From Neolewinella agarilytica (GTDB lineage: Bacteria > Bacteroidota > Bacteroidia > Chitinophagales > Saprospiraceae), in assembly GCF_900110645.1 (NCBI RefSeq), contig NZ_FOFB01000020.1, positions 62,001 to 126,000 of the forward strand: a stretch of DNA of 64,000 bases, written 5' to 3'. Positions 1 to 64,000 of this stretch are shown here, piece by piece; position 1 is the stretch's first letter; each line of letters starts with the position of its first letter. The notes beneath the pieces were generated by a model. The model had not been told where the DNA came from. It worked only from the letters and a program-made list of their open reading frames with translations, and made no database searches. The translations under genes were made by a program, and so were the position numbers.

Positions 1-2
1 AC

Positions 3-980
3 AGCCTTGGCTACCAGGAGCAGGTGTATGCCGCTTACGCCTCCATTAGCCACGAAATGGGATACCTGAGCTTTGAAGCCGGTTTGAGAGCAGAAGCTAC
101 CAGGACGGAAACCTACAGCTATAAGGTTGATGCGCGTGGAGGACAGTCTTACGAAAACCTTTTCCCGAACCTGGCCGTGAGCTACGCTCCTTCCGCTAAT
201 CACCAGTTCACCCTCAACTACAGTTCTTCGATTACACGCCCGAACTACCTGGAGCTGAACCCCTACGTTCGTTACCTGGACGCTTTCACCTTCACGACGG
301 GAAATAACGAATTGCTACCCGAAATTGACCACCGGCTAACGCTCAATACGCGTCTCTACCGACTGCTCTACCTGAACTTCGGTCTGATTCGTGGCCAGCG
401 TTACGTCGGCCAGGTCCGGGAACTAACGGAGGACGGGCTGACGACGAGTATCACCCCACAGAACGCCTTCAACGTCCGGGCGGGCTACGTTCAAGCCATC
501 ATTTACTACCAGTTCGGTAAAAATGAGAAAGTACAGGGCCAGTTGTCCTCACTGGTGGTGCCTCTCAATTATCTCCCACTCCCTGCTTTTGAAGATCAGG
601 CACAGTTCACGGGGTCAACCACTAAAGTCGTTCTTTCTGCCTCGACGCAGGTTAAGCTCACGGATCGTCTTACTATTGAGGGCGATTACCGATTTACCCG
701 CGGTAGGCTTTACTTCCAGCGGAGAAACCTGAATCAATGGGTGGCCAATGCTCAGCTGAGATACCGCTTACCTGGCGATGCCTTCACGCTGGCAGTAGGG
801 GCTACTGACCTGTTCAACAGTAATAATGCAGCAGGAGAGCGGTTTTTCACGGGCTTTGAGTCTGATTATGCTTCAGACTTTAATACCCGTCGCGTATCGA
901 TTGCCCTCAATTACCGCCTGGGTAAGCTGCGTAAAAACTACCGGCGAGGCCCGGAGGGCGACGTTGGTCGCTTCCAATAA
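3..980 (+). CDS. Outer-membrane beta-barrel protein, TonB-receptor-like (3' part only)
   Basis: The gene enters from the left edge already in frame (first full codon at 3) and stops at 978-980, so only the C-terminal part is visible. The translation has the alternating aromatic/polar strands of an outer-membrane barrel, with repeated stretches such as LNYRLG, YAAYASIS and TLNYSSSITRPNY. This matches the barrel half of the Bacteroidota 'outer membrane beta-barrel family' (TonB-dependent receptor relatives with a carboxypeptidase-like N-terminus). Its role is probably uptake or surface binding in the outer membrane, with unknown substrate. It runs in the same direction as the lanthipeptide genes but is separated from them by 206 bp and a hairpin, so it is probably a separate unit. 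Confidence 0.8.
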   Translation, partial: SLGYQEQVYAAYASISHEMGYLSFEAGLRAEATRTETYSYKVDARGGQSYENLFPNLAVSYAPSANHQFTLNYSSSITRPNYLELNPYVRYLDAFTFTTGNNELLPEIDHRLTLNTRLYRLLYLNFGLIRGQRYVGQVRELTEDGLTTSITPQNAFNVRAGYVQAIIYYQFGKNEKVQGQLSSLVVPLNYLPLPAFEDQAQFTGSTTKVVLSASTQVKLTDRLTIEGDYRFTRGRLYFQRRNLNQWVANAQLRYRLPGDAFTLAVGATDLFNSNNAAGERFFTGFESDYASDFNTRRVSIALNYRLGKLRKNYRRGPEGDVGRFQ

Positions 981-1073
981 AGAAGGCTTTGGGTGCCCTT
1001 GTTTCAATAAGGCGTTCAGTAGCCTGAAAGTACTGTCTCAATACAATTTCTGTTACATCTCCTTTTGAGGAGT

Positions 1074-1101
1074 ACCCACTTTCCATTTTTGACGAGTGGG
1101 T
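1074..1101 (+). terminator. Possible hairpin after the barrel gene
   Basis: ACCCACT (1074-1080) pairs with AGTGGGT (1095-1101) across a 14-nt loop, in the 206-bp gap before the lanthipeptide operon. A G-run rather than a T-run follows, so it is a weak terminator candidate on the plus strand. Confidence 0.3.
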
Positions 1102-1186
1102 GGGGGGAAAGGTTTACAACGTATGCCCTGGCAGCGCTAAGCCTTCTCCTTGCCCATACTCTTCATCATCATAAAATTTTCTGGCT

Positions 1187-2344
1187 ATGTCTACGACGGT
1201 AACCGCGTTGGCAAATCAAGGGAGTCTGCCTCACCAGGACTCCGCGCTTACCCGGCGGCTATTCGAATTAGCCGAAAATATCGATCGATACGATACCGGC
1301 TTTGGCCTCAATGGAATAACGATGTTGGCGGTCTGCCGCTACCTCAATTCAGGAGCGTCAGCAGATTTGGCGATTGCGCAAAACCTTTGCCTTCAGGCTA
1401 TTGAAGGGGTGACCGACCCGCAACATACCGCAGCCGCTACCCTGGTTGAAATCAGTGAACTGGCTCAGTTTCTGGCTTCCCATGCTGAAACGCTGGAGCT
1501 GTCCGAAGCCGTTACTCCCTTACGCGAAATGCTGCACCAGATTTTGGTTAAGCGGATGAATATTTGCTTTGAAAAGCAGGAGCTGGATCCTTACACAGGA
1601 GGCTTTCAGCCCGCCTGGTATCTCCTGCTTTATGGCCCGGATTGTCACCAACACCTAAAGAGCTGGCTGGAAGCTTTACCCACCGTTGAAGCCCTCGCAG
1701 AGCGCCATGAAGATGGTACTTATAAAGTGGCCACCGGCCTGTCTCACGGCCTGGCTTTCTATGCGCTCTTTGTATGCAAAGTCTTGCAGCGCTGCCCTGA
1801 AGTCAGAGCATTTCAGCGGCGCGGGAAGGGCTATCTCAGAGCCTTACGGCGAAGATCGGTTTCCGCCCGCCGCTACGGTTGCTACTACCTGGAAGGTAAG
1901 GCGCGCGGACCGGGCCGCTTATGCCTGGCCTACGGAGATATGGGCATCCTTTATGCAGGTCTGCAGCTGGCGCGCTTGCTGGGCGAAACGGATGAAGTTG
2001 AATTCTTCACGGACGCTTTGCTCCACACGGCTGGCCGCCGTACGCCGGAAAATACTGCGATCACCAATAATAGCCTGCTTTATGGCCGGTCCGGTGCCTG
2101 GTTATTTTTCGATCATCTCAACAAGCTGACCGGCATCAATACGTTCGCCGAGACGGCTGCTTTTTGGCGGGCAGAAGCCATCGCCCATTATGATGATCAG
2201 CAGATAATTGAAGGCTTTGATCACTACGATTACCCCGCCATGCAACGTATCTCCCTCTTCGAGGGCCCGCAAGGCCCGTTGCTCGTTGACCTCGCTTTGC
2301 GCACTACTCCAACCTCTTTACAATCCACTTTTTACCTCCTCTAA
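1187..2344 (+). CDS. LanC-like protein lacking the zinc ligands
   Basis: A 385-residue protein with the (alpha,alpha)-barrel pattern of lanthipeptide cyclases. The family motifs can be lined up with the neighbouring intact LanC. GLSHG (184-188) corresponds to the AHG motif and keeps the conserved histidine H187. The WCYG motif reads LAYGD, with Ala at 248 where the first zinc Cys belongs. The CHG motif reads LYGRSG, with Leu298 and Tyr299 in place of the Cys-His ligands. All three zinc ligands are therefore gone, and metal-dependent thiol activation is unlikely. It may be a structural partner of the second LanC, a substrate-binding scaffold, or a decaying duplicate. The frame is open throughout and the next gene starts 2 bp after its stop, which argues for maintained translation. 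Start chosen at the ATG 1187; no Shine-Dalgarno is visible, as usual in this phylum. Confidence 0.78.
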   Translation: MSTTVTALANQGSLPHQDSALTRRLFELAENIDRYDTGFGLNGITMLAVCRYLNSGASADLAIAQNLCLQAIEGVTDPQHTAAATLVEISELAQFLASHAETLELSEAVTPLREMLHQILVKRMNICFEKQELDPYTGGFQPAWYLLLYGPDCHQHLKSWLEALPTVEALAERHEDGTYKVATGLSHGLAFYALFVCKVLQRCPEVRAFQRRGKGYLRALRRRSVSARRYGCYYLEGKARGPGRLCLAYGDMGILYAGLQLARLLGETDEVEFFTDALLHTAGRRTPENTAITNNSLLYGRSGAWLFFDHLNKLTGINTFAETAAFWRAEAIAHYDDQQIIEGFDHYDYPAMQRISLFEGPQGPLLVDLALRTTPTSLQSTFYLL

Positions 2345-2346
2345 TC

Positions 2347-3570
2347 ATGCTTACCGAAACACGCTCCATTCCGGCTATCGATAGATTTTATGAACGATTT
2401 AAGGGAAACCTTGAGGAATATGGCTCCAGCTTCTTCAACGGCCTTAGTGGCGCTGCTTTGATCAGTGCTTATTTGGGCGCGGACGTAGATGCAAGGTTTG
2501 CTTCTCTGAGCGAGCAATTATTGTCTGAGGTAATGGAGCGCCTCCGGGCCGGAGACCTGAAGCTATCTACTCTGCATACTTTTTGCTCCGGCCTGGCGGG
2601 AATCGTCTACGTCGTTGATCACCTTCGGGAAAATGGACTGGCGGACAACCGCTTTGACGAGGCTACGATGGCAGAGCTGAGTGACTTGTTCAAAGAGCGG
2701 GCTATGGCTGATTTTAAAAAGCAAAATACCGACTATTTGCACGGGCCACTCGGCGTTTTCTTCGCCCTGCTTCCCCACGCTCACCTGCCAGCGGTGCAAA
2801 ATACACTGGATACCATCTTTGATACTTATTTGGGGCAGTTGCGTACGGATGAGAAAGGTAGTCGGATATTCAACAGCGTCCTGCAGGGGCAACTTGACAG
2901 CGGAGAGTACAACATGGGCCTTGCGCACGGTATGACGGGACATGCCCTGCTTTGGACCGAGGCCTGCCGCCGTGGTTTCCGTCAGGAATCAACCCGCCAG
3001 CTGGTGTACGACCTTTTGAAGTATGTAGATAAGCATGAGCGTCCGGCGGGAGCTAAGAAATCTCCCACCCACGTCTTTTATCCCAAGTCTGTTATCGAAG
3101 ACAATCCCGAAGTATGGGCTGAAAAAGAAGAAGAGAACTACGTCAGCCGGGTAGGGTGGTGCTACGGAGATTTGAACGTCGCCTTTGCCCAGTTGAAGGC
3201 AGGCCGCACCTTCAGCGATGAAGAACTGGAGCAACGTGGCCTTGCCCTTGCCCGCCACGTTGCGGGGCGCCTGGATGCTTATGACGCCCAGATCGATGAA
3301 AACGTATTCTTCTGCCACGGCTCTGCCGGGCTGGTGTACATGTTCGGTTGCCTGAAAAAGACTTACCCCGCTGAACTGGCCTTCAACCGTGCCTATGAGC
3401 GGTGGGCTGATCACTACCGGACCACCTGGGAGAACCCTCGCTACGACGAACTCAAGGGATATCAGCACTTCTCTCTGCTGGAAGGATTACCCGGAGCTGT
3501 TTTAGGTACGCTCAGCCTGGATCGCCCGGGCCTCCTGCCTGCCGCTGACGCTTTCTTACTCAACCTGTAA
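2347..3570 (+). CDS. Lanthionine synthetase C family protein (class I LanC cyclase)
   Basis: A 407-residue LanC. All hallmark motifs are intact: GLAHG (191-195, H194), GWCYGD (270-275, zinc ligand C272) and FFCHGSAGL (321-329, ligands C323 and H324). In class I systems LanC catalyses Michael addition of cysteine thiols onto dehydroalanine/dehydrobutyrine made by LanB, forming lanthionine rings in the cytoplasm. The start is 2 bp after the stop of the degenerate LanC-like gene and the flavin enzyme follows 10 bp after its own stop, so it sits inside one operon. Length and motif spacing are normal for the family. It is very likely the catalytic cyclase of the locus. Confidence 0.92.
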   Translation: MLTETRSIPAIDRFYERFKGNLEEYGSSFFNGLSGAALISAYLGADVDARFASLSEQLLSEVMERLRAGDLKLSTLHTFCSGLAGIVYVVDHLRENGLADNRFDEATMAELSDLFKERAMADFKKQNTDYLHGPLGVFFALLPHAHLPAVQNTLDTIFDTYLGQLRTDEKGSRIFNSVLQGQLDSGEYNMGLAHGMTGHALLWTEACRRGFRQESTRQLVYDLLKYVDKHERPAGAKKSPTHVFYPKSVIEDNPEVWAEKEEENYVSRVGWCYGDLNVAFAQLKAGRTFSDEELEQRGLALARHVAGRLDAYDAQIDENVFFCHGSAGLVYMFGCLKKTYPAELAFNRAYERWADHYRTTWENPRYDELKGYQHFSLLEGLPGAVLGTLSLDRPGLLPAADAFLLNL

Positions 3571-3580
3571 ACCATTAATT

Positions 3581-4540
3581 ATGAACCGCCTCTCCTTCGG
3601 CATACTGGAATTCGGTAATCGCCATAGCGACCAAAGCAGTATGCATACCATACTGGATGTGCTTGACTTTGCTGAATTAGCAGAGCAAAAAGGCTTTTCC
3701 CGGTTTTGGCTGACGGAGCATCACGTTTATAATCCTTTGATCGGTTGGGCCAGCCCCAGAATGCTTTTGCCACTCATCCTGCAGCAAACCGAGCGCATCC
3801 ATGTCGGTACCGCAGGCGTGCTGATGAACTTTCATTCTCCGTATCAGGTGGCCCTTGATTTCCGCTTGTTGGCTAACCTTTTTCCCGGTCGCTGTGATCT
3901 GGGGTTCGCGAATGGCCGCCCGTCCCCTAATATCGGTCAACAGATGAGGTGTGAGCAGTTTTCCCGTTACCCCGATGATTTTGAATTTCGGGTCAACCGG
4001 GTGGCACGGTTGTTCGGCGAAGAAGAATCGGTTCTCCGCAAGGAGCAAACCATCATCCCCCCTGCTTTCGGATCTACACCAGACTTGTACGCATTGGGGA
4101 GTTCTTTCCGCCGCAATGAGTGGGCTGTCAATAACCAAATGCATATGGTGAAGTCTACCTTTCATACGCTCGATAGTATGGATTTTGATGAGTACGATGT
4201 CATTGCCCGCTACCGGGATGAATTCGCCCGTAAGCACGGCTACACTCCACACGCTGTCATCGCCCTGGCAGGCTCTTGTGTCCCTGATGAAACGACGCGT
4301 AAACAGGTGGATGAGCAGATGAAAAAAATCAACTACGGCCGGCCCATCGTCAACAGTATTGTTGCCACCCCTGACGAGTTCCAGGAGCGGGTATGGGCCA
4401 TCGCAAAACGCTACGGCGTCTCCGAATTTGTCTTGCGTGAAGTTGGTCAGCACAGTGATCAGCAACAAGAAAGTATTGGACTCATCAGTAAGTCATTTGG
4501 TCTGTTGGCCAGCCAACCAGCACAGCGCATTACTGTGTAA
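3581..4540 (+). CDS. LLM-class flavin-dependent oxidoreductase
   Basis: A 319-residue luciferase-like monooxygenase-fold enzyme. The N-terminal region LSFGILEFGNR, the WLTEHH signature and the strand RIHVGTAGVLMNFHSPYQVA are typical of this TIM-barrel family, which uses FMN or F420. Family members are either monooxygenases or reductases. Some members encoded in lanthipeptide clusters (the LanJC group) reduce dehydroalanine/dehydrobutyrine to D-amino acids, so reduction of LanB products is the contextual guess. Bacteroidota are not known generally for F420, so FMN would be the more likely cofactor. It lies between lanC and lanB with 10- and 20-bp spacers. The substrate assignment is inference; the fold assignment is firm. 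Confidence 0.85.
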   Translation: MNRLSFGILEFGNRHSDQSSMHTILDVLDFAELAEQKGFSRFWLTEHHVYNPLIGWASPRMLLPLILQQTERIHVGTAGVLMNFHSPYQVALDFRLLANLFPGRCDLGFANGRPSPNIGQQMRCEQFSRYPDDFEFRVNRVARLFGEEESVLRKEQTIIPPAFGSTPDLYALGSSFRRNEWAVNNQMHMVKSTFHTLDSMDFDEYDVIARYRDEFARKHGYTPHAVIALAGSCVPDETTRKQVDEQMKKINYGRPIVNSIVATPDEFQERVWAIAKRYGVSEFVLREVGQHSDQQQESIGLISKSFGLLASQPAQRITV

Positions 4541-4560
4541 AACCTAAAAATCAAGCTATC

Positions 4561-7500
4561 ATGTTGAAGTTTACCGATAAATACATTTACCGCATTGCCC
4601 GGATGCCCCGGAATAATTTTTCTGGCCAGGCCCATTTCGATAATCGACTGGATTTCTTGAAAAAGGAATTAAGTAAGACGGAAGTCCAGGAAGCTATCTA
4701 TCTGTCCAGCCCTGAGTTTTTTAAGGAGGTAGAGCGTTTTCTGATCGGAGAGCTAACCATGGCTGCCGGTCCTAAGAAATGGAATAAGTTTCAGGTAACT
4801 GCGCTCAAGTATCTCAATCGCATCAGCTACCGACCCACACCTTTTGGCATGTTTGCGGGCTGTGGAGTAGGTAAAGTCATGGATTCTTCAGCACTTGAAG
4901 CAGCGCCTACTGCTCCGACTTTCCGGCGGGAAATAAAACTGGACGCTGCTTACCTTATGCTGCTAAGCAATGGCCTGTTGAAAATTCCCGGAATCAACGC
5001 TGTGCTAAAGTTCTTTCCCAATAACACCATACTTGAAGTTGGGGCAAAGTCTCGATACGTAGAGTACAGTGATACTGATCACGGCCGGGCCTATAATCTG
5101 TCGGTTTTTTCCAACTCAGAATACCTCGACCGCGTTCGGCAAGCAGCCGTTGGTGGTGCGACCGGTTTAGAGATTGCTGAAGTATTAGTCGATGAAGACA
5201 TTACGGTAGCAGATGCGCTCGGGTTTGTATCAGAGTTGGTTGATGCAAAAATCCTCGTCAGTGAGTTAGAGCCGCACGTCGTCGGTAACCCCTTCCAGGA
5301 TCAATTGGAAAGCGTATTGACGGCGCTGCTTCAGAGACGGGAACTTACCGATGAAGTAGCGGTTGAAGTACGGAAGTTTTACGGTCACCTTCAGCACCTG
5401 ATTGAACTGATGGAAGCTGCTTCTGAAACCGGGAGTATTGCCAGCTACCGGGCCATCGAAAATCTTGTAGCTGCGTTTCAGGGTAAACCATACCCCAACG
5501 TTATCCGGCTTGATGCAGAAGTCAGAAATGAAGTGGCGCCCCGACTGGATTTTCAAATGGCGCGGAAGGTTCAAAAAGGACTCCGGGCACTCATTAAGCT
5601 GTGCCGTTACCAGTCCAGCCGAAGCATCGTTGACTTCCGAAACAAATTCTCAGCCCGATACGAAGAGCAGTTGGTGCCGGTCATGCTGGCATTAGATCCT
5701 GAGTTGGGGGTCGGCTTTGAAAAGGTCGGTTCCGAGCAATTCACCTTTACGCCATTAGTAGATAATCTCCCGATGGTGCCGCGCCTGGGTAGCAACAAGC
5801 GGAAGAAGGTGGAATGGAACTATAAATTGCATAACTTTCTTTTACAAAAGATGATCAGCTGCCAGGTTGAGGGGAAGCGCGTACTTCAGCTAACGGATGA
5901 AGACCTGGATGGCTTCCACTATGAAATGAGCCATGTTCCACCAACATCGGCAGCGATGTTCAGCGTCGTTCAGGAGGAAGGGGCTGATGAGCCACTCTAC
6001 TGCTTTAAAGACCTGGGCAAAGACACCGGGGCTGCACTGCTGTCTCGCTTCGCCCACATGTCTGGTGAGATCAAAGAGGTGGTCGATGATTTGTGCAACT
6101 TTGAGGAGGAGTCTTTCGCGGGGAGCGTCGTAGCAGAGATTAACCACCTGGCTAACTTACGGGTAGGCAATATCACGGAACGCCCCCGAAGCCGGAAGCA
6201 CGAAATTGCTTTCATTACCAAATCGAACAGTGATGAGGGCGGTCTCATCCCCATCACTGATCTTTATGTTGGTGTCAGAAATAATCGGGTCGTATTAGTT
6301 AGCAAAAAGCTCGGGAAGGAAATCATCCCCCGGGTTTCTACAGCCCATAATTATGCCTGGAACTGCCTGCCGCTATATAAATTCCTGGCATCTCTTCAGG
6401 AAGAATACCACGGTGGTTACTATGAATACCTGGTGGACCTGGGGCCAATTACGGGTATGCTGGACTTCGTTCCACGGATTCAATATGAACGCTTTGTCTT
6501 CCGTCGTGCCAGCTGGAATATTCTCACGCAACCGATAAAGAACCTGAAGGAATTACCCTTTGCGGATATGACCGTAAAGCTCAGGGAACTCTTTAAAGAA
6601 AACAATTGGCCAACTCGCTTTACCCTTCGTGATGGAGACGCGCCAGTGTACGTAGATCTGCAAAACGATCATTCCATTTACCTCTTCATCAATATGTTGA
6701 AAGGATACCGGATGATCATCGAGGAGGTAATCGAGAAACCCACGGATGCACACTGGTTTAACGACGGTGCTGGCGCCCATTACCAACATGAAGTGATGTT
6801 ACCCTTCCGCAATGAGACTTTCCTGAATCGGAAAGCGAAGCCTGTACCCGCGATAATAGAAACAGAGGATACGCTGCCTCGTGTTGTCTATCCTTCGGAT
6901 GAATGGCTTTACCTCAAGTTTTACGGAGGCGCCGGCACTATCGAAAAACTGGTCGGCGAAAAATTCCCACTCTTAATTAAAGGTCTGGCGGACCAGGGCC
7001 TCATCACCAGCTTCTTCTTCCTGCGTTTGACGGACCCGGATTACCATCTGCGCGTCAGGTTTAAACCTTCGAACTACGCTGCCATCGGTGAGATCCTGCG
7101 CCAGGTAAACGAATTTTTCAAACCCGAGCTTGAACACCAGTTTATCTGGAAAATTCAGGTCGATACCTACCGACGGGAACTTGAGCGCTACGCAGGCCCC
7201 AACCTGGCGGCCGGTGAGGCACTCTTTGCCGTCGATAGCAAGATGGTAATGTCCGTCAAGAACCTTCTGGTCAGTGAGGTGCAAAAGGATCTGGAATGGC
7301 TGGTTATGCTCAGCGTAATGAACATTTACCTGGAGGTGTTTGGCCTAAAGGATGCCGATGCCCGGGCATTCCTGAAAGAAAGACGTGAAACCTTCAGCTA
7401 TCTGTTCAACACGAACAAGTTACAGAAACGGGATCTCGTTCAACGATACCTCAATCATCGCCCGCAGATTGAAGAAGCGTTACAACATAATCGTTACCCA

Positions 7501-7755
7501 TTTGAACAAGAGGCTCTGCTGCATTCAATTCTGGCAGAATTCAAAGACGAGCTCACCACTGTCTATGATGAAGGGATTGCTCCCCTGGATAAAGACCTCC
7601 GCGCTGAACTACTGCAGAGCTATGTCCACATGTTCATCCTGCGCTTCTCTCGTGCGAAGAACAAAATTCACGAGCACGTTCTCTTCTTCATCCTTGAGCG
7701 CTACTACCTGCAGGAAGCAGGCAAAAAGCGCAAGTCTGTCCCTCAACTCAAGTAA
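4561..7755 (+). CDS. Lantibiotic dehydratase (full-length class I LanB)
   Basis: A 1064-residue LanB. The first part (about 20-720) is the tRNA-Glu-dependent glutamylation domain, including the motif RISYRPTPFGMFAGCGVG (about residues 88-105), a hallmark of the family. From about residue 780 (EWLYLKFYGG) to the end is the SpaB_C/thiopeptide-type elimination domain, with TSFFFLRLTDPDYHLRVRF near residue 820. Full-length LanB glutamylates Ser/Thr side chains of a precursor peptide and eliminates glutamate to give dehydro residues, which LanC then cyclises. The two-domain length is normal and no frameshift is visible. It is followed 14 bp later by the exporter gene. No precursor peptide gene is evident nearby. 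Confidence 0.93.
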   Translation: MLKFTDKYIYRIARMPRNNFSGQAHFDNRLDFLKKELSKTEVQEAIYLSSPEFFKEVERFLIGELTMAAGPKKWNKFQVTALKYLNRISYRPTPFGMFAGCGVGKVMDSSALEAAPTAPTFRREIKLDAAYLMLLSNGLLKIPGINAVLKFFPNNTILEVGAKSRYVEYSDTDHGRAYNLSVFSNSEYLDRVRQAAVGGATGLEIAEVLVDEDITVADALGFVSELVDAKILVSELEPHVVGNPFQDQLESVLTALLQRRELTDEVAVEVRKFYGHLQHLIELMEAASETGSIASYRAIENLVAAFQGKPYPNVIRLDAEVRNEVAPRLDFQMARKVQKGLRALIKLCRYQSSRSIVDFRNKFSARYEEQLVPVMLALDPELGVGFEKVGSEQFTFTPLVDNLPMVPRLGSNKRKKVEWNYKLHNFLLQKMISCQVEGKRVLQLTDEDLDGFHYEMSHVPPTSAAMFSVVQEEGADEPLYCFKDLGKDTGAALLSRFAHMSGEIKEVVDDLCNFEEESFAGSVVAEINHLANLRVGNITERPRSRKHEIAFITKSNSDEGGLIPITDLYVGVRNNRVVLVSKKLGKEIIPRVSTAHNYAWNCLPLYKFLASLQEEYHGGYYEYLVDLGPITGMLDFVPRIQYERFVFRRASWNILTQPIKNLKELPFADMTVKLRELFKENNWPTRFTLRDGDAPVYVDLQNDHSIYLFINMLKGYRMIIEEVIEKPTDAHWFNDGAGAHYQHEVMLPFRNETFLNRKAKPVPAIIETEDTLPRVVYPSDEWLYLKFYGGAGTIEKLVGEKFPLLIKGLADQGLITSFFFLRLTDPDYHLRVRFKPSNYAAIGEILRQVNEFFKPELEHQFIWKIQVDTYRRELERYAGPNLAAGEALFAVDSKMVMSVKNLLVSEVQKDLEWLVMLSVMNIYLEVFGLKDADARAFLKERRETFSYLFNTNKLQKRDLVQRYLNHRPQIEEALQHNRYPFEQEALLHSILAEFKDELTTVYDEGIAPLDKDLRAELLQSYVHMFILRFSRAKNKIHEHVLFFILERYYLQEAGKKRKSVPQLK

Positions 7756-7769
7756 GCACAGGATCCATT

Positions 7770-9971
7770 ATGTTTTATCAACCCTTTCCCTTCGTCCGCC
7801 AGAAAAACATGCGCGACTGCGGCATTGCAGCCCTGCGCATGATCGCTTCCTATCACGGTGTCCGGGTAGATGAATACCGCCTTCGCCAGCTTACCCGAAT
7901 TGACCGCGTAGGCACCTCGTTCAGCTCTCTGCGCAACGCCGCAGCAGAATATGGTATGAAAGCCGAAGGTGTCTTGCTCCGTAACCTCGACGACCTGGAC
8001 CTTATTGATGAGGATCGCCCGGCTATCCTGTTGGTCAACAACAACCACTTTGTGGTCTATTACGGTAAGCGTTACGGCAGGTACGTCATAGGTGATCCCG
8101 CCCGGGGGCGCCGCTGGCTCTCCGCCAGTACGCTGGCCGCTAAGTTGCTTACCCACGAAACACCGCATGATACCCCTCCCGTCGGCTATGCTTTACTCTT
8201 TGAGCCCCAGGCTTCCGAAGAGCCCGGGCTAAACCTCGTGGCTGACGTGGAAGTGACCGACCGCCGTTGGGAGGTTATTCGCAATAGCCTCGGTAGCGCA
8301 AAAGTCTTCTTTCCCGTCATCCTGTTGGGCATCCTCGCCATCTCAGCGGTGCAATACCTGCTGCCTTATGTTACCAAGCTTGTCGTCGACCTGGGCATTG
8401 GAGCGGGCGACCTGGCTTTCGTGCAATATCTGCTTGTGGGCCAACTTGTGCTGGTGTTGAGTAAAACAGGCTTCAATATCATCAGAGGCTGGCTGGTGCT
8501 CCACCTGAGCCTCCGGATCAACTTTCGCCTGATCTCCAGCTTCCTCACCAAGCTCTTCGCCCTTCCCATTCCGTTTTTCGAAACCCGAAGGGTAGGAGAC
8601 ATCCTCCAACGGATACGAGACCACAGCAGGGTGGAGTCCTTCCTGACCCAAAACGCACTATCGATCCTCATTTCCGTGATTACAGTCGTGATTTATAGCG
8701 TCGTGCTCCTGAACTTTCATCCACTTTTCTTTCAGTTATTCCTGGCTTCCTCCTTTGTCTATCTGGTCTGGATAACCTTCTTTCTGCGTAAACGGAAGAC
8801 CATTGACCTGGAGCGTTTTCAATATGCTTCCACGGATCAATCACTCGTCCTGCAAATCCTCAACGGAATGCACGACCTCAAGATCAACAACAGCCAACAG
8901 TTCTTCCATGATAAGTGGAAGGAGAATAAGATGGAATCTTTCGGTAATACCGCCCGCTTCCTGCGCATCAATCAGATTCAGGATACGGGTACAATGCTGA
9001 TCATTGAGATCGCCCAACTCTCCATTCTTTTCTTGTCCGCCAGTCTTATCATTGATAACCAGATTACGCTGGGAACACTGCTGTCCATCCAGTTTATTAT
9101 CGGACAACTCATCTCCCCAATGGAGCAAATAGTCTCCGGAGTGATCAGAGGACAGGAAGCAATGATCAGCCTGGACCGGATTACCGAGTTCTGGCAGGAA
9201 CGGGATGAGGCAGAGTATGGAGAGGGCCAACAACTCCTGCCCGGCCAACATAGCATCGAGATCAAAGGGCTGAACTTTACCCACCAGGGACAGCATCGAA
9301 AAGCAACCCTGGAGGACATCAATCTCAACATCCCCGTCGGAAAGTCTACCGCTATTGTAGGAGCCAGCGGCAGTGGAAAAACGACCCTGCTGAAACTTCT
9401 CTTGGGTTATTACCAGAATTATAAAGGCCTGGTGTCCGTAGGCCAACAAGATTTTCGACAGCTCGATCTGGAAGACTGGCGGCAACGCTGTGGAGTTATC
9501 CTGCAAGAAAGCTTCATCTTCAATGAAACGATTCGCGGCAATATCGTGCTGGGGCGGGAATACGATGAAGAGCGCTTCAAGATAGCTGCCAGCATTACTA
9601 ATCTCGAAGAATTTGTGGGAGAAATGCCACAGGGCTACCTCACCCCCGTCGGACGAGATGGTAAGGGCTTAAGCATGGGCCAGAAACAACGAATTTTGAT
9701 GGCTCGTGCCGTCTACAAAGATCCTGAGTATGTATTGATGGACGAAGCCACCAATAGCCTGGATGCCGAAAACGAGCGGAACATTATGGAAGCCCTGCAG
9801 CGCTTCTTTCACGGGCGAACGGTAATCATTGTCGCCCACCGCCTGAGCACCATTCAGTTTGCTGACAATATCATCGTCCTGCACAAAGGCCGGGTTGCCG
9901 AACAAGGTAGCCATGAAGAGCTACTGGCTCGTCGGGGCCGATACTTCGAACTGATCAAAAAACAGATGTAA
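7770..9971 (+). CDS. Peptidase-domain ABC exporter (C39 peptidase, LanT-like PCAT)
   Basis: A 733-residue single-chain peptidase-containing ABC transporter. Residues 1-135 form a C39 double-glycine peptidase with Q11, catalytic C17 in MRDCGIAAL, H93 in NNHFVVYY and D109 in IGDPARG. About 160-440 is the six-helix membrane domain. The nucleotide-binding domain follows from about 485, with Walker A GASGSGKTT (about 531), signature LSMGQKQR (about 634, Met-Gly instead of Gly-Gly) and Walker B VLMDEAT (about 655). Such proteins cut leader peptides after GG/GA and export the mature peptide across the inner membrane. An intact peptidase triad implies a leader-bearing substrate exists somewhere in the genome. 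The next gene starts 2 bp after its stop. Confidence 0.93.
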   Translation: MFYQPFPFVRQKNMRDCGIAALRMIASYHGVRVDEYRLRQLTRIDRVGTSFSSLRNAAAEYGMKAEGVLLRNLDDLDLIDEDRPAILLVNNNHFVVYYGKRYGRYVIGDPARGRRWLSASTLAAKLLTHETPHDTPPVGYALLFEPQASEEPGLNLVADVEVTDRRWEVIRNSLGSAKVFFPVILLGILAISAVQYLLPYVTKLVVDLGIGAGDLAFVQYLLVGQLVLVLSKTGFNIIRGWLVLHLSLRINFRLISSFLTKLFALPIPFFETRRVGDILQRIRDHSRVESFLTQNALSILISVITVVIYSVVLLNFHPLFFQLFLASSFVYLVWITFFLRKRKTIDLERFQYASTDQSLVLQILNGMHDLKINNSQQFFHDKWKENKMESFGNTARFLRINQIQDTGTMLIIEIAQLSILFLSASLIIDNQITLGTLLSIQFIIGQLISPMEQIVSGVIRGQEAMISLDRITEFWQERDEAEYGEGQQLLPGQHSIEIKGLNFTHQGQHRKATLEDINLNIPVGKSTAIVGASGSGKTTLLKLLLGYYQNYKGLVSVGQQDFRQLDLEDWRQRCGVILQESFIFNETIRGNIVLGREYDEERFKIAASITNLEEFVGEMPQGYLTPVGRDGKGLSMGQKQRILMARAVYKDPEYVLMDEATNSLDAENERNIMEALQRFFHGRTVIIVAHRLSTIQFADNIIVLHKGRVAEQGSHEELLARRGRYFELIKKQM

Positions 9972-9973
9972 TC

Positions 9974-10378
9974 ATGAACGTTGAAAAACTCCCCGTATGG
10001 CTATTGTCCTTCGCCACTTTTGTTTTTCTGGGGGCGGGGCTTGGGCTGTATCTCTTGTTAACTTTCTACAAGCCAGCCATTCCATCGCCCATTGCCGTAT
10101 CCACCCTGCCGATGGAACAGGAGAACGCTTACCTGCTCTCCGCCCGGGATGCATTGTTGGACCTGGAGCCCGATCAGACTCTGTCCTTCAAAACATATCA
10201 GAACAGCGCACCCCGCTACTTCAGGATAGCAGAATATTCTCCCACGGGAGAGGCGGGTGTTTTTAAAATTGTCTTTTCCGCAGAAAACGGTGCTCCACTA
10301 CCAGAAGAGGTAGAGAGTGGGTTTATCCACCTCCGGCAACCCATTAAAAAAGGCTTACTGGAAACAATGATGCATTAA
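9974..10378 (+). CDS. Small single-pass membrane protein, last gene of the lanthipeptide operon
   Basis: A 134-residue protein I do not recognise. Residues about 8-31 (LPVWLLSFATFVFLGAG and on) form one membrane helix. The rest is a roughly 100-residue soluble domain with beta-strand-like segments (TLSFKTY, YFRIAEYS, VFKIVFSAE). It contains no cysteine, so it is not the precursor. Start is 2 bp after the exporter stop, implying translational coupling. It resembles in size and topology a truncated HlyD-type periplasmic adaptor anchored by its N-terminus, but no HlyD motif can be shown. A role in export or immunity is inference from position only. Confidence 0.75.
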   Translation: MNVEKLPVWLLSFATFVFLGAGLGLYLLLTFYKPAIPSPIAVSTLPMEQENAYLLSARDALLDLEPDQTLSFKTYQNSAPRYFRIAEYSPTGEAGVFKIVFSAENGAPLPEEVESGFIHLRQPIKKGLLETMMH

Positions 10379-10399
10379 TGCTCTGTGCCAGGCGGAACG

Positions 10400-11731
10400 T
10401 TACCGCCTCCGCTGCTTGCCCATCATCTGTCCCATGGCCGGGTTGTTACTCATCTTGTGCATCATCTTACGCATCTGGTCGAACTGCTTGATGAAACGGT
10501 TGACGTCGTCCATGCTCTGACCACAACCGCGGGCAATCCGCTTTTTGCGGCTCATGCTCATGAGTTCAGGGTTGGCGCGTTCCTTGGGTGTCATCGACTG
10601 GATGATGGCTTCTACCTTGGCAAAAGCAGAGTTGTCGATCTCTACGTCCTTCATCATCTTCTTCATACCGGGGATCATGTTGAGCAAGCTCTTGATGTCT
10701 CCCATTTTACGAAGCTGGTTGAGCTGCCCCAGGAAGTCATTGAAGTCGAACTTGTTCTTCTTCATTTTCTTCTCCAGGCGCTTGGCCTCTTCCTCGTCGA
10801 ACTGATCTTGTGCACGTTCTACGAAGGAGATGATGTCTCCCATACCCAGAATACGCTGGGCCATCCGGTCGGGGTGGAAAACGTCCATCTGATTCAGCTT
10901 CTCTCCGGTGGAGATAAACTTGATGGGCTTATTGACCGTGTATTTTACCGAGAGGGCGGCACCACCACGGGTGTCACCGTCTAGCTTAGTCAGCACGACT
11001 CCGTCGAAGTCCAGCCGGTCATTGAAGACTTTGGCCGTATTGACGGCATCCTGACCCGTCATCGAGTCAACGACGAAGAGCGTCTCGTTGGGGCTGATCG
11101 CTTCGCTGATGTCACTGATCTCCTGCATCATCTTCTCATCAACGGAAAGACGGCCGGCAGTATCGACGATAACAACATCGTACTTGTTATCCTGGGCGTG
11201 AGCGATTGCATTAAGGGCAATCTCTACGGGGTTCTTATTCTCAACTTCCTTGTAGATGCCTGCGCCTACCTGCTCAGAAAGGACGGTCAACTGATCAATG
11301 GCCGCGGGACGATAAACGTCACAGGCCGTAACGAGTACTTTCAGTTTACGCTTTTCCTTCAGGTGAAGAGCGAGTTTACCGGTAAAGGTCGTCTTACCAG
11401 AACCCTGCAGGCCCGCAATCAGCACTACGCCGGGCTTCCCGACTACATTAATGCCGGCGGCCTGCCCGCCCATCAGTTCGGCGAGTTCGTCCTGAACGAT
11501 CTTGACCATCAACTGGCCGGGCTTAACCGACTTCAGTACATTGTCCGTTCCGAGTGCTTTCTCTTTCACCTTTTCGGTGAACTCTTTAGCGATCTTATAA
11601 CTCACGTCAGCGCCTACTAAAGCCCGACGAATCTCTTTGAGACTCGTGGCGACATTGATTTCCGTTATTTTATTATCGCCGGTCAGGCTTTTAAACGCGC
11701 CCTCAAGGCGATCACTCAGATTATCGAACAT
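10400..11731 (-). CDS. ffh: Signal recognition particle protein Ffh
   Basis: A 443-residue SRP54-type GTPase. After the N domain (MFDNLSDRLEGAFKSLTG) comes the G domain with G1 loop GLQGSGKTT (107-115), a VDTAGR motif and TKLDGDTRGG. The C-terminal M domain is methionine-rich (LNMIPGMKKMMKD, SMSRKKRIARGCGQ) and binds 4.5S RNA and signal sequences. It targets nascent inner-membrane proteins co-translationally to FtsY/SecYEG; yidC lies 4.5 kb away. It converges on the lanthipeptide operon, ending 21 bp from it. A TAnnTTTG box at 11752-11759 on the minus strand is a plausible -7 element. Confidence 0.97.
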   Translation of the reverse strand: MFDNLSDRLEGAFKSLTGDNKITEINVATSLKEIRRALVGADVSYKIAKEFTEKVKEKALGTDNVLKSVKPGQLMVKIVQDELAELMGGQAAGINVVGKPGVVLIAGLQGSGKTTFTGKLALHLKEKRKLKVLVTACDVYRPAAIDQLTVLSEQVGAGIYKEVENKNPVEIALNAIAHAQDNKYDVVIVDTAGRLSVDEKMMQEISDISEAISPNETLFVVDSMTGQDAVNTAKVFNDRLDFDGVVLTKLDGDTRGGAALSVKYTVNKPIKFISTGEKLNQMDVFHPDRMAQRILGMGDIISFVERAQDQFDEEEAKRLEKKMKKNKFDFNDFLGQLNQLRKMGDIKSLLNMIPGMKKMMKDVEIDNSAFAKVEAIIQSMTPKERANPELMSMSRKKRIARGCGQSMDDVNRFIKQFDQMRKMMHKMSNNPAMGQMMGKQRRR

Positions 11732-11751
11732 ACTAGGTAAACTTTGGGCCG

Positions 11752-11759
11752 CAAAGATA
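11752..11759 (-). promoter_or_regulatory. -7 box TATCTTTG upstream of ffh
   Basis: On the minus strand TATCTTTG, followed by CGGCC, ends 20 bp before the ffh start codon. It matches the Bacteroidota -7 consensus TAnnTTTG. No TTTG -33 box is visible at the expected spacing, so the evidence is one-sided. Confidence 0.5.
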
Positions 11760-11837
11760 GTTCGCCGGGGCCGATTCCCGATAATATGGCGACCTAAGTT
11801 ATTTTGGCAGGGTTAATGCTGCTTTTACGGGGCTTGA

Positions 11838-11858
11838 GGCGCGGACGCTGGTGCAGAG
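11838..11858 (-). repeat. Dispersed GC-rich motif, copy 1 (toward ffh)
   Basis: Plus-strand text GGCGCGGACGCTGGTGCAGA, one mismatch in the core from the consensus. In the CTGCACC-first direction it points at ffh, whose ATG is 107 bp away. Confidence 0.7.
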
Positions 11859-11978
11859 TAAGAGTTAAAGAGCAAAGTGATGCGCCAGTAAGCAATTGCC
11901 CGGGAATCAGGAAGGGCTCCCAGGCAAAGGTCTTCTGATGGCAAGTCAGGGGTTCGTACACACTGCTCCTGTCGGCCA

Positions 11979-12000
11979 CCTCTGCACCTGCGTCTGCGCC
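11979..12000 (+). repeat. Dispersed GC-rich motif, copy 2 (toward the OmpA gene)
   Basis: Plus-strand text CTGCACCTGCGTCTGCGCC, the reverse-complement orientation to copy 1. It points to the OmpA-family gene start about 240 bp away. Confidence 0.7.
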
Positions 12001-12240
12001 CCAATCGGAGTTGCCCCGCCTTTTTGTGGGCTTTACCCACGGCCTTAACAATTAAAAATCAGGGTAAATTCAAGATAACTACCGTATAAAATGCATAGTT
12101 ACACTTGCAAAAACCAACTATATGACTAAATTGCCTTAGAATCCAGCTACTTTTTTCGAAAAGTTACGTCTCAAAACTGTTTTCCCACCCGAACGCGGGT
12201 GCTAAACGCACATTTTTCAATTCAAACCACACTATTTAGT

Positions 12241-13095
12241 ATGTCCACAATCATGAAGTTCTTCGTGATGGCCATCGTCTGGTTAGTCTTCTCCTTTTTG
12301 GCCTTCAATACCTGCATTAAGCCAGAGTATTGTCCCGATGACGGAGCCAACGCCGCTGCAGCCGCACCGGTAGACGAACCAGCCGCCGCAATCACGAATG
12401 ATTACGCCATCGTTTCCAGCCTCGGCTCTAACGACGTGCTCACCGGCTCACGCTGGGCCGCACTTCGAGACAAGCTCGTCGGAGAATACGGTGCTAACCC
12501 AAATCAAGCCCTCGACGTCTACGGCCATTATTACGCCTCAGAAGCAAAACCGGCTGATTTCGAAAACATGGGTTTCCTCCGGGCCGAAGAGATTAAGCAA
12601 ATTCTCCTCCGCGAAACCAATATCCCCGGAGATAAAATCAACACCCTGGCAAGATTGATGGACGGAAGTCCGGATGCAGACCCCTGGCGGGCAGGTACCT
12701 TCAACTGGCAAGCCATTGAAGAGGAGCCCGTCGAATCCGCTGTAATCGAACTGGATAAGAACGAAATCGATATCCTTTTCCCCTTCAGCAGCTCTACCAA
12801 AGAAGTTGACCCCAGTGTCGACGCTTACCTGGTTAAGCTCGCCCAGCGCCTGCAGCAGACTAACGAAACGGTCGTACTGACCGGTCATACGGACGATGTC
12901 TCGTCTGACGAGTACAACATGGGACTCGGGCAACGCCGCGCTGATTTCGTCAAGAACATTCTTGTACGCAATGGTGCACCGGCCAACCGGATTACCACCC
13001 GCTCCCGCGGAGAATCTGACCCACGCAGGCCCAATACGACGGACGCTAACCGCCGTCAGAACCGCCGCGTGAACGTCAAGCTCAGCGCCCAGTAA
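12241..13095 (+). CDS. OmpA-family protein with N-terminal membrane anchor
   Basis: About 284 residues from the ATG at 12241; an upstream in-frame GTG at 12199 and an ATG at 12253 are alternatives. A hydrophobic segment (FFVMAIVWLVFSFLAF) near the N-terminus anchors or exports the protein. The C-terminal 110 residues are an OmpA/MotB peptidoglycan-binding domain: DILFPFSSSTKEVDP, VVLTGHTDD, LGQRRADFVKNILVRNG and NRRQNRRVNV. It probably tethers the envelope to peptidoglycan. The middle region (about 60-170) is not recognised. The two-repeat H3TH gene follows 32 bp downstream in the same direction, suggesting co-transcription. Confidence 0.88.
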   Translation: MSTIMKFFVMAIVWLVFSFLAFNTCIKPEYCPDDGANAAAAAPVDEPAAAITNDYAIVSSLGSNDVLTGSRWAALRDKLVGEYGANPNQALDVYGHYYASEAKPADFENMGFLRAEEIKQILLRETNIPGDKINTLARLMDGSPDADPWRAGTFNWQAIEEEPVESAVIELDKNEIDILFPFSSSTKEVDPSVDAYLVKLAQRLQQTNETVVLTGHTDDVSSDEYNMGLGQRRADFVKNILVRNGAPANRITTRSRGESDPRRPNTTDANRRQNRRVNVKLSAQ

Positions 13096-13127
13096 CCCCT
13101 TTCATCAATCGCAACATTACATTAATA

Positions 13128-14141
13128 ATGAACTATATATTTCTTCACGACGTCAACGATCTATTCGGTATCGAATGTGGCTGGTGGTACCTGTGGTCCT
13201 TCCTTGCCTTCTGCCTCGGTGCACTGTTTCACTGGCTCCTTTGGGGCAGCCGTGGCAAAGTCGTCGACACTACCAAAATCGAAGCTGACCGCGATCGCTA
13301 CCACGCTTCTGCCACCAAATGGGAAAAGGACTACCAGAGCCTGAAGTACCAGCTCGAAGAGAGCCAGAAAGCGGAAGCCGACCTGCGGGCCAGCCTCCAG
13401 CGCTGCGAAGCAGACAAGCAATCGATGAAGTTTGCCGCTGAATCTGCTGCCGCTGCTCCACCCGTCATTCCCGTACCCGTGCCCGCCAGCACGGAAACCA
13501 TGGGCATCGTTTCTGATGCTGGTGCTGGTGCAGATGCAGAAGGTGATATCTACGCCGGTCTTTTCAAGGAAGATAACTTCCAGATCGTTGAGGGCATCGG
13601 CCCTAAGGTTAATCAGGTTCTCATCAATGCCGGTTATAAGACCTGGCGCGAACTCTCCAAGGCAGACGCCAAGGACCTCCAGGGCCACCTGGATGCCGCT
13701 GGCAAGCGCTTCGGCCTCTGTGACCCCACCACCTGGCCTCATCAGGCCGGACTGGCTGCGGACAGCAACTGGGACGAACTGATCCGCTACCAGAAGTTTA
13801 CCGACGGTGGACGCGAAAACGTAGGCAGCGGACAGAGCGACTCCAAGTTCGAGAAGCTTGCCGCTAAGAAGCTTGGCTTCAGCAGCAACAACCCCAACGA
13901 CCTGAAAGTCGTTGAAGGCATCGGTCCTAAGATCGAAGGCTTGCTCAAAGCCGGTGGTATTAACACCTGGTCCGAGCTCGCAGCCGCTGATGTTTCCCGT
14001 ATCCAGACCATCCTCGATGAGGCTGGCCCACGCTACAAGCTGGCCATCCCCCGCACCTGGCCACAACAGGCTGACCTCGCCGCTAAGGGCGAATGGAAAG
14101 CCCTGAAAACGCTGCAGGATGATCTTCGCGGTGGCAACTAA
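13128..14141 (+). CDS. Membrane-anchored protein with two helix-3-turn-helix (H3TH) repeats
   Basis: A 337-residue protein. An N-terminal membrane helix (YLWSFLAFCLGALFHWLLWG, about 22-41) is followed by a charged coiled-coil stretch (about 50-105) and an Ala/Pro linker. Two copies of a roughly 70-residue module follow: EGIGPKVNQVLINAGYKTW near residue 157 and EGIGPKIEGLLKAGGINTW near residue 263. Each ends in a TWP(H/Q)QA(G/D)LAA block. The GIGPK helix-hairpin-helix signature is that of the 'predicted 5' DNA nuclease, flap endonuclease-1-like' H3TH family. Nuclease activity is not evident, as no acidic catalytic cluster is seen. Its function is unknown, and pairing with an OmpA gene suggests an envelope role. 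A strong intrinsic terminator follows at 14194. Confidence 0.82.
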   Translation: MNYIFLHDVNDLFGIECGWWYLWSFLAFCLGALFHWLLWGSRGKVVDTTKIEADRDRYHASATKWEKDYQSLKYQLEESQKAEADLRASLQRCEADKQSMKFAAESAAAAPPVIPVPVPASTETMGIVSDAGAGADAEGDIYAGLFKEDNFQIVEGIGPKVNQVLINAGYKTWRELSKADAKDLQGHLDAAGKRFGLCDPTTWPHQAGLAADSNWDELIRYQKFTDGGRENVGSGQSDSKFEKLAAKKLGFSSNNPNDLKVVEGIGPKIEGLLKAGGINTWSELAAADVSRIQTILDEAGPRYKLAIPRTWPQQADLAAKGEWKALKTLQDDLRGGN

Positions 14142-14193
14142 CCACCAAGAGTTTAGATTGCTGAGGTTAACTTGAATTGACCTCGAGTTTTGC

Positions 14194-14231
14194 GGCCCCG
14201 CTTCCTTTATTGGAGGTGGGGTCGTTTTTTT
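14194..14231 (+). terminator. Intrinsic terminator after the H3TH gene
   Basis: A 12-bp stem with three G-U pairs (14194-14205 with 14212-14223) and a 6-nt loop is followed by GTTTTTTT. It sits 52 bp after the H3TH stop codon. Confidence 0.85.
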
Positions 14232-14379
14232 GGGTGCAGGTTGCAGGTTGTGAGTTGCAGGGGGCGAGTTGCAGGGTGCGAGTTGCAGGTTGTGAGTTGC
14301 AGGGGGCGAGTTGCAGGGTGCAGGGTGCAGGGTGTGAGTTGCAGGGGGCGAGTTGCAGGGTGCAGGTTGCGGGTGGGCG
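14232..14379 (+). repeat. G-rich tandem repeat, about 14-bp unit
   Basis: Roughly ten imperfect copies of GAGTTGCAGGGKGC (K is G or T) occur directly after the terminator, with a higher-order 42-bp periodicity of three unit variants. It lies wholly between the terminator and the hydrolase gene and carries open frames on both strands by composition only. The copy number probably varies between strains (inference). Confidence 0.85.
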
Positions 14380-14506
14380 TATCCGGCAGACTCGGTGTTT
14401 GGCTGCCGGACCGACATTTCGCAGGTCGAGCCATTACCTCTTCCGCGAAATGATCGATCCATCCGCTCGAAGGGCAACCTGGCACTACCCTGAGCGTTTT
14501 ATCCCC

Positions 14507-15295
14507 ATGAAATGGATCAAACGAATCGGAATCTTTTTCGGTGGACTGTATTTGCTTCTCTGCCTTCTTTTGTATGTCTTTCAGGACTCGCTCATCTTCC
14601 ACCCCCGTGCGTTGGCGGCGGAGCATAGCTACGGTAATTACGAAGAAAGCTGGATTGAACTGGAGGATGGGGACCGTTTACACGCCCTGCGTTTACGTGA
14701 TGAACCGGCCGAGGGGGTAATTCTCTATCTGCACGGTAATGTGGGGAACAATGGCCGAAGCCTCTACCAAACCAAATCAATCAGGGGGCTGGGCTACGAT
14801 CTGTTTCTGGTCGATTACCGGGGCTTCGGCAAAAGCGAAGGGGTAATTGACGATGAAAATGATATGACGAGCGATTTACAGGCGGTGTATGATGCGCTGA
14901 AGCAGGAATACGCAGAAGGCAACATCTTTATTGCTGGCTATTCATTGGGTTCTGGCCCGGCCTCTTATCTGGCCGCCAATAATTCTCCCGGAGGTGTATT
15001 ACTGGTCTCTCCCTACACCAGCCTTGTAGACATGAAAAACCGCTTCTTTTGGATGTTTCCTGATTTCCTGCTGAAGTATTCGTTAGATAATGCTGCTAAC
15101 CTGGCGGCCTCGAATTGCCCGGTCATTATCGTTCATGGGACGGATGATGAGTTGATTCCACTGGATATGGGAAAGGGGTTATCCCGTATTGATCCAACCC
15201 GGATCAGCCTGCTTGAACTGGATGGGGTAGGGCACCGGGGAGCGATATTGAATACTGCCATCAAAGAAGCTATGAACAAATTGCTGAAGCGTTGA
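14507..15295 (+). CDS. Alpha/beta hydrolase, membrane-anchored
   Basis: A 262-residue protein from the ATG at 14507. The open frame extends upstream only because it runs through the tandem repeat. Residues about 5-25 (IGIFFGGLYLLLCLLLYVF) are a membrane anchor. The fold shows the oxyanion motif YLHGNVGNNG, the nucleophile elbow GYSLGSGPA (Ser), an acid in VIIVHGTDDELIP and the catalytic His in GVGHRG. This is the architecture of the ABHD12/13-like and YqkD-like serine hydrolases, usually facing the periplasm, with lipid-ester or acyl substrates. The actual substrate cannot be read from sequence. No operon partner is apparent, and a gene-free region of nearly 1 kb follows. Confidence 0.88.
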   Translation: MKWIKRIGIFFGGLYLLLCLLLYVFQDSLIFHPRALAAEHSYGNYEESWIELEDGDRLHALRLRDEPAEGVILYLHGNVGNNGRSLYQTKSIRGLGYDLFLVDYRGFGKSEGVIDDENDMTSDLQAVYDALKQEYAEGNIFIAGYSLGSGPASYLAANNSPGGVLLVSPYTSLVDMKNRFFWMFPDFLLKYSLDNAANLAASNCPVIIVHGTDDELIPLDMGKGLSRIDPTRISLLELDGVGHRGAILNTAIKEAMNKLLKR

Positions 15296-15748
15296 GCAAT
15301 CGATGACAGGCGGGTTTGCTGGTCCGTCGCTCGCGTTAATTCATTGGGGTAAGCGTAAATCAGATTTACCAAAGCCACTTCGACACAGGTATAAGGAGAA
15401 TCGGCACAAACTTTTTCTTTAAAAGGCGAAGGATTATTTTTTCACCAGAGTCTACTCAGGTGAAAGGCCATTCTATTGCAGAAAGGGAAAGGGCAGACTC
15501 CTTTTATGCTAGCTGTCAACGTAAATCAGGGCTGGTTCACATTGCTGCTTAATTGAAGATAATTAGATGGTGTTTACAACGTCTCCTTCACCTCCTGGGG
15601 TGGAGGGGGCGTTATTGGTTTAGAGGGGCAACGCCACTAAGTGCTCCTCGCAGCAGGCAGTATCGTTCTGCTGATGTTTGCAACTATTTAGGTCGGCTAT
15701 CAATCGGTACCTTCGACAGGCTCAGGCGCCGGCAGCTTTATTAGCAAA

Positions 15749-15783
15749 CCGTCAGAAATACACCTCAGGCGGATTTCTGACGG
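15749..15783. repeat. Perfect 11-bp inverted repeat
   Basis: CCGTCAGAAAT and ATTTCTGACGG flank a 13-nt spacer. No T-run follows on either strand, so this is a hairpin or protein-binding palindrome rather than a clear terminator. Confidence 0.6.
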
Positions 15784-16170
15784 GGCTGACAAAAGTATAT
15801 TCGATGTTGGAGCCTGTCGCAACCACCAATCTAAACAATTACGAATCTTTAAATTCGGCAGAATTGTCAGGATCTGCTCGTCGTGAAAAGCCTTTGTCTT
15901 GGGCTTTTAATCGTTTTCTATCAACGAATAGTTGCTATCGATGAAAGGAGGAACTTCACCGACGAACGAAAAATAATTCTGTTCGTTTATGCCCCTGCGA
16001 GGGGCTCCGCAACTCTTTTGAAAGGTAGCATGACCGGAAGATCTGTCAGCCATTAATAGCGGAACAATTGTTGGAGTATCGCTACCGGTCAAAAGCTGGT
16101 TTCCCCGGTTATGGCATTAGAGCCCTCATTTATTCACGGCCTCTTAGGGAAGACATCCGTTTTGCTTACG

Positions 16171-16178
16171 TACCTTTG
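16171..16178 (+). promoter_or_regulatory. -7 box TACCTTTG upstream of yidC
   Basis: TACCTTTG, followed by CGGCCC, matches the Bacteroidota TAnnTTTG element and sits 77 bp before the yidC start. The same extended TAYCTTTGCGGCC string occurs before ffh. No clear -33 TTTG is found at 19-21 bp upstream. Confidence 0.5.
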
Positions 16179-16255
16179 CGGCCCGAAAGGGAGTGCTGGC
16201 AGGGATGTTTTTCTTCTACCCACTACCTTGTTTCTAAGGAAAAAGATATTGCCCT

Positions 16256-18151
16256 ATGGAGATGGACAGAAGTACCATCGTTGGTTTGGTCCTCATTCTT
16301 ATCATTTTTGCCGTCTGGCAAACAGTGGTAGCCCCAAGCCCCGAAGAGTTAGAAGCTCAACAGCGCTACCAGGATTCCATCACGGCGCTCAATGAAGCGA
16401 CGCTGACACCTGAAGCGGACATCGCGCCGGAGTTTACCCCCACTGAATTGGCAGGACTGACGGACTCCGCCCGCCAGGCAAAGTTCGGCAATGCTTTTGG
16501 TCCGTTTGCGGCCTCTGCTGCGGGCGAAGCCAAAGAGGTGGTCGTAGAAAACGACCTCATGATCGTTACGCTGAACACGAAAGGGGGGAACATCAAGCGC
16601 GTAGAACTGAAGGAATACGCCAAAATGATCGAAGGTGAAGAAGGCAAGATGGTCAAGCTGCCTCTTTATCTGATGGAAGACGAGAAGAACCGCTTCGAGT
16701 ATACCTTGCCGGTAAACGGTGTTTCGGGAGCCGGTATCAATACCAGCGACCTGTACTTTACCCCTAAAGTGGAAGGGCAGACCGTCATCATGCGGGCACC
16801 TACTTCTAACGGAGGCTATTTCGAGCAGCGGTATTCACTGAAAGACGGGACCTACCTGATGGATTATGATCTCCGTTTTGAGGGGCTCAACCAGGTTTTG
16901 GTTAATCAGGGAGGAAATATCCAGCTGCAGTGGGATAACTACCTGGACAAAATCGAGAGAAACAGCCAGTATGAGTCGACTTTGTCGACGATGTACTTCA
17001 AGCCTACGGACGACGATTCTGACTACTGTTCCTGTACCAGCACGGACTCGGAAACAGTTGATGGTCAAAGCCTCAAATGGGTAGCAGGCTCTCAGCAGTT
17101 CTTTACTTCAGCTTTGCTGGCTGACAATTCCTTCTCGCCGGGTAGCGTACTGGCGACCGAGGTTTTTGATCTGGAGACCAGCCCCGACTTAGAGAAAGTA
17201 TCCGCTACGCTCAACATTCCGGTAGGAAATTCTAACTCGGAAGCCGTTGGTATGCAGCTTTACGTAGGGCCTAATGAGTTTGATCGCCTGCGGGCCATTG
17301 GCCATGACCTTAGCGACGTAATCAGCTTCGGGCGCTCCATTTTCGGTGGTATCAACCGCTGGATCATTCGTCCACTTTTTGGCTTCCTGTCTAAGTATAT
17401 CAGCAATATGGGGATCGCCATTCTCGTGCTTACCCTGATTGTAAAACTGCTGGTATATCCGCTTACTTATAAGATGCTGGTGAGCAACGTGAAAATGCAG
17501 GTGCTTAAGCCCGAACTGGAAAAGATGAAGGCCAAGCACAAAGATGATGCACAGGCCCAACAGATGGAACAGATGAAGATGTACCAGGAATACGGGGCAA
17601 GTCCGTTGGGGGGCTGTCTGCCGATGGTTCTGCAGATGCCCATCTGGTTTGCACTTTACCGGTTTTTCCCCGCTTCCATTGAGTTCCGCCAGGAGAGTTT
17701 CCTGTGGGCGAATGACCTGAGTACTTACGACGTGCTGACGAAAATCCCGGATTGGATTCCCTTCATGCAGGGCCACATCAGCTTATTCGCAGTGCTTTGG
17801 GCCATCACGACGGTGATCTACGCTTACTACAACAGCAGGCACATGGACTACAGTGCACAGCCCATGATGAAGTACTTTCAGTACGTAATGCCCATTTTGT
17901 TTCTTGGGTTCTTCAACAGCTTCGCTGCCGGACTTACCGCATATCTCTTCTTCTCCAATACCTTCAATATCGCTCAGACGATTATAACGAAGAACTTCCT
18001 TATTGACCACGATAAGTTGAAGGCAAAAATGGAAGAAAACCGGAAGAAGCCTAAGAAGAAAAGTGGTTTCAGTGCCAGACTACAGGAAGCATTGAAAGAG
18101 CAACAACGGCAACAGGCTGCACAAAACGGTACCAAAAAGAAGGGGAAGTAA
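16256..18151 (+). CDS. yidC: Membrane protein insertase YidC
   Basis: A 631-residue YidC of the gram-negative type. The N-terminal helix is RSTIVGLVLILIIFAVWQ (about 4-22). A large periplasmic domain with beta-rich segments extends to about residue 345. The conserved insertase core has helices GIAILVLTLIVKLLVYPLT and LGGCLPMVLQMPIWFALY and further helices near 505-570. The C-terminus is Lys/Arg-rich (KKPKKKSGF), as expected for ribosome contact. It inserts and folds inner-membrane proteins alone or with Sec. Start could also be the ATG at 16262 (MDRSTIVG), which matches family N-termini slightly better. An 8-bp stem overlaps the stop codon (18138-18160). Confidence 0.97.
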   Translation: MEMDRSTIVGLVLILIIFAVWQTVVAPSPEELEAQQRYQDSITALNEATLTPEADIAPEFTPTELAGLTDSARQAKFGNAFGPFAASAAGEAKEVVVENDLMIVTLNTKGGNIKRVELKEYAKMIEGEEGKMVKLPLYLMEDEKNRFEYTLPVNGVSGAGINTSDLYFTPKVEGQTVIMRAPTSNGGYFEQRYSLKDGTYLMDYDLRFEGLNQVLVNQGGNIQLQWDNYLDKIERNSQYESTLSTMYFKPTDDDSDYCSCTSTDSETVDGQSLKWVAGSQQFFTSALLADNSFSPGSVLATEVFDLETSPDLEKVSATLNIPVGNSNSEAVGMQLYVGPNEFDRLRAIGHDLSDVISFGRSIFGGINRWIIRPLFGFLSKYISNMGIAILVLTLIVKLLVYPLTYKMLVSNVKMQVLKPELEKMKAKHKDDAQAQQMEQMKMYQEYGASPLGGCLPMVLQMPIWFALYRFFPASIEFRQESFLWANDLSTYDVLTKIPDWIPFMQGHISLFAVLWAITTVIYAYYNSRHMDYSAQPMMKYFQYVMPILFLGFFNSFAAGLTAYLFFSNTFNIAQTIITKNFLIDHDKLKAKMEENRKKPKKKSGFSARLQEALKEQQRQQAAQNGTKKKGK

Positions 18152-18439
18152 GCCCCTTCTGAGTAGTCAGTGTTTTGACACGTAAGTTCTTTTCATTAAA
18201 TTCCGATCTACTCCCGTAGAGTAGCATTTCTATTCCTTCAACAGCCTTGTTTTAGGGTGCCAGACTTTTGGGCGCTACCCGCAGGTGCAGAGGGAGTCTG
18301 AAAGGAGCCGGGTGGAATGATCCTGGTCTATGACTTAAGAGCGTGAAAGTTCTCTTAATTCCTTGTTTTTCAGCGGATAATCATGTTTGAATGATTAATT
18401 TTGTGCTGTCTTAAGTAATCTCATTGAAACTGCTCTAGT
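18152..18439. other. 288-bp intergenic region with one dispersed-motif copy
   Basis: It contains a divergent copy of the 21-bp motif at 18270-18294 (GGCGC, then CGCAGGTGCAGAGGG) and an AT-rich segment with TAATTTTG at 18396-18403, a possible -7 box for the following lipoprotein gene. I see no gene in it. Confidence 0.5.
18270..18294 (-). repeat. Dispersed GC-rich motif, divergent copy
   Basis: GGCGC and CGCAGGTGCAG match the consensus, with an altered middle (TACC). In the CTGCACC-first direction it reads away from the downstream lipoprotein gene, an exception to the usual orientation. Confidence 0.5.
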
Positions 18440-19225
18440 ATGCGAATTTTTTTTCTTCTGCTTCTTCTGATCGCTTTGGTCTATTCCTGTAATCGTGACA
18501 CGACCGAAGCGGTGACTACCACTGCTCCCACAAGTTACCTGGCACCTGCGGCCGCGCCCAGATCTGGCGGCAATGATCCAACCACGCTCGGTAAAGCTGA
18601 TCTCAGCCCCGAAGCGGGTTTTAACAAGAGCAAAGATGGTGTGCCCATGGAAGCTCCTTTGCCTGAGCTGGGGGATCCGCAGGAAGAGAAGCGTAAGGTT
18701 TCCGCCCAGCGTGCCCGGCCCGCCGGCCAGCAAAAAATGGAAGCCCCTCAGGCTTCCGCTACCCGTAAAAGCCCGGAAATGATGGCCAGCCCACCGGCCC
18801 AGGCAGGTGTCTCAGTGGCTTCTATTATGGAGCCGAGTGTGTTCAAAATTTCTAAAACGGCCTGTTACGGTAACTGTAAGCAATACAATCTTGAACTTCA
18901 TGAGGGCGGCCTGCTCGTAATGCAGGGAAAGCGTAACGTTCGTCATGAAGGCTGGAATACCCGGCGGATGATGGGGTTTAAATACCAGGACCTAATGAAG
19001 GAATTTCACCAGTTGACAGCGAGTGAACTGGCGGCTGTGTACCCCGACGCCGAGGAGGTTCCTGCGGATCTCCCCGCTACTGTATTACGGTTCTCCGACG
19101 CTGAAGGCCAGGAACGAACCGTTCGGGTCTACGATCTGGACGCTGCTCCGGAGCCCCTGGCGGCCTTCCTGCAGAAACTGGAGGACATGGTCGAAAACGG
19201 TATCTGGGACAAGGCGGTGGAGTAG
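18440..19225 (+). CDS. Lipoprotein with a DUF6438-like domain
   Basis: A 261-residue protein. The signal peptide RIFFLLLLLIALVYSC ends in a lipobox-like VYSC with the acylated Cys at about 17. A long, low-complexity Pro/Ala/Lys linker (about 25-130) follows. The C-terminal 120 residues start with VFKISKTACYGNCKQYNLEL and continue with a G-rich beta pattern ending KLEDMVENG. This matches the DUF6438 pattern (CxGxCxxY followed by a 'G.v.y.G' strand) known from Bacteroidota lipoproteins of unknown function. It is probably exposed in the envelope. No operon partner is evident; ettA follows 124 bp later behind its own promoter. Confidence 0.75.
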   Translation: MRIFFLLLLLIALVYSCNRDTTEAVTTTAPTSYLAPAAAPRSGGNDPTTLGKADLSPEAGFNKSKDGVPMEAPLPELGDPQEEKRKVSAQRARPAGQQKMEAPQASATRKSPEMMASPPAQAGVSVASIMEPSVFKISKTACYGNCKQYNLELHEGGLLVMQGKRNVRHEGWNTRRMMGFKYQDLMKEFHQLTASELAAVYPDAEEVPADLPATVLRFSDAEGQERTVRVYDLDAAPEPLAAFLQKLEDMVENGIWDKAVE

Positions 19226-19238
19226 GTCCTTTACCGAT

Positions 19239-19270
19239 ATTGCGTAAATAGGTTTTCCTGCTTACTTTCG
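19239..19270 (+). promoter_or_regulatory. Promoter of ettA (ATTG-N20-TACTTTCG)
   Basis: ATTG at 19239-19242 and TACTTTCG at 19263-19270 are 20 bp apart, matching the Bacteroidota -33/-7 layout with one change in each box. It lies about 80 bp before the ettA start. Confidence 0.55.
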
Positions 19271-19348
19271 TGGCCAATAATAAATTTTCGCCCGGCCTGC
19301 AGGTCGGGCTTACCCGTCGCCCTAATGGGTGACTCTAGCACAAAACCC

Positions 19349-21031
19349 ATGGCCGATCATAAAATCATATTCTCCATGGAACGGGTCTCGAAGACCTTTC
19401 CGGGAGCAAGTAAAAAAGTACTTAACAACATCTGGCTGAGTTTCTACTACGGCGCCAAAATTGGTGTGCTCGGTCTGAATGGTTCTGGTAAGTCTACCCT
19501 GTTGAAAATCATTGCGGGTATTGACAAGAACTTTCAGGGAAACGTCGTCTTCAACGAGGACTATAAGATCGGCTATCTGGCGCAGGAGCCGGAACTGGAC
19601 CCCGAAAAAACCGTCCGGGAAATCGTTGAAGAAGCCGTACAGGATACGGTGGACCTGATGAAAGAGTACGATGCCGTTAACCTTAAGTTCTCCGAGCCGA
19701 TGAGCGATGATGAGATGGCTAAGCTCATCGAACGGCAGGGAGAACTGATGGAGGAGCTCGAGAACCGGAATGCCTGGGAATTGGACAACAAGCTCAATAC
19801 CGCTCTGGAATCCCTTCGCTGCCCGCCCGATGATGCCAAGGTGAGTGTACTCTCTGGCGGTGAACGGCGGCGCGTTGCGCTGGCCCGGCTACTACTGAGC
19901 AACCCCGATATCCTGCTACTGGACGAACCGACGAACCACCTCGACGCCGAGTCCGTTCACTGGCTGGAACAGTACCTCCAGAACTTTAAGGGTACGGTTA
20001 TTGCCGTGACGCACGACCGGTATTTCCTCGACAATGTCGCTGGCTGGATTCTCGAACTCGACCGGGGAGAGGGTATCCCCTGGGAAGGAAATTACTCCAG
20101 CTGGCTGGAGCAGAAAGCCGAGCGCCTGGAGAAAGAAGAAAAGACGGAGAGTAAGCGCCGCAAGACCCTCAAGCGAGAGCTGGAGTGGATCCGCATGGCG
20201 CCGAAAGCACGGCAGTCGAAGGGGAAAGCCCGTCTGGCCGCCTACGATAAACTCGCCGGAGACGAAGGCAGAGAACGGGAAAAGAACATCGAGATCTACA
20301 TTCCGCCCGGCCCGCGCTTGGGTGACGTGGTCGTCGAGGTGGAGAACCTGACCAAAGGCTTTGACAACCGACTGCTGTTTGAGGACGCTACTTTTACCAT
20401 CCCCAAAAACGCTATTGTCGGCATTCTGGGGCCTAACGGTGTGGGTAAATCCACCTTCTTCCGGATGCTGGTTGGAGAACACCAGCCAGATAGCGGTACT
20501 ATCAACGTTGGAGAGACCGTCCAGATGAGCTATGTAGATCAAAATCACGCACAGCTCGCGGATAAAAATCAAACTATCTACGATGTCGTTAGTCAGGGCC
20601 ACGATATGATCGAGGTCGGGCAAACGAGTGTGAACGCCCGGGCTTACCTTTCGCGTTTCAACTTTGCCGGCGGAGACCAACAGAAGAAGATTGGTATGCT
20701 CTCTGGTGGAGAGCGTAACCGACTGCAACTGGCGATGACCCTCCGCGAAGGCGGCAACGTACTCCTGCTCGATGAGCCTACCAACGATATTGATATCAAC
20801 ACCCTGCGGGCTCTGGAAGACGCGATTGACAGTTTCGCTGGCTGTGTGCTGGTGATCTCTCACGATCGCTGGTTCATTGACCGGCTGGCAACGCACATTC
20901 TCAGCTTTGAGGACGAAGGTCAAATACAGTTCTTCGAAGGTAACTACAGTCAGTACGAAGCCGCCAAGAAGGAACGTCTGGGGGATGTGTCGCCGAAGCG
21001 GCCCCGCTTTAAGAATGTGATTAACAGGTAG
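19349..21031 (+). CDS. ettA: Energy-dependent translational throttle protein EttA (ABC-F)
   Basis: About 560 residues with two ABC cassettes and no membrane segments. Cassette 1 has Walker A GLNGSGKST, signature LSGGE and ILLLDEPTNHLD. Cassette 2 has GPNGVGKST, LSGGE and VLLLDEPTNDID. The inter-cassette linker is Lys/Arg-rich. The segment YKIGYLAQEPELD and overall length fit EttA rather than Uup or antibiotic-resistance ABC-F proteins. EttA binds the ribosomal E site and gates the first elongation step according to the ATP/ADP ratio. Start is taken at MADHKIIFSM (19349); an ATG eight codons upstream is also in frame. A GCCCG/CGGGC hairpin lies in the leader at 19290-19309. Confidence 0.94.
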   Translation: MADHKIIFSMERVSKTFPGASKKVLNNIWLSFYYGAKIGVLGLNGSGKSTLLKIIAGIDKNFQGNVVFNEDYKIGYLAQEPELDPEKTVREIVEEAVQDTVDLMKEYDAVNLKFSEPMSDDEMAKLIERQGELMEELENRNAWELDNKLNTALESLRCPPDDAKVSVLSGGERRRVALARLLLSNPDILLLDEPTNHLDAESVHWLEQYLQNFKGTVIAVTHDRYFLDNVAGWILELDRGEGIPWEGNYSSWLEQKAERLEKEEKTESKRRKTLKRELEWIRMAPKARQSKGKARLAAYDKLAGDEGREREKNIEIYIPPGPRLGDVVVEVENLTKGFDNRLLFEDATFTIPKNAIVGILGPNGVGKSTFFRMLVGEHQPDSGTINVGETVQMSYVDQNHAQLADKNQTIYDVVSQGHDMIEVGQTSVNARAYLSRFNFAGGDQQKKIGMLSGGERNRLQLAMTLREGGNVLLLDEPTNDIDINTLRALEDAIDSFAGCVLVISHDRWFIDRLATHILSFEDEGQIQFFEGNYSQYEAAKKERLGDVSPKRPRFKNVINR

Positions 21032-21142
21032 ACGAAAAAGGCACCTTACTTCTTTTTCTTTTGAACGTCGCTTCGCTCCTTGCGGTCGCTTCGCCGTTAG
21101 GGGCCTCCTCCAACACGCGGTAGCCTCAGCCGGCAAAGCCGT

Positions 21143-21553
21143 CTACCGCCGGTTCGTCGTCAGCCAGAAATTAACGATATGTTCCATGGCTGCCCGGTAA
21201 GCTTTCGGGGCAGTGGGTTTTCGGACAAAAGCCGAGGCGCCCAAAGAATAGGCCTGGTCAATTTCCTCCTGGTCCTCTGAGCTGGAAAACATGACGATGG
21301 GGAAGGGGGCACGCTGACCAGCGTCTTGCAGTTTTTGCAGGACGCCGAAGCCATCGACACGTGGCATGTGCAGGTCCATAATGGCCAGACTAATGCCCTT
21401 AACCGGATGGTTTTTCTGATAGAATTGGAGGAAATGTGCGCCGTCGCGCAAGAACACTACATCGATGCTTTTATCGATTTGTCGTAGCGTACGTTTGGCG
21501 AGCGCCGCCTCGAGCGGGTCATCCTCAATCAGGAGTACACGGTGGGGTGTCAT
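21143..21553 (-). CDS. Response regulator, receiver domain only
   Basis: A 136-residue single CheY-like domain. The acidic pocket is E10-D11-D12, the phosphoacceptor is D60 in LAIMDLHMP, and the conserved Ser/Lys pair is in VMFSSSED (about 90) and FVRKPTAP (K112). There is no output domain, so it probably works by protein-protein contact, as in the Rcp1-like regulators paired with bacteriophytochrome or PAS kinases. The PAS histidine kinase lies 119 bp upstream on the same strand, making a plausible cognate pair. Start is the ATG at 21551-21553. Confidence 0.92.
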   Translation of the reverse strand: MTPHRVLLIEDDPLEAALAKRTLRQIDKSIDVVFLRDGAHFLQFYQKNHPVKGISLAIMDLHMPRVDGFGVLQKLQDAGQRAPFPIVMFSSSEDQEEIDQAYSLGASAFVRKPTAPKAYRAAMEHIVNFWLTTNRR

Positions 21554-21672
21554 TGCAGCTTTCCGTTAATCGGTAGGTAGAAGGATAAGAGCGGATGATG
21601 TAAACAAGACACCGGTCGCTGTCCTCTAATTTAATGTAGGGATTATAACACCGGTAAGGTAAGGGAAAATCG

Positions 21673-22983
21673 TCAGAAAGCGGAAGTAGCGCCAACTTTT
21701 ACCGGAAGACGGATAGTGAAAGTGGCTCCTTTGCCGGGTTTGCCATCTGCTTCGATCACACCACCCAGGTTACGCATGATGCGGTGAACGCTGGCCAGAC
21801 CAACACCCGTTCCGGGAATATCGTTTTCGACGTAGAGCCTGCTGAAGAGCTGGAACAGCTTGTCGGCGTAAACGGGGTCAAAGCCAACACCATTGTCAGA
21901 AAAGCTGATAATATGCTGGCTTTCCTGCAGGTAGTACCTGATTTTTACGACGGCCTTTTTCCTGTTGCTGGAATACTTAATCGCATTGGACAGGAGGTTT
22001 TGGAGCACTTGCTCCAACAGGCCGGCATCGGTATAAATGATGGGGAAGGCGTCATGCTCAATAATGAGCTCATCAGCCTGTAATTCTGTTTGTCGGGTGG
22101 CATCGATAATCTGGCCGAGCATTTCCTCGACGTTGACCGGCATGATTTTAGGCTCATTACGTTGATTCCGACTGAGCATGAGCAGACCGTCAATCATCTT
22201 TGCGAGCTTGTCCGCTGATTGTTCAACGTAGTTGAGGTAAAGTTCCCGGTCTTCAGCGGGAGCTTCGGGTTCTTCCCGGATCGCTTCGGCAAAGCTGGCA
22301 ATATGCCGTACCGGAGCCCGAAGATCATGGGCTACGCTGTACATAAAAGCTTTGAGCTCCTCGTTTACGGCACGGCGTTGCTCTTCCAGCAGCTTAATGT
22401 CATTGATGTCAAGTATGAGTCCGATGATCTGCTCTGGCCCGGCCTCGGGTTGATAGCGTTTTGCACTGGCTCTAAACCATCGATAATCACCTGCTTGATT
22501 TCGATAGCGGAACTCCGAGTGTGCACCGGCGCCGGTGGTGAAAATGTTTAGCGGGATGGGTTTCTTGCTGGGGAGAGAAAGTACGCTTTGAGCTTCAGGG
22601 GCGCGGACGCTGGTGGAAGGTGATGTTTCAGGAGCAGTGTTTTCTGAAGAGGGCGCGGGTTGCCGCGCCGCTGCAAGATCCATCGCCCGCTGAAGGTCAT
22701 CAGGGTGGATCTGTTCCAGAAATTGTCGGTATGACGGAGGCATCCCGATGTCACCGTACCCAAGGATTTCGGCGAGCTGCTCAGAAATGTACATGTAGTC
22801 GGCATCGACGTTCTGGCGCACAAAAATGCCACCTTCGGCCGCTTCCGTTATTTCAGAGACAATGAAGGAAAAACGGCGGACTTCCGCCAAATGCAGGTTT
22901 ACTTCGGCCTGGGAGACGGCTAATTGCCTTTTAAGGCTGGCTATTAGCGCGTCCTGCCCATCGCCGGGAGGAGAGGTCGTCAT
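21673..22983 (-). CDS. PAS-domain sensor histidine kinase
   Basis: A 436-residue soluble kinase without membrane segments. A short coiled coil (about 12-45) leads to one PAS fold (about 45-195, PAS_3 type, with GDYRWFRASAKRY). HisKA has phosphoacceptor H219 in YSVAHDLRAPVRH, and HATPase_c has the N box NAIKYSSN and G boxes FSDNGVGFD and GTGVGLASVHRI. The HDLRAP type often pairs with stand-alone receivers like the downstream one. The PAS fold is interrupted by a low-complexity Pro/Ser/Thr insert (about 108-150). Part of it (SVRAPEAQ) is encoded by a copy of the dispersed GC-rich motif at 22600-22620. The ligand is unknown. Confidence 0.92.
   Translation of the reverse strand: MTTSPPGDGQDALIASLKRQLAVSQAEVNLHLAEVRRFSFIVSEITEAAEGGIFVRQNVDADYMYISEQLAEILGYGDIGMPPSYRQFLEQIHPDDLQRAMDLAAARQPAPSSENTAPETSPSTSVRAPEAQSVLSLPSKKPIPLNIFTTGAGAHSEFRYRNQAGDYRWFRASAKRYQPEAGPEQIIGLILDINDIKLLEEQRRAVNEELKAFMYSVAHDLRAPVRHIASFAEAIREEPEAPAEDRELYLNYVEQSADKLAKMIDGLLMLSRNQRNEPKIMPVNVEEMLGQIIDATRQTELQADELIIEHDAFPIIYTDAGLLEQVLQNLLSNAIKYSSNRKKAVVKIRYYLQESQHIISFSDNGVGFDPVYADKLFQLFSRLYVENDIPGTGVGLASVHRIMRNLGGVIEADGKPGKGATFTIRLPVKVGATSAF
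22600..22620 (-). repeat. Dispersed GC-rich motif inside the PAS kinase gene
   Basis: GGCGCGGACGCTGGTG matches copy 1 exactly over 16 bp; the end then diverges (GAAGG instead of CAGAG). It encodes part of the non-conserved insert in the PAS domain. Confidence 0.55.
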
Positions 22984-23146
22984 TTGTGTGTGTATCGTAA
23001 AAAAACCTAATCAGAGAGTATGACTCAAATTTACTTAAAACTAATTTGTGCAAGCGCAAATGTCTCTGCTACTTAGGGAATGGCAGCAAATGGAGTGGGA
23101 GTGGTGTTGTCTTGCTCGCTACTTGTAAATCTGACCGTGCTTTAGC

Positions 23147-23181
23147 AAAAAAAAAGCCGTGCCCCCAGGAGGAGGCACGGC
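23147..23181 (-). terminator. Intrinsic terminator after the sigma-factor gene
   Basis: Read on the minus strand, an 8-bp perfect stem (GCCGTGCC with GGCACGGC, 23156-23163 and 23174-23181) is followed by nine Ts (A-run 23147-23155 on the plus strand). It lies 45 bp past the sigma-factor stop codon. Confidence 0.9.
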
Positions 23182-23225
23182 AAGTATCTGATTAACAACA
23201 CTTTTGGTTAAAAAGGGCTAGAGAT

Positions 23226-23735
23226 TTAGTTTTGGTAGCGTTGGCCAATCATTTTCTTCATCCGCTGACGGGCAAGGAAAATGCGGCTTTTCACTGTACC
23301 GATGGGAATGTTAAGCTTCTCAGCAATTTCTTTGTACTCATATCCACGGTGGAACATCAGGAAGGGGACACTGTACAGATCGCCTACGCTGTTGAGCATT
23401 TTCTTCAATTCCTGTAAACGCAGATCGTGCTCTCCCTGGTTGGGAACGGTGTTGGTGTTTTCCAAAGCGTAAGAATAGTTCTCAATGCTGTTATTGATGT
23501 GACGGCGCGTTTTCATCTTGCGGTACCGGTTAATGTAGGCGTTACGCATGATGGTGGATACCCAACTCTTAAAATTCGTTCCTTTAGCAAACTTCTCCTT
23601 ATGACGGTATGCGCGGAGGCTGGTTTCCTGCATTAAATCTTCAGCATCGGCGCGGTTGCTGGTTAGCCGCAGAGCGAAAGAAAAAAGAAGGCGCTCTAGT
23701 TTGTTTAATTCCTGGGTGAATTCCTGGTTAGTCAT
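23226..23735 (-). CDS. RNA polymerase sigma factor, ECF/sigma-70 family
   Basis: A 169-residue two-domain sigma factor. Region 2 includes RADAEDLMQETSLRAYRH and FKSWVSTIMRNAYINRYRK. Region 4 includes FLMFHRGYEYKEIAEKLNIPIGTVKSRIFLARQRMKK, a helix-turn-helix recognising the -35 side. No anti-sigma gene is adjacent, so its control is not visible here. The size and the GTNFKSW variant resemble the stand-alone sigma-70-like factors that are plentiful in Bacteroidota. It has its own terminator and a divergent 392-bp upstream region shared with hemL. Confidence 0.92.
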   Translation of the reverse strand: MTNQEFTQELNKLERLLFSFALRLTSNRADAEDLMQETSLRAYRHKEKFAKGTNFKSWVSTIMRNAYINRYRKMKTRRHINNSIENYSYALENTNTVPNQGEHDLRLQELKKMLNSVGDLYSVPFLMFHRGYEYKEIAEKLNIPIGTVKSRIFLARQRMKKMIGQRYQN

Positions 23736-24127
23736 GATAGTTTCTTTTGCTTAGAAAATGAAGATTGTAAAGTGATTGAACGATTGTTCTGCCATCTGTC
23801 AATCAATAACCGTGCCAAAGTTGTAAATTGTTGTTAATCAGGTAGTTGTAGTTTAAGGAAATGTGAAGAAGATGTTTAAATTGAAATAAATGATTAAATA
23901 TAAACACGACAGCAGAGGTTCTACGGCGTTGGGCTGAAAAAAATACTGCTGGAAGAAATAAAATGGTTAAAAAGGTAGGCGCCGCCAGAAAAATCAGCTG
24001 CCTGGTAACTGTTAAGTACATAAATGGGCCGGGCAGGTACCTTAGAGAAGTAACTTTTAATCCCCTGACTTCCAAGTGACGCTATTTTTAAGCGGACTTT
24101 ATACCTTGTGGCCAGTAAAACCAATTC
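23736..24127. other. 392-bp divergent promoter region between the sigma gene and hemL
   Basis: AT-rich with no convincing open frame. It should contain the promoters for both divergent genes, but no full TTTG-N20-TAnnTTTG pair was found. TATACCTTG near 24101 is the closest -7-like match for hemL. Confidence 0.45.
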
Positions 24128-25435
24128 ATGAAGTTCGAACAACGTATTCCCCGTCAAACATCCGCTGTCCTGTTTGACGAAGCGCAGGGTTATTTTCCTG
24201 GTGGAGTTAACAGTCCGGTACGGGCTTTCCGTAGTGTAAGCGGGCCACCTTTATTCATCAAAGAGGGCAAGGGGAGCCGGATGAGGGATGAGGACGATAA
24301 TGAGTTTCTGGACTTCTGTTGTTCCTGGGGGCCGCTTATTCATGGTCATGCGAACGAGTATATCGAGAATAAGGTGATAGAGACGGTTAGAAAAGGGACC
24401 AGCTTTGGCACCCCTAACCGTCTGGGCAATCAGCTCGGCAAACTTATTTTGGACCATCACCCCTACGTTGAGCGGATACGTTTTGTTTCCTCTGGTACAG
24501 AGGCAGTGATGAGCGCACTTCGGCTGGCCCGGGGGGTGACCGGCCGAAATAAGATCCTCAAATTTGACGGCTGTTACCATGGCCACGTAGATAGCCTGTT
24601 GGTTAAGGCTGGATCGGGGCTGGCGACCTTCGGCACCAGCTCATCGGCTGGTGTGCCCGAAAATGTTGCAGCGGATACCATTATTCTCCCCCTGAATGAC
24701 CGCGACCTGCTGGAAGAGACGCTGGCAAAACATGCACACGAGATCGCCTGCATCATTGTGGAGCCCATTCCGGCGAACAATGGCCTTTTGATTCAGGACC
24801 CTAGCTGGCTGGAGTGTCTTCGCATCAAGGCCTGGAAGCATAACGTGCTGCTGATCTTTGATGAGGTGATCTCCGGTTTCCGGGTTGGTTTCACCGGGGC
24901 AGCGGGCTATTACAACGTTAAGCCGGACATCATCACCTTCGGTAAAGTGATTGGCGGCGGCTTCCCCGTTGGCGCCTACGCAGCCAGTGCTGAAATCATG
25001 GACAACATTGCGCCGGTGGGCCCGGTTTATCAGGCCGGTACGCTTAGCGCTAACCCCGTTGCAATGGCCGCCGGTCTGGCGGCCCTGGAGCTTTGCCTCA
25101 CGCCGGGCTTCTATGAGTTGCAGGAACAAAAGACCCATGCGATGGCTACCGCCATTGAAGCTTACGCCAAAGAAAAAGGTTATCCTTTGCACGTACCGCA
25201 CATTGGCTCCATCTTCTGGCTGGCCTTTGGCAACGAACGAATCACCCGCTCCGATCAGATCGATGCGGCTAATATGGAGTACTTTAAGGTCATTCACCAC
25301 GAACTGCTGCAGACCGGCGTTTACCTCGGCCCAAGTGGGTATGAGGTGGGCTTCGTGTCGGGCGCGCATTCCATTAAGGACCTGGAGGAAGCTGTTAGCA
25401 AAATCTGTGCGGCGATGGACGTGGCTTTTGGCTAG
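24128..25435 (+). CDS. hemL: Glutamate-1-semialdehyde 2,1-aminomutase
   Basis: A 435-residue class III aminotransferase-fold PLP enzyme. Family signatures include YFPGGVNSPVRAF near the N-terminus, FVSSGTEAVMSALRLAR, CYHGHVDSLLVKAGSGLAT and the PLP lysine K273 in TFGKVIGGGFPVGAY. It converts glutamate-1-semialdehyde to 5-aminolevulinate, the second step of the C5 tetrapyrrole pathway in the cytoplasm. Length and motifs are normal. The following gene is separated by a REP-like inverted repeat and is functionally unrelated. Confidence 0.96.
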   Translation: MKFEQRIPRQTSAVLFDEAQGYFPGGVNSPVRAFRSVSGPPLFIKEGKGSRMRDEDDNEFLDFCCSWGPLIHGHANEYIENKVIETVRKGTSFGTPNRLGNQLGKLILDHHPYVERIRFVSSGTEAVMSALRLARGVTGRNKILKFDGCYHGHVDSLLVKAGSGLATFGTSSSAGVPENVAADTIILPLNDRDLLEETLAKHAHEIACIIVEPIPANNGLLIQDPSWLECLRIKAWKHNVLLIFDEVISGFRVGFTGAAGYYNVKPDIITFGKVIGGGFPVGAYAASAEIMDNIAPVGPVYQAGTLSANPVAMAAGLAALELCLTPGFYELQEQKTHAMATAIEAYAKEKGYPLHVPHIGSIFWLAFGNERITRSDQIDAANMEYFKVIHHELLQTGVYLGPSGYEVGFVSGAHSIKDLEEAVSKICAAMDVAFG

Positions 25436-25439
25436 CTTA

Positions 25440-25493
25440 TACCGCCGGCTTCAGCCGGCGGAAATTCCAATCCGCTGACTGAAGTCGGCGGTA
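25440..25493. repeat. REP/BIME-like paired palindromes
   Basis: Two 22-bp arms, 25440-25461 and 25472-25493, are inverted copies of each other with three mismatches, separated by 10 bp. Each arm is itself a hairpin: CCGCCGGCT-TCAGCCGGCGG, and CCGCTGAC-TGAA-GTCGGCGG. It fills the gap between hemL and the next gene. The pattern is that of bacterial repetitive extragenic palindromes. Confidence 0.8.
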
Positions 25494-25504
25494 CAAAAAC
25501 GATC

Positions 25505-26527
25505 ATGCAAGACTATAAAAACATACGCCCCGGCGAAGAGCTGGACTGGCCCCGGCTGGAAGCCTATCTCCGGGAGCAACTTCCTCAGCTGAGCGGAGAT
25601 TTCTCCGTCGGACAGTTTCACGGAGGGCATGCCAACCTGACCTACCTCGTTCGCTTTGGCGAAGAAGAGATGGTCTTGCGGCGCCCTCCCTTCGGGAAAA
25701 TTGCTCCGGGAGCGCACGACATGCGCCGGGAGCACCGGGTCCTCTCTGCCCTGAACCCTTACTTTGCACCTGCGCCCCGCGCCCACCTGCTCTGCACGGA
25801 CCACGACATTATTGGTGCTGACTTCGTCCTTATGGAGCGCCGGACCGGGGTCGTGATCCGAAAAGAACTTCCCGATTGCTTTGCGGACGATATGGCGACT
25901 AAAACCCGGCTGACGGATGCTCTCATGCGCGTCTGTGCCGATCTCCACCTGGTAGATGTGGACGCCGCCGGGCTGAGCGAACTCGGTAAACCAGACGGTT
26001 TTGCCGAGCGTCAACTTAAGGGTTGGACCAAGCGATGGAACCTGGCCAAACTGGAAGAGAATGCGGACATGAGCTATCTGGCGGAAAAACTGCCGCAGGA
26101 TATTCCCACTCCGCAGCGCGTCAGCATTGTTCATGGCGATCTCAAATTTGACAACTGCCAGTTTCAGGCAGATGACCCGGACCAGGTCACCTCCGTCTTT
26201 GACTGGGACATGGCCACCCTGGGCGATCCGCTGATTGATCTGGCCGGACTGCTGAGCTATTGGCCCGACGCCACCATGCCCATCAACCTGCTAAACGGGG
26301 AATGGCCGGACAAAACTTACCTGCGGGAAAAGTATGCTGAATTCAGTGGGCTGGACCTGAGCCGAATGGACTGGTATGAGGCCTTTTCTTACTTTAAAAC
26401 CGCCGTGATCGTTCAGCAGCTTTATGCTCGTTATGTGGCGGGGTCTACGAAGGACCCGCGAATGGAACAGTTTGGACAGGCCGCTAAACTATTCGCTAAC
26501 CTTGGCCGCCAACGACTAAAAGCCTAG
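25505..26527 (+). CDS. Phosphotransferase-family protein (ACAD10/11 kinase-domain type)
   Basis: A 340-residue aminoglycoside-phosphotransferase/choline-kinase-fold protein. It shows the nucleotide-binding GGHANLTYLVRFG and VLRRPPFG, the Brenner motif IVHGDLKFDN (about 207-216) and the metal motif FDWDMATLGDPLIDLA (about 231-246). The RRPPFG and DWDMATLGDPL wording is characteristic of the kinase-like domain fused to acyl-CoA dehydrogenases in ACAD10/ACAD11. The acyl-CoA dehydrogenase gene starts 3 bp downstream, so the two halves are separate genes here. In ACAD11-type systems 4-hydroxyacyl-CoAs are phosphorylated and then rearranged or oxidised. That substrate assignment is inference. Confidence 0.88.
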   Translation: MQDYKNIRPGEELDWPRLEAYLREQLPQLSGDFSVGQFHGGHANLTYLVRFGEEEMVLRRPPFGKIAPGAHDMRREHRVLSALNPYFAPAPRAHLLCTDHDIIGADFVLMERRTGVVIRKELPDCFADDMATKTRLTDALMRVCADLHLVDVDAAGLSELGKPDGFAERQLKGWTKRWNLAKLEENADMSYLAEKLPQDIPTPQRVSIVHGDLKFDNCQFQADDPDQVTSVFDWDMATLGDPLIDLAGLLSYWPDATMPINLLNGEWPDKTYLREKYAEFSGLDLSRMDWYEAFSYFKTAVIVQQLYARYVAGSTKDPRMEQFGQAAKLFANLGRQRLKA

Positions 26528-26530
26528 CTC

Positions 26531-27745
26531 ATGCACTTTGAATATAACGACAAGACAAAAGACCTGATCGGGCGACTCGATGCCTTCATCGAGGAACACA
26601 TTGCTCCCCTTGACGCAGCCTATCATGCCTGGACGAAAGCTAATCTCTGGCAAGTGCATCCGGCCATGGAAGGGCTGAAGGAAAAGGCCCGCGCCGCGGG
26701 CCTCTGGAACCTCTTCCTCCCCGAAGAATACGGTGATTACAGCCCGGGCCTGACTAACCTGGAGTACGCACCGCTGGCGGAACGCATGGGGCGTCACCTC
26801 TGGGCATCGGAGGTGTTTAACTGCAGTGCGCCGGATACCGGTAATATGGAAGTACTGGCCAAATACGGCAGCCCCGCCCAACGGGCAAAGTGGTTGCTGC
26901 CCTTGCTGGCCGGAGAAATCCGTAGCGCCTTTCTGATGACGGAGCCAGAGGTAGCCAGCTCTGACGCCACAAACATTGCCACCCGTATTGAGCGGTCGGG
27001 TGAGGACTACATCATCAATGGTCGTAAATGGTGGAGTACGGGAGCGATGCACCCGGACTGCGCGTTTTTCATCGTAATGGGAAAGACCAATCCGGACGCA
27101 GAGCGTCACCAGCAGCAGAGTATGATCATTGTGCCGGCCGGGACGGCCGGTGTGGAGATTGTTCGCCCGCTGGATGCCTTCCATACCTATGACAGTCCCT
27201 TCGGGCACGCAGAGATCAGTCTGACCAACGTACGCGTACCGGCGGCCAACATCATTTTGGGTGAAGGACGGGGATTCGAAATCGCTCAGGGCCGCCTGGG
27301 CCCGGGCCGGATTCATCACTGCATGCGTCTTATCGGTGCCGCCCAGCGGAGCCTGGAATTGATGTGCCAACGAGTGGATAGCCGGACGGCCTTTGGCCGG
27401 AACCTGAGTAAGTTCTCCAGCATCCGGCAGGAGATTGCTAAGTCAGCCTGCGAGATTGAGCAAGCCCGCTTATTAACCCTCTCTGCCGCCGATCGGATTG
27501 ACCGGCACGGAATCAAAGCCGCCAAGGAGCTGGTGGCGATGATTAAGATCGTTGCGCCAACGATGGCGCAGACGGTAATTGATCGGGCCATTCAGGTTCA
27601 TGGTGGCATGGGCGTCTCATCGGTAGACTTACCCCTGGCTAACTTCTGGGCCTACGCCCGCAGCATCCGCCTGGCGGATGGACCGGATGAAGTGCATATG
27701 TTTCAGCTCGGCCGGAACGTGGTGGCGAAGGGTGGGGTGGTGTAG
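26531..27745 (+). CDS. Acyl-CoA dehydrogenase family protein (ACAD10/11-like)
   Basis: A 404-residue flavoprotein dehydrogenase. Family signatures are [17 protein letters not shown] in the FAD-binding middle domain, the [11 protein letters not shown] strand, and the C-terminal helical domain with [19 protein letters not shown] and [32 protein letters not shown] (broken here by spacing only in this description). It oxidises or rearranges acyl-CoA using FAD. It lies 3 bp after the kinase-fold gene, forming a two-gene operon equivalent to the fused eukaryotic ACAD10/ACAD11. Its role is likely in hydroxy- or branched-fatty-acid breakdown. Confidence 0.92.
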
Positions 27746-27797
27746 TTGCAAGCAGCATTCGTATTTTGAGCCTCGTTATTAGTAAAACCGACCTAAA

Positions 27798-28751
27798 ATG
27801 GAAACGAAAAGGCACCAATACTTACTCAACGTGGTTTTTCTGGCAGGGCTGTTGCTGCTGGCACTCAATGATCATGTCTTCAAGGGCGCCTACGGAAACT
27901 GGTGGACGGGTAAACTCTCCGACTTCGCCGGAGTATTGATCCTTCCGCTTTTTCTGGCTTACGTGTTCCGGGTCGGGAAGCGTACGGCGGTGGCGGCTAC
28001 GGTAATCCTTTTTACCACGTTTAAGTCGGGCTATTCCCAAGCGATGATTGACGCCTGGAACGGGCTTGGCCTTTTTCATTTGGGCAGGGTTGTGGATTAC
28101 AGTGATTTGCTGGCCTTCGTGGTGTTACCGCTGAGCTACCGGGTCCTGTCCCGGCCAGAAGGCTATGCGCTCCCTTTGCAGTTTCCTCGCCAGATCAGCC
28201 GTTATGCTTTGTTGCCACTGACCCTGGTGTTTTTTGTGGCAACATCCCCGCCAGACAGTTACATTATCATTGGCCCCGAGATCGGTAGTTGTTGCCAGGA
28301 GCCGCCAGCCATTGATTCACTTGGCGGAGGGCGACTGTTTATCCCGACGGCTTTTACGCCGGACGGAGACGGGCTCAACGACCGTTTTCAGGTCATTGCT
28401 GATGAGGGTATTGCCCGGATTGACACCTTCTTCGTGATCAGCCTGGTGGATGGAGATACGGTCTTTCGGGCGGAGAACGTGACGGATATCAGCCCGGCTA
28501 CGGGCTGGGACGGAAGTGATGCGGGCGTGACGGAAGCTTCCAATTACCAGTTTGATATCCGGCTGTCAGCCGTTGATGGTAGTCGCCGTACTTACCGGGG
28601 CTATGTCTGTGCACTTCCCTGCCGGGAACCAACCGGGATGGCCCGGCCGGTAAATCTGGAGGTCTGTGGCTTCGCGGACGAGATTGACCTGAGTACCATT
28701 TTCAGCGATAGCCTGACGACGAGTGAAATACTGGATTGCTTTGTGGAGTAG
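27798..28751 (+). CDS. Polytopic membrane protein with a CHU_C/gliding-motility-type C-terminal domain
   Basis: A 317-residue protein of two parts. Residues 1-155 hold about five membrane helices, including LNVVFLAGLLLLALNDHVF, FAGVLILPLFLAYVF and ALLPLTLVFFVATSPP. After a Cys/Pro-rich linker, residues about 178-280 read FIPTAFTPDGDGLNDRFQV, then GWDGSDAG, then NYQFDIRLSAVDG. This is the pattern of the gliding-motility-associated C-terminal (CHU_C, T9SS type B) domain, normally at the end of secreted surface proteins rather than on a multi-pass membrane protein. The region after 280 is unrecognised. Function is unknown. Confidence 0.72.
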   Translation: METKRHQYLLNVVFLAGLLLLALNDHVFKGAYGNWWTGKLSDFAGVLILPLFLAYVFRVGKRTAVAATVILFTTFKSGYSQAMIDAWNGLGLFHLGRVVDYSDLLAFVVLPLSYRVLSRPEGYALPLQFPRQISRYALLPLTLVFFVATSPPDSYIIIGPEIGSCCQEPPAIDSLGGGRLFIPTAFTPDGDGLNDRFQVIADEGIARIDTFFVISLVDGDTVFRAENVTDISPATGWDGSDAGVTEASNYQFDIRLSAVDGSRRTYRGYVCALPCREPTGMARPVNLEVCGFADEIDLSTIFSDSLTTSEILDCFVE

Positions 28752-28916
28752 GCTTGTTTTTCCTTAATGATTCCTCCGGAATCGCAATGAGCCAGGTAGG
28801 GAGCCCCCTGATGCTACAAACGGTTATGTAAGGCGATACCCATTTTACAAATGAACCTTACAAGAGCTCACCGGATTTCTGGTATATTAGCCTCCAACAT
28901 CAACCAGTACACCATC

Positions 28917-29327
28917 ATGAGAACATTAGTCTTTAGCTTCCTTTGCTGTTTCATCCTCTCCATTGCATCCTGCGACAGCGCCGCCAAGACGATGGCTGCT
29001 AAAACAGAAATGACCGAATCGGCTGCCGTTCCATCCTATGCAGGGGTCTGGTTGGTAACGGTAGAAAACACGCCGTTGGGTACCGTAACCGGAGAGTTGA
29101 AATTAGAAGATATTTCCGGTAGCCTCAAGGGTGTTTTCGTTACGCCTGACGGGAAATCGCTGCCCCTACAGAGCGTTTCTACCACCGAAGACGGCTTAAC
29201 CACCGGCTTCTATTACCCGGATTACGACGTTGATGTTGACGTGCAGCTGACCGGCAAGCCAACCGCCGAAATGCTGATCGGGCAATCGCTGGGAGAGTAT
29301 CGAACGACGGCTAAGCGGAAGGAGTAA
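28917..29327 (+). CDS. Small lipoprotein of unknown function
   Basis: A 136-residue protein starting at the ATG 28917; an upstream in-frame ATG at 28851 would bury the signal peptide. The signal RTLVFSFLCCFILSIASC ends in a lipobox (IASC) with Cys19. The mature part is a beta-rich domain (YAGVWLVTVENTPLGTVTGEL, LKGVFVTPDG) with a lipocalin-like or small-barrel feel but no family I recognise. A single gene, 111 bp before metZ. Confidence 0.7.
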   Translation: MRTLVFSFLCCFILSIASCDSAAKTMAAKTEMTESAAVPSYAGVWLVTVENTPLGTVTGELKLEDISGSLKGVFVTPDGKSLPLQSVSTTEDGLTTGFYYPDYDVDVDVQLTGKPTAEMLIGQSLGEYRTTAKRKE

Positions 29328-29426
29328 GAAGCGCTTATGCTGACATTCCGTAAATCGCCTTAAAACAGAAGGACGATTTACCGGTTCCGGTCTTCGTAGG
29401 ATTTCCATTATTGTCGTTAGGCCGTT

Positions 29427-29434
29427 TACCTTTG
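29427..29434 (+). promoter_or_regulatory. -7 box TACCTTTG directly before metZ
   Basis: TACCTTTG followed by CCCC ends 4 bp before the ATG at 29439. If used as the -7 element, transcription would begin at or within a few bases of the start codon, giving a leaderless or near-leaderless mRNA. No TTTG lies 19-21 bp upstream. Confidence 0.4.
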
Positions 29435-29438
29435 CCCC

Positions 29439-30611
29439 ATGCCAAAATCTCTCCAGCCCCAGACCCGCGCCATTCGCGGGCAAATGGACCAAACTGACTA
29501 CCGCGAACACTCGACGCCGCTGTTCCTGACCAGCAGTTTTACCTTCGATTCTGCCGAGGCGATGGCCGAAACTTTTGCGGGGCAGCGGGAGGGGATTATC
29601 TATTCCAGGTACAATAACCCCAGTGTGGATGAGCTGATCCGTAAGGCCTGCGCACTGGAAGGCACCGAGGCAGGTTTTGCCACGGCCTCGGGAATGGCGG
29701 CGGTTTTTGCCAGTCTGGCGGCGCTGGTGGAAGCCGGCGATCATATCGTGGCGACCCGCGCACTCTTTGGTAGCACGCACCAATTACTGACCAACGTACT
29801 CCCTAAATGGGGCGTTACTTTTACCTACGTTGAGCCCGATCAGCCGGAAAGCTGGGCGGCGGCGGTGCGGCCCAATACGAAACTGTTTGTCACGGAGACC
29901 CCCTCTAACCCCGGCCTGAAGCTGGTCGACCTGGCGGCCGCCGGAAAGCTTTGTAAAGAGCATGGACTGTTGTTTATCGTTGATAATTGCTTCGCGACGC
30001 CGGTCTTGCAGCGGCCGGCGGACTTTGGCGCCGACCTCATCACCCACTCCGCCACCAAGTGGATGGACGGGCAGGGTAGGGTGCTCGGAGGGCTATTGCT
30101 GGGGACGCAAGTGGTGATGGACAAAGTGACCACCTTTTGCCGCCACACCGGCCCGGCGATGTCTCCCTTCAACGCCTGGGTGATCAGTAAGAGCCTGGAA
30201 ACTCTGCACCTGCGCATGAAGGCACACTGCGCAGCAGCGCTTGAAATGGCGGAGTGGCTGAGAAAGCAGGCGGCGATCACGCAGGTGCATTATCCGTTTT
30301 TAGAGAGCCATGCGCAGTACGAGCTGGCGCGCCGGCAGATGACTGCCGGAGGCGGCCTGGTCACTTTCGAACTGGCCGGCGGCATCGCCGCCGCGCAGCG
30401 GCTGCTCAATGCCCTGGAGGTTTGCACCCGTAGCTCCAACCTGGGGGATACCCGTACCATTCTTACCCATCCGGCAACGACCACTCACTCCAAACTAAGC
30501 TCTGAAGAGCGCGCCTCCGTTGGCATCTCCGATGGCCTCATCCGGATGAGCGTAGGCCTGGAAGCAGTAGTGGATATTCAGGAGGATTTGCTGCGGGGCT
30601 TGAGTTATTAA
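29439..30611 (+). CDS. metZ: O-succinylhomoserine sulfhydrylase-type PLP enzyme
   Basis: A 390-residue Cys/Met-metabolism PLP enzyme. Motifs are IYSRYNNPSVDELIRK, GTEAGFATASGMAAVFA, the cofactor lysine K207 in THSATKWMDGQG and the C-terminal TRTILTHPATTTHSKLS. The length and QTRAIRGQ(M)DQTDYREHSTPLFLT-type N-terminus fit the MetZ branch (O-succinylhomoserine sulfhydrylase, direct sulfhydrylation to homocysteine). Cystathionine gamma-synthase and related enzymes share these motifs, so the substrate is less certain than the family. It stands alone between a lipoprotein gene and the RloAB-type island. Confidence 0.85.
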   Translation: MPKSLQPQTRAIRGQMDQTDYREHSTPLFLTSSFTFDSAEAMAETFAGQREGIIYSRYNNPSVDELIRKACALEGTEAGFATASGMAAVFASLAALVEAGDHIVATRALFGSTHQLLTNVLPKWGVTFTYVEPDQPESWAAAVRPNTKLFVTETPSNPGLKLVDLAAAGKLCKEHGLLFIVDNCFATPVLQRPADFGADLITHSATKWMDGQGRVLGGLLLGTQVVMDKVTTFCRHTGPAMSPFNAWVISKSLETLHLRMKAHCAAALEMAEWLRKQAAITQVHYPFLESHAQYELARRQMTAGGGLVTFELAGGIAAAQRLLNALEVCTRSSNLGDTRTILTHPATTTHSKLSSEERASVGISDGLIRMSVGLEAVVDIQEDLLRGLSY

Positions 30612-30737
30612 TTGAAAGAAATAGGTTGTCTTTACTCACTTTGTTGCAAACGAATAAGCGAACATTAGTTGTTAGAATTGTTTAAGTGCATCTTTTTTGA
30701 ATTTTGTAGGTTATATTTGTAAGTAATTTACAAATTC

Positions 30738-32015
30738 ATGTTGTTATCTTTTTCGGTTGCCAACTTTAAATCTTTCCGGGAAGAGCAGGTACTTGACCTG
30801 ACAGCTTCTGCATTGAAGCCTGCGTTTAGCTGGTTGGAAAACGCTGCCGTACCCGTTGGCAAGGAGGAATCAGCCCTGCGTGTGAAAGCTCTATACGGGG
30901 CTAATGCTAGTGGGAAGAGTAATTTGATTAAGGCGATGTTTACGATGATCGGAATAGGACTATTATCGTCACGTGGAAAAGGCCCACTTTCAAGTATTGA
31001 CCCATTTGGGTTTGATGAGAAACTTCTCAAGAAGCCATCTTTTTTTGAAATGAAATTCATGGCTAACGGCACCCGTTATCAGTATGGGTTTCTAGTTGAT
31101 CAGCAGCAATTTCACAAAGAGTGGTTGTATGATATATCGGTGCGTAAGGCCGAGGTTTTTAGTCGGAATTTTCAAGTCGTTAAAGTAAATAAGAAATACT
31201 TTTCTCGGCCAGATACAATAAACCTCCTAACGCACGCTGAAAACGAAGTCTTTCGTCCCAACACTAGTTTTCTTTCTGCACTTTCTCTATTTGAAATGGA
31301 TGATGCAGTAAAAAACACCGTAGCTTTTCTATCCTCAATTACTCCGATCGGCGATGCTGACCATGTTTTTATAGAGCAGGAAGCTTACAAAATGATGGAA
31401 GATGATAAGTTGAGAGAAAAAGTCCGAAATATGTTGGAATACGCGGACATTTCCTTCGATGGGCTTTTTGTAATTGATAGAGAAGCTGCCAAGAAAGCCA
31501 ATTCCGATATGGCTCATCGGTATAATCTGCATAGTACGCGTGGGCAGTATTCCCTATTAGCAACCCATGTTGTGGAGGGTAAAACGAAAAAGGTCATGAG
31601 TTGGCTGTCTGAGCATAATGAGTCGCAAGGAACGCAAAAATTACTTGTGCTTGCACCTTACGTGATTGCGGCTATACAACAAGGTGGCATTCTCATCATT
31701 GATGAGTTCGAAGCTAAGCTGCATACCCGTTTGTCTCGCGAGATCGTTGCCATGTTTAATTCTGCTACGGGAAACCCTAACAACGCTCAGTTCATCTTTT
31801 CTACTCATGATACTAATTTATTGGATCATCGCTTGCTAAGGCGAGACCAAATTGATTTTATAGAAAAGGAAGCCGACCGATCATCGACGGTATATTCTTT
31901 GGCCGACGTCAAGGGAATTCGTAAAGATTCAGACTTTGAGCGTGATTACCTAGGTGGTAGCTATGGTGCCGTGCCGGAGGTTACAGATTTCAACATTGCT
32001 ATCCTCGAAGACTAA
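30738..32015 (+). CDS. RloA/AbiLi-like AAA ATPase of a two-gene defence-type module
   Basis: A 425-residue OLD/AAA_15/21-like ATPase. The N-terminus LLSFSVANFKSFREEQ is typical, followed by Walker A GANASGKSN (54-62). Late in the protein come the Walker B-like ILIIDEFEAKLHTRLS (about 319-334) and FIFSTHDTNLLDHRLL (about 352-367). There is no C-terminal Toprim in this chain; a separate RloB gene follows 1 bp after the stop. Such ATPase-RloB pairs occur in restriction-linked RloAB loci and AbiL-type abortive-infection systems. The coding region is visibly AT-richer than its flanks, consistent with horizontal acquisition. The anti-phage role is inference from family and composition. Confidence 0.82.
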   Translation: MLLSFSVANFKSFREEQVLDLTASALKPAFSWLENAAVPVGKEESALRVKALYGANASGKSNLIKAMFTMIGIGLLSSRGKGPLSSIDPFGFDEKLLKKPSFFEMKFMANGTRYQYGFLVDQQQFHKEWLYDISVRKAEVFSRNFQVVKVNKKYFSRPDTINLLTHAENEVFRPNTSFLSALSLFEMDDAVKNTVAFLSSITPIGDADHVFIEQEAYKMMEDDKLREKVRNMLEYADISFDGLFVIDREAAKKANSDMAHRYNLHSTRGQYSLLATHVVEGKTKKVMSWLSEHNESQGTQKLLVLAPYVIAAIQQGGILIIDEFEAKLHTRLSREIVAMFNSATGNPNNAQFIFSTHDTNLLDHRLLRRDQIDFIEKEADRSSTVYSLADVKGIRKDSDFERDYLGGSYGAVPEVTDFNIAILED

Positions 32016-32016
32016 C

Positions 32017-32640
32017 ATGGCACGACAGAAGAAAAAGCACCGTAAGGCCATCCAGAGAGGGAAACGCTTTTTGATTTTCTGCGAAGGTCAGACAGAGCGT
32101 CTATACTTCAAGTCTTTCCATGATAAGGGAGTTAGTGTTGAACCAAGGGATCCTAATGGTGATCGTAAGCAACTGGTTAAAGATGCAATTAATTCTGACG
32201 ATGGTTCATACGATCAAATTTGGGTGGTCTTTGATCTGGATTACTTACCTGCCAAAGGAAACGCACAATTGACTGAATTTGATGCTACTATCTCTAAAGC
32301 TCGGGCTGCTGGTATTCGAGTGGCCTATTCCGTAGATGCTTTTGAGCTGTGGTTTTGTCTTCACTATGCTTATGTCAACACCCGACAAGAGCGAGCTTAC
32401 TATTACCAACAATTGAGTAAGCGCTGGTCAATCAACTATGAACGCGAAGGAAAAAAAGCTAAGTTTTGCTTGGGAATTCGTGCGTTATTGGAAAATGATG
32501 AAGCGGCCAGTGAGGAGGAAGCAATTAAACGGGCAAAGAAATTATTAGCCACTCATTCCGAAGAGCCCCCACATCGACAAAATCCTGTAACTACCGTTTT
32601 TGAACTTGTAGAAGAATTACTGTCTTCCAAGCAAGGCTAG
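32017..32640 (+). CDS. RloB-family protein (Toprim-like partner of the ATPase)
   Basis: A 207-residue protein; the ATG at 32017 is used because it begins the conserved block and overlaps nothing beyond the upstream stop. Key motifs are FLIFCEGQTERLYFKSF near residue 18, with the conserved glutamate of the Toprim-like core, and IWVVFDLDY near residue 70 with the DxD acidic pair. An aromatic-rich block, VDAFELWFCLHY, follows near residue 107. These match the RloB family. In known pairs (RloAB, AbiL, and the related ATPase-Toprim PARIS design) the Toprim partner is the probable nuclease effector released on infection. AT-rich like the ATPase gene. Confidence 0.85.
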   Translation: MARQKKKHRKAIQRGKRFLIFCEGQTERLYFKSFHDKGVSVEPRDPNGDRKQLVKDAINSDDGSYDQIWVVFDLDYLPAKGNAQLTEFDATISKARAAGIRVAYSVDAFELWFCLHYAYVNTRQERAYYYQQLSKRWSINYEREGKKAKFCLGIRALLENDEAASEEEAIKRAKKLLATHSEEPPHRQNPVTTVFELVEELLSSKQG

Positions 32641-32653
32641 TGTAATTGAAAGG

Positions 32654-32824
32654 TTATCCTTGACCCCCGAAAGCATAATAAATAATCACCGCCAGAACAA
32701 TCAACGGTATCAGGTAATAAAAATAGAGCCGCAATGGGTTGCGGGCAATCCGCCGTCGGGCTTCCGTTTCCGGACTGGTCTTTCGGGTGCTATCTTGTTG
32801 CTTTTCGGACTCCGTTTTTGCCAT
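32654..32824 (-). CDS. Small C-terminal-anchored membrane protein
   Basis: A 56-residue protein with ATG at 32822-32824. The first 30 residues are charged and hydrophilic (MAKTESEKQQDS, EARRRIARNP). The tail LRLYFYYLIPLIVLAVIIYY is a single membrane helix ending GGQG. This tail-anchored layout looks real despite the small size, and codon use is consistent with coding. It is divergent from the FAD oxidoreductase gene and convergent with the RloB gene. Function is unknown. Confidence 0.6.
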   Translation of the reverse strand: MAKTESEKQQDSTRKTSPETEARRRIARNPLRLYFYYLIPLIVLAVIIYYAFGGQG

Positions 32825-32849
32825 GTGGCAAAATACCAAACTATCGAAT

Positions 32850-33998
32850 ATGTTCCGCGCATCCCACTGGGAGAAAACCACCTTTTTACGTGAAGCAGAC
32901 GTGTTGATCGTTGGTGCCGGCCTGACGGGCCTGCAGGCCGCACTGGAGTTGAAGCGGCAAAACCGAAAACTGAATGTACTCGTGATTGAGCGTGCACCTT
33001 TGCCCAGAGGTGCCAGCACCCGTAATGCGGGCTTCGCCTGCTTTGGCGGCCCAACGGAGCTGTTGGCCGACCTCGACGCCTATGGCCCGGAGTCAATGGT
33101 GGACACTGTGCGGCAGCGCTATGCGGGCATTCAGGCACTGGAAGAAAACTATGCTGGCCGGGGGATTGACTGGCATAAATGCGGAGGCTACGAAATAGTG
33201 GAAGAGTCGGCGTCCCGTAAGACTGCGGAAGTGCAGGAGAGGTTGAAAGAGCTGAATGACCTGCTGGCGGAAGTTACGGGTAGAGCGGAGACCTGGTCGC
33301 CGGTTAATTTCTCCGATCTTTCCGACGGGGCAGGGAGCACAATCAGCGGCGTATTCCATAACCCGATGGAGGCACAGTTGCACCCGGGCAAGCTCGTCAG
33401 GGTTTTGCTTGAAGATGGCTACGCCGCCGGAGTGCGCTTCCTCTTTGGGGCTAAAGTTGTCGCCGTAGAGGAGGGCAGGGTGGAAGTGGAGGACTTTGGC
33501 ACCCTGAAAGCCGAAAGAATTTTGCTCACCGTCAATGCTTTCGCCCGTACGTTTTTACCAGAGGACTTCCCGGAAAGCATCCGTCCCGTCAGAAATCAAA
33601 TTTTACTCAGTCGGAAAATTCCCAACTTGAAAATACAGGGATGCTTTCACTTTCACGAAGGCTACGTTTACTTCCGTAATGTGGGAAATGATCGTCTTCT
33701 CATTGGCGGAGCCCGGCATTTAGCGGGGGCTGCTTCGGAGACAGATGCCTTTGGGGCTAACGAGGCCATTGCGGAAACGCTGGTGGCTTCCCTGCAAAGA
33801 TGGTTTCCGGAATACGGCCTGACGCGAGCTGACTTTCCGGATGCCTGGAGCGGCATCATCGCCCAGGGCGATGGTAAGGAGCCGGTGCTTCGTTTCGCAC
33901 GTCCGAATGTCCTCATAGCGGGCCGGCTGGCGGGGATGGGCGTAGCCCTGAGTGCTGCGCTTGCCCGCCGTGCTGCGAAACTGCTCCTGGCGGAATAG
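32850..33998 (+). CDS. FAD-dependent oxidoreductase (DAO family)
   Basis: About 382 residues from the ATG at 32850. That start is favoured because MFRASHWEKTTF resembles the 'SYWEK' opening common in this family; ATGs at 32823 and 32739 are upstream alternatives. The FAD-binding Rossmann motif is DVLIVGAGLTGLQAALEL. Next come PRGASTRNAGFACFGGPTEL, typical of DAO/glycine-oxidase-like enzymes, and a C-terminal NVLIAGRLAGMGVALSAALA FAD-contact strand. It probably oxidises an amino acid or amine. The substrate is unknown and no operon partner is evident. Confidence 0.88.
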   Translation: MFRASHWEKTTFLREADVLIVGAGLTGLQAALELKRQNRKLNVLVIERAPLPRGASTRNAGFACFGGPTELLADLDAYGPESMVDTVRQRYAGIQALEENYAGRGIDWHKCGGYEIVEESASRKTAEVQERLKELNDLLAEVTGRAETWSPVNFSDLSDGAGSTISGVFHNPMEAQLHPGKLVRVLLEDGYAAGVRFLFGAKVVAVEEGRVEVEDFGTLKAERILLTVNAFARTFLPEDFPESIRPVRNQILLSRKIPNLKIQGCFHFHEGYVYFRNVGNDRLLIGGARHLAGAASETDAFGANEAIAETLVASLQRWFPEYGLTRADFPDAWSGIIAQGDGKEPVLRFARPNVLIAGRLAGMGVALSAALARRAAKLLLAE

Positions 33999-34123
33999 AG
34001 CTGGACGAAAGCCAAACTTAAGTTTATTCGAAAAACGGCAATACAAAGTCCGTTTGATGCGTATTAATGCTACCGATTTACCCAGCAGGCATTTTTACTT
34101 CAGAACTATCAACTTTAGTTATC

Positions 34124-34348
34124 ATGTTTTCCTTCTTCAACGAATCAAAGCCTGCTTCAGTCATTGAAGTCACTGGCGGGGTCGCCATCGGAATCTTCGT
34201 TACTTACATAATGACTTACGCACCGGAGATATTCTCCAGTGCGCATTCCATTGATTTCAGCTATTTAAGTAATCTCTTATTGCTGGGCATTCCCGTAATA
34301 ATTTACGGGTGGTTTCAGAGCGAAAAAGTCCGTCAGCGGGCCCGCTGA
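34124..34348 (+). CDS. Small two-helix membrane protein
   Basis: A 74-residue product from ATG 34124. Two hydrophobic segments are visible, VIEVTGGVAIGIFVTYIMTY and LLLLGIPVIIYGWF, and the end is basic (SEKVRQRAR). No family is recognised. It ends 2 bp before the convergent lipoprotein gene, and intact hydrophobic design supports coding. It could be spurious. Confidence 0.45.
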   Translation: MFSFFNESKPASVIEVTGGVAIGIFVTYIMTYAPEIFSSAHSIDFSYLSNLLLLGIPVIIYGWFQSEKVRQRAR

Positions 34349-34350
34349 AA

Positions 34351-35211
34351 TCACTCGACAATGCTGGCTGCGGCGGGTTTGTCAAAGGCCTCGTCAGCAG
34401 TGTCCGGCTTAAAGGAGTAGTCCGATACCGTGATGTTGGTAATCACCTCGGTTGGTTTGTCTGACCAGCGTGTGGTATAACCCGTTGGGAGCGTTATGCC
34501 ATCTACGGTAGTTTTACCATTAAGGACCATGAATTTCTCCGGCAGGTGGCCTCCGTTCGGGAAGAAGCCGCTGTAGGAAACGATGTAGTTGAGAGCGTCC
34601 ATTTGCTTGGTCTCGGGGTGAAGCCAAAGGATGTAATAGTCCTGGTCTGCATCACCGATACCTTCTCCGTAAGTAACCTTGACGCGGTGGTAGCTCGTTC
34701 CTTCCCAGTCTGCGTCTTCGATTTGCTCGAAGAAAATGCCCTCGTCGGCCAATACGAAGGGTAGCCCGACGAAGTAATAGGGCGTGAGGCTCCAAAAACG
34801 TGCATTCACGCTCAGGTCTGCATCCGCAGGTAGCTTCCAGGCTTCTTTTCCATCGAAGCCATAGCTCATCCCTTCCTGATCCGCTGACTGGTGAACGGCT
34901 CTGGCGTTGACATAATCGTTAAGGATATAAGAATCCCGGATGGTTTTGTCTTTCTCCGTAGGCCGGTAATTGAAACGGTAGTAGAGTGGACTTTGGGCGT
35001 ACCACTTCTCCAGACCGCCATGCGCATTGATGGCTGCGAGAATAAGCTGGCTGGCGGTTGATTTTTGAAGCCTGTTCTCTGCCGCTGCAATACGATCAGC
35101 AAAGGGAGAGGTAGCCTCGGCTACCGGTGTTTCTTCAGCGGTACTTTCAGCAGTGTTTGTTTCACAAGCAGTGAAAACCAGAAAAGGGAGTAGAAAAAGT
35201 AGAACTCTCAT
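34351..35211 (-). CDS. Lipoprotein, DUF6503-like
   Basis: A 286-residue lipoprotein from the ATG at 35209-35211. The signal peptide RVLLFLLPFLVFTAC ends with lipobox FTAC (Cys16). After a low-complexity Ala/Thr/Glu linker comes a domain with AAINAHGGLEKWYAQSPLYY, ARFWSLTPYYFVGLPFVLAD and YILWLHPETKQMDALNYIV. These match the DUF6503 pattern of Bacteroidota outer-membrane-associated lipoproteins that resemble LolA/LolB-like half-barrels. Function is unknown. It follows the Dps-like gene on the same strand but behind a strong terminator, so it is transcribed separately. Confidence 0.75.
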   Translation of the reverse strand: MRVLLFLLPFLVFTACETNTAESTAEETPVAEATSPFADRIAAAENRLQKSTASQLILAAINAHGGLEKWYAQSPLYYRFNYRPTEKDKTIRDSYILNDYVNARAVHQSADQEGMSYGFDGKEAWKLPADADLSVNARFWSLTPYYFVGLPFVLADEGIFFEQIEDADWEGTSYHRVKVTYGEGIGDADQDYYILWLHPETKQMDALNYIVSYSGFFPNGGHLPEKFMVLNGKTTVDGITLPTGYTTRWSDKPTEVITNITVSDYSFKPDTADEAFDKPAAASIVE

Positions 35212-35295
35212 AGAATTATTTTTTGGAGTAACCCATCGGGTGGCGAGGCGTTCGCTTCGATCGGAGAAAAAGTCGCTTGCGGACATTATGTAATG

Positions 35296-35339
35296 AAAAA
35301 CCGCCACCCCCAAACAGGGGAGTGGCGGTTTAATTTTTT
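35296..35339. terminator. Bidirectional intrinsic terminator between the Dps-like and lipoprotein genes
   Basis: A 10-bp perfect stem AAACCGCCAC / GTGGCGGTTT (35298-35307, 35322-35331) has further C/G pairing toward the loop. It has TTTTTT on its right side and AAAAA on its left. It serves the minus-strand Dps-like gene, which ends at 35362. Confidence 0.9.
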
Positions 35340-35361
35340 CGGACCCTGAGGTCGGTTAATT

Positions 35362-35922
35362 TCAGTTAGCGTGAGCTTCTTTGGCGGTATGCAAAAAGCC
35401 GACGGTAAGACTGTCTTCTCCGAGGAAGTGCTCCAGGTGGTGGCAGCGGTCTTCGATTTTGAAGAGCATGCTTTCCAGCATTGATTTTGTGCCAAAGTCC
35501 TCCACTTCAAAGGCCTTTTTAATGGACTTACGGAACTCTTCGGCGATCTTCCGTTCGTTCTTCATGTTATTCTTAAAGGCGTCGCGAATGTGCATGACGT
35601 CTTCGGATTCCTGTTCGATGTAGGCCAGATCGACGTACTTTTCAAGACGGGTGGTTGGGGTGTAGCCCAACAGCGTCATTCTTTCTGCCAGTGCATCCAA
35701 CTGCAGGTTTACCTCTTCGTAGTGCTTCTGCAGGAAAACATGGATGTCATGAAACTGAGGCCCTTCCACCATCCAGTGGTGCTTGTGGTACTGAGCGTAC
35801 ATGATCCACATTGCGGCGAGGTGCTTGTCCAGATGAGAGGCCATCTCTTTACAGGCTTCATCACTAAGACCTACAGGGTTTCCTTCGTATTCGGATTTTT
35901 TACGCAACTTTCTCATAAACAT
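35362..35922 (-). CDS. Dps-like ferritin
   Basis: About 186 residues from the ATG at 35922; another in-frame ATG at 35976 adds an unlikely Cys/Pro-rich leader. The four-helix ferritin-like signature includes the ferroxidase-type segment YAQYHKHHWMVEGPQFHDIHVFLQKHYEEV (given here as one conserved block near residues 44-73), followed by LDALAERMTLLG. Dps proteins oxidise and store iron at dimer interfaces and protect DNA from peroxide, usually in starvation or oxidative stress. The usual 'NWNVKG' is HHWMVEG here, a permitted variant. No OxyR/PerR-type site was identified. Confidence 0.85.
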   Translation of the reverse strand: MFMRKLRKKSEYEGNPVGLSDEACKEMASHLDKHLAAMWIMYAQYHKHHWMVEGPQFHDIHVFLQKHYEEVNLQLDALAERMTLLGYTPTTRLEKYVDLAYIEQESEDVMHIRDAFKNNMKNERKIAEEFRKSIKKAFEVEDFGTKSMLESMLFKIEDRCHHLEHFLGEDSLTVGFLHTAKEAHAN

Positions 35923-36233
35923 TGTTTTTGGTTCTTCCTTAGTACGGAAGCAGAGAAGGGGATGTTCGTTGAGCATATTGCTTTTTTACCTTTTACTGCT
36001 CCTGCGGTAGCGCCCAAGCCCGGGAATGTGGACGGTAGACTTTAGCTCTGTTGGTGATCTGCTGTACTATCAGGCGGGCTTTCTCCGGGCTGACATTATT
36101 CTTCCGCTCATGGCAGCGTTCAGTAAGGGCCTGACGTTAAAGGTCTCTAAAGGCGCTTGAAAAGTGAAACTTGGTTACCTTGCCAGCACTTTACCGTCAG
36201 AAGACTGCATTGATCTCACGAAATTCCCCAAAA

Positions 36234-37061
36234 ATGAGCCGTTTAAGATTAGCCATTCTGGATTTATACAACGGTATCCCTAATCAGGGGATGCGCTGCA
36301 TTCGTGAAATTGTGGAGCAATTTGCTGACCGCCTTGATTATGATGTCTTCGATGTGCGTGCAGAAGGTAAATTGCCTGACCTGAGCTATGACGTTTTCAT
36401 CAGTTCCGGAGGCCCGGGTGATCCGCTCGATGGTGAAGGAGAAGGCGGCTGGCAGGAAAACTGGAACGAATGGTTGGAAGGTGTGCATCAGCACAACCTG
36501 GCCAATGAGAAGAAGAAATTCGTATTCTTTATTTGCCACAGCTTTCAGATGGCCGTTCACCACTTTAAACTGGCTCAGGTGGTTGCCCGGCGGGGGATCT
36601 CCTTCGGTACGTTTCCCATCAGGCCGACCAAAGCAGGTAAGCAGGATATTCTTTTTGCCGACTTAGAAGATCCTTTCTGGGCGGCGGATTTCCGCCGCTT
36701 TCAGGCTATCCAACCCAATGAGAACCGACTGCAGGAAATTGGTGCTGAAATTTTAGCACTGGAAAAAATTCGCCCGCACGTCAAATTAGAAAGAGCAATT
36801 ATGGCCATGCGCTGGAGCGATGAAATGGTTGGTGTTCAGTTTCACCCTGAGGCAGACGCTGAAGGGATGCTGGCCCACTTCAGTCGCCCGGACATCAAAC
36901 TGGAAGTAATTGCTGAACATGGCCGGGACAAGTGGATGCAGATGATGGAAGACCTCTCCGATCCGGAGCGTATTCGTAAAACTCACGACGCTATTCTTCC
37001 AGGCTTTATTACGCGGGCTATCCTGAGCCTGACCGTAAGTGAACCAGCTGAAAAGGCCTGA
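36234..37061 (+). CDS. Type 1 glutamine amidotransferase-like protein
   Basis: A 275-residue class I GATase-fold protein from ATG 36234. The nucleophile elbow is FFICHSFQMA (C101), and the His-Glu part of the triad is in VGVQFHPEADAEG. An early SSGGPGDPLDGEG loop matches the GATase oxyanion strand. It probably uses glutamine hydrolysis for an unidentified acceptor, since the usual synthetase partner is not adjacent. Alternatives include stand-alone gamma-glutamyl hydrolases or GMP-synthase-like amidotransferases. The 257-bp upstream region is shared divergently with the Dps-like gene. Confidence 0.8.
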   Translation: MSRLRLAILDLYNGIPNQGMRCIREIVEQFADRLDYDVFDVRAEGKLPDLSYDVFISSGGPGDPLDGEGEGGWQENWNEWLEGVHQHNLANEKKKFVFFICHSFQMAVHHFKLAQVVARRGISFGTFPIRPTKAGKQDILFADLEDPFWAADFRRFQAIQPNENRLQEIGAEILALEKIRPHVKLERAIMAMRWSDEMVGVQFHPEADAEGMLAHFSRPDIKLEVIAEHGRDKWMQMMEDLSDPERIRKTHDAILPGFITRAILSLTVSEPAEKA

Positions 37062-37202
37062 TCTGACTACATACATTTTACCGATCATTTTTGATAGTTG
37101 TCGCCTTCCGACCAGACCTTCTGATGGAAGATACGTAAAGACAACTCTGCGAAAGCGTCGATGTTGATCAAGTGAATTCTGTTTAATTATCCCTCATTTT
37201 CC

Positions 37203-37451
37203 ATGCCTCGTTCTTCCCGTCGCCACTTGCTGGTATTTCTTATTCTGCTGTTATTCACCCTGGTTTTTGCCGGTTTTCTGGCGGTAGCGGCTTACTACTA
37301 TTTCACGGGTGCAGAGAACGTAACCATAAAATCCTTCGCTCCGGGCCTGCCCGCTGTTTACCTGGGTTTTATGGCCCGGAAAGAATGGAGAGGAATGCAG
37401 GCTATGCGTAAAATGGAGGCAAGAAAACGCAGGTTGGAGTCTGCGCAATAG
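37203..37451 (+). CDS. Small membrane protein
   Basis: An 82-residue protein with a basic N-terminus (MPRSSRRH). One long hydrophobic stretch LLVFLILLLFTLVFAGFLAV may span once; a second weaker segment is near LPAVYLGF. The C-terminus is strongly basic and helical (MRKMEARKRRLESAQ). No family is recognised. It sits alone 141 bp after the amidotransferase gene and 60 bp before the pullulanase gene. Confidence 0.55.
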   Translation: MPRSSRRHLLVFLILLLFTLVFAGFLAVAAYYYFTGAENVTIKSFAPGLPAVYLGFMARKEWRGMQAMRKMEARKRRLESAQ

Positions 37452-37511
37452 GGGAGGAACCCACGAATTGAGGTTACAACATTACCTTTAGGACCTGAAC
37501 TCCTATCGGCT

Positions 37512-39527
37512 ATGCGAATTTACCTGTCTGCGTATTGGCGCAGGATTACCTTTCTCCTTTTTCCGTTCGCTTTTTTTGCCTGTCAAGAAGATCTGCCCGT
37601 GTACGATTCCTTTGCTGAATACCCCGTTTATGCTTTTGATGATCTGGGGATGGTTTACACTCCGGAAGCCACAAGTTTCAAACTCTGGTCGCCAACGGCG
37701 AAGGCCGTTCGCTTGAGGTTATACGATTCGGATGACCCCGCGGCTACTCCCCGAAGTACGCAGAAGATGAAAGAAGTGGACGGTGCCTGGTCATATACGG
37801 CTGAAGGTGACCTGGATGGCACCTATTATACTTTCCAGATTAAGCAAAATGGCCGCTGGCTACCAGAGGATACCGACCCTTACGCCCGGGCTGTAGGGAC
37901 GAACGGAGCAAGAGCTCAGGTCATTAACCTGGCGGACACCGACCCGGAAGACTGGGACACCGACATCCGGCCGGCTCTGGCTTCGCCAACGGACGCCGTC
38001 ATCTATGAATTACACCTAAGAGACATAAGTCTCGATCCCCGATCCGGTATAATGCATAAAGGTAAGTTCCTGGGACTTACGGAGACGGGAACCACCACCC
38101 CGCAGGGTGACGCTACGGGCCTGGACCATCTCAAAGAACTTGGCGTTACTCACGTACATCTGCTGCCAAGTTTTGACTTTATGAGCGTCAATGAAGCACA
38201 GCCCGAGGTGCCACAATTTAACTGGGGATACGACCCCCAAAACTATAACGTGCCAGAAGGGAGTTACGCTACCGACCCTTCCGATGGCCGGGTTCGCATC
38301 CGCGAGTTTAAGCAGATGGTGTTGGCTCTGCACCGTGCGGGGATTCGGGTGATCATGGATGTCGTATACAATCACACCGGCCGCAGTGAAGACAGTCATT
38401 TTCAAAACCTGATTCCGGATTATTTCTACCGCTTCAACGAAGATGGAACAATGAGCAACGCCAGTGGCTGTGGTAACGAAATTGCCAGTGACCGGCCGAT
38501 GGTGCGCAAATACATCCGGGAATCCGTAGAATACTGGGCCCGGGAATATCACATCGATGGTTTTCGCTTTGACCTGATGGGCATTCATGATATCCCGACG
38601 ATGAATGAGGTCAGCCAGGCACTGCACGCCATTGAGCCTTCAATTCTGGTTTACGGGGAGGGTTGGACGGCGGGCGACAGCCCGCTGCCAGACTCCCTCA
38701 AAGCGCTCAAAGCCAATACGCCTGAGTTGATAAATATCGCAGCCTTTAGCGATGATCTTCGGGACGGACTGAAGGGTAGCGTATTTAACCACGAAGAAAA
38801 AGGCTTCGTTTCGGGGGCTAAGGGTAAAGAAATGTCCATCCGCTTCGGGGTGGTTGGATCTACGCAGCACCCGCAAATCAATTATGACAGCGTCAACTAT
38901 TCCAATGCGCCCTGGGCCAAAGAACCTTCGCAGTGCATCAATTATGTAAGCTGCCACGATAATCATACGCTTTGGGACCGACTGGCGATCAGCAACGGCA
39001 AAGACGTCCCCAGCCGGCGGGAACAAATGCATCGACTTGCGTTAGCGGTCGTACTGACCAGTCAGGGCATTCCGTTCTTACACGCCGGCAGTGAAATGTG
39101 CCGTACGAAAAACGGTAACGAAAACAGTTATAACTCCGGAGACGGGGTGAATGCGATCCGCTGGAACGGGAAACGAGCCCATAAGATTACCTATGAATAT
39201 GTCCGCGGTCTGATCGCTCTACGAAAAGCTCACCCGGCCTTCAGGATGGGGGAAACAGATTTGATTAGCCGCCATCTGACTTTTATTGATACTCCGGACG
39301 AACAGTTAGTCGCCTACCGAATTCAGCAAGCTCCGAATGATGATTGGGCAGATATTGTAGTGGCCTTCAACGGTTCCGGTCAGGCGCAGCGGGTACCACT
39401 GCCTGCGGGAAATTGGTCTCTCGTGGTTAATGGCCGTACCGTAAATCCTGAAGGAATTGGTGGCACGCAGACAGAATGGACTTACCTGAATGGAGGCGCA
39501 GCAGCGGTGTTGAGGTTAGTGAACTGA
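37512..39527 (+). CDS. pulA: Type I pullulanase (GH13), lipoprotein
   Basis: A 671-residue secreted debranching enzyme. The signal and lipobox are FLLFPFAFFAC (Cys at about 24). An N-terminal CBM48-like domain (TSFKLWSPTAKAVRLRLY) leads into a GH13 barrel. The type I pullulanase signature is FNWGYDPQNYNVPEGSY. Catalytic residues in the GH13 layout are D354 (FRFDLMGIHD), E383 (VYGEGW) and D483 (SCHDNH). It hydrolyses alpha-1,6 branches of pullulan or glycogen-type glucans, probably at the cell surface. A LacI-family regulator lies 1.2 kb away and could control it (inference). Confidence 0.93.
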   Translation: MRIYLSAYWRRITFLLFPFAFFACQEDLPVYDSFAEYPVYAFDDLGMVYTPEATSFKLWSPTAKAVRLRLYDSDDPAATPRSTQKMKEVDGAWSYTAEGDLDGTYYTFQIKQNGRWLPEDTDPYARAVGTNGARAQVINLADTDPEDWDTDIRPALASPTDAVIYELHLRDISLDPRSGIMHKGKFLGLTETGTTTPQGDATGLDHLKELGVTHVHLLPSFDFMSVNEAQPEVPQFNWGYDPQNYNVPEGSYATDPSDGRVRIREFKQMVLALHRAGIRVIMDVVYNHTGRSEDSHFQNLIPDYFYRFNEDGTMSNASGCGNEIASDRPMVRKYIRESVEYWAREYHIDGFRFDLMGIHDIPTMNEVSQALHAIEPSILVYGEGWTAGDSPLPDSLKALKANTPELINIAAFSDDLRDGLKGSVFNHEEKGFVSGAKGKEMSIRFGVVGSTQHPQINYDSVNYSNAPWAKEPSQCINYVSCHDNHTLWDRLAISNGKDVPSRREQMHRLALAVVLTSQGIPFLHAGSEMCRTKNGNENSYNSGDGVNAIRWNGKRAHKITYEYVRGLIALRKAHPAFRMGETDLISRHLTFIDTPDEQLVAYRIQQAPNDDWADIVVAFNGSGQAQRVPLPAGNWSLVVNGRTVNPEGIGGTQTEWTYLNGGAAAVLRLVN

Positions 39528-39593
39528 TTCATTAGGTCGATTTTCCAGCTATTCACTATCAATCTATCAATCTATCGCTCTACCTTCGCGTTC

Positions 39594-40769
39594 ATGTCCA
39601 GCAAGTACGAACAAAGAGGCGTCTCCGCCACCAAATCCGAAGTCCACGAAGCCATTAAAGGCATGGACAAAGGCCTTTACCCTAAAGCTTTTTGTAAAAT
39701 TCTCCCTGATGTGGTCGGCGGTAGCGATGACTGGGTCAATATCATGCACGCTGACACGGCCGGCACGAAAACCAGTCTTGCTTACCTCTACTGGAAAGAA
39801 ACCGGGGACTTGTCCGTTTGGGAAGGCATCGTTCAGGATAGCCTGGTGATGAACCTCGATGATATGGGCTGTGTCGGTGCCGTAGATAATATTTTGATCT
39901 CCTCTACGATTGGTCGGAACAAAAACCGCATTCCGGGAGAAGTGCTGGCCACCATCATTCAGGGAGCTAAGAAGTTTGCCGATACGATGGCAGAACAGGG
40001 AGTAGGCCTTCACCTGACCGGCGGAGAAACCGCCGATGTGGGAGACATCGTTCGCACCATTGACGTAGGCTTCACCACCTTCGCCCGCCTGCCCCGTAAG
40101 CAGCTCGTCATCAATGACATCAAACCCGGTCATGTGATTGTGGGCCTGGCCAGCTACGGTCAGGCTACTTATGAGACAGCCTACAACGGCGGCATGGGCT
40201 CAAATGGCCTGACGAGTGCCCGCCATGATGTGTTCAAGCACGATTACGCGGACAAATACCCCGAAAGCTTTGATCCGGAAGTGCCCCGCTCTGTAATCTA
40301 TACGGGAAGCCGCTCGCTGACGGAACAAGTTGATATTGGAGGTGGTAAAACGATGGCTGCCGGAAAGCTTGTCCTGAGCCCCACCAGAACTTACCTGCCG
40401 GTACTGAAAGTTTTACTCGATCAGCTGCAGCCACACATCGCTGGCCTGATCCATTGCACTGGCGGAGCCCAGACCAAAGTGGTGAAGTTTATCGAAGGCG
40501 TCCGGGTAGTAAAGAACAACTTCCTCCCCGTCCCGCCATTGTTTGATCTCATCCGCAAAGAAAGCGGTACGGACTGGCGGGAAATGTACCAGGTCTTCAA
40601 CATGGGGCATCGCCTGGAGGTGTACCTGCCCGAGGAGCACGCGCAGTCTGTGCTGGACATTGCCGCCAGTTTCAATATCGATGCCACGGTGGTTGGCTTT
40701 GTGGAGGCGGCTGATCAGGCAAGCGTCCGCTTGCATACACCGGCCGGAGTGGAGGATTACTTTGAGTAA
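39594..40769 (+). CDS. purM: Phosphoribosylformylglycinamidine cyclo-ligase (AIR synthetase)
   Basis: A 391-residue PurM of the longer Bacteroidota type. Signatures include the early HADTAGTKTSLAYLYW, LDDMGCVGAVDNILISSTIGRN, LHLTGGETADVGDIV and the late GLIHCTGGAQTKV. It makes aminoimidazole ribonucleotide from FGAM with ATP, the fifth step of purine synthesis, in the cytosol. A TACCTTCG box about 10 bp before the ATG resembles a -7 element very close to the start. It is convergent with the LacI-family gene, only 5 bp apart. Confidence 0.95.
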   Translation: MSSKYEQRGVSATKSEVHEAIKGMDKGLYPKAFCKILPDVVGGSDDWVNIMHADTAGTKTSLAYLYWKETGDLSVWEGIVQDSLVMNLDDMGCVGAVDNILISSTIGRNKNRIPGEVLATIIQGAKKFADTMAEQGVGLHLTGGETADVGDIVRTIDVGFTTFARLPRKQLVINDIKPGHVIVGLASYGQATYETAYNGGMGSNGLTSARHDVFKHDYADKYPESFDPEVPRSVIYTGSRSLTEQVDIGGGKTMAAGKLVLSPTRTYLPVLKVLLDQLQPHIAGLIHCTGGAQTKVVKFIEGVRVVKNNFLPVPPLFDLIRKESGTDWREMYQVFNMGHRLEVYLPEEHAQSVLDIAASFNIDATVVGFVEAADQASVRLHTPAGVEDYFE

Positions 40770-40774
40770 GCGCT

Positions 40775-41815
40775 TTACTTCGTCGCTGAACTTTCCCGGA
40801 CTACTATCTCCGGCATCAGGACCAACTGGTCATTCGGATGCTCCTCATCTTCCTTACTGGTGATCGCCTTAATGGCGCGCCTGGAAGCAATTCTACCCAT
40901 GGTAATGGGCTGTTGATCCACACTCGAAAGGGTAGGGGAAACGAGTTCATTAAAAGGCTCATTGGAAAAGCCCATAAAGGCAATGTCTTCGGGTACCCGC
41001 AGGCCTCGCCTGCGGGCTGCCTTCATCCCGCTTACGGCGCTGAAGTCACTGGCACTGAAGATGGCCTCCGGGCGGGGACTACGTTTCCAGAGTTCCTCAA
41101 AGGCTTCTTCGCCACTATCAAAATGGGAAACGATCTCGAGTACAGAATCGTCGTTTACTTCCAGTCCTGCTTCTTTCATCGCGTCCAGATAACCCAGATA
41201 CCGGTTGCGGTAAATGTGGAGATGTTGCGGGCCCCGCAGGTGGGCAATGCGTTTATACCCCTGATCAATGAGGTGTTTAGTGGCAGCATAACCGCCCTGC
41301 CGATCATCAATTATGACGGCGGGGACAACTTCCAGGGAGGTCGGGACATTATCGAAAAACTGAATGGGAAAGCCAGAGCTGATGAGCTTCTCGTAGAGTT
41401 TCAGGTTGTCTCCGGTGTCCTTCGCAATGGAAATAAGTAAGCCGTCGACCTGCAGCCCCCGCAGGGTGTCTACCATCTCGCGTTCCCGTTCTGAGGAGTC
41501 AAAACTTTGGCAAACAATTACGCGAAAACCCGCCTCGTCAGCCTCTTCTTCGATTCCTCTGATCACCCGACCGAAAAAAGCCCGGTCGATGGCGGGTACA
41601 ATTACACCTAGTGTGTTACTTCGCCCACGCCGGAGAGCAGCGGCAATGAAATTGGGTTGATAATTCATCTCCAGTGCTTTGGCTTTCACCAATTCCCTGG
41701 TTTTTTTACTGACCGCCAGGTTATTATTCAGCGCTCTGCTAACGGTTGAAGCATTTAGCCCCAACTCGTAAGCAATATCATGAATCGTGGTTTTATCTGA
41801 TTTTTTCTTAGACAT
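40775..41815 (-). CDS. LacI-family transcriptional regulator
   Basis: A 346-residue regulator. The N-terminal helix-turn-helix is TTIHDIAYELGLNASTVSRALNNN, followed by the hinge YQPNFIAAALRRG. A periplasmic-binding-protein-like sensor domain has NTLGVIVPAIDRAFFGRVIRG, then GLLISI, then GFSNEPFNELVSPTLSSVDQQP near the end. Such proteins repress or activate sugar genes and respond to a sugar ligand. A 9-bp palindrome (40996-41016) lies inside its own coding region. The nearest sugar gene is the pullulanase. Two copies of the dispersed motif lie in its upstream region. Confidence 0.93.
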   Translation of the reverse strand: MSKKKSDKTTIHDIAYELGLNASTVSRALNNNLAVSKKTRELVKAKALEMNYQPNFIAAALRRGRSNTLGVIVPAIDRAFFGRVIRGIEEEADEAGFRVIVCQSFDSSEREREMVDTLRGLQVDGLLISIAKDTGDNLKLYEKLISSGFPIQFFDNVPTSLEVVPAVIIDDRQGGYAATKHLIDQGYKRIAHLRGPQHLHIYRNRYLGYLDAMKEAGLEVNDDSVLEIVSHFDSGEEAFEELWKRSPRPEAIFSASDFSAVSGMKAARRRGLRVPEDIAFMGFSNEPFNELVSPTLSSVDQQPITMGRIASRRAIKAITSKEDEEHPNDQLVLMPEIVVRESSATK

Positions 41816-41990
41816 ATCTGGTCGTAAAACTTGGCTGGCTTAGCAGAAGCCAAGATAGGGTAAGCAAATCATCGCAATCGGTTTCAGGCGGGCAATAATC
41901 TCAAAGAGTCGTATTAAAGGCTTTTTCAGGTACTCACACTACTCTTGACCAGGCTGTTTCATGCTGACGGATAAAGATACCGTGTTTTTT

Positions 41991-42010
41991 GCGCGGCCGC
42001 AGGTGCAGGG
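41991..42010 (-). repeat. Dispersed GC-rich motif (toward the LacI gene)
   Basis: GCGCGGCCGCAGGTGCAGGG, one change from the consensus core. In the CTGCACC-first direction it reads toward the LacI-family start, 176 bp away. Confidence 0.75.
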
Positions 42011-42034
42011 AAAGGTTGTGAGTAGCAAATGCAT

Positions 42035-42379
42035 TTAAGAGTTGAGTCTACCTGCTGCCGCTCCCTGATTAGCGTTCAGAGCAATATCGCCTGAACGCTG
42101 TGCGCTGAAATTACAGTCGGGAAAGGTTTTCCCGTCTTTCCATTTTTTGGCTTGGAGGAGCAGGGGAAGCTTTTGTGGCAAAGCATTCATTTCTGGCCTG
42201 AAACCAGGCATTAATTGCCATGTAATCAGCTGATGAATAGCCCAGGCTGCCATCGTGAGCCGGCCAACGGCGGTTAGCCCTGAGGCATGGGGCAACTCCC
42301 ATTGCTCTTTCAGCCCTGCCTGCACCTGCGTTTGCGCCTCATCATCGGTAAGCAAGTTGCGCCAAAATCCAATATTCAC
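42035..42379 (-). CDS. Possible hypothetical protein
   Basis: A 114-residue frame with a GTG start at 42377-42379. Composition is plausible (Trp, Lys and Gln present; segment HQLITWQLMPGFRPEMNALPQKLP), but no family is recognised. Residues about 14-20 (AQTQVQAG) are encoded by the dispersed motif copy at 42319-42338, which argues that at least the N-terminal part may be intergenic sequence read by chance. Confidence 0.3.
   Translation of the reverse strand: MNIGFWRNLLTDDEAQTQVQAGLKEQWELPHASGLTAVGRLTMAAWAIHQLITWQLMPGFRPEMNALPQKLPLLLQAKKWKDGKTFPDCNFSAQRSGDIALNANQGAAAGRLNS
42319..42338 (+). repeat. Dispersed GC-rich motif (toward the TonB receptor)
   Basis: CCTGCACCTGCGTTTGCGCC on the plus strand, inverted relative to the copy at 41991. 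It reads toward the receptor gene start about 230 bp downstream. Confidence 0.7.
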
Positions 42380-42567
42380 GTCTTTGCCTTCACCATTCCA
42401 TCCGTGTTTGCTTACTTTTGCCGGCCTAACACCCTCCCTTACTCATATTGTTTGTCGGCTAACAGTCTTCCGTGGACTTATGGCTTTAATATGTTGTTCG
42501 GGTGTGTCACTTTTGTATTTCAGAAAACCACCTCGGTTTTTCCGCACTAGTATTAAACTGCTCAGGA

Positions 42568-45500
42568 ATGAAAAGAACTTTACTCTTATTTCTCCTTGTG
42601 TTCGCTGCTTTCACCGTTTTTGCCCAGACAGCCCTTTCCGGGAAGGTGATTGATATCGATAATAACAAGGAGCCCTTACCCTTCGCGACCGTCCAGATTT
42701 TTAAGGACGGTGCTTTCTACCAGGGAGCAAATACCGACTTAGACGGTAACTACTATTTCTCTAATATTGACCCGGGCACTTACGATATCCAGGTTGATTA
42801 CACCGGTTATCCACCCACCAAGCTGACGGGTATCCCCGTCAAAGCCGGCCAGACCAACTTCGCCGACGTCGAAGTATCCGGCGAAGGAGGGGTAAACCTT
42901 GATGTGGTGGTCGTAAAGGGCTTCAAAGTCCCTCTCATCGAGCAAGATAATACTACCTCCGGCCAAACGGTCACCTCTGAGCAGATTCGTAACCTGCCAA
43001 CGCGTAACATTAACCAGATTGCTTCGATCACCGCCGGTGCCTCCTCTGCGGACGAAGGCGGGGCCATCAACATTCGTGGCTCGCGTTCGAATGCCACGGA
43101 CTACTACGTGGATGGTGTACGGGTAAGCTCAAATAGTATCGGTATTCCGGATTCTGAGATTGAGCAGCTACAGGTAATTACCGGCGGAGTGGAAGCCCGC
43201 TACGGTGACGTAACCGGAGGAATCATCTCTGTAACGACCAAAGGCCCGTCCAACAGCTTTAACGTGAACGCAGAAGCAGAAACCAGTGAGGGCCTGGATG
43301 CCTACGGTAACAGCCTGGTTGGCTTGTCCGTCAATGGGCCGATCCTGCGCAGTAAGAAGAGCGGTAATTCAATTCTCGGTTACCGCTTCTCCGGTCGCTA
43401 TACTTACCGGGAAGATGACGATCCCAGTGGCGTTCCGCTTTACCGGGCCAAAGATGAGGTCATTGCAGCGCTGGAGGCAGAGCCAATTACCATTCGTAAT
43501 GGTCAGCCTTTTGTTGCCGCTGACTTTCTCACCCAGGATGATGTAAATGTCATTGAGACTCGTCCTTTCGAGGCCAGTGATGTCCTCAACTTGAATGGCA
43601 AAATTGATGCCCGCCTCAGTGATGCCATCGATGTTTCTCTTACCGGGGCTTTTGGTCAGGGAAGTAACCAATTTACGCCAGGCTCAACGAGTGGAGCCGG
43701 AGGTCGTTCTCCCTGGCGCCTGCTTAACGCACAGCACAACCCAACCAGCAATACGCAGAACTACCGGGGTAACTTCCGCTTCCGTCACCGTTTGGGTGGC
43801 TCAGGAGTGGCAGACGGCGACGGTGCAGCGAAGAGCGTCATCCAGAATGCCAGCTATACCTTACAGTTTACGTTGGAGAATAATACCTCTGACCTGGCGG
43901 ATCCGATCCACGGTGATAACTTCTTCGACTACGGCCACGTAGGTACCTTCGATGTGGATTATATCCCCGTATATGATTTCCGTTTCGATACCACCAGCCA
44001 GAGTTTGCAGCCGTTCCAGATCGACTACCGGGAAATTCTCCGGAGCTTTGATCCTTCAACGTCTAGCAATCCAACACTAACCAACTATAACAACTACCTG
44101 GGCTTTAATGATGGGGATGTGTTCACCAGCGACAACTACGGTATCATCAATATTGGTAGCGGAGGCCCGACGCTGGACCAATTCGCTGCCGTTAATGGCC
44201 GGACGCAGGCATTGTTCAACGACAGCTGGGGTTTTCATCGTAACGTAGGAGCGGTATACAACCTCTACCAGAAAGCGGACAACGACATCTACACCTTCCA
44301 GGCGAATGCTGCCTTTGAAATCGTTCCCGGAAGCTCTGACAAAAGCCGTCACAGCGTTCAGTTCGGGGTGATTTATGAGCAGCGGACCAACCGTGGTTAC
44401 TCTCTTAACCCCAGTGGTTTATGGACCGTAGGCCGGCAGTTGGCCAATATCCACATTCCTTCCGTTGCTGAAGACAACCGGGTGGTGGACAGTATTGCCA
44501 TTAACGAGCTTAACTTCAATGCCAATGCCGCGGTTGTGGCACCAACGGTTACGGATCAGGACGGACAATTCTACCGTGCCGTCCGGGAACGCCTTGGAAT
44601 TCCGCTTGACCAGCACATCAACATTGATGGGCTTAATCCGGATGACCTTAGCCTGGATATGTTTAGTGCCCGTGAACTTACCTTCAACAACTTGCTTGAT
44701 TACTTTGGCTACGACTACCTGGGCAATGAGTTTGACGGTACATTCGACGATTTCTTTACCATTGACCCATCTACGGGGGAAAGAGCTTTCAATGTAGCTC
44801 CTAACCGGCCTATTTATGCGGCGGCCTATCTGCAGGATAAGTTCACCATCAACAAAATGATCTTCCGTGTTGGTGTTCGTGTTGATCGTTATGATGCTAA
44901 CACCCGGGTGCTGAAAGACCCTTACAGCCTTTATGAAATTATCGGGGCTGATGATTTTCACGCTAATTTTGGTGGTGAAAGGCCCGGTAGTATTGGAGAA
45001 GATTATGCTGTCTATACTTCAGAAGACAATGGTACTGAAGTACAAGCTTACCGAAACGGTGACGACTGGTTCCTGCCGAACGGTACGCCCGTTAACGGTG
45101 CTCAGGAAATTGAGGGTATTCGTACGGGGCTGGTCTTTCCGAAATACGCTAATTCTGCCGTCCATGAGGTCGCTAACTTCATCAAGGATGACGAATTTAC
45201 GGTTGAAACCTCCTTCAAGGATTATGAAGTACAGTTTAACGTGATGCCACGTCTGGCTTTCTCTTTCCCAATTTCTGAGGATGCCAACTTCTTTGCACAC
45301 TACGATGTCTTGCTGCAGCGCCCACCAAGTGGAACACTGGCTACGGCTTTGGACTACTTCTTCTTTGTGGAGCGCGCTGGTGGTTCTACCTTCAATAACC
45401 CTGCTCTCCGTCCGGAGCGTACGGTTGATTATGAGGTAGGCTTCAAAACGCGCCTTTCTGAAACGTCAGCACTTACCATTGCTGCCTACTACAAGGAAAT

Positions 45501-46251
45501 GCGTGATATGATTCAGTTGCGGACTTACTTCCCGGTTCCACTGGTCAATCAGTACACGACCTATGACAACCAGGATTTCGGCACAGTAAAAGGTTTCAAC
45601 CTTACTTATGACTTGCGTCGGACAGCCAACTTTACGGTCAATGCCAACTACACGCTGCAATTTGCGGATGGTACGGGTTCTGATGCCAACAGCCAGCAAG
45701 GACTGACGAACCGGGGTAACCTGCGTACGCTCTTCCCGCTCAACTTTGACGAACGCCACCGTATCAACCTGGTACTGGATTACCGTTTGGACAAAAACAG
45801 CAACGTGCCTAAGTTCCTGCACAACGTAGGTGCCAACCTTCAAACTTCGGCAGTTACTGGCCGTCCTTACACGGCAACCTTCCTCCCTTCTGAATTGGGA
45901 GGTTCCGGTACGCAGGGAGCCATCAATGGTGCCCGCAAGCCGTTCAACTTTACCCTTAACGGACAGATTAACAAAGACATCTTTTTTGGTAAGGGGTCTT
46001 ACGTGAACATCTACTTCCGGGTATCTAATATCCTGGACCGCCGTAACGTACTGAATGTCTACTCCGCTACGGGCTCTGCTGATGATCCGGGCTTCTTACA
46101 GTCCAGCTTCGGCCGCGACCAACTGGAGAGCATTAGTGGCACTTCCCGCGAAGTGGACAGCTACCTGGCATCCTACTCCTGGAGAGTTCTGAATCCTGGC
46201 TTTTTCACCTTGCCTCGCCGGATGTTCATCGGTGCAATATTCAGTCTCTAA
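42568..46251 (+). CDS. TonB-dependent receptor with carboxypeptidase-like N-terminal domain
   Basis: About 1227 residues from ATG 42568, where a clean signal peptide begins (KRTLLLFLLVFAAFTVFAQ). A CarboxypepD_reg-like domain follows (ALSGKVIDIDNNKEPLPFATVQIF, DLDGNYYFSNIDPGTYDIQV). The plug domain has LPTRNINQIASITAGA, INIRGSRSNATDYYVDGVRV and EARYGDVTGGIISVTTKG. The rest is a long 22-strand-type barrel ending in RRMFIGAIFSL. It is an outer-membrane importer or, in this context, part of a surface complex. It is co-directional with the giant secreted protein and the PorV-like gene, 36 bp before the former. The substrate is unknown; no TonB box was identified with confidence. Confidence 0.93.
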   Translation: MKRTLLLFLLVFAAFTVFAQTALSGKVIDIDNNKEPLPFATVQIFKDGAFYQGANTDLDGNYYFSNIDPGTYDIQVDYTGYPPTKLTGIPVKAGQTNFADVEVSGEGGVNLDVVVVKGFKVPLIEQDNTTSGQTVTSEQIRNLPTRNINQIASITAGASSADEGGAINIRGSRSNATDYYVDGVRVSSNSIGIPDSEIEQLQVITGGVEARYGDVTGGIISVTTKGPSNSFNVNAEAETSEGLDAYGNSLVGLSVNGPILRSKKSGNSILGYRFSGRYTYREDDDPSGVPLYRAKDEVIAALEAEPITIRNGQPFVAADFLTQDDVNVIETRPFEASDVLNLNGKIDARLSDAIDVSLTGAFGQGSNQFTPGSTSGAGGRSPWRLLNAQHNPTSNTQNYRGNFRFRHRLGGSGVADGDGAAKSVIQNASYTLQFTLENNTSDLADPIHGDNFFDYGHVGTFDVDYIPVYDFRFDTTSQSLQPFQIDYREILRSFDPSTSSNPTLTNYNNYLGFNDGDVFTSDNYGIINIGSGGPTLDQFAAVNGRTQALFNDSWGFHRNVGAVYNLYQKADNDIYTFQANAAFEIVPGSSDKSRHSVQFGVIYEQRTNRGYSLNPSGLWTVGRQLANIHIPSVAEDNRVVDSIAINELNFNANAAVVAPTVTDQDGQFYRAVRERLGIPLDQHINIDGLNPDDLSLDMFSARELTFNNLLDYFGYDYLGNEFDGTFDDFFTIDPSTGERAFNVAPNRPIYAAAYLQDKFTINKMIFRVGVRVDRYDANTRVLKDPYSLYEIIGADDFHANFGGERPGSIGEDYAVYTSEDNGTEVQAYRNGDDWFLPNGTPVNGAQEIEGIRTGLVFPKYANSAVHEVANFIKDDEFTVETSFKDYEVQFNVMPRLAFSFPISEDANFFAHYDVLLQRPPSGTLATALDYFFFVERAGGSTFNNPALRPERTVDYEVGFKTRLSETSALTIAAYYKEMRDMIQLRTYFPVPLVNQYTTYDNQDFGTVKGFNLTYDLRRTANFTVNANYTLQFADGTGSDANSQQGLTNRGNLRTLFPLNFDERHRINLVLDYRLDKNSNVPKFLHNVGANLQTSAVTGRPYTATFLPSELGGSGTQGAINGARKPFNFTLNGQINKDIFFGKGSYVNIYFRVSNILDRRNVLNVYSATGSADDPGFLQSSFGRDQLESISGTSREVDSYLASYSWRVLNPGFFTLPRRMFIGAIFSL

Positions 46252-46287
46252 AAGAACCACCAACACCTCAATTATAATTTTTAAGCT

Positions 46288-49200
46288 ATGCAAATTAAGC
46301 AGCATATTCTTTTCGTGATCGTGCTGGTGGCCCTGTTGCTACCCACGACTCAAGTAGAGGCCGCTAAAGACCCTACCCGGGCACCCAGACCCGTCAGCGC
46401 TTCTCAGCAACAGCGCATTGATTTCAGGTCTAACTGTGACAATGCTACCAAGCAGATTGACATGGAGATCAATAATGTCCGTGCTCGTCTTACTACGGGA
46501 GGAGACGTTTGGTGGGATGGCACTAACGGTCGCTATATCGTTCCTAAGCCACCGGAAGGGGTTCAGGAGATCAGCTCTATTTTTGCCGGAGCCGTCTGGC
46601 TCGGTGGCCGTGACCCCGGCGGCGGGTTGAAAGTTGCTGCTCAGGATTATGGCCGGAGCGACGCTGAATTTGACTATTACCCCGGGCCTTTAACGGATGA
46701 GGGAACCACTTCTAAAGATACTTGTGCCCGCTGGGACCGTTTCTTTACGGTAAAGGGACAGGATATACGTGATTTCCGGAAACTATACGAAGATGCTTTA
46801 GAGGCTAATGAACTGCCTTTGGATCCGTCACAGATTCCTTCCGATATTCTAGGTTGGCCTTCAACGGGCAACCCTTACTTCTTTGATGAGAACGGCTTTG
46901 AGCTTCCGAATACTAACCAGGGACTGGCCGGTTTCTGGGACGAAGACCTCGACGGTATTTATGACCCGACACTAGGAGACTACCCGATTATCGAAATTCG
47001 GGGTTGTGGCGAGACGCCTCAGTTCCCCGAAGAAATGGCTTTCTGGATTTATAACGATGCGGGTAACACGCACCGGCAGTCGGGTACGCCGACTCAAATT
47101 CAGATGGAAGTTCAGGTACAGGCTTTTGCTTATACTACTTCCGATGATATCAATAACATGACCTTCCAGCGCTATAAGCTGATCAATCGGGCACAGGAGG
47201 ATATCCTGGATACTTACTTCGCCATGTGGGTTGACCCGGATTTGGGTTGTTTTACGGACGACTACGTAGGTTGTGACACTACTCGTTCCCTCGCTTACGT
47301 CTATAATGAAGACGAATTGGACGGCGCAGACGGTTGTACCTGTTCAGGTGGTGTGAATACGTATTGTGACGAAATTCCAATTCTGGGCGTTGATTACTTC
47401 CGTGGCCCGCGTGCTCCCATTTTCGAAAATGGCGTTCAAGTAGGTGAGGAAGAACTCGGAATGAGTTCGTTTATCTACATGAACAACCTCGGAATTGGTG
47501 GTCCGGCTCCCGCTACAACTGACCCCAGTACTGCAGAAGAATACTACAACTATCTGCAGGGTATCTGGCGGGACGGTTCTCCGCTCTTTGACTCAGAAAG
47601 TGGCTATGACGTACCTGGTGGAACACCCACCCGCTATGTCTTTACGGGTGCCCCCAATGACCCGGATGGTCACTCTATGGTAACGGCCGATCTTCCCTTT
47701 GGTGACCGTCGTACACTGCAGGCTTCCGGTCCCTTCACGCTCCAGCCCGGAGCGGTTAACGAGCTTATCGTTGGGGTAGTTTGGGTTCCTAACCAGACCT
47801 ATCCTAACCCTTCCATCCAGCGTTTGCAACAAGCAGACGACCTGGCGCAAAGTCTTTTTGATAACTGTTTTGACATTTGTGACGGACCCGACGCACCAGA
47901 CGTTGACATCATCGAGCTGGATCAGGAAATTGTATTACTTCTCAGTAATGGCGGGAGTAGCAATAACTTCAACGAGCAGTACACAGAGCCTGGCCTTGGG
48001 GTACCCCGTGGTTTTGACAGTCTCTACCGTTTCGAAGGCTACCGTGTTTACCAATTCAGTGGCCCGAATATTTCACTTGCTGATGTCGATGATCCGGAAC
48101 GGGTGCGTGAGATTGCCCAATTCGATCTCAACAACGGTATCACTAAGGTATTTAACTGGGACCCCATCGGGGAAAATGATAACCCCCTTACGGATCCCTT
48201 CCTGGTACCTTCGCTGCAGGCTTCCGGTTCCGATAACGGTATTCGTCACAGCTTGCGAATTACCCAGGACGCCTTCGCCAGTGGCGGTGAAACACGCTTG
48301 ATCAACCATCGTCGGTACTACTTCACGGTAGTAGCTTATGGTTACAACAACTACAAGGAGTACGACCCGCTGGATCAGGATAATCCGGGGCAGTCTCAGC
48401 AATACAAAGCTTCCAGCCGAAACATTGGCGACCCGCTTACCGGACAGCCCTTCTATGAGGTTATCCCCCGTCCGATTCTCGATAAGGAGCTCGCCGCAGA
48501 ATATGGCGACGGAGCGGCCATTACCCGTATTTCCGGAGAAGGAAACATCGGGAACTTCCTGGACGTAACGGCCGAAACCCGTGAGGCCATGGAGGCTGCT
48601 TTCGCCGCAGGAGAAGACTTTAACGGTGAAATCACCTATGAAGTCGGTGCCGGTCCGATCGATGTATTCGTTGCTAACCCGCTCGACGTAGTGGACGGTG
48701 AATACGAAGTAACTTTCTTCGATGAAGACATGAGCAACGACGACCTTGATGCTCCTGTCAATTGGATGCTACGCTGCCTTGGTGATTGTGGTGAACCCAC
48801 GATCATCAGTGAGCGCCCCATCAGTGAAGATAATGAGCAAATTGTGCCTGAGTTTGGCTTTGCCGTCCGGGTTGCTGACCCCGCTGAACCGGGGGATGAC
48901 CCTGATGGCGCTAACGGTGCTGTTGGTGGTACCATCACCTATGACGATCCAGACGCTGACCCCTGGTTAACCTTCCTTCCGGACAATTTCTCCGTCGGGA
49001 CGGGTATCGCCCAGTTGGATGTTAACCTGTTCGATTACGTCGATACAGAAACATTTGATTCCTTTGAGGAAGATGATCCGGAACAGCGCTACAGCGATCT
49101 GTTCCCGGGAATTTACCCTTATCAGCTCATGGACTGGGAGGCTAAAGAGAACGGCGTTCCGTTTATCTCTCCGGTGTGGCTTTCCACGACTTCCACCAAC

Positions 49201-50373
49201 GGTAGTGCGGCCCGCTTCTTTAGCATGGATCAGTTAAACAACGTGGATATTGTTCTTACCAGTGATAAGTCGCTTTGGAGCCGTTGTCCGGTTATTGAAA
49301 CGGCTAACTATTTTACGGAAAACGATGGTGTATTCAGTCAGCCAGACGACCACGCCCGGATGTTTGACACCCGTGACGCACCGAGTGTTACCAGAGAAGC
49401 TGATGCTAACGGCCTGCCAATGGTAGACGAAAATGTTGACCCTGATCTGGCCCGGGGTATGGGTTGGTTCCCCGGCTACGCCGTAGATGTGGAAACAGGT
49501 CAACGACTGGAAATCTTCTGGGGAGAAAACAGCTTGTACGACGGTCGACAGGTGGAGACTGACGGAGACGATTTTACCGTTCAGGGCAATGGTAATGACA
49601 TGATCTGGAATCCTTCTGATGTTGTGTTCGAACAGGTGCCAGGCCAACAGGGGCTCAGTCTCTTTAATTTCGTAGCGGGTGCACAGCACTTCTTCTACGT
49701 TACCAAGCGCCCTTACGATGGCGGTGAGTATCTGGAAGGTCGTTTTGAGCCTCGTACTACCCTTAGCCGTAAGGTGAATGGTGTACGGGAGATCATCTGG
49801 GCAGGCTTCCCGCTCTTGACGCCGGGAGCTGAACTGTTGTCTTACGAAGACGGTATCATCCCTAACGATGCAACCATTAAGTTGCGGGTGACGAACAAGT
49901 ACAACTACGCCGAAGGAACGGAAGACAGCAATGGCTACCCGACCTACCGCTTTACCATTGACGGTAAGAGTGCTAACGAAAACCTCGATGAGGCGGGTGT
50001 TGCCCGGGCATTGGATATGATCAATGTTGTTCCTAACCCTTACTACGGCTTTAGTGTCTACGAAGACAGCCAGTTTGAAACAAACGTGAAGATCACCAAC
50101 CTGCCCGCGCAGGCAACGGTGACGATCTACTCGCTTGACGGTAAGTTTATCCGTAAATACGAACGGGACGAAATTCCTGCAACGGTTCGCGGAGGCAACG
50201 GTCCGATTGGCTCACGTCAAATCTCTCCGGCTCTGGAATGGGATTTACGGAACTTCAAGCAGATCCCGGTTGCCAGTGGTGTTTACCTCATCCACGTTAC
50301 CGCACCAGGTATGGGTGAGCGGACGCTGAAATTCTTCGGGGTGCAGCGGCAATTCGATCCTTCGGGGCTGTAA
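46288..50373 (+). CDS. Giant secreted protein, probable T9SS cargo
   Basis: A 1361-residue protein with a signal peptide (HILFVIVLVALLLPTTQVEA). The bulk is acidic, Asp/Gly/Pro-rich surface-protein sequence without a catalytic family I recognise. Early blocks include IFAGAVWLGGRDPGGGLKVA and GLAGFWDEDLDGIYDPTLGD. The last 100 residues (INVVPNPYYGFSVYED, VTIYSLDGKFIRKYERD, ASGVYLIHVTAPGMGERTLKFFGV) have the FlgD-like/T9SS type A sorting-domain pattern 'NPxxG..., iyd..Gk.., GvYl..v'. It is therefore likely exported by the Por secretion system. It is flanked by the receptor and a PorV-like shuttle barrel. Function is unknown. Confidence 0.85.
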   Translation: MQIKQHILFVIVLVALLLPTTQVEAAKDPTRAPRPVSASQQQRIDFRSNCDNATKQIDMEINNVRARLTTGGDVWWDGTNGRYIVPKPPEGVQEISSIFAGAVWLGGRDPGGGLKVAAQDYGRSDAEFDYYPGPLTDEGTTSKDTCARWDRFFTVKGQDIRDFRKLYEDALEANELPLDPSQIPSDILGWPSTGNPYFFDENGFELPNTNQGLAGFWDEDLDGIYDPTLGDYPIIEIRGCGETPQFPEEMAFWIYNDAGNTHRQSGTPTQIQMEVQVQAFAYTTSDDINNMTFQRYKLINRAQEDILDTYFAMWVDPDLGCFTDDYVGCDTTRSLAYVYNEDELDGADGCTCSGGVNTYCDEIPILGVDYFRGPRAPIFENGVQVGEEELGMSSFIYMNNLGIGGPAPATTDPSTAEEYYNYLQGIWRDGSPLFDSESGYDVPGGTPTRYVFTGAPNDPDGHSMVTADLPFGDRRTLQASGPFTLQPGAVNELIVGVVWVPNQTYPNPSIQRLQQADDLAQSLFDNCFDICDGPDAPDVDIIELDQEIVLLLSNGGSSNNFNEQYTEPGLGVPRGFDSLYRFEGYRVYQFSGPNISLADVDDPERVREIAQFDLNNGITKVFNWDPIGENDNPLTDPFLVPSLQASGSDNGIRHSLRITQDAFASGGETRLINHRRYYFTVVAYGYNNYKEYDPLDQDNPGQSQQYKASSRNIGDPLTGQPFYEVIPRPILDKELAAEYGDGAAITRISGEGNIGNFLDVTAETREAMEAAFAAGEDFNGEITYEVGAGPIDVFVANPLDVVDGEYEVTFFDEDMSNDDLDAPVNWMLRCLGDCGEPTIISERPISEDNEQIVPEFGFAVRVADPAEPGDDPDGANGAVGGTITYDDPDADPWLTFLPDNFSVGTGIAQLDVNLFDYVDTETFDSFEEDDPEQRYSDLFPGIYPYQLMDWEAKENGVPFISPVWLSTTSTNGSAARFFSMDQLNNVDIVLTSDKSLWSRCPVIETANYFTENDGVFSQPDDHARMFDTRDAPSVTREADANGLPMVDENVDPDLARGMGWFPGYAVDVETGQRLEIFWGENSLYDGRQVETDGDDFTVQGNGNDMIWNPSDVVFEQVPGQQGLSLFNFVAGAQHFFYVTKRPYDGGEYLEGRFEPRTTLSRKVNGVREIIWAGFPLLTPGAELLSYEDGIIPNDATIKLRVTNKYNYAEGTEDSNGYPTYRFTIDGKSANENLDEAGVARALDMINVVPNPYYGFSVYEDSQFETNVKITNLPAQATVTIYSLDGKFIRKYERDEIPATVRGGNGPIGSRQISPALEWDLRNFKQIPVASGVYLIHVTAPGMGERTLKFFGVQRQFDPSGL

Positions 50374-50387
50374 AGCTTCCGTTATCC

Positions 50388-50409
50388 GGCGCGGACGCAG
50401 GTGCAAGGG
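50388..50409 (-). repeat. Dispersed GC-rich motif after the T9SS cargo gene
   Basis: GGCGCGGACGCAGGTGCAAG, 15 bp past the stop codon. In the CTGCACC-first direction it reads back into the cargo gene, so it does not follow the usual orientation toward a start codon. It pairs with the inverted copy at 50461-50483. Confidence 0.75.
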
Positions 50410-50460
50410 TTTTTCTTTGAGGCAATGGAGGCTGATTTTTCCACTGCTTTTAATAAACAT

Positions 50461-50483
50461 CCCCCTGCACCTGCGGCCCCGCC
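50461..50483 (+). repeat. Dispersed GC-rich motif before the PorV-like gene
   Basis: CCCCCTGCACCTGCGGCCCC on the plus strand, 82 bp before the PorV-like ATG and reading toward it. Inverted relative to the copy at 50388, with a 51-bp spacer. Confidence 0.75.
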
Positions 50484-50564
50484 CTAATCTTAACTTAACC
50501 GGGACAAGCACTGCTTACGCCCGAAAAAATATTCCCTTTTCCGGGAACCAACCTATACAGTAGT

Positions 50565-51614
50565 ATGAAGAAAATCTACCTACTCGTTCTTTGTTTCGGC
50601 CTGGCAGCAAGCAGCCTCTTTGCCGGAAACCCCGACCGGCAGGGCGAAGCCGGAGCCGCTCAGTTGCTGATGAACCCATGGGCTCCCAGCGCCGGTTTGC
50701 ACTCACTTAATACGTCTAGTGTCTACGGCGTGGAATCCATGAGAATTAACCCGGCTGGCTTGTCTCGTATGACGGGCACAAGCGTCATGATTGGCTATGC
50801 TAACTACCTTCAGGGTACTGGCCTTTCGCAGCAATCTCTTGGCGTAGCCAGCCGTGGAAAGGGTGGCAGTGCTATTGGCTTCAGCATCCATAGCCTTGAT
50901 TTTGGAGACGTACCCGTTACGACCACTAACCAACCGGAAGGCACCGGTGCCTTACTGAACATCAGCTTTATCAACATCGGTCTTAGCTACAGCTATACCT
51001 TCGAAGAAGCGGTTTCCGTGGGCGTAACCCTGCGCGGCGTTAGTGAAGGGACCAGTGACGTTAGCGCCTTCGGCTTCGCCATTGACGCTGGTGTGCAGTA
51101 CGTTACCGGTGAGAAGGATGAATTCAAGTTTGGCCTCAGCCTGCGCAACATCGGTTCCAGAATGGCTTACGGCGGTCAGGGGCTGGCCACTTCGGCCCCG
51201 AACCCCGATCCATCGACTTCTTATAATCTTACCTTTGATCAGCGTGCTGCTGGTTTCGAAATGCCCTCTGTACTGAACATCGGCATGTCGTACGATCTTC
51301 TGTCCGGAATCGAAAATCAGCGGGTTACCTTGATTGGAAACTTTACGGCGAACTCCTTCAGCCGGGACCAACTCGGTGCTGCCATGGAATATGCCTTCCG
51401 CGAGCAGTTCATTGCCCGGGTAGGCTACCGTACCGATATGGAGACTGATGAGCTGACGGAAGTACCGCTGTACGACGGATTGAGCGCAGGAGCCAGTATC
51501 CGCGTACCTTTCTCGAAAGGGGACGCGAGCCGCAGCTTCAGCGTTGATTACGCCTGGAGAAATACGCGCATTTTCAACGGTACCCACAACATTGGTCTCA
51601 GCGTTTCTATCTAA
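50565..51614 (+). CDS. PorV/PorQ-family outer-membrane barrel
   Basis: A 349-residue barrel. The signal peptide is KKIYLLVLCFGLAASSLFA. The motif GVESMRINPAGLSRMTGTSVMIGYANY is the 'NPAGL' hallmark of PorV/PorQ and FadL-related Bacteroidota proteins. Later strands include GFAIDAGVQYVTGEKDEFKFGL, LGAAMEYAFREQFIARVGYR and the C-terminal HNIGLSVSI. PorV shuttles T9SS cargo from the SprA translocon to the attachment machinery. The gene lies downstream of a likely T9SS cargo, suggesting a dedicated shuttle. It could instead be a fatty-acid-type porin. Confidence 0.85.
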   Translation: MKKIYLLVLCFGLAASSLFAGNPDRQGEAGAAQLLMNPWAPSAGLHSLNTSSVYGVESMRINPAGLSRMTGTSVMIGYANYLQGTGLSQQSLGVASRGKGGSAIGFSIHSLDFGDVPVTTTNQPEGTGALLNISFINIGLSYSYTFEEAVSVGVTLRGVSEGTSDVSAFGFAIDAGVQYVTGEKDEFKFGLSLRNIGSRMAYGGQGLATSAPNPDPSTSYNLTFDQRAAGFEMPSVLNIGMSYDLLSGIENQRVTLIGNFTANSFSRDQLGAAMEYAFREQFIARVGYRTDMETDELTEVPLYDGLSAGASIRVPFSKGDASRSFSVDYAWRNTRIFNGTHNIGLSVSI

Positions 51615-51641
51615 AAGCTACTGATTCAACAGATTGCCGGC

Positions 51642-51673
51642 TTTGCTGCTCTAAAGGAAAAGTCGTATCTTTG
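51642..51673 (+). promoter_or_regulatory. Promoter upstream of greA (TTTG-N20-TATCTTTG)
   Basis: TTTG at 51642-51645 and TATCTTTG at 51666-51673 with exactly 20 bp between them match the Bacteroidota -33/-7 consensus in both boxes. The predicted start is near 51680, giving a leader of about 175 nt before greA with a terminator inside it. Confidence 0.75.
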
Positions 51674-51691
51674 AAACCATAATATACTCAA

Positions 51692-51730
51692 AAGCGTTCT
51701 TACCACTACGGTAAGGACGCTCTTGTTTTT
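51692..51730 (+). terminator. Strong intrinsic terminator in the greA leader
   Basis: A 12-bp stem with one G-U pair (AGCGTTCTTACC 51693-51704 with 51710-51721) has a 5-nt loop and is followed by CTTGTTTTT. It lies 19 bp after the -7 box of the promoter and 125 bp before the greA ATG. It may also end the upstream PorV-like transcript. Confidence 0.9.
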
Positions 51731-51854
51731 ACCCTTCGCCGGTGGAAGACCAAGCACGGCGGTAAATAGTTAACCCACGGCATGCCAGGTTTTTGCGACT
51801 TTCCCCCAGGGAAAGACGGGGAAACTTTCTGCATTGCCTAAAACTTGCATGACC

Positions 51855-52328
51855 ATGTCCCAAACGCACTACCTGTCTCAGGAAGGATATGATAACCTTC
51901 GCGCTGAACTTGATGAACTCACCACAACGGGCCGCTCTAACGTAGCTAAGGCAATTGCCGAGGCACGGGAGAAAGGAGACCTCTCAGAGAACGCTGAATA
52001 TGACGCAGCAAAAGACGCTCAGGGCCTTTTGGAGATGAAAATTAACGAGTTAGAAAAAATAATGGCCAACGCCCGTGTGTTGGACACCAGCCAACTGGAC
52101 ACCAGCAAGGTAACGGTGATGAGCAAGGTGACCATCAAGAACCTGAAGGTCAATAAAGAGATTACTTACATGCTCGTTGCGGAAACAGAAGCCAACCTGC
52201 GGGAAAAGAAGGTTTCGGTAAACAGCCCAATGGGCCAGGGCTTGCTGGGGAAAGCGGTAGGCGACATCGCAGAAGTGACTACGCCAAATGGTACCATTCA
52301 GTTTGAGATCATGGCTATCAATATCTAG
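51855..52328 (+). CDS. greA: Transcription elongation factor GreA
   Basis: A 157-residue GreA; the ATG at 51855 (MSQTHYLSQEGYDNL) is chosen over two closely spaced upstream ATGs (51834, 51849) because the conserved N-terminus begins there. The coiled-coil tip has the acidic pair in EKGDLSENAEYDAAKDAQG, which enters the RNA polymerase secondary channel. The C-terminal FKBP-like domain ends SVNSPMGQGLLGKAVGDIAEV. It rescues backtracked polymerase by promoting transcript cleavage. A promoter and an intrinsic terminator in the leader suggest attenuation. The HIT gene follows 5 bp downstream. Confidence 0.97.
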   Translation: MSQTHYLSQEGYDNLRAELDELTTTGRSNVAKAIAEAREKGDLSENAEYDAAKDAQGLLEMKINELEKIMANARVLDTSQLDTSKVTVMSKVTIKNLKVNKEITYMLVAETEANLREKKVSVNSPMGQGLLGKAVGDIAEVTTPNGTIQFEIMAINI

Positions 52329-52333
52329 ACTCA

Positions 52334-52729
52334 ATGGCAACGATTTTTACGCGTATTGTCCAGGGGGAAATCCCCTGCTACCGGATTGCGGAGACAGAAG
52401 AGTTCTTAGCTTTTCTCGACGTGCGCCCCATGACTGAAGGGCATACGCTTTGTATCATCAAACGCGAAGAAGATTACTACTTCGACCTCTCCGATGAAGA
52501 GCTAACCGGGCTCACATTGTTTTCCAAGCGTGTTGCAAAAGCCCTGCAGGCAGTTGTTCCCTGTAAGCGCATCGCGGTGGGTGTACTGGGCCTGGAGGTG
52601 CCACACACGCACGTACACCTCGTGCCCGTTACCTCAGAGGGGGACTTCCGCTTCGGGAAGTCCATCGCTGTCAGCGAAGACCGGATGAAAGAGATTGCAG
52701 CAGCGGTAGCTGCTGAGATGGAAGCCTGA
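52334..52729 (+). CDS. HIT-family nucleotide hydrolase
   Basis: A 131-residue histidine-triad protein. The triad is H91-T-H93-V-H95-L-V in GLEVPHTHVHLVPV. The N-terminus ATIFTRIVQGEIPCYRIAETEEFLAFLD is the usual Hint-type opening. These enzymes hydrolyse nucleoside phosphoramidates or Ap4A-like nucleotides. It starts 5 bp after greA, so the two are probably co-transcribed, a frequent Bacteroidota gene pair. Confidence 0.93.
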   Translation: MATIFTRIVQGEIPCYRIAETEEFLAFLDVRPMTEGHTLCIIKREEDYYFDLSDEELTGLTLFSKRVAKALQAVVPCKRIAVGVLGLEVPHTHVHLVPVTSEGDFRFGKSIAVSEDRMKEIAAAVAAEMEA

Positions 52730-52765
52730 TCCATTCTCCCTTCCGCGGTAGACCCGGTACGGGGC

Positions 52766-53401
52766 CTACCATTCCGGAGGCATCAATTCCCGAAAATGGC
52801 CATTTAATTTCGCCCGGTCCCGGATGGCTGTTTTACGCTCAATACCCGGACTGATGGATTGGAGATGATTCAGGAGGTATTGTTGCCTTTCCTTTCCATT
52901 CAGGAGGGTAAGTAACTCATATTCCTGTTCAAGCGTCATGCCTACGTAGTGGCTGATATCGTAGGTTTTGAATCCTTCAGCGGTAGACTTGATCGTCTTG
53001 TCAATGTTCAACAGGCGGTAAATGTCGGTCGTAATAGAAATAATTTCTTCATTAATGGCGGGGTCCTCTTCGAGGTCAACCGTCAGCAATTTGCCGCTTC
53101 CTCCGGGGTAGAGTTTCTCAGGGAAATTCCGCCAAATATCTTCGAGGTAAAAAACTCTTTTACCCAGACAGTGGATATCACTTTCTCCGCCAGGATACCG
53201 CATCGCTATTTCCGTGAGTTCAACTTCCGTCGCAACGGGGCGAATTTTTCCGTTGATGACCGTTGGCACGCAAAAAGTGGTCCCTTGCTGTTCGGCATCC
53301 TCGATTAATTGTCGATAGCGGGGCTCGAAAATGTGCAAATTGAGGGTTTCGCCGGGGAAGACGACCAGTTGAAGGGGAAATAAAGCTATGTTCTCGGTCA
53401 T
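52766..53401 (-). CDS. Lon-N-terminal-domain (PUA-like) protein
   Basis: A 211-residue protein containing only the LON substrate-binding domain. Signs are IALFPLQLVVFPGETLNLHIFEPRYRQLIEDA and the later RYPGGESDIHCLGKRVF. No AAA or serine-protease domain follows. Stand-alone LonN proteins are common in bacteria, with poorly defined roles, possibly substrate recognition in protein quality control. It converges on the HIT gene and is divergent from the alpha-2-macroglobulin gene, sharing a 74-bp upstream gap. Confidence 0.88.
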   Translation of the reverse strand: MTENIALFPLQLVVFPGETLNLHIFEPRYRQLIEDAEQQGTTFCVPTVINGKIRPVATEVELTEIAMRYPGGESDIHCLGKRVFYLEDIWRNFPEKLYPGGSGKLLTVDLEEDPAINEEIISITTDIYRLLNIDKTIKSTAEGFKTYDISHYVGMTLEQEYELLTLLNGKERQQYLLNHLQSISPGIERKTAIRDRAKLNGHFRELMPPEW

Positions 53402-53475
53402 ATAAAGGATTCGCGCATCGTTGACTTGGTTAAATAAGCAAGTTTAGACTAATTTGTTTCGAAGAACCCACCACT

Positions 53476-56400
53476 ATGATACGCCCAATCCATATTCTAC
53501 ACCTAATTCTTTCCTTTTTATTAATAATCACCCTCTTTCCGGCTTGTGATCAAAAGGACGCCGCCGTCTCAGCGGCAACCGAAGCGGTCGCCATCCCGGC
53601 CGCTTTGCAAGCCCACACCAGTGGGGTTATCGGCCGGGGAGAATCTATCTATGTACAATTTGCCGAAGCGCCGGAAGGGGAGGCTGCGGACTTAATCTCG
53701 GTTAGTCCGGCCACCAAAGGAACCGCCTCAATGGCGGGCAATACGCTAACCTATACTCCGGAAGGGAATTGGGCCGCAGCCACGTCTTATCGGGTGAGGG
53801 TTAAAATTGCCGGCGAAGAAGACTTCGTCTTCTCTTTCAGTACCCCCGAACGAAGGGCTGAAGTAATTACGGATGGTGTTTACATCCCGAAGGGTGGCAC
53901 TGACTTGCAGATTACGGGTAGAGTAGTTACCAATGATGCCTCCAGTACGGAAGAAGTTGGCCGCCTCCTAAGCGCTAAGCAAGGTGGTAAAACGCTGGAT
54001 GTAGTGGTGGAGGCCGGAGTGGACGCACTGAGTTACACCTATACGGTACTTGGGCCCGACCGGGGAAAGTCTCCGGAACCCGTTACCATCAGTTATGACG
54101 GAGAAAAAATGGGCTTTAAGGGCGTCAGCGGAGAGTTATCGGTGGCGATCCCGGCCTCGGACGACTTTCGGGTAGAAAACCTGCTGGTCGATGAAAACAG
54201 TGATGGTGCAATAGTGGCGCGCTTTAGTGACGCTCTTGACCCCAAGCAAAATTTTAAAGGGCTCGTCACCTTTAATACAGCAATGAATTACACCACAAGT
54301 GTGGACGGTAATCTTTTGAAAATTTACCCGAAGGGAGATAACCTTGGAGAAGTCAATGTAACCTTGACGGATGGGATCAAAAATACCGCTGGCGTTCGCC
54401 TGGGCCGCGCCGCCAGCTGGAAACTCAATCTCGGACGCACCGAGCCCATGCTTCGTACGGTGGGAGAAGGAGCGATCTTACCGCATACCGGAAAGCGCTT
54501 GTTCCCCTTTGAGGCGGTAGGTGTTCAGGCCGTGAGGATTGAGCTGGTACAAATCTTTGCCAATAACATCAATCAATACTTGCAGGATAATTCTCTGGCA
54601 AGTACCCCCAACGACTGGACACTTCGCCGGGTCGGTAAAATTGTGGTGCAGGAACGAATTGAACTCAGCAGTCTGAGTGCTGCGGTGAATAGCTCCCGCT
54701 GGACGCGCTACGCCATCGACCTGGGCAAATACATTAAGGATGAAGAGGCGGCCATCTACCAAATAAGGCTAGGCTTCACGATGGAAGACGCCGTAGCGGG
54801 ATGTGAGGCAGAAGCAAGTGACTTCGGTGTTTCGGAGCCTTCCGATGAGCAGGATGACTTTAGCGTAGGCTTTACGGAAACCGTCAGCAAGTTTGGAGAC
54901 TACTACGGTGTGTATGGCTACTACGATGGCTTTGACTGGGATGACCGCAAGAACCCCTGTATGCCTGCTTACTACAACCGGGATAAGTTCATCACGCAGA
55001 ATATCATCTCCTCGAATCTGGGCCTGATCGCCAAGCGAAACCCCGATAAATCGACGCTGGTGTTTGCCACCGATCTGATTTCCGCCCGACCACGTGAAGG
55101 TGTACGGGTGCGTGCTTACAGCTACCAGCAGCAGGAGCTTTACAGCGGAACGACGGATGCTTCCGGCCGCGTGCTAATGACAACCGAAGAGGCGCCAGCT
55201 CTAATTACGGCAGATCTCGGAGATGACGTTGCCTACCTCGACCTGAACAGTGGCGATCTTTCGATGAGCCGTTTTGACATCAGTGGCACTGAAAGTGCCG
55301 GCGGCATCAAGGGGGCCTTCTATACCGAACGGGGTGTCTGGCGGCCCGGAGACGAGGTCTTCCTGAACTTCGTCTTACAAGACCGGCAGCAACGCCTGCC
55401 GGACAACTACCCCGTTGAATTCGTACTGCAGGATGCTCAGGGGAGGGTAGTGGAACGCAGAACCGTACTGCCCGCTTTCAAAAGCGGAGGATTGTACCCG
55501 CTGCCTTTCACCACGAAGAAAAGCGACGTAACGGGGAACTGGACCGCAACGGTTAATGCCGGAGGCAAAACTTACCGCTGCCCGCTGATGATCGAGACGG
55601 TGAAGCCCAACCGATTATCAATCGACCTCATTCTACCCGCAGGTGGCTTAAGCCCCGGAAACGAAACGGCTACGCTCAATAGCAAGTGGCTCTACGGAGC
55701 TCCGGCCTCTAATCTTAAGGCGGAAGTGCTCATGAATGTCTCCGAGCGAAGCCCGGATTTCCCGAAATGGGGAGATTATGTTTTCCTCGACCCCGCCAGA
55801 GAATTAGAAAACTTCGGTCAGGAGGAAATTTTCTCCGGAACCCTGGACGAATCGGGGAACTCTCCCCTGGAGATTCCTTTGTCAGAGGGTTCTATGCCCG
55901 GCCCCTTATACGCTGGCCTGAGCACGAAGGTCTTCGAACCAGGGGGTAACTTTAGTATCGACAACCAACGAATTCCCGTAGACCCTTATGCTGTTTATGC
56001 AGGCGTACGCCTGCCAGAAGGGAAATGGGGCGGTAAGCGGGTGGCCCTCAACGGCGGCTCTACCGTTGAGGTCGGTACCGTCAACACCAGTGGAGAAGCC
56101 GTAGGCGGCCGTAAGCTGAATATTGGCTTGTACCGGGTGAATTGGCGCTATTGGTGGCAGGATAATAATGACAACGTTGCCCGCCTCAACAGTAGCCGCC
56201 ACACGGAAGCAATGGAGACTTATTCGGCGACGACCAACAGTAATGGCTCGGCCAGCGTAAAGGTAGAAGTTCCCCGCTGGGGCCGTTACCTCCTGCGGGT
56301 CTGTGATGAAGGAGGGCATTGTACGGGAGATTACTTCTACGCGGGATATAACCAACAGGAGGGCGACCGGGAGTCGGCCTCCCTGCTACAGCTCAAAGCT

Positions 56401-58998
56401 GATAATCCGGAGGTAGCGGAAGGGCAACAGGTAAACATTAAGGTGCCCACCAGTGCTGGTGGTAGTCTGTTGGTCAGCCTGGAAACGGGAGCAGGGAGCA
56501 TCGAGCAATTCTGGGTTGAGGCGGAAGCAGGTGAAACCACCATCAGCTTCGAAGCGGATGAGCGCATGGTGCCCACGGTTTATGCCAACGTAAGTCTGCT
56601 GCAGCCCTATGAACAAACGACCAACGACCGGCCGGTTCGCCTGTACGGTACGGTGCCGATAAAGGTAACTGATCCGGCTACCGTTCTAACGCCGGAGTTA
56701 ACGGTCGCTGACGAATGGAAGCCCCGGGAATCCGTCACAGTAAGCGTCACTGAAAGCGGGGGGAAGGACATGAATTACACCCTTGCCGTAGTGGACGAAG
56801 GCCTGCTGGGCCTGACCCGTTTCCGGACGCCGGACCTTCACGACAAGTTTTATGCCAAAGAAGCCATGTCCGTCCGGACCTATGATTTATATAAATTCGT
56901 CATCGGCAGCCTGAACGGAGAGTTCGGCAAAGTACTGGCCATCGGCGGTGATGGTGGTGAGATGGATGATGAGACGCAGTCGGCCAACCGCTTTGAGCCG
57001 GTCGTGCGTCATCTGGGGCCCTTCCAGCTGGCGGGAGGAAAGACAGGTCGGCATGAAATTGAGTTGCCCAACTACGTAGGCGCGGTACGCCTGATGGTAG
57101 TTGCTTCCAGTGCGGAAGCCTTTGGCACGGCGGCGAAGCGAATTCCCGTCCGGCAGCCCCTCATGCTGCTGCCCACGCTTCCCCGGGTGCTGGGACCCGG
57201 CGAAAGGGTGGATATGCCCGTTAATGTTTTTGCCATGACGGACAAAGTCAGGAACGTCAGCCTTAACGTAGCCGAAAGCGCCGGCTTGGTAAATGTGGGT
57301 AGCAATAACCAGTCCATGAGCTTTTCCGCTGCCGGCGATCAGCTGGCTTATTTCCCCCTGCAGGTGGGAGACAAAACGGGCATCGCCAAATTTTCCGTCA
57401 GCGGAAGTGGTAACGGGGAAAGTGCCAGTCAGGAGGTGGAAATCGACGTCCGTCATCCGAATGAAGTAACTTCCCGCAGTTCCACGGTGGCGATCACCGC
57501 AGGGAGCAGTGAAACTATTGCCTACGAGAATTTCGGCCTGCCGGGAACGCAGGAAGCCAGCCTTGAGCTCTCATCTTTGCCCGCTATGCAGTTGGATCGC
57601 CATCTCCGTTATCTGTTGCGCTACCCCTACGGGTGTGTGGAGCAAACCACCTCTCCGGCTTTTGCTCAACTCTATCTGGACAAGGTGACGGAACTTACGC
57701 CCGCTCAGGAAAAAGAACGGCGAATGAACGTAAATGCAGGTCTGCAGGCCATGCGGAAATTTCAAACCAGCAGCGGAGGAATGGGGTATTGGCCCGGTGA
57801 CCGTACTCCGCACCCCTGGGCGTCTAACTACGTAATGCACTTCCTCATTGAGGCGGAACGGGCCGGCTTCTCCGTCCCACAGGACCTGAAGAAAAACCTG
57901 ATGGCCTTCCAGGGGAAAGCCGCCGGTAACTGGCGGTCTGGTAATGGGGATTACTATGTGTCCAGCAGACAACGAACCCTGGATCAGGCCTACCGGCTCT
58001 ATGGCCTTGCGCTGGGCGGTAAAGCGGAAATTGGCGCCATGAACCGCTTGAAGGGGGCTAAGTCCTCCCTGTCAGCCCCCGCCCGTTTTCAGCTGGCTGC
58101 TGCTTACGCGATTGTCGGGCAGAAGGCAGCGTCTGCTGATCTGATCAGTGGAGGAGAAACGGACGTAAAAGCTTATCGGGAATTGGGCTACACCTTTGGC
58201 AGTGACATCCGGGATATGTCCATAATCCTGGAAGGTCAGTTAGCGGCCGGACAAGATAGCGATGCCGGTAAGCAGGCTTTCCGCCTGGCGGAGCGGATCA
58301 GTAAGCGCAACTGGCTGAGTACGCAGGAGGCCGCTTTTGCCTTCGTCGCCATCGGTAAGATGAGCGAAGTCGATAACCGTTCGCTGAGTGCGGACTTTAC
58401 CCTTCCCGGTGTCGCCCGCAACGCCGTAGGGGCAAAGACCGGCATCTACCGAATCGATCTCCCGACGGAGGCTGGAAGTGGAAGCTTTACCCTTAAGAAC
58501 ACTGGCACGGCCACACTATACGCTACGGTAGTAACGAGCGGCAAAGCCCGCGCCGGAGAGGAAGAAACGAAGAACGAGAACCTGGTCCTTAGCGTGACTT
58601 ATACCGATGACGATGGTAACGCCATTGACGTAAGTAATCTACCGTCGGGGACAGACTTCGTCGCCAACTACACCGTCAAAAACCCGGGCACACTAGGGAT
58701 GAACTATCGCCAACTGGCGCTGAAAAGCCTCCTGCCTTCGGGCTGGGAGGTGAGCAACGACCGCCTTTCCGCCGCCGGCGCTGCCGGCGAGGAGGGAAGT
58801 TACCTCTACCGCGATTTCCGGGATGACCGGGTGTATACTTTCTTCCATCTTAACCGGGGAGAGACGAAAAACTTCGCTCTCCGAATGACGGCTACCTATC
58901 CGGGACGATACTACCTGCCCACCCAGGTAAGTGAAGCAATGTACGCCAATGACGTGAAGGCTGCCGTGAAGGGGCGATGGGTGGAGGTGAGTAAATAG
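53476..58998 (+). CDS. Bacterial alpha-2-macroglobulin-family lipoprotein
   Basis: An 1840-residue protein. The signal LILSFLLIITLFPAC ends in a lipobox (Cys24). It has Ig-like MG domains (GAFYTERGVWRPGDEVFLNFVLQDRQQ is the typical MG block) and the MYTLAVVDEGLLGLTRFRTPD-type segment. A thioester domain follows with CVEQ (1387-1390) in YPYGCVEQTTS, and an alpha/alpha-toroid with GGMGYWPG and WASNYVMHFL. The intact CxEQ implies a reactive thioester that can trap proteases covalently. It is anchored in the envelope and probably protects against host or competitor proteases. The usual partner, penicillin-binding protein 1C, is not adjacent. Confidence 0.93.
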   Translation: MIRPIHILHLILSFLLIITLFPACDQKDAAVSAATEAVAIPAALQAHTSGVIGRGESIYVQFAEAPEGEAADLISVSPATKGTASMAGNTLTYTPEGNWAAATSYRVRVKIAGEEDFVFSFSTPERRAEVITDGVYIPKGGTDLQITGRVVTNDASSTEEVGRLLSAKQGGKTLDVVVEAGVDALSYTYTVLGPDRGKSPEPVTISYDGEKMGFKGVSGELSVAIPASDDFRVENLLVDENSDGAIVARFSDALDPKQNFKGLVTFNTAMNYTTSVDGNLLKIYPKGDNLGEVNVTLTDGIKNTAGVRLGRAASWKLNLGRTEPMLRTVGEGAILPHTGKRLFPFEAVGVQAVRIELVQIFANNINQYLQDNSLASTPNDWTLRRVGKIVVQERIELSSLSAAVNSSRWTRYAIDLGKYIKDEEAAIYQIRLGFTMEDAVAGCEAEASDFGVSEPSDEQDDFSVGFTETVSKFGDYYGVYGYYDGFDWDDRKNPCMPAYYNRDKFITQNIISSNLGLIAKRNPDKSTLVFATDLISARPREGVRVRAYSYQQQELYSGTTDASGRVLMTTEEAPALITADLGDDVAYLDLNSGDLSMSRFDISGTESAGGIKGAFYTERGVWRPGDEVFLNFVLQDRQQRLPDNYPVEFVLQDAQGRVVERRTVLPAFKSGGLYPLPFTTKKSDVTGNWTATVNAGGKTYRCPLMIETVKPNRLSIDLILPAGGLSPGNETATLNSKWLYGAPASNLKAEVLMNVSERSPDFPKWGDYVFLDPARELENFGQEEIFSGTLDESGNSPLEIPLSEGSMPGPLYAGLSTKVFEPGGNFSIDNQRIPVDPYAVYAGVRLPEGKWGGKRVALNGGSTVEVGTVNTSGEAVGGRKLNIGLYRVNWRYWWQDNNDNVARLNSSRHTEAMETYSATTNSNGSASVKVEVPRWGRYLLRVCDEGGHCTGDYFYAGYNQQEGDRESASLLQLKADNPEVAEGQQVNIKVPTSAGGSLLVSLETGAGSIEQFWVEAEAGETTISFEADERMVPTVYANVSLLQPYEQTTNDRPVRLYGTVPIKVTDPATVLTPELTVADEWKPRESVTVSVTESGGKDMNYTLAVVDEGLLGLTRFRTPDLHDKFYAKEAMSVRTYDLYKFVIGSLNGEFGKVLAIGGDGGEMDDETQSANRFEPVVRHLGPFQLAGGKTGRHEIELPNYVGAVRLMVVASSAEAFGTAAKRIPVRQPLMLLPTLPRVLGPGERVDMPVNVFAMTDKVRNVSLNVAESAGLVNVGSNNQSMSFSAAGDQLAYFPLQVGDKTGIAKFSVSGSGNGESASQEVEIDVRHPNEVTSRSSTVAITAGSSETIAYENFGLPGTQEASLELSSLPAMQLDRHLRYLLRYPYGCVEQTTSPAFAQLYLDKVTELTPAQEKERRMNVNAGLQAMRKFQTSSGGMGYWPGDRTPHPWASNYVMHFLIEAERAGFSVPQDLKKNLMAFQGKAAGNWRSGNGDYYVSSRQRTLDQAYRLYGLALGGKAEIGAMNRLKGAKSSLSAPARFQLAAAYAIVGQKAASADLISGGETDVKAYRELGYTFGSDIRDMSIILEGQLAAGQDSDAGKQAFRLAERISKRNWLSTQEAAFAFVAIGKMSEVDNRSLSADFTLPGVARNAVGAKTGIYRIDLPTEAGSGSFTLKNTGTATLYATVVTSGKARAGEEETKNENLVLSVTYTDDDGNAIDVSNLPSGTDFVANYTVKNPGTLGMNYRQLALKSLLPSGWEVSNDRLSAAGAAGEEGSYLYRDFRDDRVYTFFHLNRGETKNFALRMTATYPGRYYLPTQVSEAMYANDVKAAVKGRWVEVSK

Positions 58999-59004
58999 AC
59001 GCTT

Positions 59005-59055
59005 CGCTTTTAGAGCTTTGGTAAAGACTTAACCGAGGGCGAAGCCTAAAAGCGT
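59005..59055. repeat. Imperfect inverted repeat after the macroglobulin gene
   Basis: CGCTTTTAG (59005-59013) and CTAAAAGCG (59047-59055) are perfect inverses around a 33-bp spacer that itself contains further pairing. It may form the transcript end of the long gene, although no T-run is present. Confidence 0.5.
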
Positions 59056-59100
59056 AGTGCCTAAAAGCCGAAGGCGTCTGAAAGCACCGCGTCTACCCCC

Positions 59101-59122
59101 CCCCTGCACCTGCGTCCGCGCC
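59101..59122 (+). repeat. Dispersed GC-rich motif in the leader of the 59146 gene
   Basis: CCCCTGCACCTGCGTCCGCG on the plus strand, only 23 bp before the next start codon and reading toward it. This is the closest match to the consensus. Confidence 0.8.
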
Positions 59123-59145
59123 TTACAAACTTTAAGATTGCTAAT

Positions 59146-59673
59146 ATGCTCTACAAAGAATCGCAAAAGTTCAACCACTGGTGGCTCTGGCTGCTCAATC
59201 TGTCCATTTTTGCGGGCTTACTGTACATTGCTTATCGGGACTGGAATGCCGTGCCAACCATGGAGCTGTTAATCGGGCCATTAGTGATTGCTTTGGTGAT
59301 GATCCTGCTGGCTACGCTGGAGTTGAGGACGGCTATTTCTAAAGACGGCCTGGAAGTGAAATTCTGGCCCCTTGGCCGTAAACGAATTTTTAAGTCAGAA
59401 ATCAAGCGGGCCTTTGTGCGTAAGTACTCTCCGCTTGGCGAATTTGGAGGCTGGGGCTACCGGGTCGGGTCGGCCGGCAAGGCATTCAATATGTACGGAA
59501 GCCAGGGCCTGCAACTCGAAATGCAGAATGGAGACAGGCTGCTTATCGGCACCCAACGCCCCGAAGAGCTGGCCGAATTTATCAAAGACTGGTTGGAGCC
59601 GGAAGATGAGCTGACCGACGAAATGGTGAGCCTTAAACTCAAAGAACTCAATGAAAACAGCCTGGAAAGCTAG
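59146..59673 (+). CDS. Two-helix membrane protein with a PH-like cytoplasmic domain
   Basis: A 175-residue protein. Two membrane helices, about 13-33 (WLWLLNLSIFAGLLYIAYRDW) and about 41-60 (LLIGPLVIALVMILLATLEL), are followed by a soluble beta-rich domain. That domain has GLEVKFWPLGRKRIFKSEIKRAFVRKYSP, GWGYRVGSAGKAFN and DRLLIGTQRPEELAEFI. It has the pattern of bacterial PH-domain (YdbS/bPH-like) proteins. Function is unknown. A dispersed-motif copy sits just upstream. Confidence 0.78.
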   Translation: MLYKESQKFNHWWLWLLNLSIFAGLLYIAYRDWNAVPTMELLIGPLVIALVMILLATLELRTAISKDGLEVKFWPLGRKRIFKSEIKRAFVRKYSPLGEFGGWGYRVGSAGKAFNMYGSQGLQLEMQNGDRLLIGTQRPEELAEFIKDWLEPEDELTDEMVSLKLKELNENSLES

Positions 59674-59768
59674 TTAATGCTGAATCATGTTGTGACTTCG
59701 AACAAATAGGTACGTCTACTCTTTAGTAGTGTAGGAAATAGTTCCTGTACCAAAAATGTTAGTTAACC

Positions 59769-60218
59769 ATGGGATTAATCTCCTTCCTTAAAGAAAAAGG
59801 GGCCAAACTGTTTGGCAAAAAAGAAGTCGAAGCTACCAAAGAGGTAGCGCTGACGAAAGTACAAATCCTGGAAGCCGAAATCAAGCGTCTCGGTTTGCCG
59901 ATCAACGATCTTCGCCTTGAACTGTGCGAACAGGTAATCGTTGAAGGCGCTACTGATACGACGGAACAGGCCGAAAAAGTTGTTCTCGCATTGGGCAACA
60001 TTGAAGGCATTGGTTCTGTAGCCAACAACATTTATGTGGCTAACCCCAAACCCGAGGCCGTATTCTACACGGTTCAGGCCGGGGACAGCCTCTCCAAGAT
60101 CTCCAAAGCACAGTACGGTGACCCGATGCGCTACGAGGCGATCTTCGAAGCTAACAAGCCAATGCTGACCCACCCGGATAAAATTTACCCGGGGCAGGTG
60201 CTGCGGATTCCTCAGTAG
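59769..60218 (+). CDS. BON and LysM domain protein (YgaU/Kbp-like)
   Basis: A 149-residue cytoplasmic-type protein without a signal peptide. Residues about 30-95 form a BON domain (IEGIGSVANNIYVANP at its end). Residues 100-148 form a LysM domain (YTVQAGDSLSKISKAQYGDPMRYEAIFEANKP). The same architecture in Escherichia coli is Kbp (YgaU), a potassium-binding protein. The start ATG 59769 gives the conserved MGLISFLKEKGAKLFG opening. It is followed by an intrinsic terminator at 60283. Confidence 0.92.
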   Translation: MGLISFLKEKGAKLFGKKEVEATKEVALTKVQILEAEIKRLGLPINDLRLELCEQVIVEGATDTTEQAEKVVLALGNIEGIGSVANNIYVANPKPEAVFYTVQAGDSLSKISKAQYGDPMRYEAIFEANKPMLTHPDKIYPGQVLRIPQ

Positions 60219-60282
60219 GGGAGTCAGAGAGTCAGTTAGTCAAGCAGTCAAAGAGTACTGCCTGTAGACTTTTTAATACGTA

Positions 60283-60316
60283 AAAGGATCAACGGTTTCA
60301 GGACTGTTGATCCTTT
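60283..60316 (+). terminator. Terminator after the BON-LysM gene
   Basis: A perfect 11-bp stem AAAGGATCAAC / GTTGATCCTTT (60283-60293, 60306-60316) with a 12-nt loop. The following T content is limited (CGCTTTG). Confidence 0.7.
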
Positions 60317-60460
60317 CGCTTTGTGGAGGTTGCAAGAGCGTAGGACCTATTTTCCGAAGGAGCAGGAGGAGAAGAGGAGTTGGAGGAGAGGCCCTCGCCA
60401 ATATTTTAGTACTTGGTTGACCTGAGCCGCGAAGCGGCATGCCCTCCCACGCGTGGCAGC

Positions 60461-60500
60461 TACTACCATACTACCACTACTATCATACTATCACTACTAC
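60461..60500 (+). repeat. 17-bp tandem repeat at the kdsA 3' end
   Basis: TACTACCATACTACCAC (60461-60477) is followed by TACTATCATACTATCAC (60478-60494) and TACTAC. Each unit is itself a near-duplicate of 8-9 bp. It overlaps the last codons of kdsA. Confidence 0.8.
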
Positions 60501-61315
60501 AGCACCGCTTCCCGAATCCGTAGCAACTTCGTTAAAATACCCTCCAGATTATCCAGCGGGAGCATGTTGGCCGCGTCGCTTTTGGCGACGGATGGATTGG
60601 GGTGGGTTTCCATGAAGATCCCGTCAGCACCAACGGCGATTGCGGCTTTGGCGATGGTTTCAATCAGGGCAGGTTTGCCGCCGGTGACACCACTGGCCTG
60701 GTTGGGCTGTTGCAGGCTGTGCGTGCAATCCATAACGACGGGGCTGCCGAGCGAACGCATGACGGGAATACCCCGGAAATCAACTACCAGGTCAGTGTAG
60801 CCGAAAGTAGCGCCCCGTTCGGTAAGCCACACTTGATCGTTGCCGCTGTCGATTACTTTTTGGCGGGCAAAAGCCATGGCTTCCGGACTGAGGAATTGTC
60901 CTTTTTTGATGTTGACGACCTTACCGGTTTTGGCGGCAGCGACGAGCAGATTGGTTTGCCGGCAAAGGAAAGCCGGAACCTGAAGAATATCTACGTAGTT
61001 GGCGGCCATAGCGGCTTCTTCGTCCGTATGGAAATCAGTGGTCGTGGGCAAGTCGAAGCGTTGGGCGACTTTAGCGAGAATGTTGAGGGCTTTCTCGTCG
61101 CCGATACCCGTGAAGCTGTCGATCCGGCTACGGTTGGCCTTGCGGTAACTTCCCTTGAAAATGTAAGGAATGCCCAGTTTGTCGGTGATTTCACCCACCC
61201 GTTCGGCGATTTCCATAGCGATCTCTTCTCCTTCAATGGCGCAAGGGCCGGCGATGAGGAAAAAAGCATTTTTATCGGTGTGCTTGAGCTTGGGGACTTG
61301 GATCATGGCAATCAT
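60497..61315 (-). CDS. kdsA: 3-deoxy-8-phosphooctulonate synthase
   Basis: A 272-residue KDO-8-P synthase. Signatures are FFLIAGPCAIEGEEIAMEIAERV, IFKGSYRKANRSRIDSFTGIGDE, TDFHTDEEAAMAANYVDILQVPAFLCRQTNLL and the C-terminal ETHPNPSVAKSDAANMLPLDNLE (conserved in the family, quoted in parts). It condenses phosphoenolpyruvate with arabinose-5-phosphate for the lipopolysaccharide core in the cytosol. Start could be the ATG at 61315 or one three codons later. The leader contains a -7 box at 61353-61360 and a dispersed-motif copy between promoter and start. A 17-bp tandem repeat overlaps the stop. Confidence 0.96.
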   Translation of the reverse strand: MIAMIQVPKLKHTDKNAFFLIAGPCAIEGEEIAMEIAERVGEITDKLGIPYIFKGSYRKANRSRIDSFTGIGDEKALNILAKVAQRFDLPTTTDFHTDEEAAMAANYVDILQVPAFLCRQTNLLVAAAKTGKVVNIKKGQFLSPEAMAFARQKVIDSGNDQVWLTERGATFGYTDLVVDFRGIPVMRSLGSPVVMDCTHSLQQPNQASGVTGGKPALIETIAKAAIAVGADGIFMETHPNPSVAKSDAANMLPLDNLEGILTKLLRIREAVL

Positions 61316-61317
61316 TT

Positions 61318-61339
61318 GGCGCGAACGCAGGTGCAGGGG
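61318..61339 (-). repeat. Dispersed GC-rich motif in the kdsA leader
   Basis: GGCGCGAACGCAGGTGCAGG on the plus strand. On the kdsA strand it is CTGCACC-first and ends 2 bp before the kdsA ATG, between the -7 box and the coding region, so it should be transcribed. Confidence 0.8.
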
Positions 61340-61352
61340 AAAGTTGGAGGGG

Positions 61353-61360
61353 CAAAGGTA
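61353..61360 (-). promoter_or_regulatory. -7 box TACCTTTG upstream of kdsA
   Basis: On the minus strand TACCTTTGCCCC matches TAnnTTTG and lies 38 bp before the kdsA start, giving a leader that includes the dispersed motif. No clear TTTG -33 box was found. Confidence 0.5.
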
Positions 61361-61442
61361 GTCTTGTGGTCTCGTAGTCTGGTAGGCTACCGCGTTTTGT
61401 AAACGGAAAAATCAACCATGGAGGTTTATAGAGGGTGTCCGA

Positions 61443-62111
61443 TTATTCATCCAACAGCTCACCAGCATTATGTATCTGGAGTCCGCTCTTCACTCCTTGC
61501 GCAGCCGCAATCATCTTCGCCGCCAGCACATCCGCCCGCGTCGGGTTATAATCGCCCAGAATGGAGGGGCTGATGTTGCGGAGGAAATTGGAGATGCCGA
61601 TACCAACCCGCTCGCCGAGGCGAAATTCTTCCCGGTTACCGACCAACACTCCAGGCTGGAAGATATGGATGGCCCAGAAATCAATCTCCCGGATGGCCGC
61701 CTCCGTTTGCCCCTTTACCTGACTATAGAAAAAGCGGCTTTCCGTTGAAGCCCCTACTGAAGATACGAGCATACATTGGTTGGCTCCACCGGCCTTAGCG
61801 ACGAGGGCTGCTTTGACAATGTAGTCATAGTCGACTTTCCGAAAGGCTTCTTTGCTACCCGCCTTTTTAATGGTGGTACCCAGAGCGATGAAGACATCGT
61901 CGCAGGTGATCTTTCCCGACTGATCTTCCAGCCGGTCGAAGTCGACTACCGGGCAGTCGAGCTTGTCGTGTTGCCGGCGCAGCGGCCGGCGCCCCGGCGC
62001 AATCACCCGCTCATAAGCCGGATGCTCCAGTAGCTGGTCGAGAAGTTCGTTGCCGACAAGGCCGGTAGCGCCAAAGAGCAGCGCCGTCTTGTTTGAAGCG
62101 GTAAGTTCCAT
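61443..62111 (-). CDS. NAD(P)-binding oxidoreductase, HTATIP2/NAD(P)H-binding type
   Basis: A 222-residue short-chain Rossmann protein from ATG 62109-62111. The motif ALLFGATGLVGNELLDQLL is the extended GATGxxG dinucleotide-binding loop. VSSVGASTESRFFYSQVKGQTEAAI contains the Ser and YxxxK-type elements, and IHIFQPGVLVGNREEFRLGER follows. Family members act as atypical SDRs or regulators, and substrates are unknown. It follows the TlpA-like gene by 13 bp on the same strand, so the two are likely co-transcribed. Confidence 0.85.
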   Translation of the reverse strand: MELTASNKTALLFGATGLVGNELLDQLLEHPAYERVIAPGRRPLRRQHDKLDCPVVDFDRLEDQSGKITCDDVFIALGTTIKKAGSKEAFRKVDYDYIVKAALVAKAGGANQCMLVSSVGASTESRFFYSQVKGQTEAAIREIDFWAIHIFQPGVLVGNREEFRLGERVGIGISNFLRNISPSILGDYNPTRADVLAAKMIAAAQGVKSGLQIHNAGELLDE

Positions 62112-62124
62112 GTCGATTGAGTGT

Positions 62125-63462
62125 TTAGCGGCTGGCTTCAGCGCCAATTAATTCTTGAACGGAGACGTCAAAACTCTTTCGGAATTCTTCGTATTTACTC
62201 GTTGCCTTGCCATTGAAGCCCGTGTAGATACGCTTTACCTTGTTGTCCCGGTCTACAAACAACAGGGTAGGGTAACTGATGATTTTGTTGAGCATGGGCA
62301 AGGCATCTCCTGCAGCGTCTTTATCATTTGGCCCGGCCAGCAGGATGGGCCAGGGCACTTGCATTGTCTCCTGGTAACGGCGAATAACCTCCCGGCTGCG
62401 GTCATCATCAGCGCCGTACTGCTCGAAAGCCAGGGCGATGACTTCCAGGTCTTTGGTGTCGTTCTCGGCGAGGTACTCTTTCAGGAAGTCAGCTTCTTCC
62501 CGGCAGTTGGGGCACCAGGTACCCATAATTTTGATGAGTTTGGGCTTGCCGGCGTACTTCGGATCGTCCAGCGAGACGGCCTCTCCTTCTATGGTGGGGA
62601 AGCTGAAGGCGAGGGGGATATCCTCCTTCATCAGCGTTAGCTCGTCTGGGCTGATGAGTTTGAAGTCCGGGTCGCGCCTGGCTGTCCAGTTCGTGATGTA
62701 GTGCCGGCCAGAGCGGAAGGTGCCGCTCAGGGTACCGTCTTCCTTGATCAATGCTTCAAAGAGGAAGGCGTGGCTGCCGTCGAAAACACTGAGGTAAAGC
62801 TTATTCGCCTGTACGGTTCCTTCCAGGAAACGGTAGTCTCCGGTCTCCGTGCGGAAGGTGCCTTCGAGGTGGTTCCCTTCCTGGGTGAATTCAGCGATGC
62901 CAGGGTAGGGGGCTTCATCTCCCCGGCCGAACATAACGGCCCAGCTGCCGCTGAGGTCGGCCACGGGTTCTTTGCGCAGGGGCGTGAACCGGTGATCCTT
63001 GCCAAAGTAGGCCTTGAAGGGGATCCGGTAGTTGTCCCGATAGTGAACCACGAAGACACCTTCGATGATGTTCTCTTCGTGGTAAGCGCTGATGTGGGTG
63101 TCGTAGACCGGAAAATCGATGCGGAGGGTATCCCGACCAGCGTTTTGGTCTCGTCCGTAGACGATGTTTTCGGCCGGCACGGTGATGGTTTCCGCTCCGT
63201 TGTGCATCTCAATGTGAAAGGTGGTGTCGTTTTCGTAGACCACGTCCATCGTGAAGGGAAGAATGCCATCAGTCACTTCCTCAAATTCCAGGTTGGTTTT
63301 TTCCGGAATGGGGGCTCCCTTCGGGTTCGGGACGATGGGGTTGTATTCCAGCTCCAGCGTAGCCCGGTAGGGGCCGGGCGGAAGGGTCGGGTAGCGCTCC
63401 TGCACGAAGGTGCAGGTAGAAAGAAAAAGAAAGGCAAGAAAAAGGATCAGTAAACGATGCAT
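62125..63462 (-). CDS. TlpA-like thioredoxin-fold lipoprotein
   Basis: About 445 residues from ATG 63460-63462; a longer in-frame start would put the signal peptide inside the protein. The signal HRLLILFLAFLFLSTC ends in a lipobox with Cys17. The N-terminal 270 residues are a beta-rich domain with repeated lipocalin-like blocks (YPGIAEFTQEGNHLEGTFRTETGDYRFLEG, quoted in parts). The C-terminal domain is TlpA/AhpC-TSA thioredoxin-like with the active site MGTWCPNCREEADFL (CPNC). It probably reduces or isomerises disulfides in the periplasm. It heads a minus-strand pair with the NAD(P)-binding gene. Confidence 0.88.
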   Translation of the reverse strand: MHRLLILFLAFLFLSTCTFVQERYPTLPPGPYRATLELEYNPIVPNPKGAPIPEKTNLEFEEVTDGILPFTMDVVYENDTTFHIEMHNGAETITVPAENIVYGRDQNAGRDTLRIDFPVYDTHISAYHEENIIEGVFVVHYRDNYRIPFKAYFGKDHRFTPLRKEPVADLSGSWAVMFGRGDEAPYPGIAEFTQEGNHLEGTFRTETGDYRFLEGTVQANKLYLSVFDGSHAFLFEALIKEDGTLSGTFRSGRHYITNWTARRDPDFKLISPDELTLMKEDIPLAFSFPTIEGEAVSLDDPKYAGKPKLIKIMGTWCPNCREEADFLKEYLAENDTKDLEVIALAFEQYGADDDRSREVIRRYQETMQVPWPILLAGPNDKDAAGDALPMLNKIISYPTLLFVDRDNKVKRIYTGFNGKATSKYEEFRKSFDVSVQELIGAEASR

Positions 63463-63797
63463 AAGGTGTGATTCAATTACTTTGCTTAACACGGTTACCG
63501 GCTTGAGGTTGTGCCGGGTAGTTAACAAGCTCTTTGCAGTCCGTTAGCAGCTACCAGGAGAAGCCACTCCTTGCTTTGCGACGAACCAAAAAAATGCAGC
63601 GATGTGCTTACTATCCCTGCTTTTTATCTTTTGCTTTGCACCTGCGTTCGCGCCCCAAAAACACCTTTAGGTGATTGCCGGTCTTTCGATTACTCTTTTT
63701 GAGAAGCCTTTTCCCTTGCACAAGCCAACTGTCCAACGTACTTTTGCCCCGCTTCTGGCGCAACCTATCCTTGATGGTGTGCGTTTAGGCAGTGTCC
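63463..63797. other. 335-bp intergenic region before the tRNA-like genes
   Basis: It contains a dispersed-motif copy at 63635-63654 but no convincing protein gene. It should hold the promoters of the minus-strand TlpA-like gene and of the plus-strand tRNA region. Confidence 0.5.
63635..63654 (+). repeat. Dispersed GC-rich motif near the right end
   Basis: TTTGCACCTGCGTTCGCGCC on the plus strand, matching the kdsA-leader copy in its last 16 bp. It reads toward the tRNA-like genes 144 bp downstream. Confidence 0.75.
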
Positions 63798-63917
63798 GGT
63801 CTCGTAGTACAACGGATAGTATACAGGTTTAGCTTCGCTGCTGCCTGCGGCGGTCCGAAGCGGGCGATGGTGGTTCGGTGCGCGTTGCGTCTGCCTTCGG
63901 CGGTCCACCCGAGACTA
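63798..63917 (+). pseudogene. tRNA-Arg-like sequence interrupted by two similar 24-nt inserts
   Basis: A tRNA frame can be traced. The acceptor GGTCTCG (63798-63804) pairs with CGAGACT (63910-63916, one G-U), with discriminator A at 63917. The D stem is GTAC/GTAT (63807-63810, 63819-63822). The T stem is GGTGG/CCACC (63869-63873, 63905-63909), directly next to the acceptor as it should be. The anticodon loop and the T loop are each 31 nt instead of 7. The extra 24 nt in each case resemble each other (about 18 of 24 positions) and share CTGCCTKCGGCGGT. Without the first insert the anticodon would be CCG (Arg). The anticodon stem does not pair (CAGGT with GCGGG), so it is probably a dead copy. 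No CCA is encoded. Confidence 0.5.
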
Positions 63918-63971
63918 GTGAAACTCCCAGTAAAAAGTTACTGGCTTTGAAAAGAATTTTAAGTTTAATCC

Positions 63972-64000
63972 GGTCTCGTAGTACAACGGATAGTATACAG
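63972..64000 (+). tRNA. 5' part of a tRNA, cut by the window edge
   Basis: GGTCTCG with the D arm GTAC-AACGGATA-GTAT is identical to the first 29 nt of the interrupted copy 174 bp upstream, including the preceding TCC. The sequence stops inside the anticodon arm. By comparison it is probably the intact tRNA-Arg; the anticodon lies outside the window. Confidence 0.65.

What the first reader, a model, noticed from the sequence alone, without database searches (positions are those of the whole stretch)
1187..10378. Complete class I lanthipeptide-type machinery with no precursor gene beside it
Seen directly: six genes with 2-20 bp spacing encode two LanC-like proteins, an LLM flavin enzyme, full-length LanB, a C39 exporter with intact Cys/His/Asp, and a small membrane protein. 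I searched the flanking gaps and intergenic spacers for a short leader-GG-Cys/Ser/Thr-rich frame and found none that convinces. An intact leader peptidase implies that a substrate exists elsewhere in the genome.
Basis: partly seen in the sequence, partly recalled or inferred. Interest (0 to 1): 0.65.

Follow-up and report, generated by a model that had tools for sequence, protein, structure and literature searches.

The report
Lanthipeptide cluster with metal-free cyclase homologue
The six genes do belong to a modified-peptide (lanthipeptide) factory, its four peptide genes lie just outside the window, and one of its two ring-closing proteins belongs to a widespread relative that has lost the zinc site thought to be needed for ring closure.

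Summary
The six-gene operon at 1187-10378 is real. "No precursor beside it" is a window-edge artefact: four class I lanthipeptide precursor genes lie on the same strand and contig, 1.7-2.9 kb before the window's first base. One outer-membrane barrel gene separates them from the operon. Two congeners repeat the layout. All 11 precursors found in the three species carry SCC-x-[KR]-[ST]-C; 10 of 11 leaders fit LxLxKx5L exactly.

What remains of interest: the first "LanC" has lost every zinc ligand but keeps the residues proposed to handle the dehydroalanine and enolate. Its 'xYG' group of 11 proteins has one supported origin (98/97, ligand columns removed) and spans five Bacteroidota families; another pair lost zinc separately. 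In two near-complete genomes with a LanB cluster a search found no zinc-type LanC-like protein. Zinc-free cyclases are known from class III LanKC; ten searches of an open-access library showed no stand-alone one in LanB clusters. A core motif C-x3-[ST]-C tracks the LLM flavin enzyme (10 of 11 loci against 3 of 31). Function is inferred, not shown.

The parts
1..980 (+). 3' part of the outer-membrane beta-barrel gene (about 811 aa in all, starting about 1.46 kb before the window) that lies between the four precursor genes and the operon
   Evidence: PF14905 OMP_b-brl_3 E 3.8e-46; frame open across the window edge; gene in the same place in both congeners, 50 and 62% identical over the last 318 aa; in L015 it ends 5 bp before the next gene. 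The four LanA genes themselves lie outside the window at L008 17134-17340, 17397-17600, 17779-17973, 18106-18300 = C43:59134-60300
1187..2344 (+). zinc-less LanC-like protein ('xYG' type: LAYGD / LLYGR in place of WCYGD / FFCHG)
   Evidence: LANC_like 22.8 bits; Cys284->Ala, Cys330->Leu, His331->Tyr, with Asp141, His212 and Tyr285 kept; model pTM 0.79, Z 26.5 to nisin cyclase
2347..3570 (+). canonical zinc-type LanC cyclase
   Evidence: LANC_like E 9.5e-31; WCYG, CHG and the His212 equivalent align with NisC 2g02
3581..4540 (+). LLM (luciferase-like) flavin enzyme, candidate LanJC-type dehydroamino acid reductase
   Evidence: PF00296 E 9.2e-20; groups with 12 LLMs of other LanB loci apart from seven genomic LLM rows (two of them identical) and L105's, support 89/88, not starred
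4561..7755 (+). full-length LanB dehydratase
   Evidence: PF04738 E 3.5e-107 and PF14028 E 2.8e-46, both at near full length; the only PF04738 match in the genome at E up to 0.01
7770..9971 (+). C39 peptidase-containing ABC exporter (LanT / PCAT type)
   Evidence: PF03412, PF00664, PF00005; 64 and 70% identical in the two congeners
9974..10378 (+). 134-aa protein with one N-terminal transmembrane helix; possible reduced membrane-fusion protein (inference)
   Evidence: no Pfam family; same place and 30% identity in congener L014; helix 8-31 is the only confident part of the model, mean pLDDT 48.5; HlyD_3 proteins stand at this place in L090 (425 aa) and L088 (242 aa), while the proteins at this place in L087, L103 and L108 match no family

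Best explanation
This is a complete multi-precursor class I lanthipeptide cluster of a Lewinella-like bacterium, and the window edge cuts off its precursor genes. Inferred working: four LanA peptides are dehydrated by LanB at Ser/Thr of the C-terminal SCCxK[ST]C segment. The zinc LanC and the zinc-less xYG LanC-like protein close (or help to close) the small thioether rings. The LLM enzyme reduces or otherwise modifies a residue in the C-x3-[ST]-C segment, a motif that goes with the LLM gene across clusters. The C39 exporter cuts after GG/GA and exports the peptide, and the small membrane protein and the outer-membrane barrel serve passage through the envelope. Shown: gene content, conserved layout, leader and core motifs, loss and retention of active-site residues, motif-LLM association. 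Inferred: every enzymatic step. For the xYG protein I think a metal-independent cyclase function (alone, or for one of two rings) more likely than a purely structural role, about 55 to 45.
For: Four NF038153 (class I lanthipeptide leader) hits above cut-off, E 8.1e-8 to 2.0e-4, on C43 just upstream; nothing else in the genome reaches the cut-off. Same layout precursors-OMP-xYG-LanC-LLM-LanB-C39-small protein in Lewinella sp. W8 and MAG Co_bin.246. 11 of 11 precursors carry SCC-x-[KR]-[ST]-C. 13 zinc-less proteins: Tyr for His331 and no Cys330 in 13 of 13, His212 kept in 13, Asp141 in 11, Tyr285 in 11. One supported origin for 11 of the 13. In genomes G142 and G346 (completeness 100 and 99%) the only PF05147 matches at E up to 0.001 are zinc-less, beside LanB, LLM, C39 and Ser/Cys precursors. 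The LanC toroid fold is kept. C-x3-[ST]-C occurs in 10 of 11 LLM loci with candidate precursors and 3 of 31 others.
Against: No expression, mass or activity data. The xYG proteins might be scaffolds: in the window, L014, L015, L103 and L108 a zinc LanC stands beside them. In G142 and G346 the cysteines might stay free, form disulphides or react unaided. The core motif follows the LLM enzyme more than the xYG protein, so it does not by itself tie xYG to a given ring. One of the five L014 precursors (17511-17708) has no GG/GA site. The LLM reductase role rests only on class II precedent. L105, a LanB locus with an LLM ORF 2.8 kb away, groups with an ordinary genomic LLM, so neighbourhood alone can mislead.
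Confidence: 0.85

Rival explanations
1. The operon is an orphan and its substrate is encoded far away in the genome.
For: Within the window NF038153 finds no precursor, even at E up to 10.
Against: Four above-cut-off precursors directly upstream on the same strand, and the same layout in two congeners; two further hits elsewhere (C49, C24) are below the cut-off, at 13.5 and 10.4 bits.
Confidence: 0.02
2. The xYG LanC-like protein is a dead paralogue kept as scaffold, chaperone or leader binder for the LanB-LanC complex.
For: In the window and four related loci it stands next to an intact LanC; all or part of the zinc site is lost.
Against: His331 becomes Tyr in 13 of 13 and His212 stays in 13 of 13, unlike free decay; in two near-complete genomes zinc-less members are the only LanC-like proteins found; class III LanKC cyclises without zinc (PMC10604976, passages).
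Confidence: 0.38
3. xYG is a partner of the LLM enzyme in a reduction (dehydroalanine to D-alanine), not a cyclase.
For: LLM stands near xYG in the window, L014, L015, L103, L108, L146 and L148; xYG keeps the enolate-handling residues and lacks the thiol-activating ones; the strict form SC-x3-[ST]-C was seen only in loci with both.
Against: xYG occurs without an LLM in L094, L143 and L147 and LLM without xYG in L029, L087, L088, L090, L154; the two would have to share one active site.
Confidence: 0.12
4. The LLM enzyme is an oxygenase (S-oxidation or hydroxylation), not a reductase.
For: Its closest NCBIfam model is MsnO8-family LLM (TIGR03558, 139 bits, below the cut-off of 167).
Against: In the papers I saw, the one lanthipeptide LLM with a proposed role is a reductase, birimositide LanJC, from masses that fit Ser to D-Ala (PMC7268733, passages).
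Confidence: 0.35

Closest known systems
Bacteroidota class I lanthipeptides with LxLxKx5L leader, GG site and C39 transporter (Walker et al. 2020, PMC7268733)
   Same: leader motif, GG/GA cut site, LanB + LanC + C39 exporter
   Different: four precursors with SCC-x-K-[ST]-C; an extra zinc-less LanC-like protein; LLM enzyme; outer-membrane barrel inside the cluster. Their supplementary tables, not readable here, may hold such clusters
Class III LanKC cyclase domain, ThurKC (PMC10604976)
   Same: LanC toroid without the three zinc ligands (Z 18.9 to 8sap); a hydrophobic residue usually stands at position 330, as ThurKC Phe770
   Different: stand-alone protein without kinase or lyase domain, in a LanB cluster; Tyr instead of Asp at 331; keeps Asp141 and His212, which ThurKC replaces by Ser and Asp
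Nisin cyclase NisC
   Same: fold (Z 26.5) and the Asp141/His212 acid-base pair
   Different: no zinc ligands in the window's first LanC-like protein
LanJC (birimositide LLM reductase, class II; PMC7268733)
   Same: PF00296 enzyme in a lanthipeptide cluster
   Different: class I cluster in Bacteroidota; activity untested
Pinensin cluster (Chitinophaga pinensis)
   Same: class I lanthipeptide of Bacteroidota
   Different: pinensin has a split LanB (PMC7268733); here LanB is full length

Membership tests
Class I lanthipeptide cluster | LanB with glutamylation and elimination domains | tested here: met
   PF04738 and PF14028 at near full length in one ORF; single catalytic residues not checked
Class I lanthipeptide cluster | zinc-type LanC cyclase | tested here: met
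   2347-3570: WCYG, CHG and His212 align with NisC
Class I lanthipeptide cluster | precursor with leader and Ser/Thr/Cys core nearby | tested here: met
   four NF038153 hits above cut-off, cores with SCC-x-K-[ST]-C
Class I lanthipeptide cluster | (methyl)lanthionine in the product | not testable with these tools
   needs expression and mass spectrometry
Zinc-dependent LanC (window 1187-2344) | Cys284, Cys330, His331 ligands | tested here: not met
   Ala, Leu, Tyr in all three congeners
Class III LanKC synthetase (window 1187-2344) | lyase and kinase domains fused to the cyclase | tested here: not met
   385-aa protein; only LANC_like in Pfam at E up to 0.001; NF038151 14.4 bits against a cut-off of 575
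Metal-independent cyclase by function (window 1187-2344) | closes thioether rings without metal | not testable with these tools
   inferred from residues and from genomes G142 and G346
LanJC reductase | PF00296 LLM in a lanthipeptide cluster | tested here: met
LanJC reductase | reduces Dha/Dhb to D-amino acids | not testable with these tools
   no assay
Pinensin-type cluster | split LanB | tested here: not met
   full-length LanB
HlyD membrane-fusion protein (window 9974-10378) | HlyD domain match or fold | tested here: inconclusive
   no Pfam match, model unusable beyond one helix

The most novel reading that the evidence does not exclude
The xYG proteins are a clade of stand-alone, metal-independent LanC cyclases that work with LanB. 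They use Tyr331 in place of zinc and keep His212 (and mostly Asp141). In some Bacteroidota genomes zinc-less LanC-like proteins are the only candidates for ring closure and act on minimal cores such as SCVLLSC, where two Ser and two Cys could form two nested thioether rings. The LLM enzyme that goes with C-x3-[ST]-C cores would be a dedicated tailoring enzyme of that motif, for instance making D-alanine or D-aminobutyrate.
Probability: 0.4. Interest if true: 0.7.

Novelty: new variant of a known kind. Interest (0 to 1): 0.5.

Why it matters
The orphan claim falls, so no hunt for a distant substrate is needed. The zinc site of LanC is treated as essential outside class III. A LanB-associated LanC-like clade that has lost it, uniformly carries Tyr at one ligand position and keeps the enolate-handling half of the active site makes the question 'what does zinc do in LanC?' testable by natural variants. 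Genomes in which only zinc-less members were found, with a minimal two-Ser, two-Cys core, give a very small test system. The link between the LLM gene and a C-x3-[ST]-C core names the likely substrate segment of a class I LLM enzyme.

Tried and rejected
Considered and dropped: (1) orphan operon: refuted. (2) a precursor hidden inside the window: no NF038153 match there at E up to 10; the ORF 10378-10491 is antisense to the end of the Ffh-like gene at 10400-11731. (3) an inactive operon: all genes are open and conserved at 30-70% identity in two congeners. (4) one origin for all zinc-less LanC-like proteins: with 13 rows the tree needs two changes; L137 and L138 (SNSD type) lost zinc separately. 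(5) a shared LanB lineage for xYG/LLM clusters: not seen; the LanB tree scatters them (quick tree, weak deep branches). (6) the small membrane protein as HlyD: not shown. (7) L105 as an LLM cluster: its LLM groups with an ordinary genomic one. (8) My own first reading that the core motif goes with xYG: the general form C-x3-[ST]-C goes with the LLM gene instead. (9) The first genome-contig scan with the single LanB found no relative; the alignment query found three, two being congeners already held.

Limits: the motif counts use an automatic precursor filter that misses real precursors (in one search it took 3 of 5 in L014, 1 of 2 in L015, 0 in L029) and lets junk ORFs in, many of them in loci without xYG or LLM; the wider gate and the general motif were chosen, so the p-values are post hoc. 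The xYG set was partly found by searching with an xYG profile, so frequencies are not unbiased. The 46 'intact' rows were sorted by having the ligands, so their 46 of 46 is a definition, not a finding; two of them are identical. Rows left out of the residue counts and trees: L132-L135 (too distant), L119 and L139 (copies of window proteins), and six further LanC-like ORFs without CHG in L090, L091, L102 (cut), L158, L159 and L173; none of these six shows xYG. Of the 43 LanB places with E up to 3.6e-89, 37 were fetched, 3 were already held and 3 (G842:C4, G882:C10, G882:C5) were not fetched; neither were the weaker rows of that table.
Full report
OBSERVATION. The window is G000:C43:62001-126000 of a 6.22-Mb, 74-contig genome. 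Two genomes of the same genus, G015 and G018, have the same cluster; I take them to be Lewinella sp. W8 and MAG Co_bin.246, because contig lengths 320579 and 13400 agree. The organism is therefore probably Lewinella-like (Saprospirales in NCBI taxonomy); this is inference. The six ORFs and their 2-20-bp gaps are as described. Pfam assigns LANC_like twice (the first just below the cut-off), Bac_luciferase, both LanB domains, C39 plus ABC, and nothing for the last ORF.

PRECURSORS. A search of the genome with NCBIfam NF038153, the class I lanthipeptide leader model, gave six matches, four above its cut-off, all on C43 at 59146-60183, before window base 1. The sequence there holds four short plus-strand genes for 64-68 aa. 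Their leaders fit LxLxKx5L, described for Bacteroidetes class I precursors together with GG ends and C39 proteases by Walker et al. (PMC7268733; sections 6 and 8 and passages read). All four carry SCC-x-K-[ST]-C near the C-terminus. Between them and the operon lies one gene, for an OMP_b-brl_3 outer-membrane barrel, whose 3' part is window 1-980; its frame is open across the window edge.

CONSERVED LAYOUT. L014 (G015) has precursors-OMP-xYG-LanC-LLM-LanB-C39-small protein on one strand, with five precursors counting one (17511-17708) found by motif only and lacking a GG/GA site; L015 (G018, a 13.4-kb contig) has two precursors and the same order up to a cut small protein. Identity to the window: LanB 51-53%, C39 64-70%, LLM 60-62%, LanC 46-49%, xYG 39-42%, OMP 50-62% over the last 318 aa. 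In L015 the OMP gene ends 5 bp before the xYG gene, so it belongs to the cluster. Invariant over 11 precursors from three species: L7, L9, R16, L17, Q21, S54, C55, C56, C60, counted on the first sequence. The leader Lys (K11) is present in 10 of 11; the exception, L014:18532-18735, has Val there.

THE ZINC-LESS LanC. In all three species the first LanC-like protein reads LAYGD and LLYGR where the second reads WCYGD and FFCHG or YFCHG. The second aligns with NisC at all ligand positions. I collected 13 such proteins and set them against 46 rows sorted as intact (45 different). Zinc-less: Tyr at 331 in 13 of 13; Cys330 replaced in 13 of 13 (L 4, F 4, I, W, T, A, Y once each); Cys284 is A in 4, C in 4, S in 3, M and L once each; His212 kept in 13 of 13; Asp141 in 11 (Ser in 2); Tyr285 in 11 (Asn in 2). 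[quoted passage not shown] So the xYG proteins have lost the thiol half and kept the enolate half. This reading is mine.

ONE GROUP. A tree of 41 LanC-like proteins puts the seven xYG proteins then known on one side of a branch (100/97). With 59 rows the 13 zinc-less ones need two changes; the two extra (L137, L138, with SNSD in place of YGD) sit inside the intact group. With the ligand and acid-base columns dropped, 11 xYG proteins are again one side of a branch (98/97). They come from five families of the operators' numbering (f1, f20, f23, f24, f28). Several rows have long branches, and the root is a midpoint, so 'clade' depends on rooting.

FOLD. The AlphaFold2 model of the window protein (7-row alignment; pLDDT 74, pTM 0.79) matches NisC at Z 26.5 (3.5 A, 345 residues), the class I cyclase MadC at 26.1 and the class III ThurKC at 18.9.

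ZINC-FREE PRECEDENT. LanKC cyclase domains lack the zinc ligands and still cyclise; ThurKC has Ser, Phe, Asp at the three ligand positions and Ser, Asp for Asp141 and His212, and its F770A and D771A variants lose cyclisation (PMC10604976, passages). The xYG proteins share the loss but are stand-alone, stand beside LanB and keep His212.

ONLY ZINC-LESS MEMBERS. In the fetched stretches L094, L143, L146, L147 and L148 (20 kb each) the only LanC-like proteins near LanB are zinc-less. A PF05147 search of six genomes (E up to 0.001) found in G142 (completeness 100) three matches in two ORFs and in G346 (completeness 99) two matches, all of them the zinc-less proteins. G153, G224 and G865 have zinc-type ones at other places; G568 (89% complete) gave only the xYG one. 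G346's precursors have the core AQEGAAASCVLLSCNK[QT]Q.

CORE MOTIF. Candidate precursors were taken by an automatic filter. The strict form SC-x3-[ST]-C occurs in 5 of 9 xYG loci with candidates (6 of 10 with the window's own cluster) and in 0 of 27 loci without xYG (Fisher p 9e-5). With the three congeners counted once it is 4 of 8 (p 0.0013), with L146 and L148 (same genus) also once 3 of 7 (p 0.006). All strict hits are in loci that have an LLM as well. The general form C-x3-[ST]-C goes with the LLM gene rather than with xYG: 8 of 9 LLM loci against 2 of 27 others with the filter, and 10 of 11 against 3 of 31 with a gate that also takes AG ends (p 1.3e-5 and 2.0e-6); near relatives counted once, 7 of 8 (p 6e-5), and without L150, whose LLM is weak and distant, 6 of 7 (p 2e-4). 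For xYG the general form gives 6 of 9 against 7 of 33 (p 0.016). The LLM locus that does not fit is L108. These tests are post hoc. Eight of eight precursors tested, six of them from other loci, match NF038153 above cut-off.

LLM. Found by profile in LanB loci with xYG: the window, L014, L015, L103, L108, L146, L148; without: L029, L087, L088, L090, L154, and a weak, more distant one in L150. In the LanB-driven set of 40 places (37 fetched plus G000, G015, G056), 7 have an LLM, 5 an xYG protein and 4 both (own count, L105 left out). The LLMs of LanB loci group together (13 rows, 89/88, not starred) apart from seven genomic LLM rows, two of them identical; L105's does not join them. Birimositide's LLM is the precedent for a reductase (PMC7268733, passages). 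L108 also has a zinc-type alcohol dehydrogenase between LanB and C39; zinc-dependent dehydrogenases are the LanJA family (PMC7268733).

EXPORT. The C39 gene is followed in L090 by a 425-aa HlyD_3 protein and in L088 by a 242-aa one; in L087, L103 and L108 the protein at this place matches no family. The window's 134-aa protein stands there too but shows no sequence or usable structural match.

LITERATURE. Ten searches of an open-access library showed me no paper describing a stand-alone zinc-less LanC in LanB clusters or this cluster type; I judged most papers by listing only. Subscription papers are mostly missing, and supplementary tables could not be read, so this is weak evidence of novelty. 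Chryseobacterium and Runella class I peptides have been made in E. coli (PMC9993889, passages). LanC-like proteins of Bacteroidales without key residues and without LanB are described in PMC10352776 (passages), whose authors think them unlikely to belong to lanthipeptide clusters.

VERDICT. The orphan cluster is an artefact of the window edge; the cluster is an ordinary class I lanthipeptide cluster in outline, with an unusual, conserved zinc-less LanC partner and an LLM enzyme tied to a short core motif, both worth testing.

Noticed in passing
L008:17595-17780 (C43:59595-59780), between LanA2 and LanA3: A long-range hairpin (GCCGCCGTTCT...AGAACGGCGGC followed by TTTTAT); z-score -3.5 against shuffles. 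Possible terminator or attenuator inside the precursor array.
   Followed up: partly
L008:17779-18300, L014:18072-18507, L015:11682-13130: Two precursor types seem to recur in all three congeners: SCCSKSC without a long tail and SCCRKTCN with an acidic tail; window against L015 58-60% identical, against L014 41-52%. A two-component product is possible.
   Followed up: no
L146 (G142) and L148 (G346): LanB clusters with two zinc-less LanC-like proteins and an LLM; no zinc-type LanC-like protein was found in either near-complete genome.
   Followed up: yes
L029, L088, L090, L150, L154 (LLM loci without xYG): Candidate precursors of these loci carry C-x3-[ST]-C too (for example C-SHW-TC in L029), so the motif follows the LLM gene.
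   Followed up: partly
L108:7001-8134: Zinc-type alcohol dehydrogenase (family of LanJA) between LanB and C39, in a cluster that also has an LLM and an xYG protein.
   Followed up: no
L090:11850-13754: A 634-aa protein with an N-terminal LANC_like domain next to LanB, besides a normal LanC; it keeps the Asp141 and His212 equivalents but has other residues at the zinc ligands.
   Followed up: partly
window 14177-15295: The N-terminal part of this ORF is made of repeats of GCELQGASCRV, probably a DNA tandem repeat rather than protein.
   Followed up: no
L015:12107-12748: A 213-aa protein beginning like a lipoprotein, without a Pfam family at E up to 0.01, between the two precursor genes; immunity is one possibility.
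   Followed up: partly
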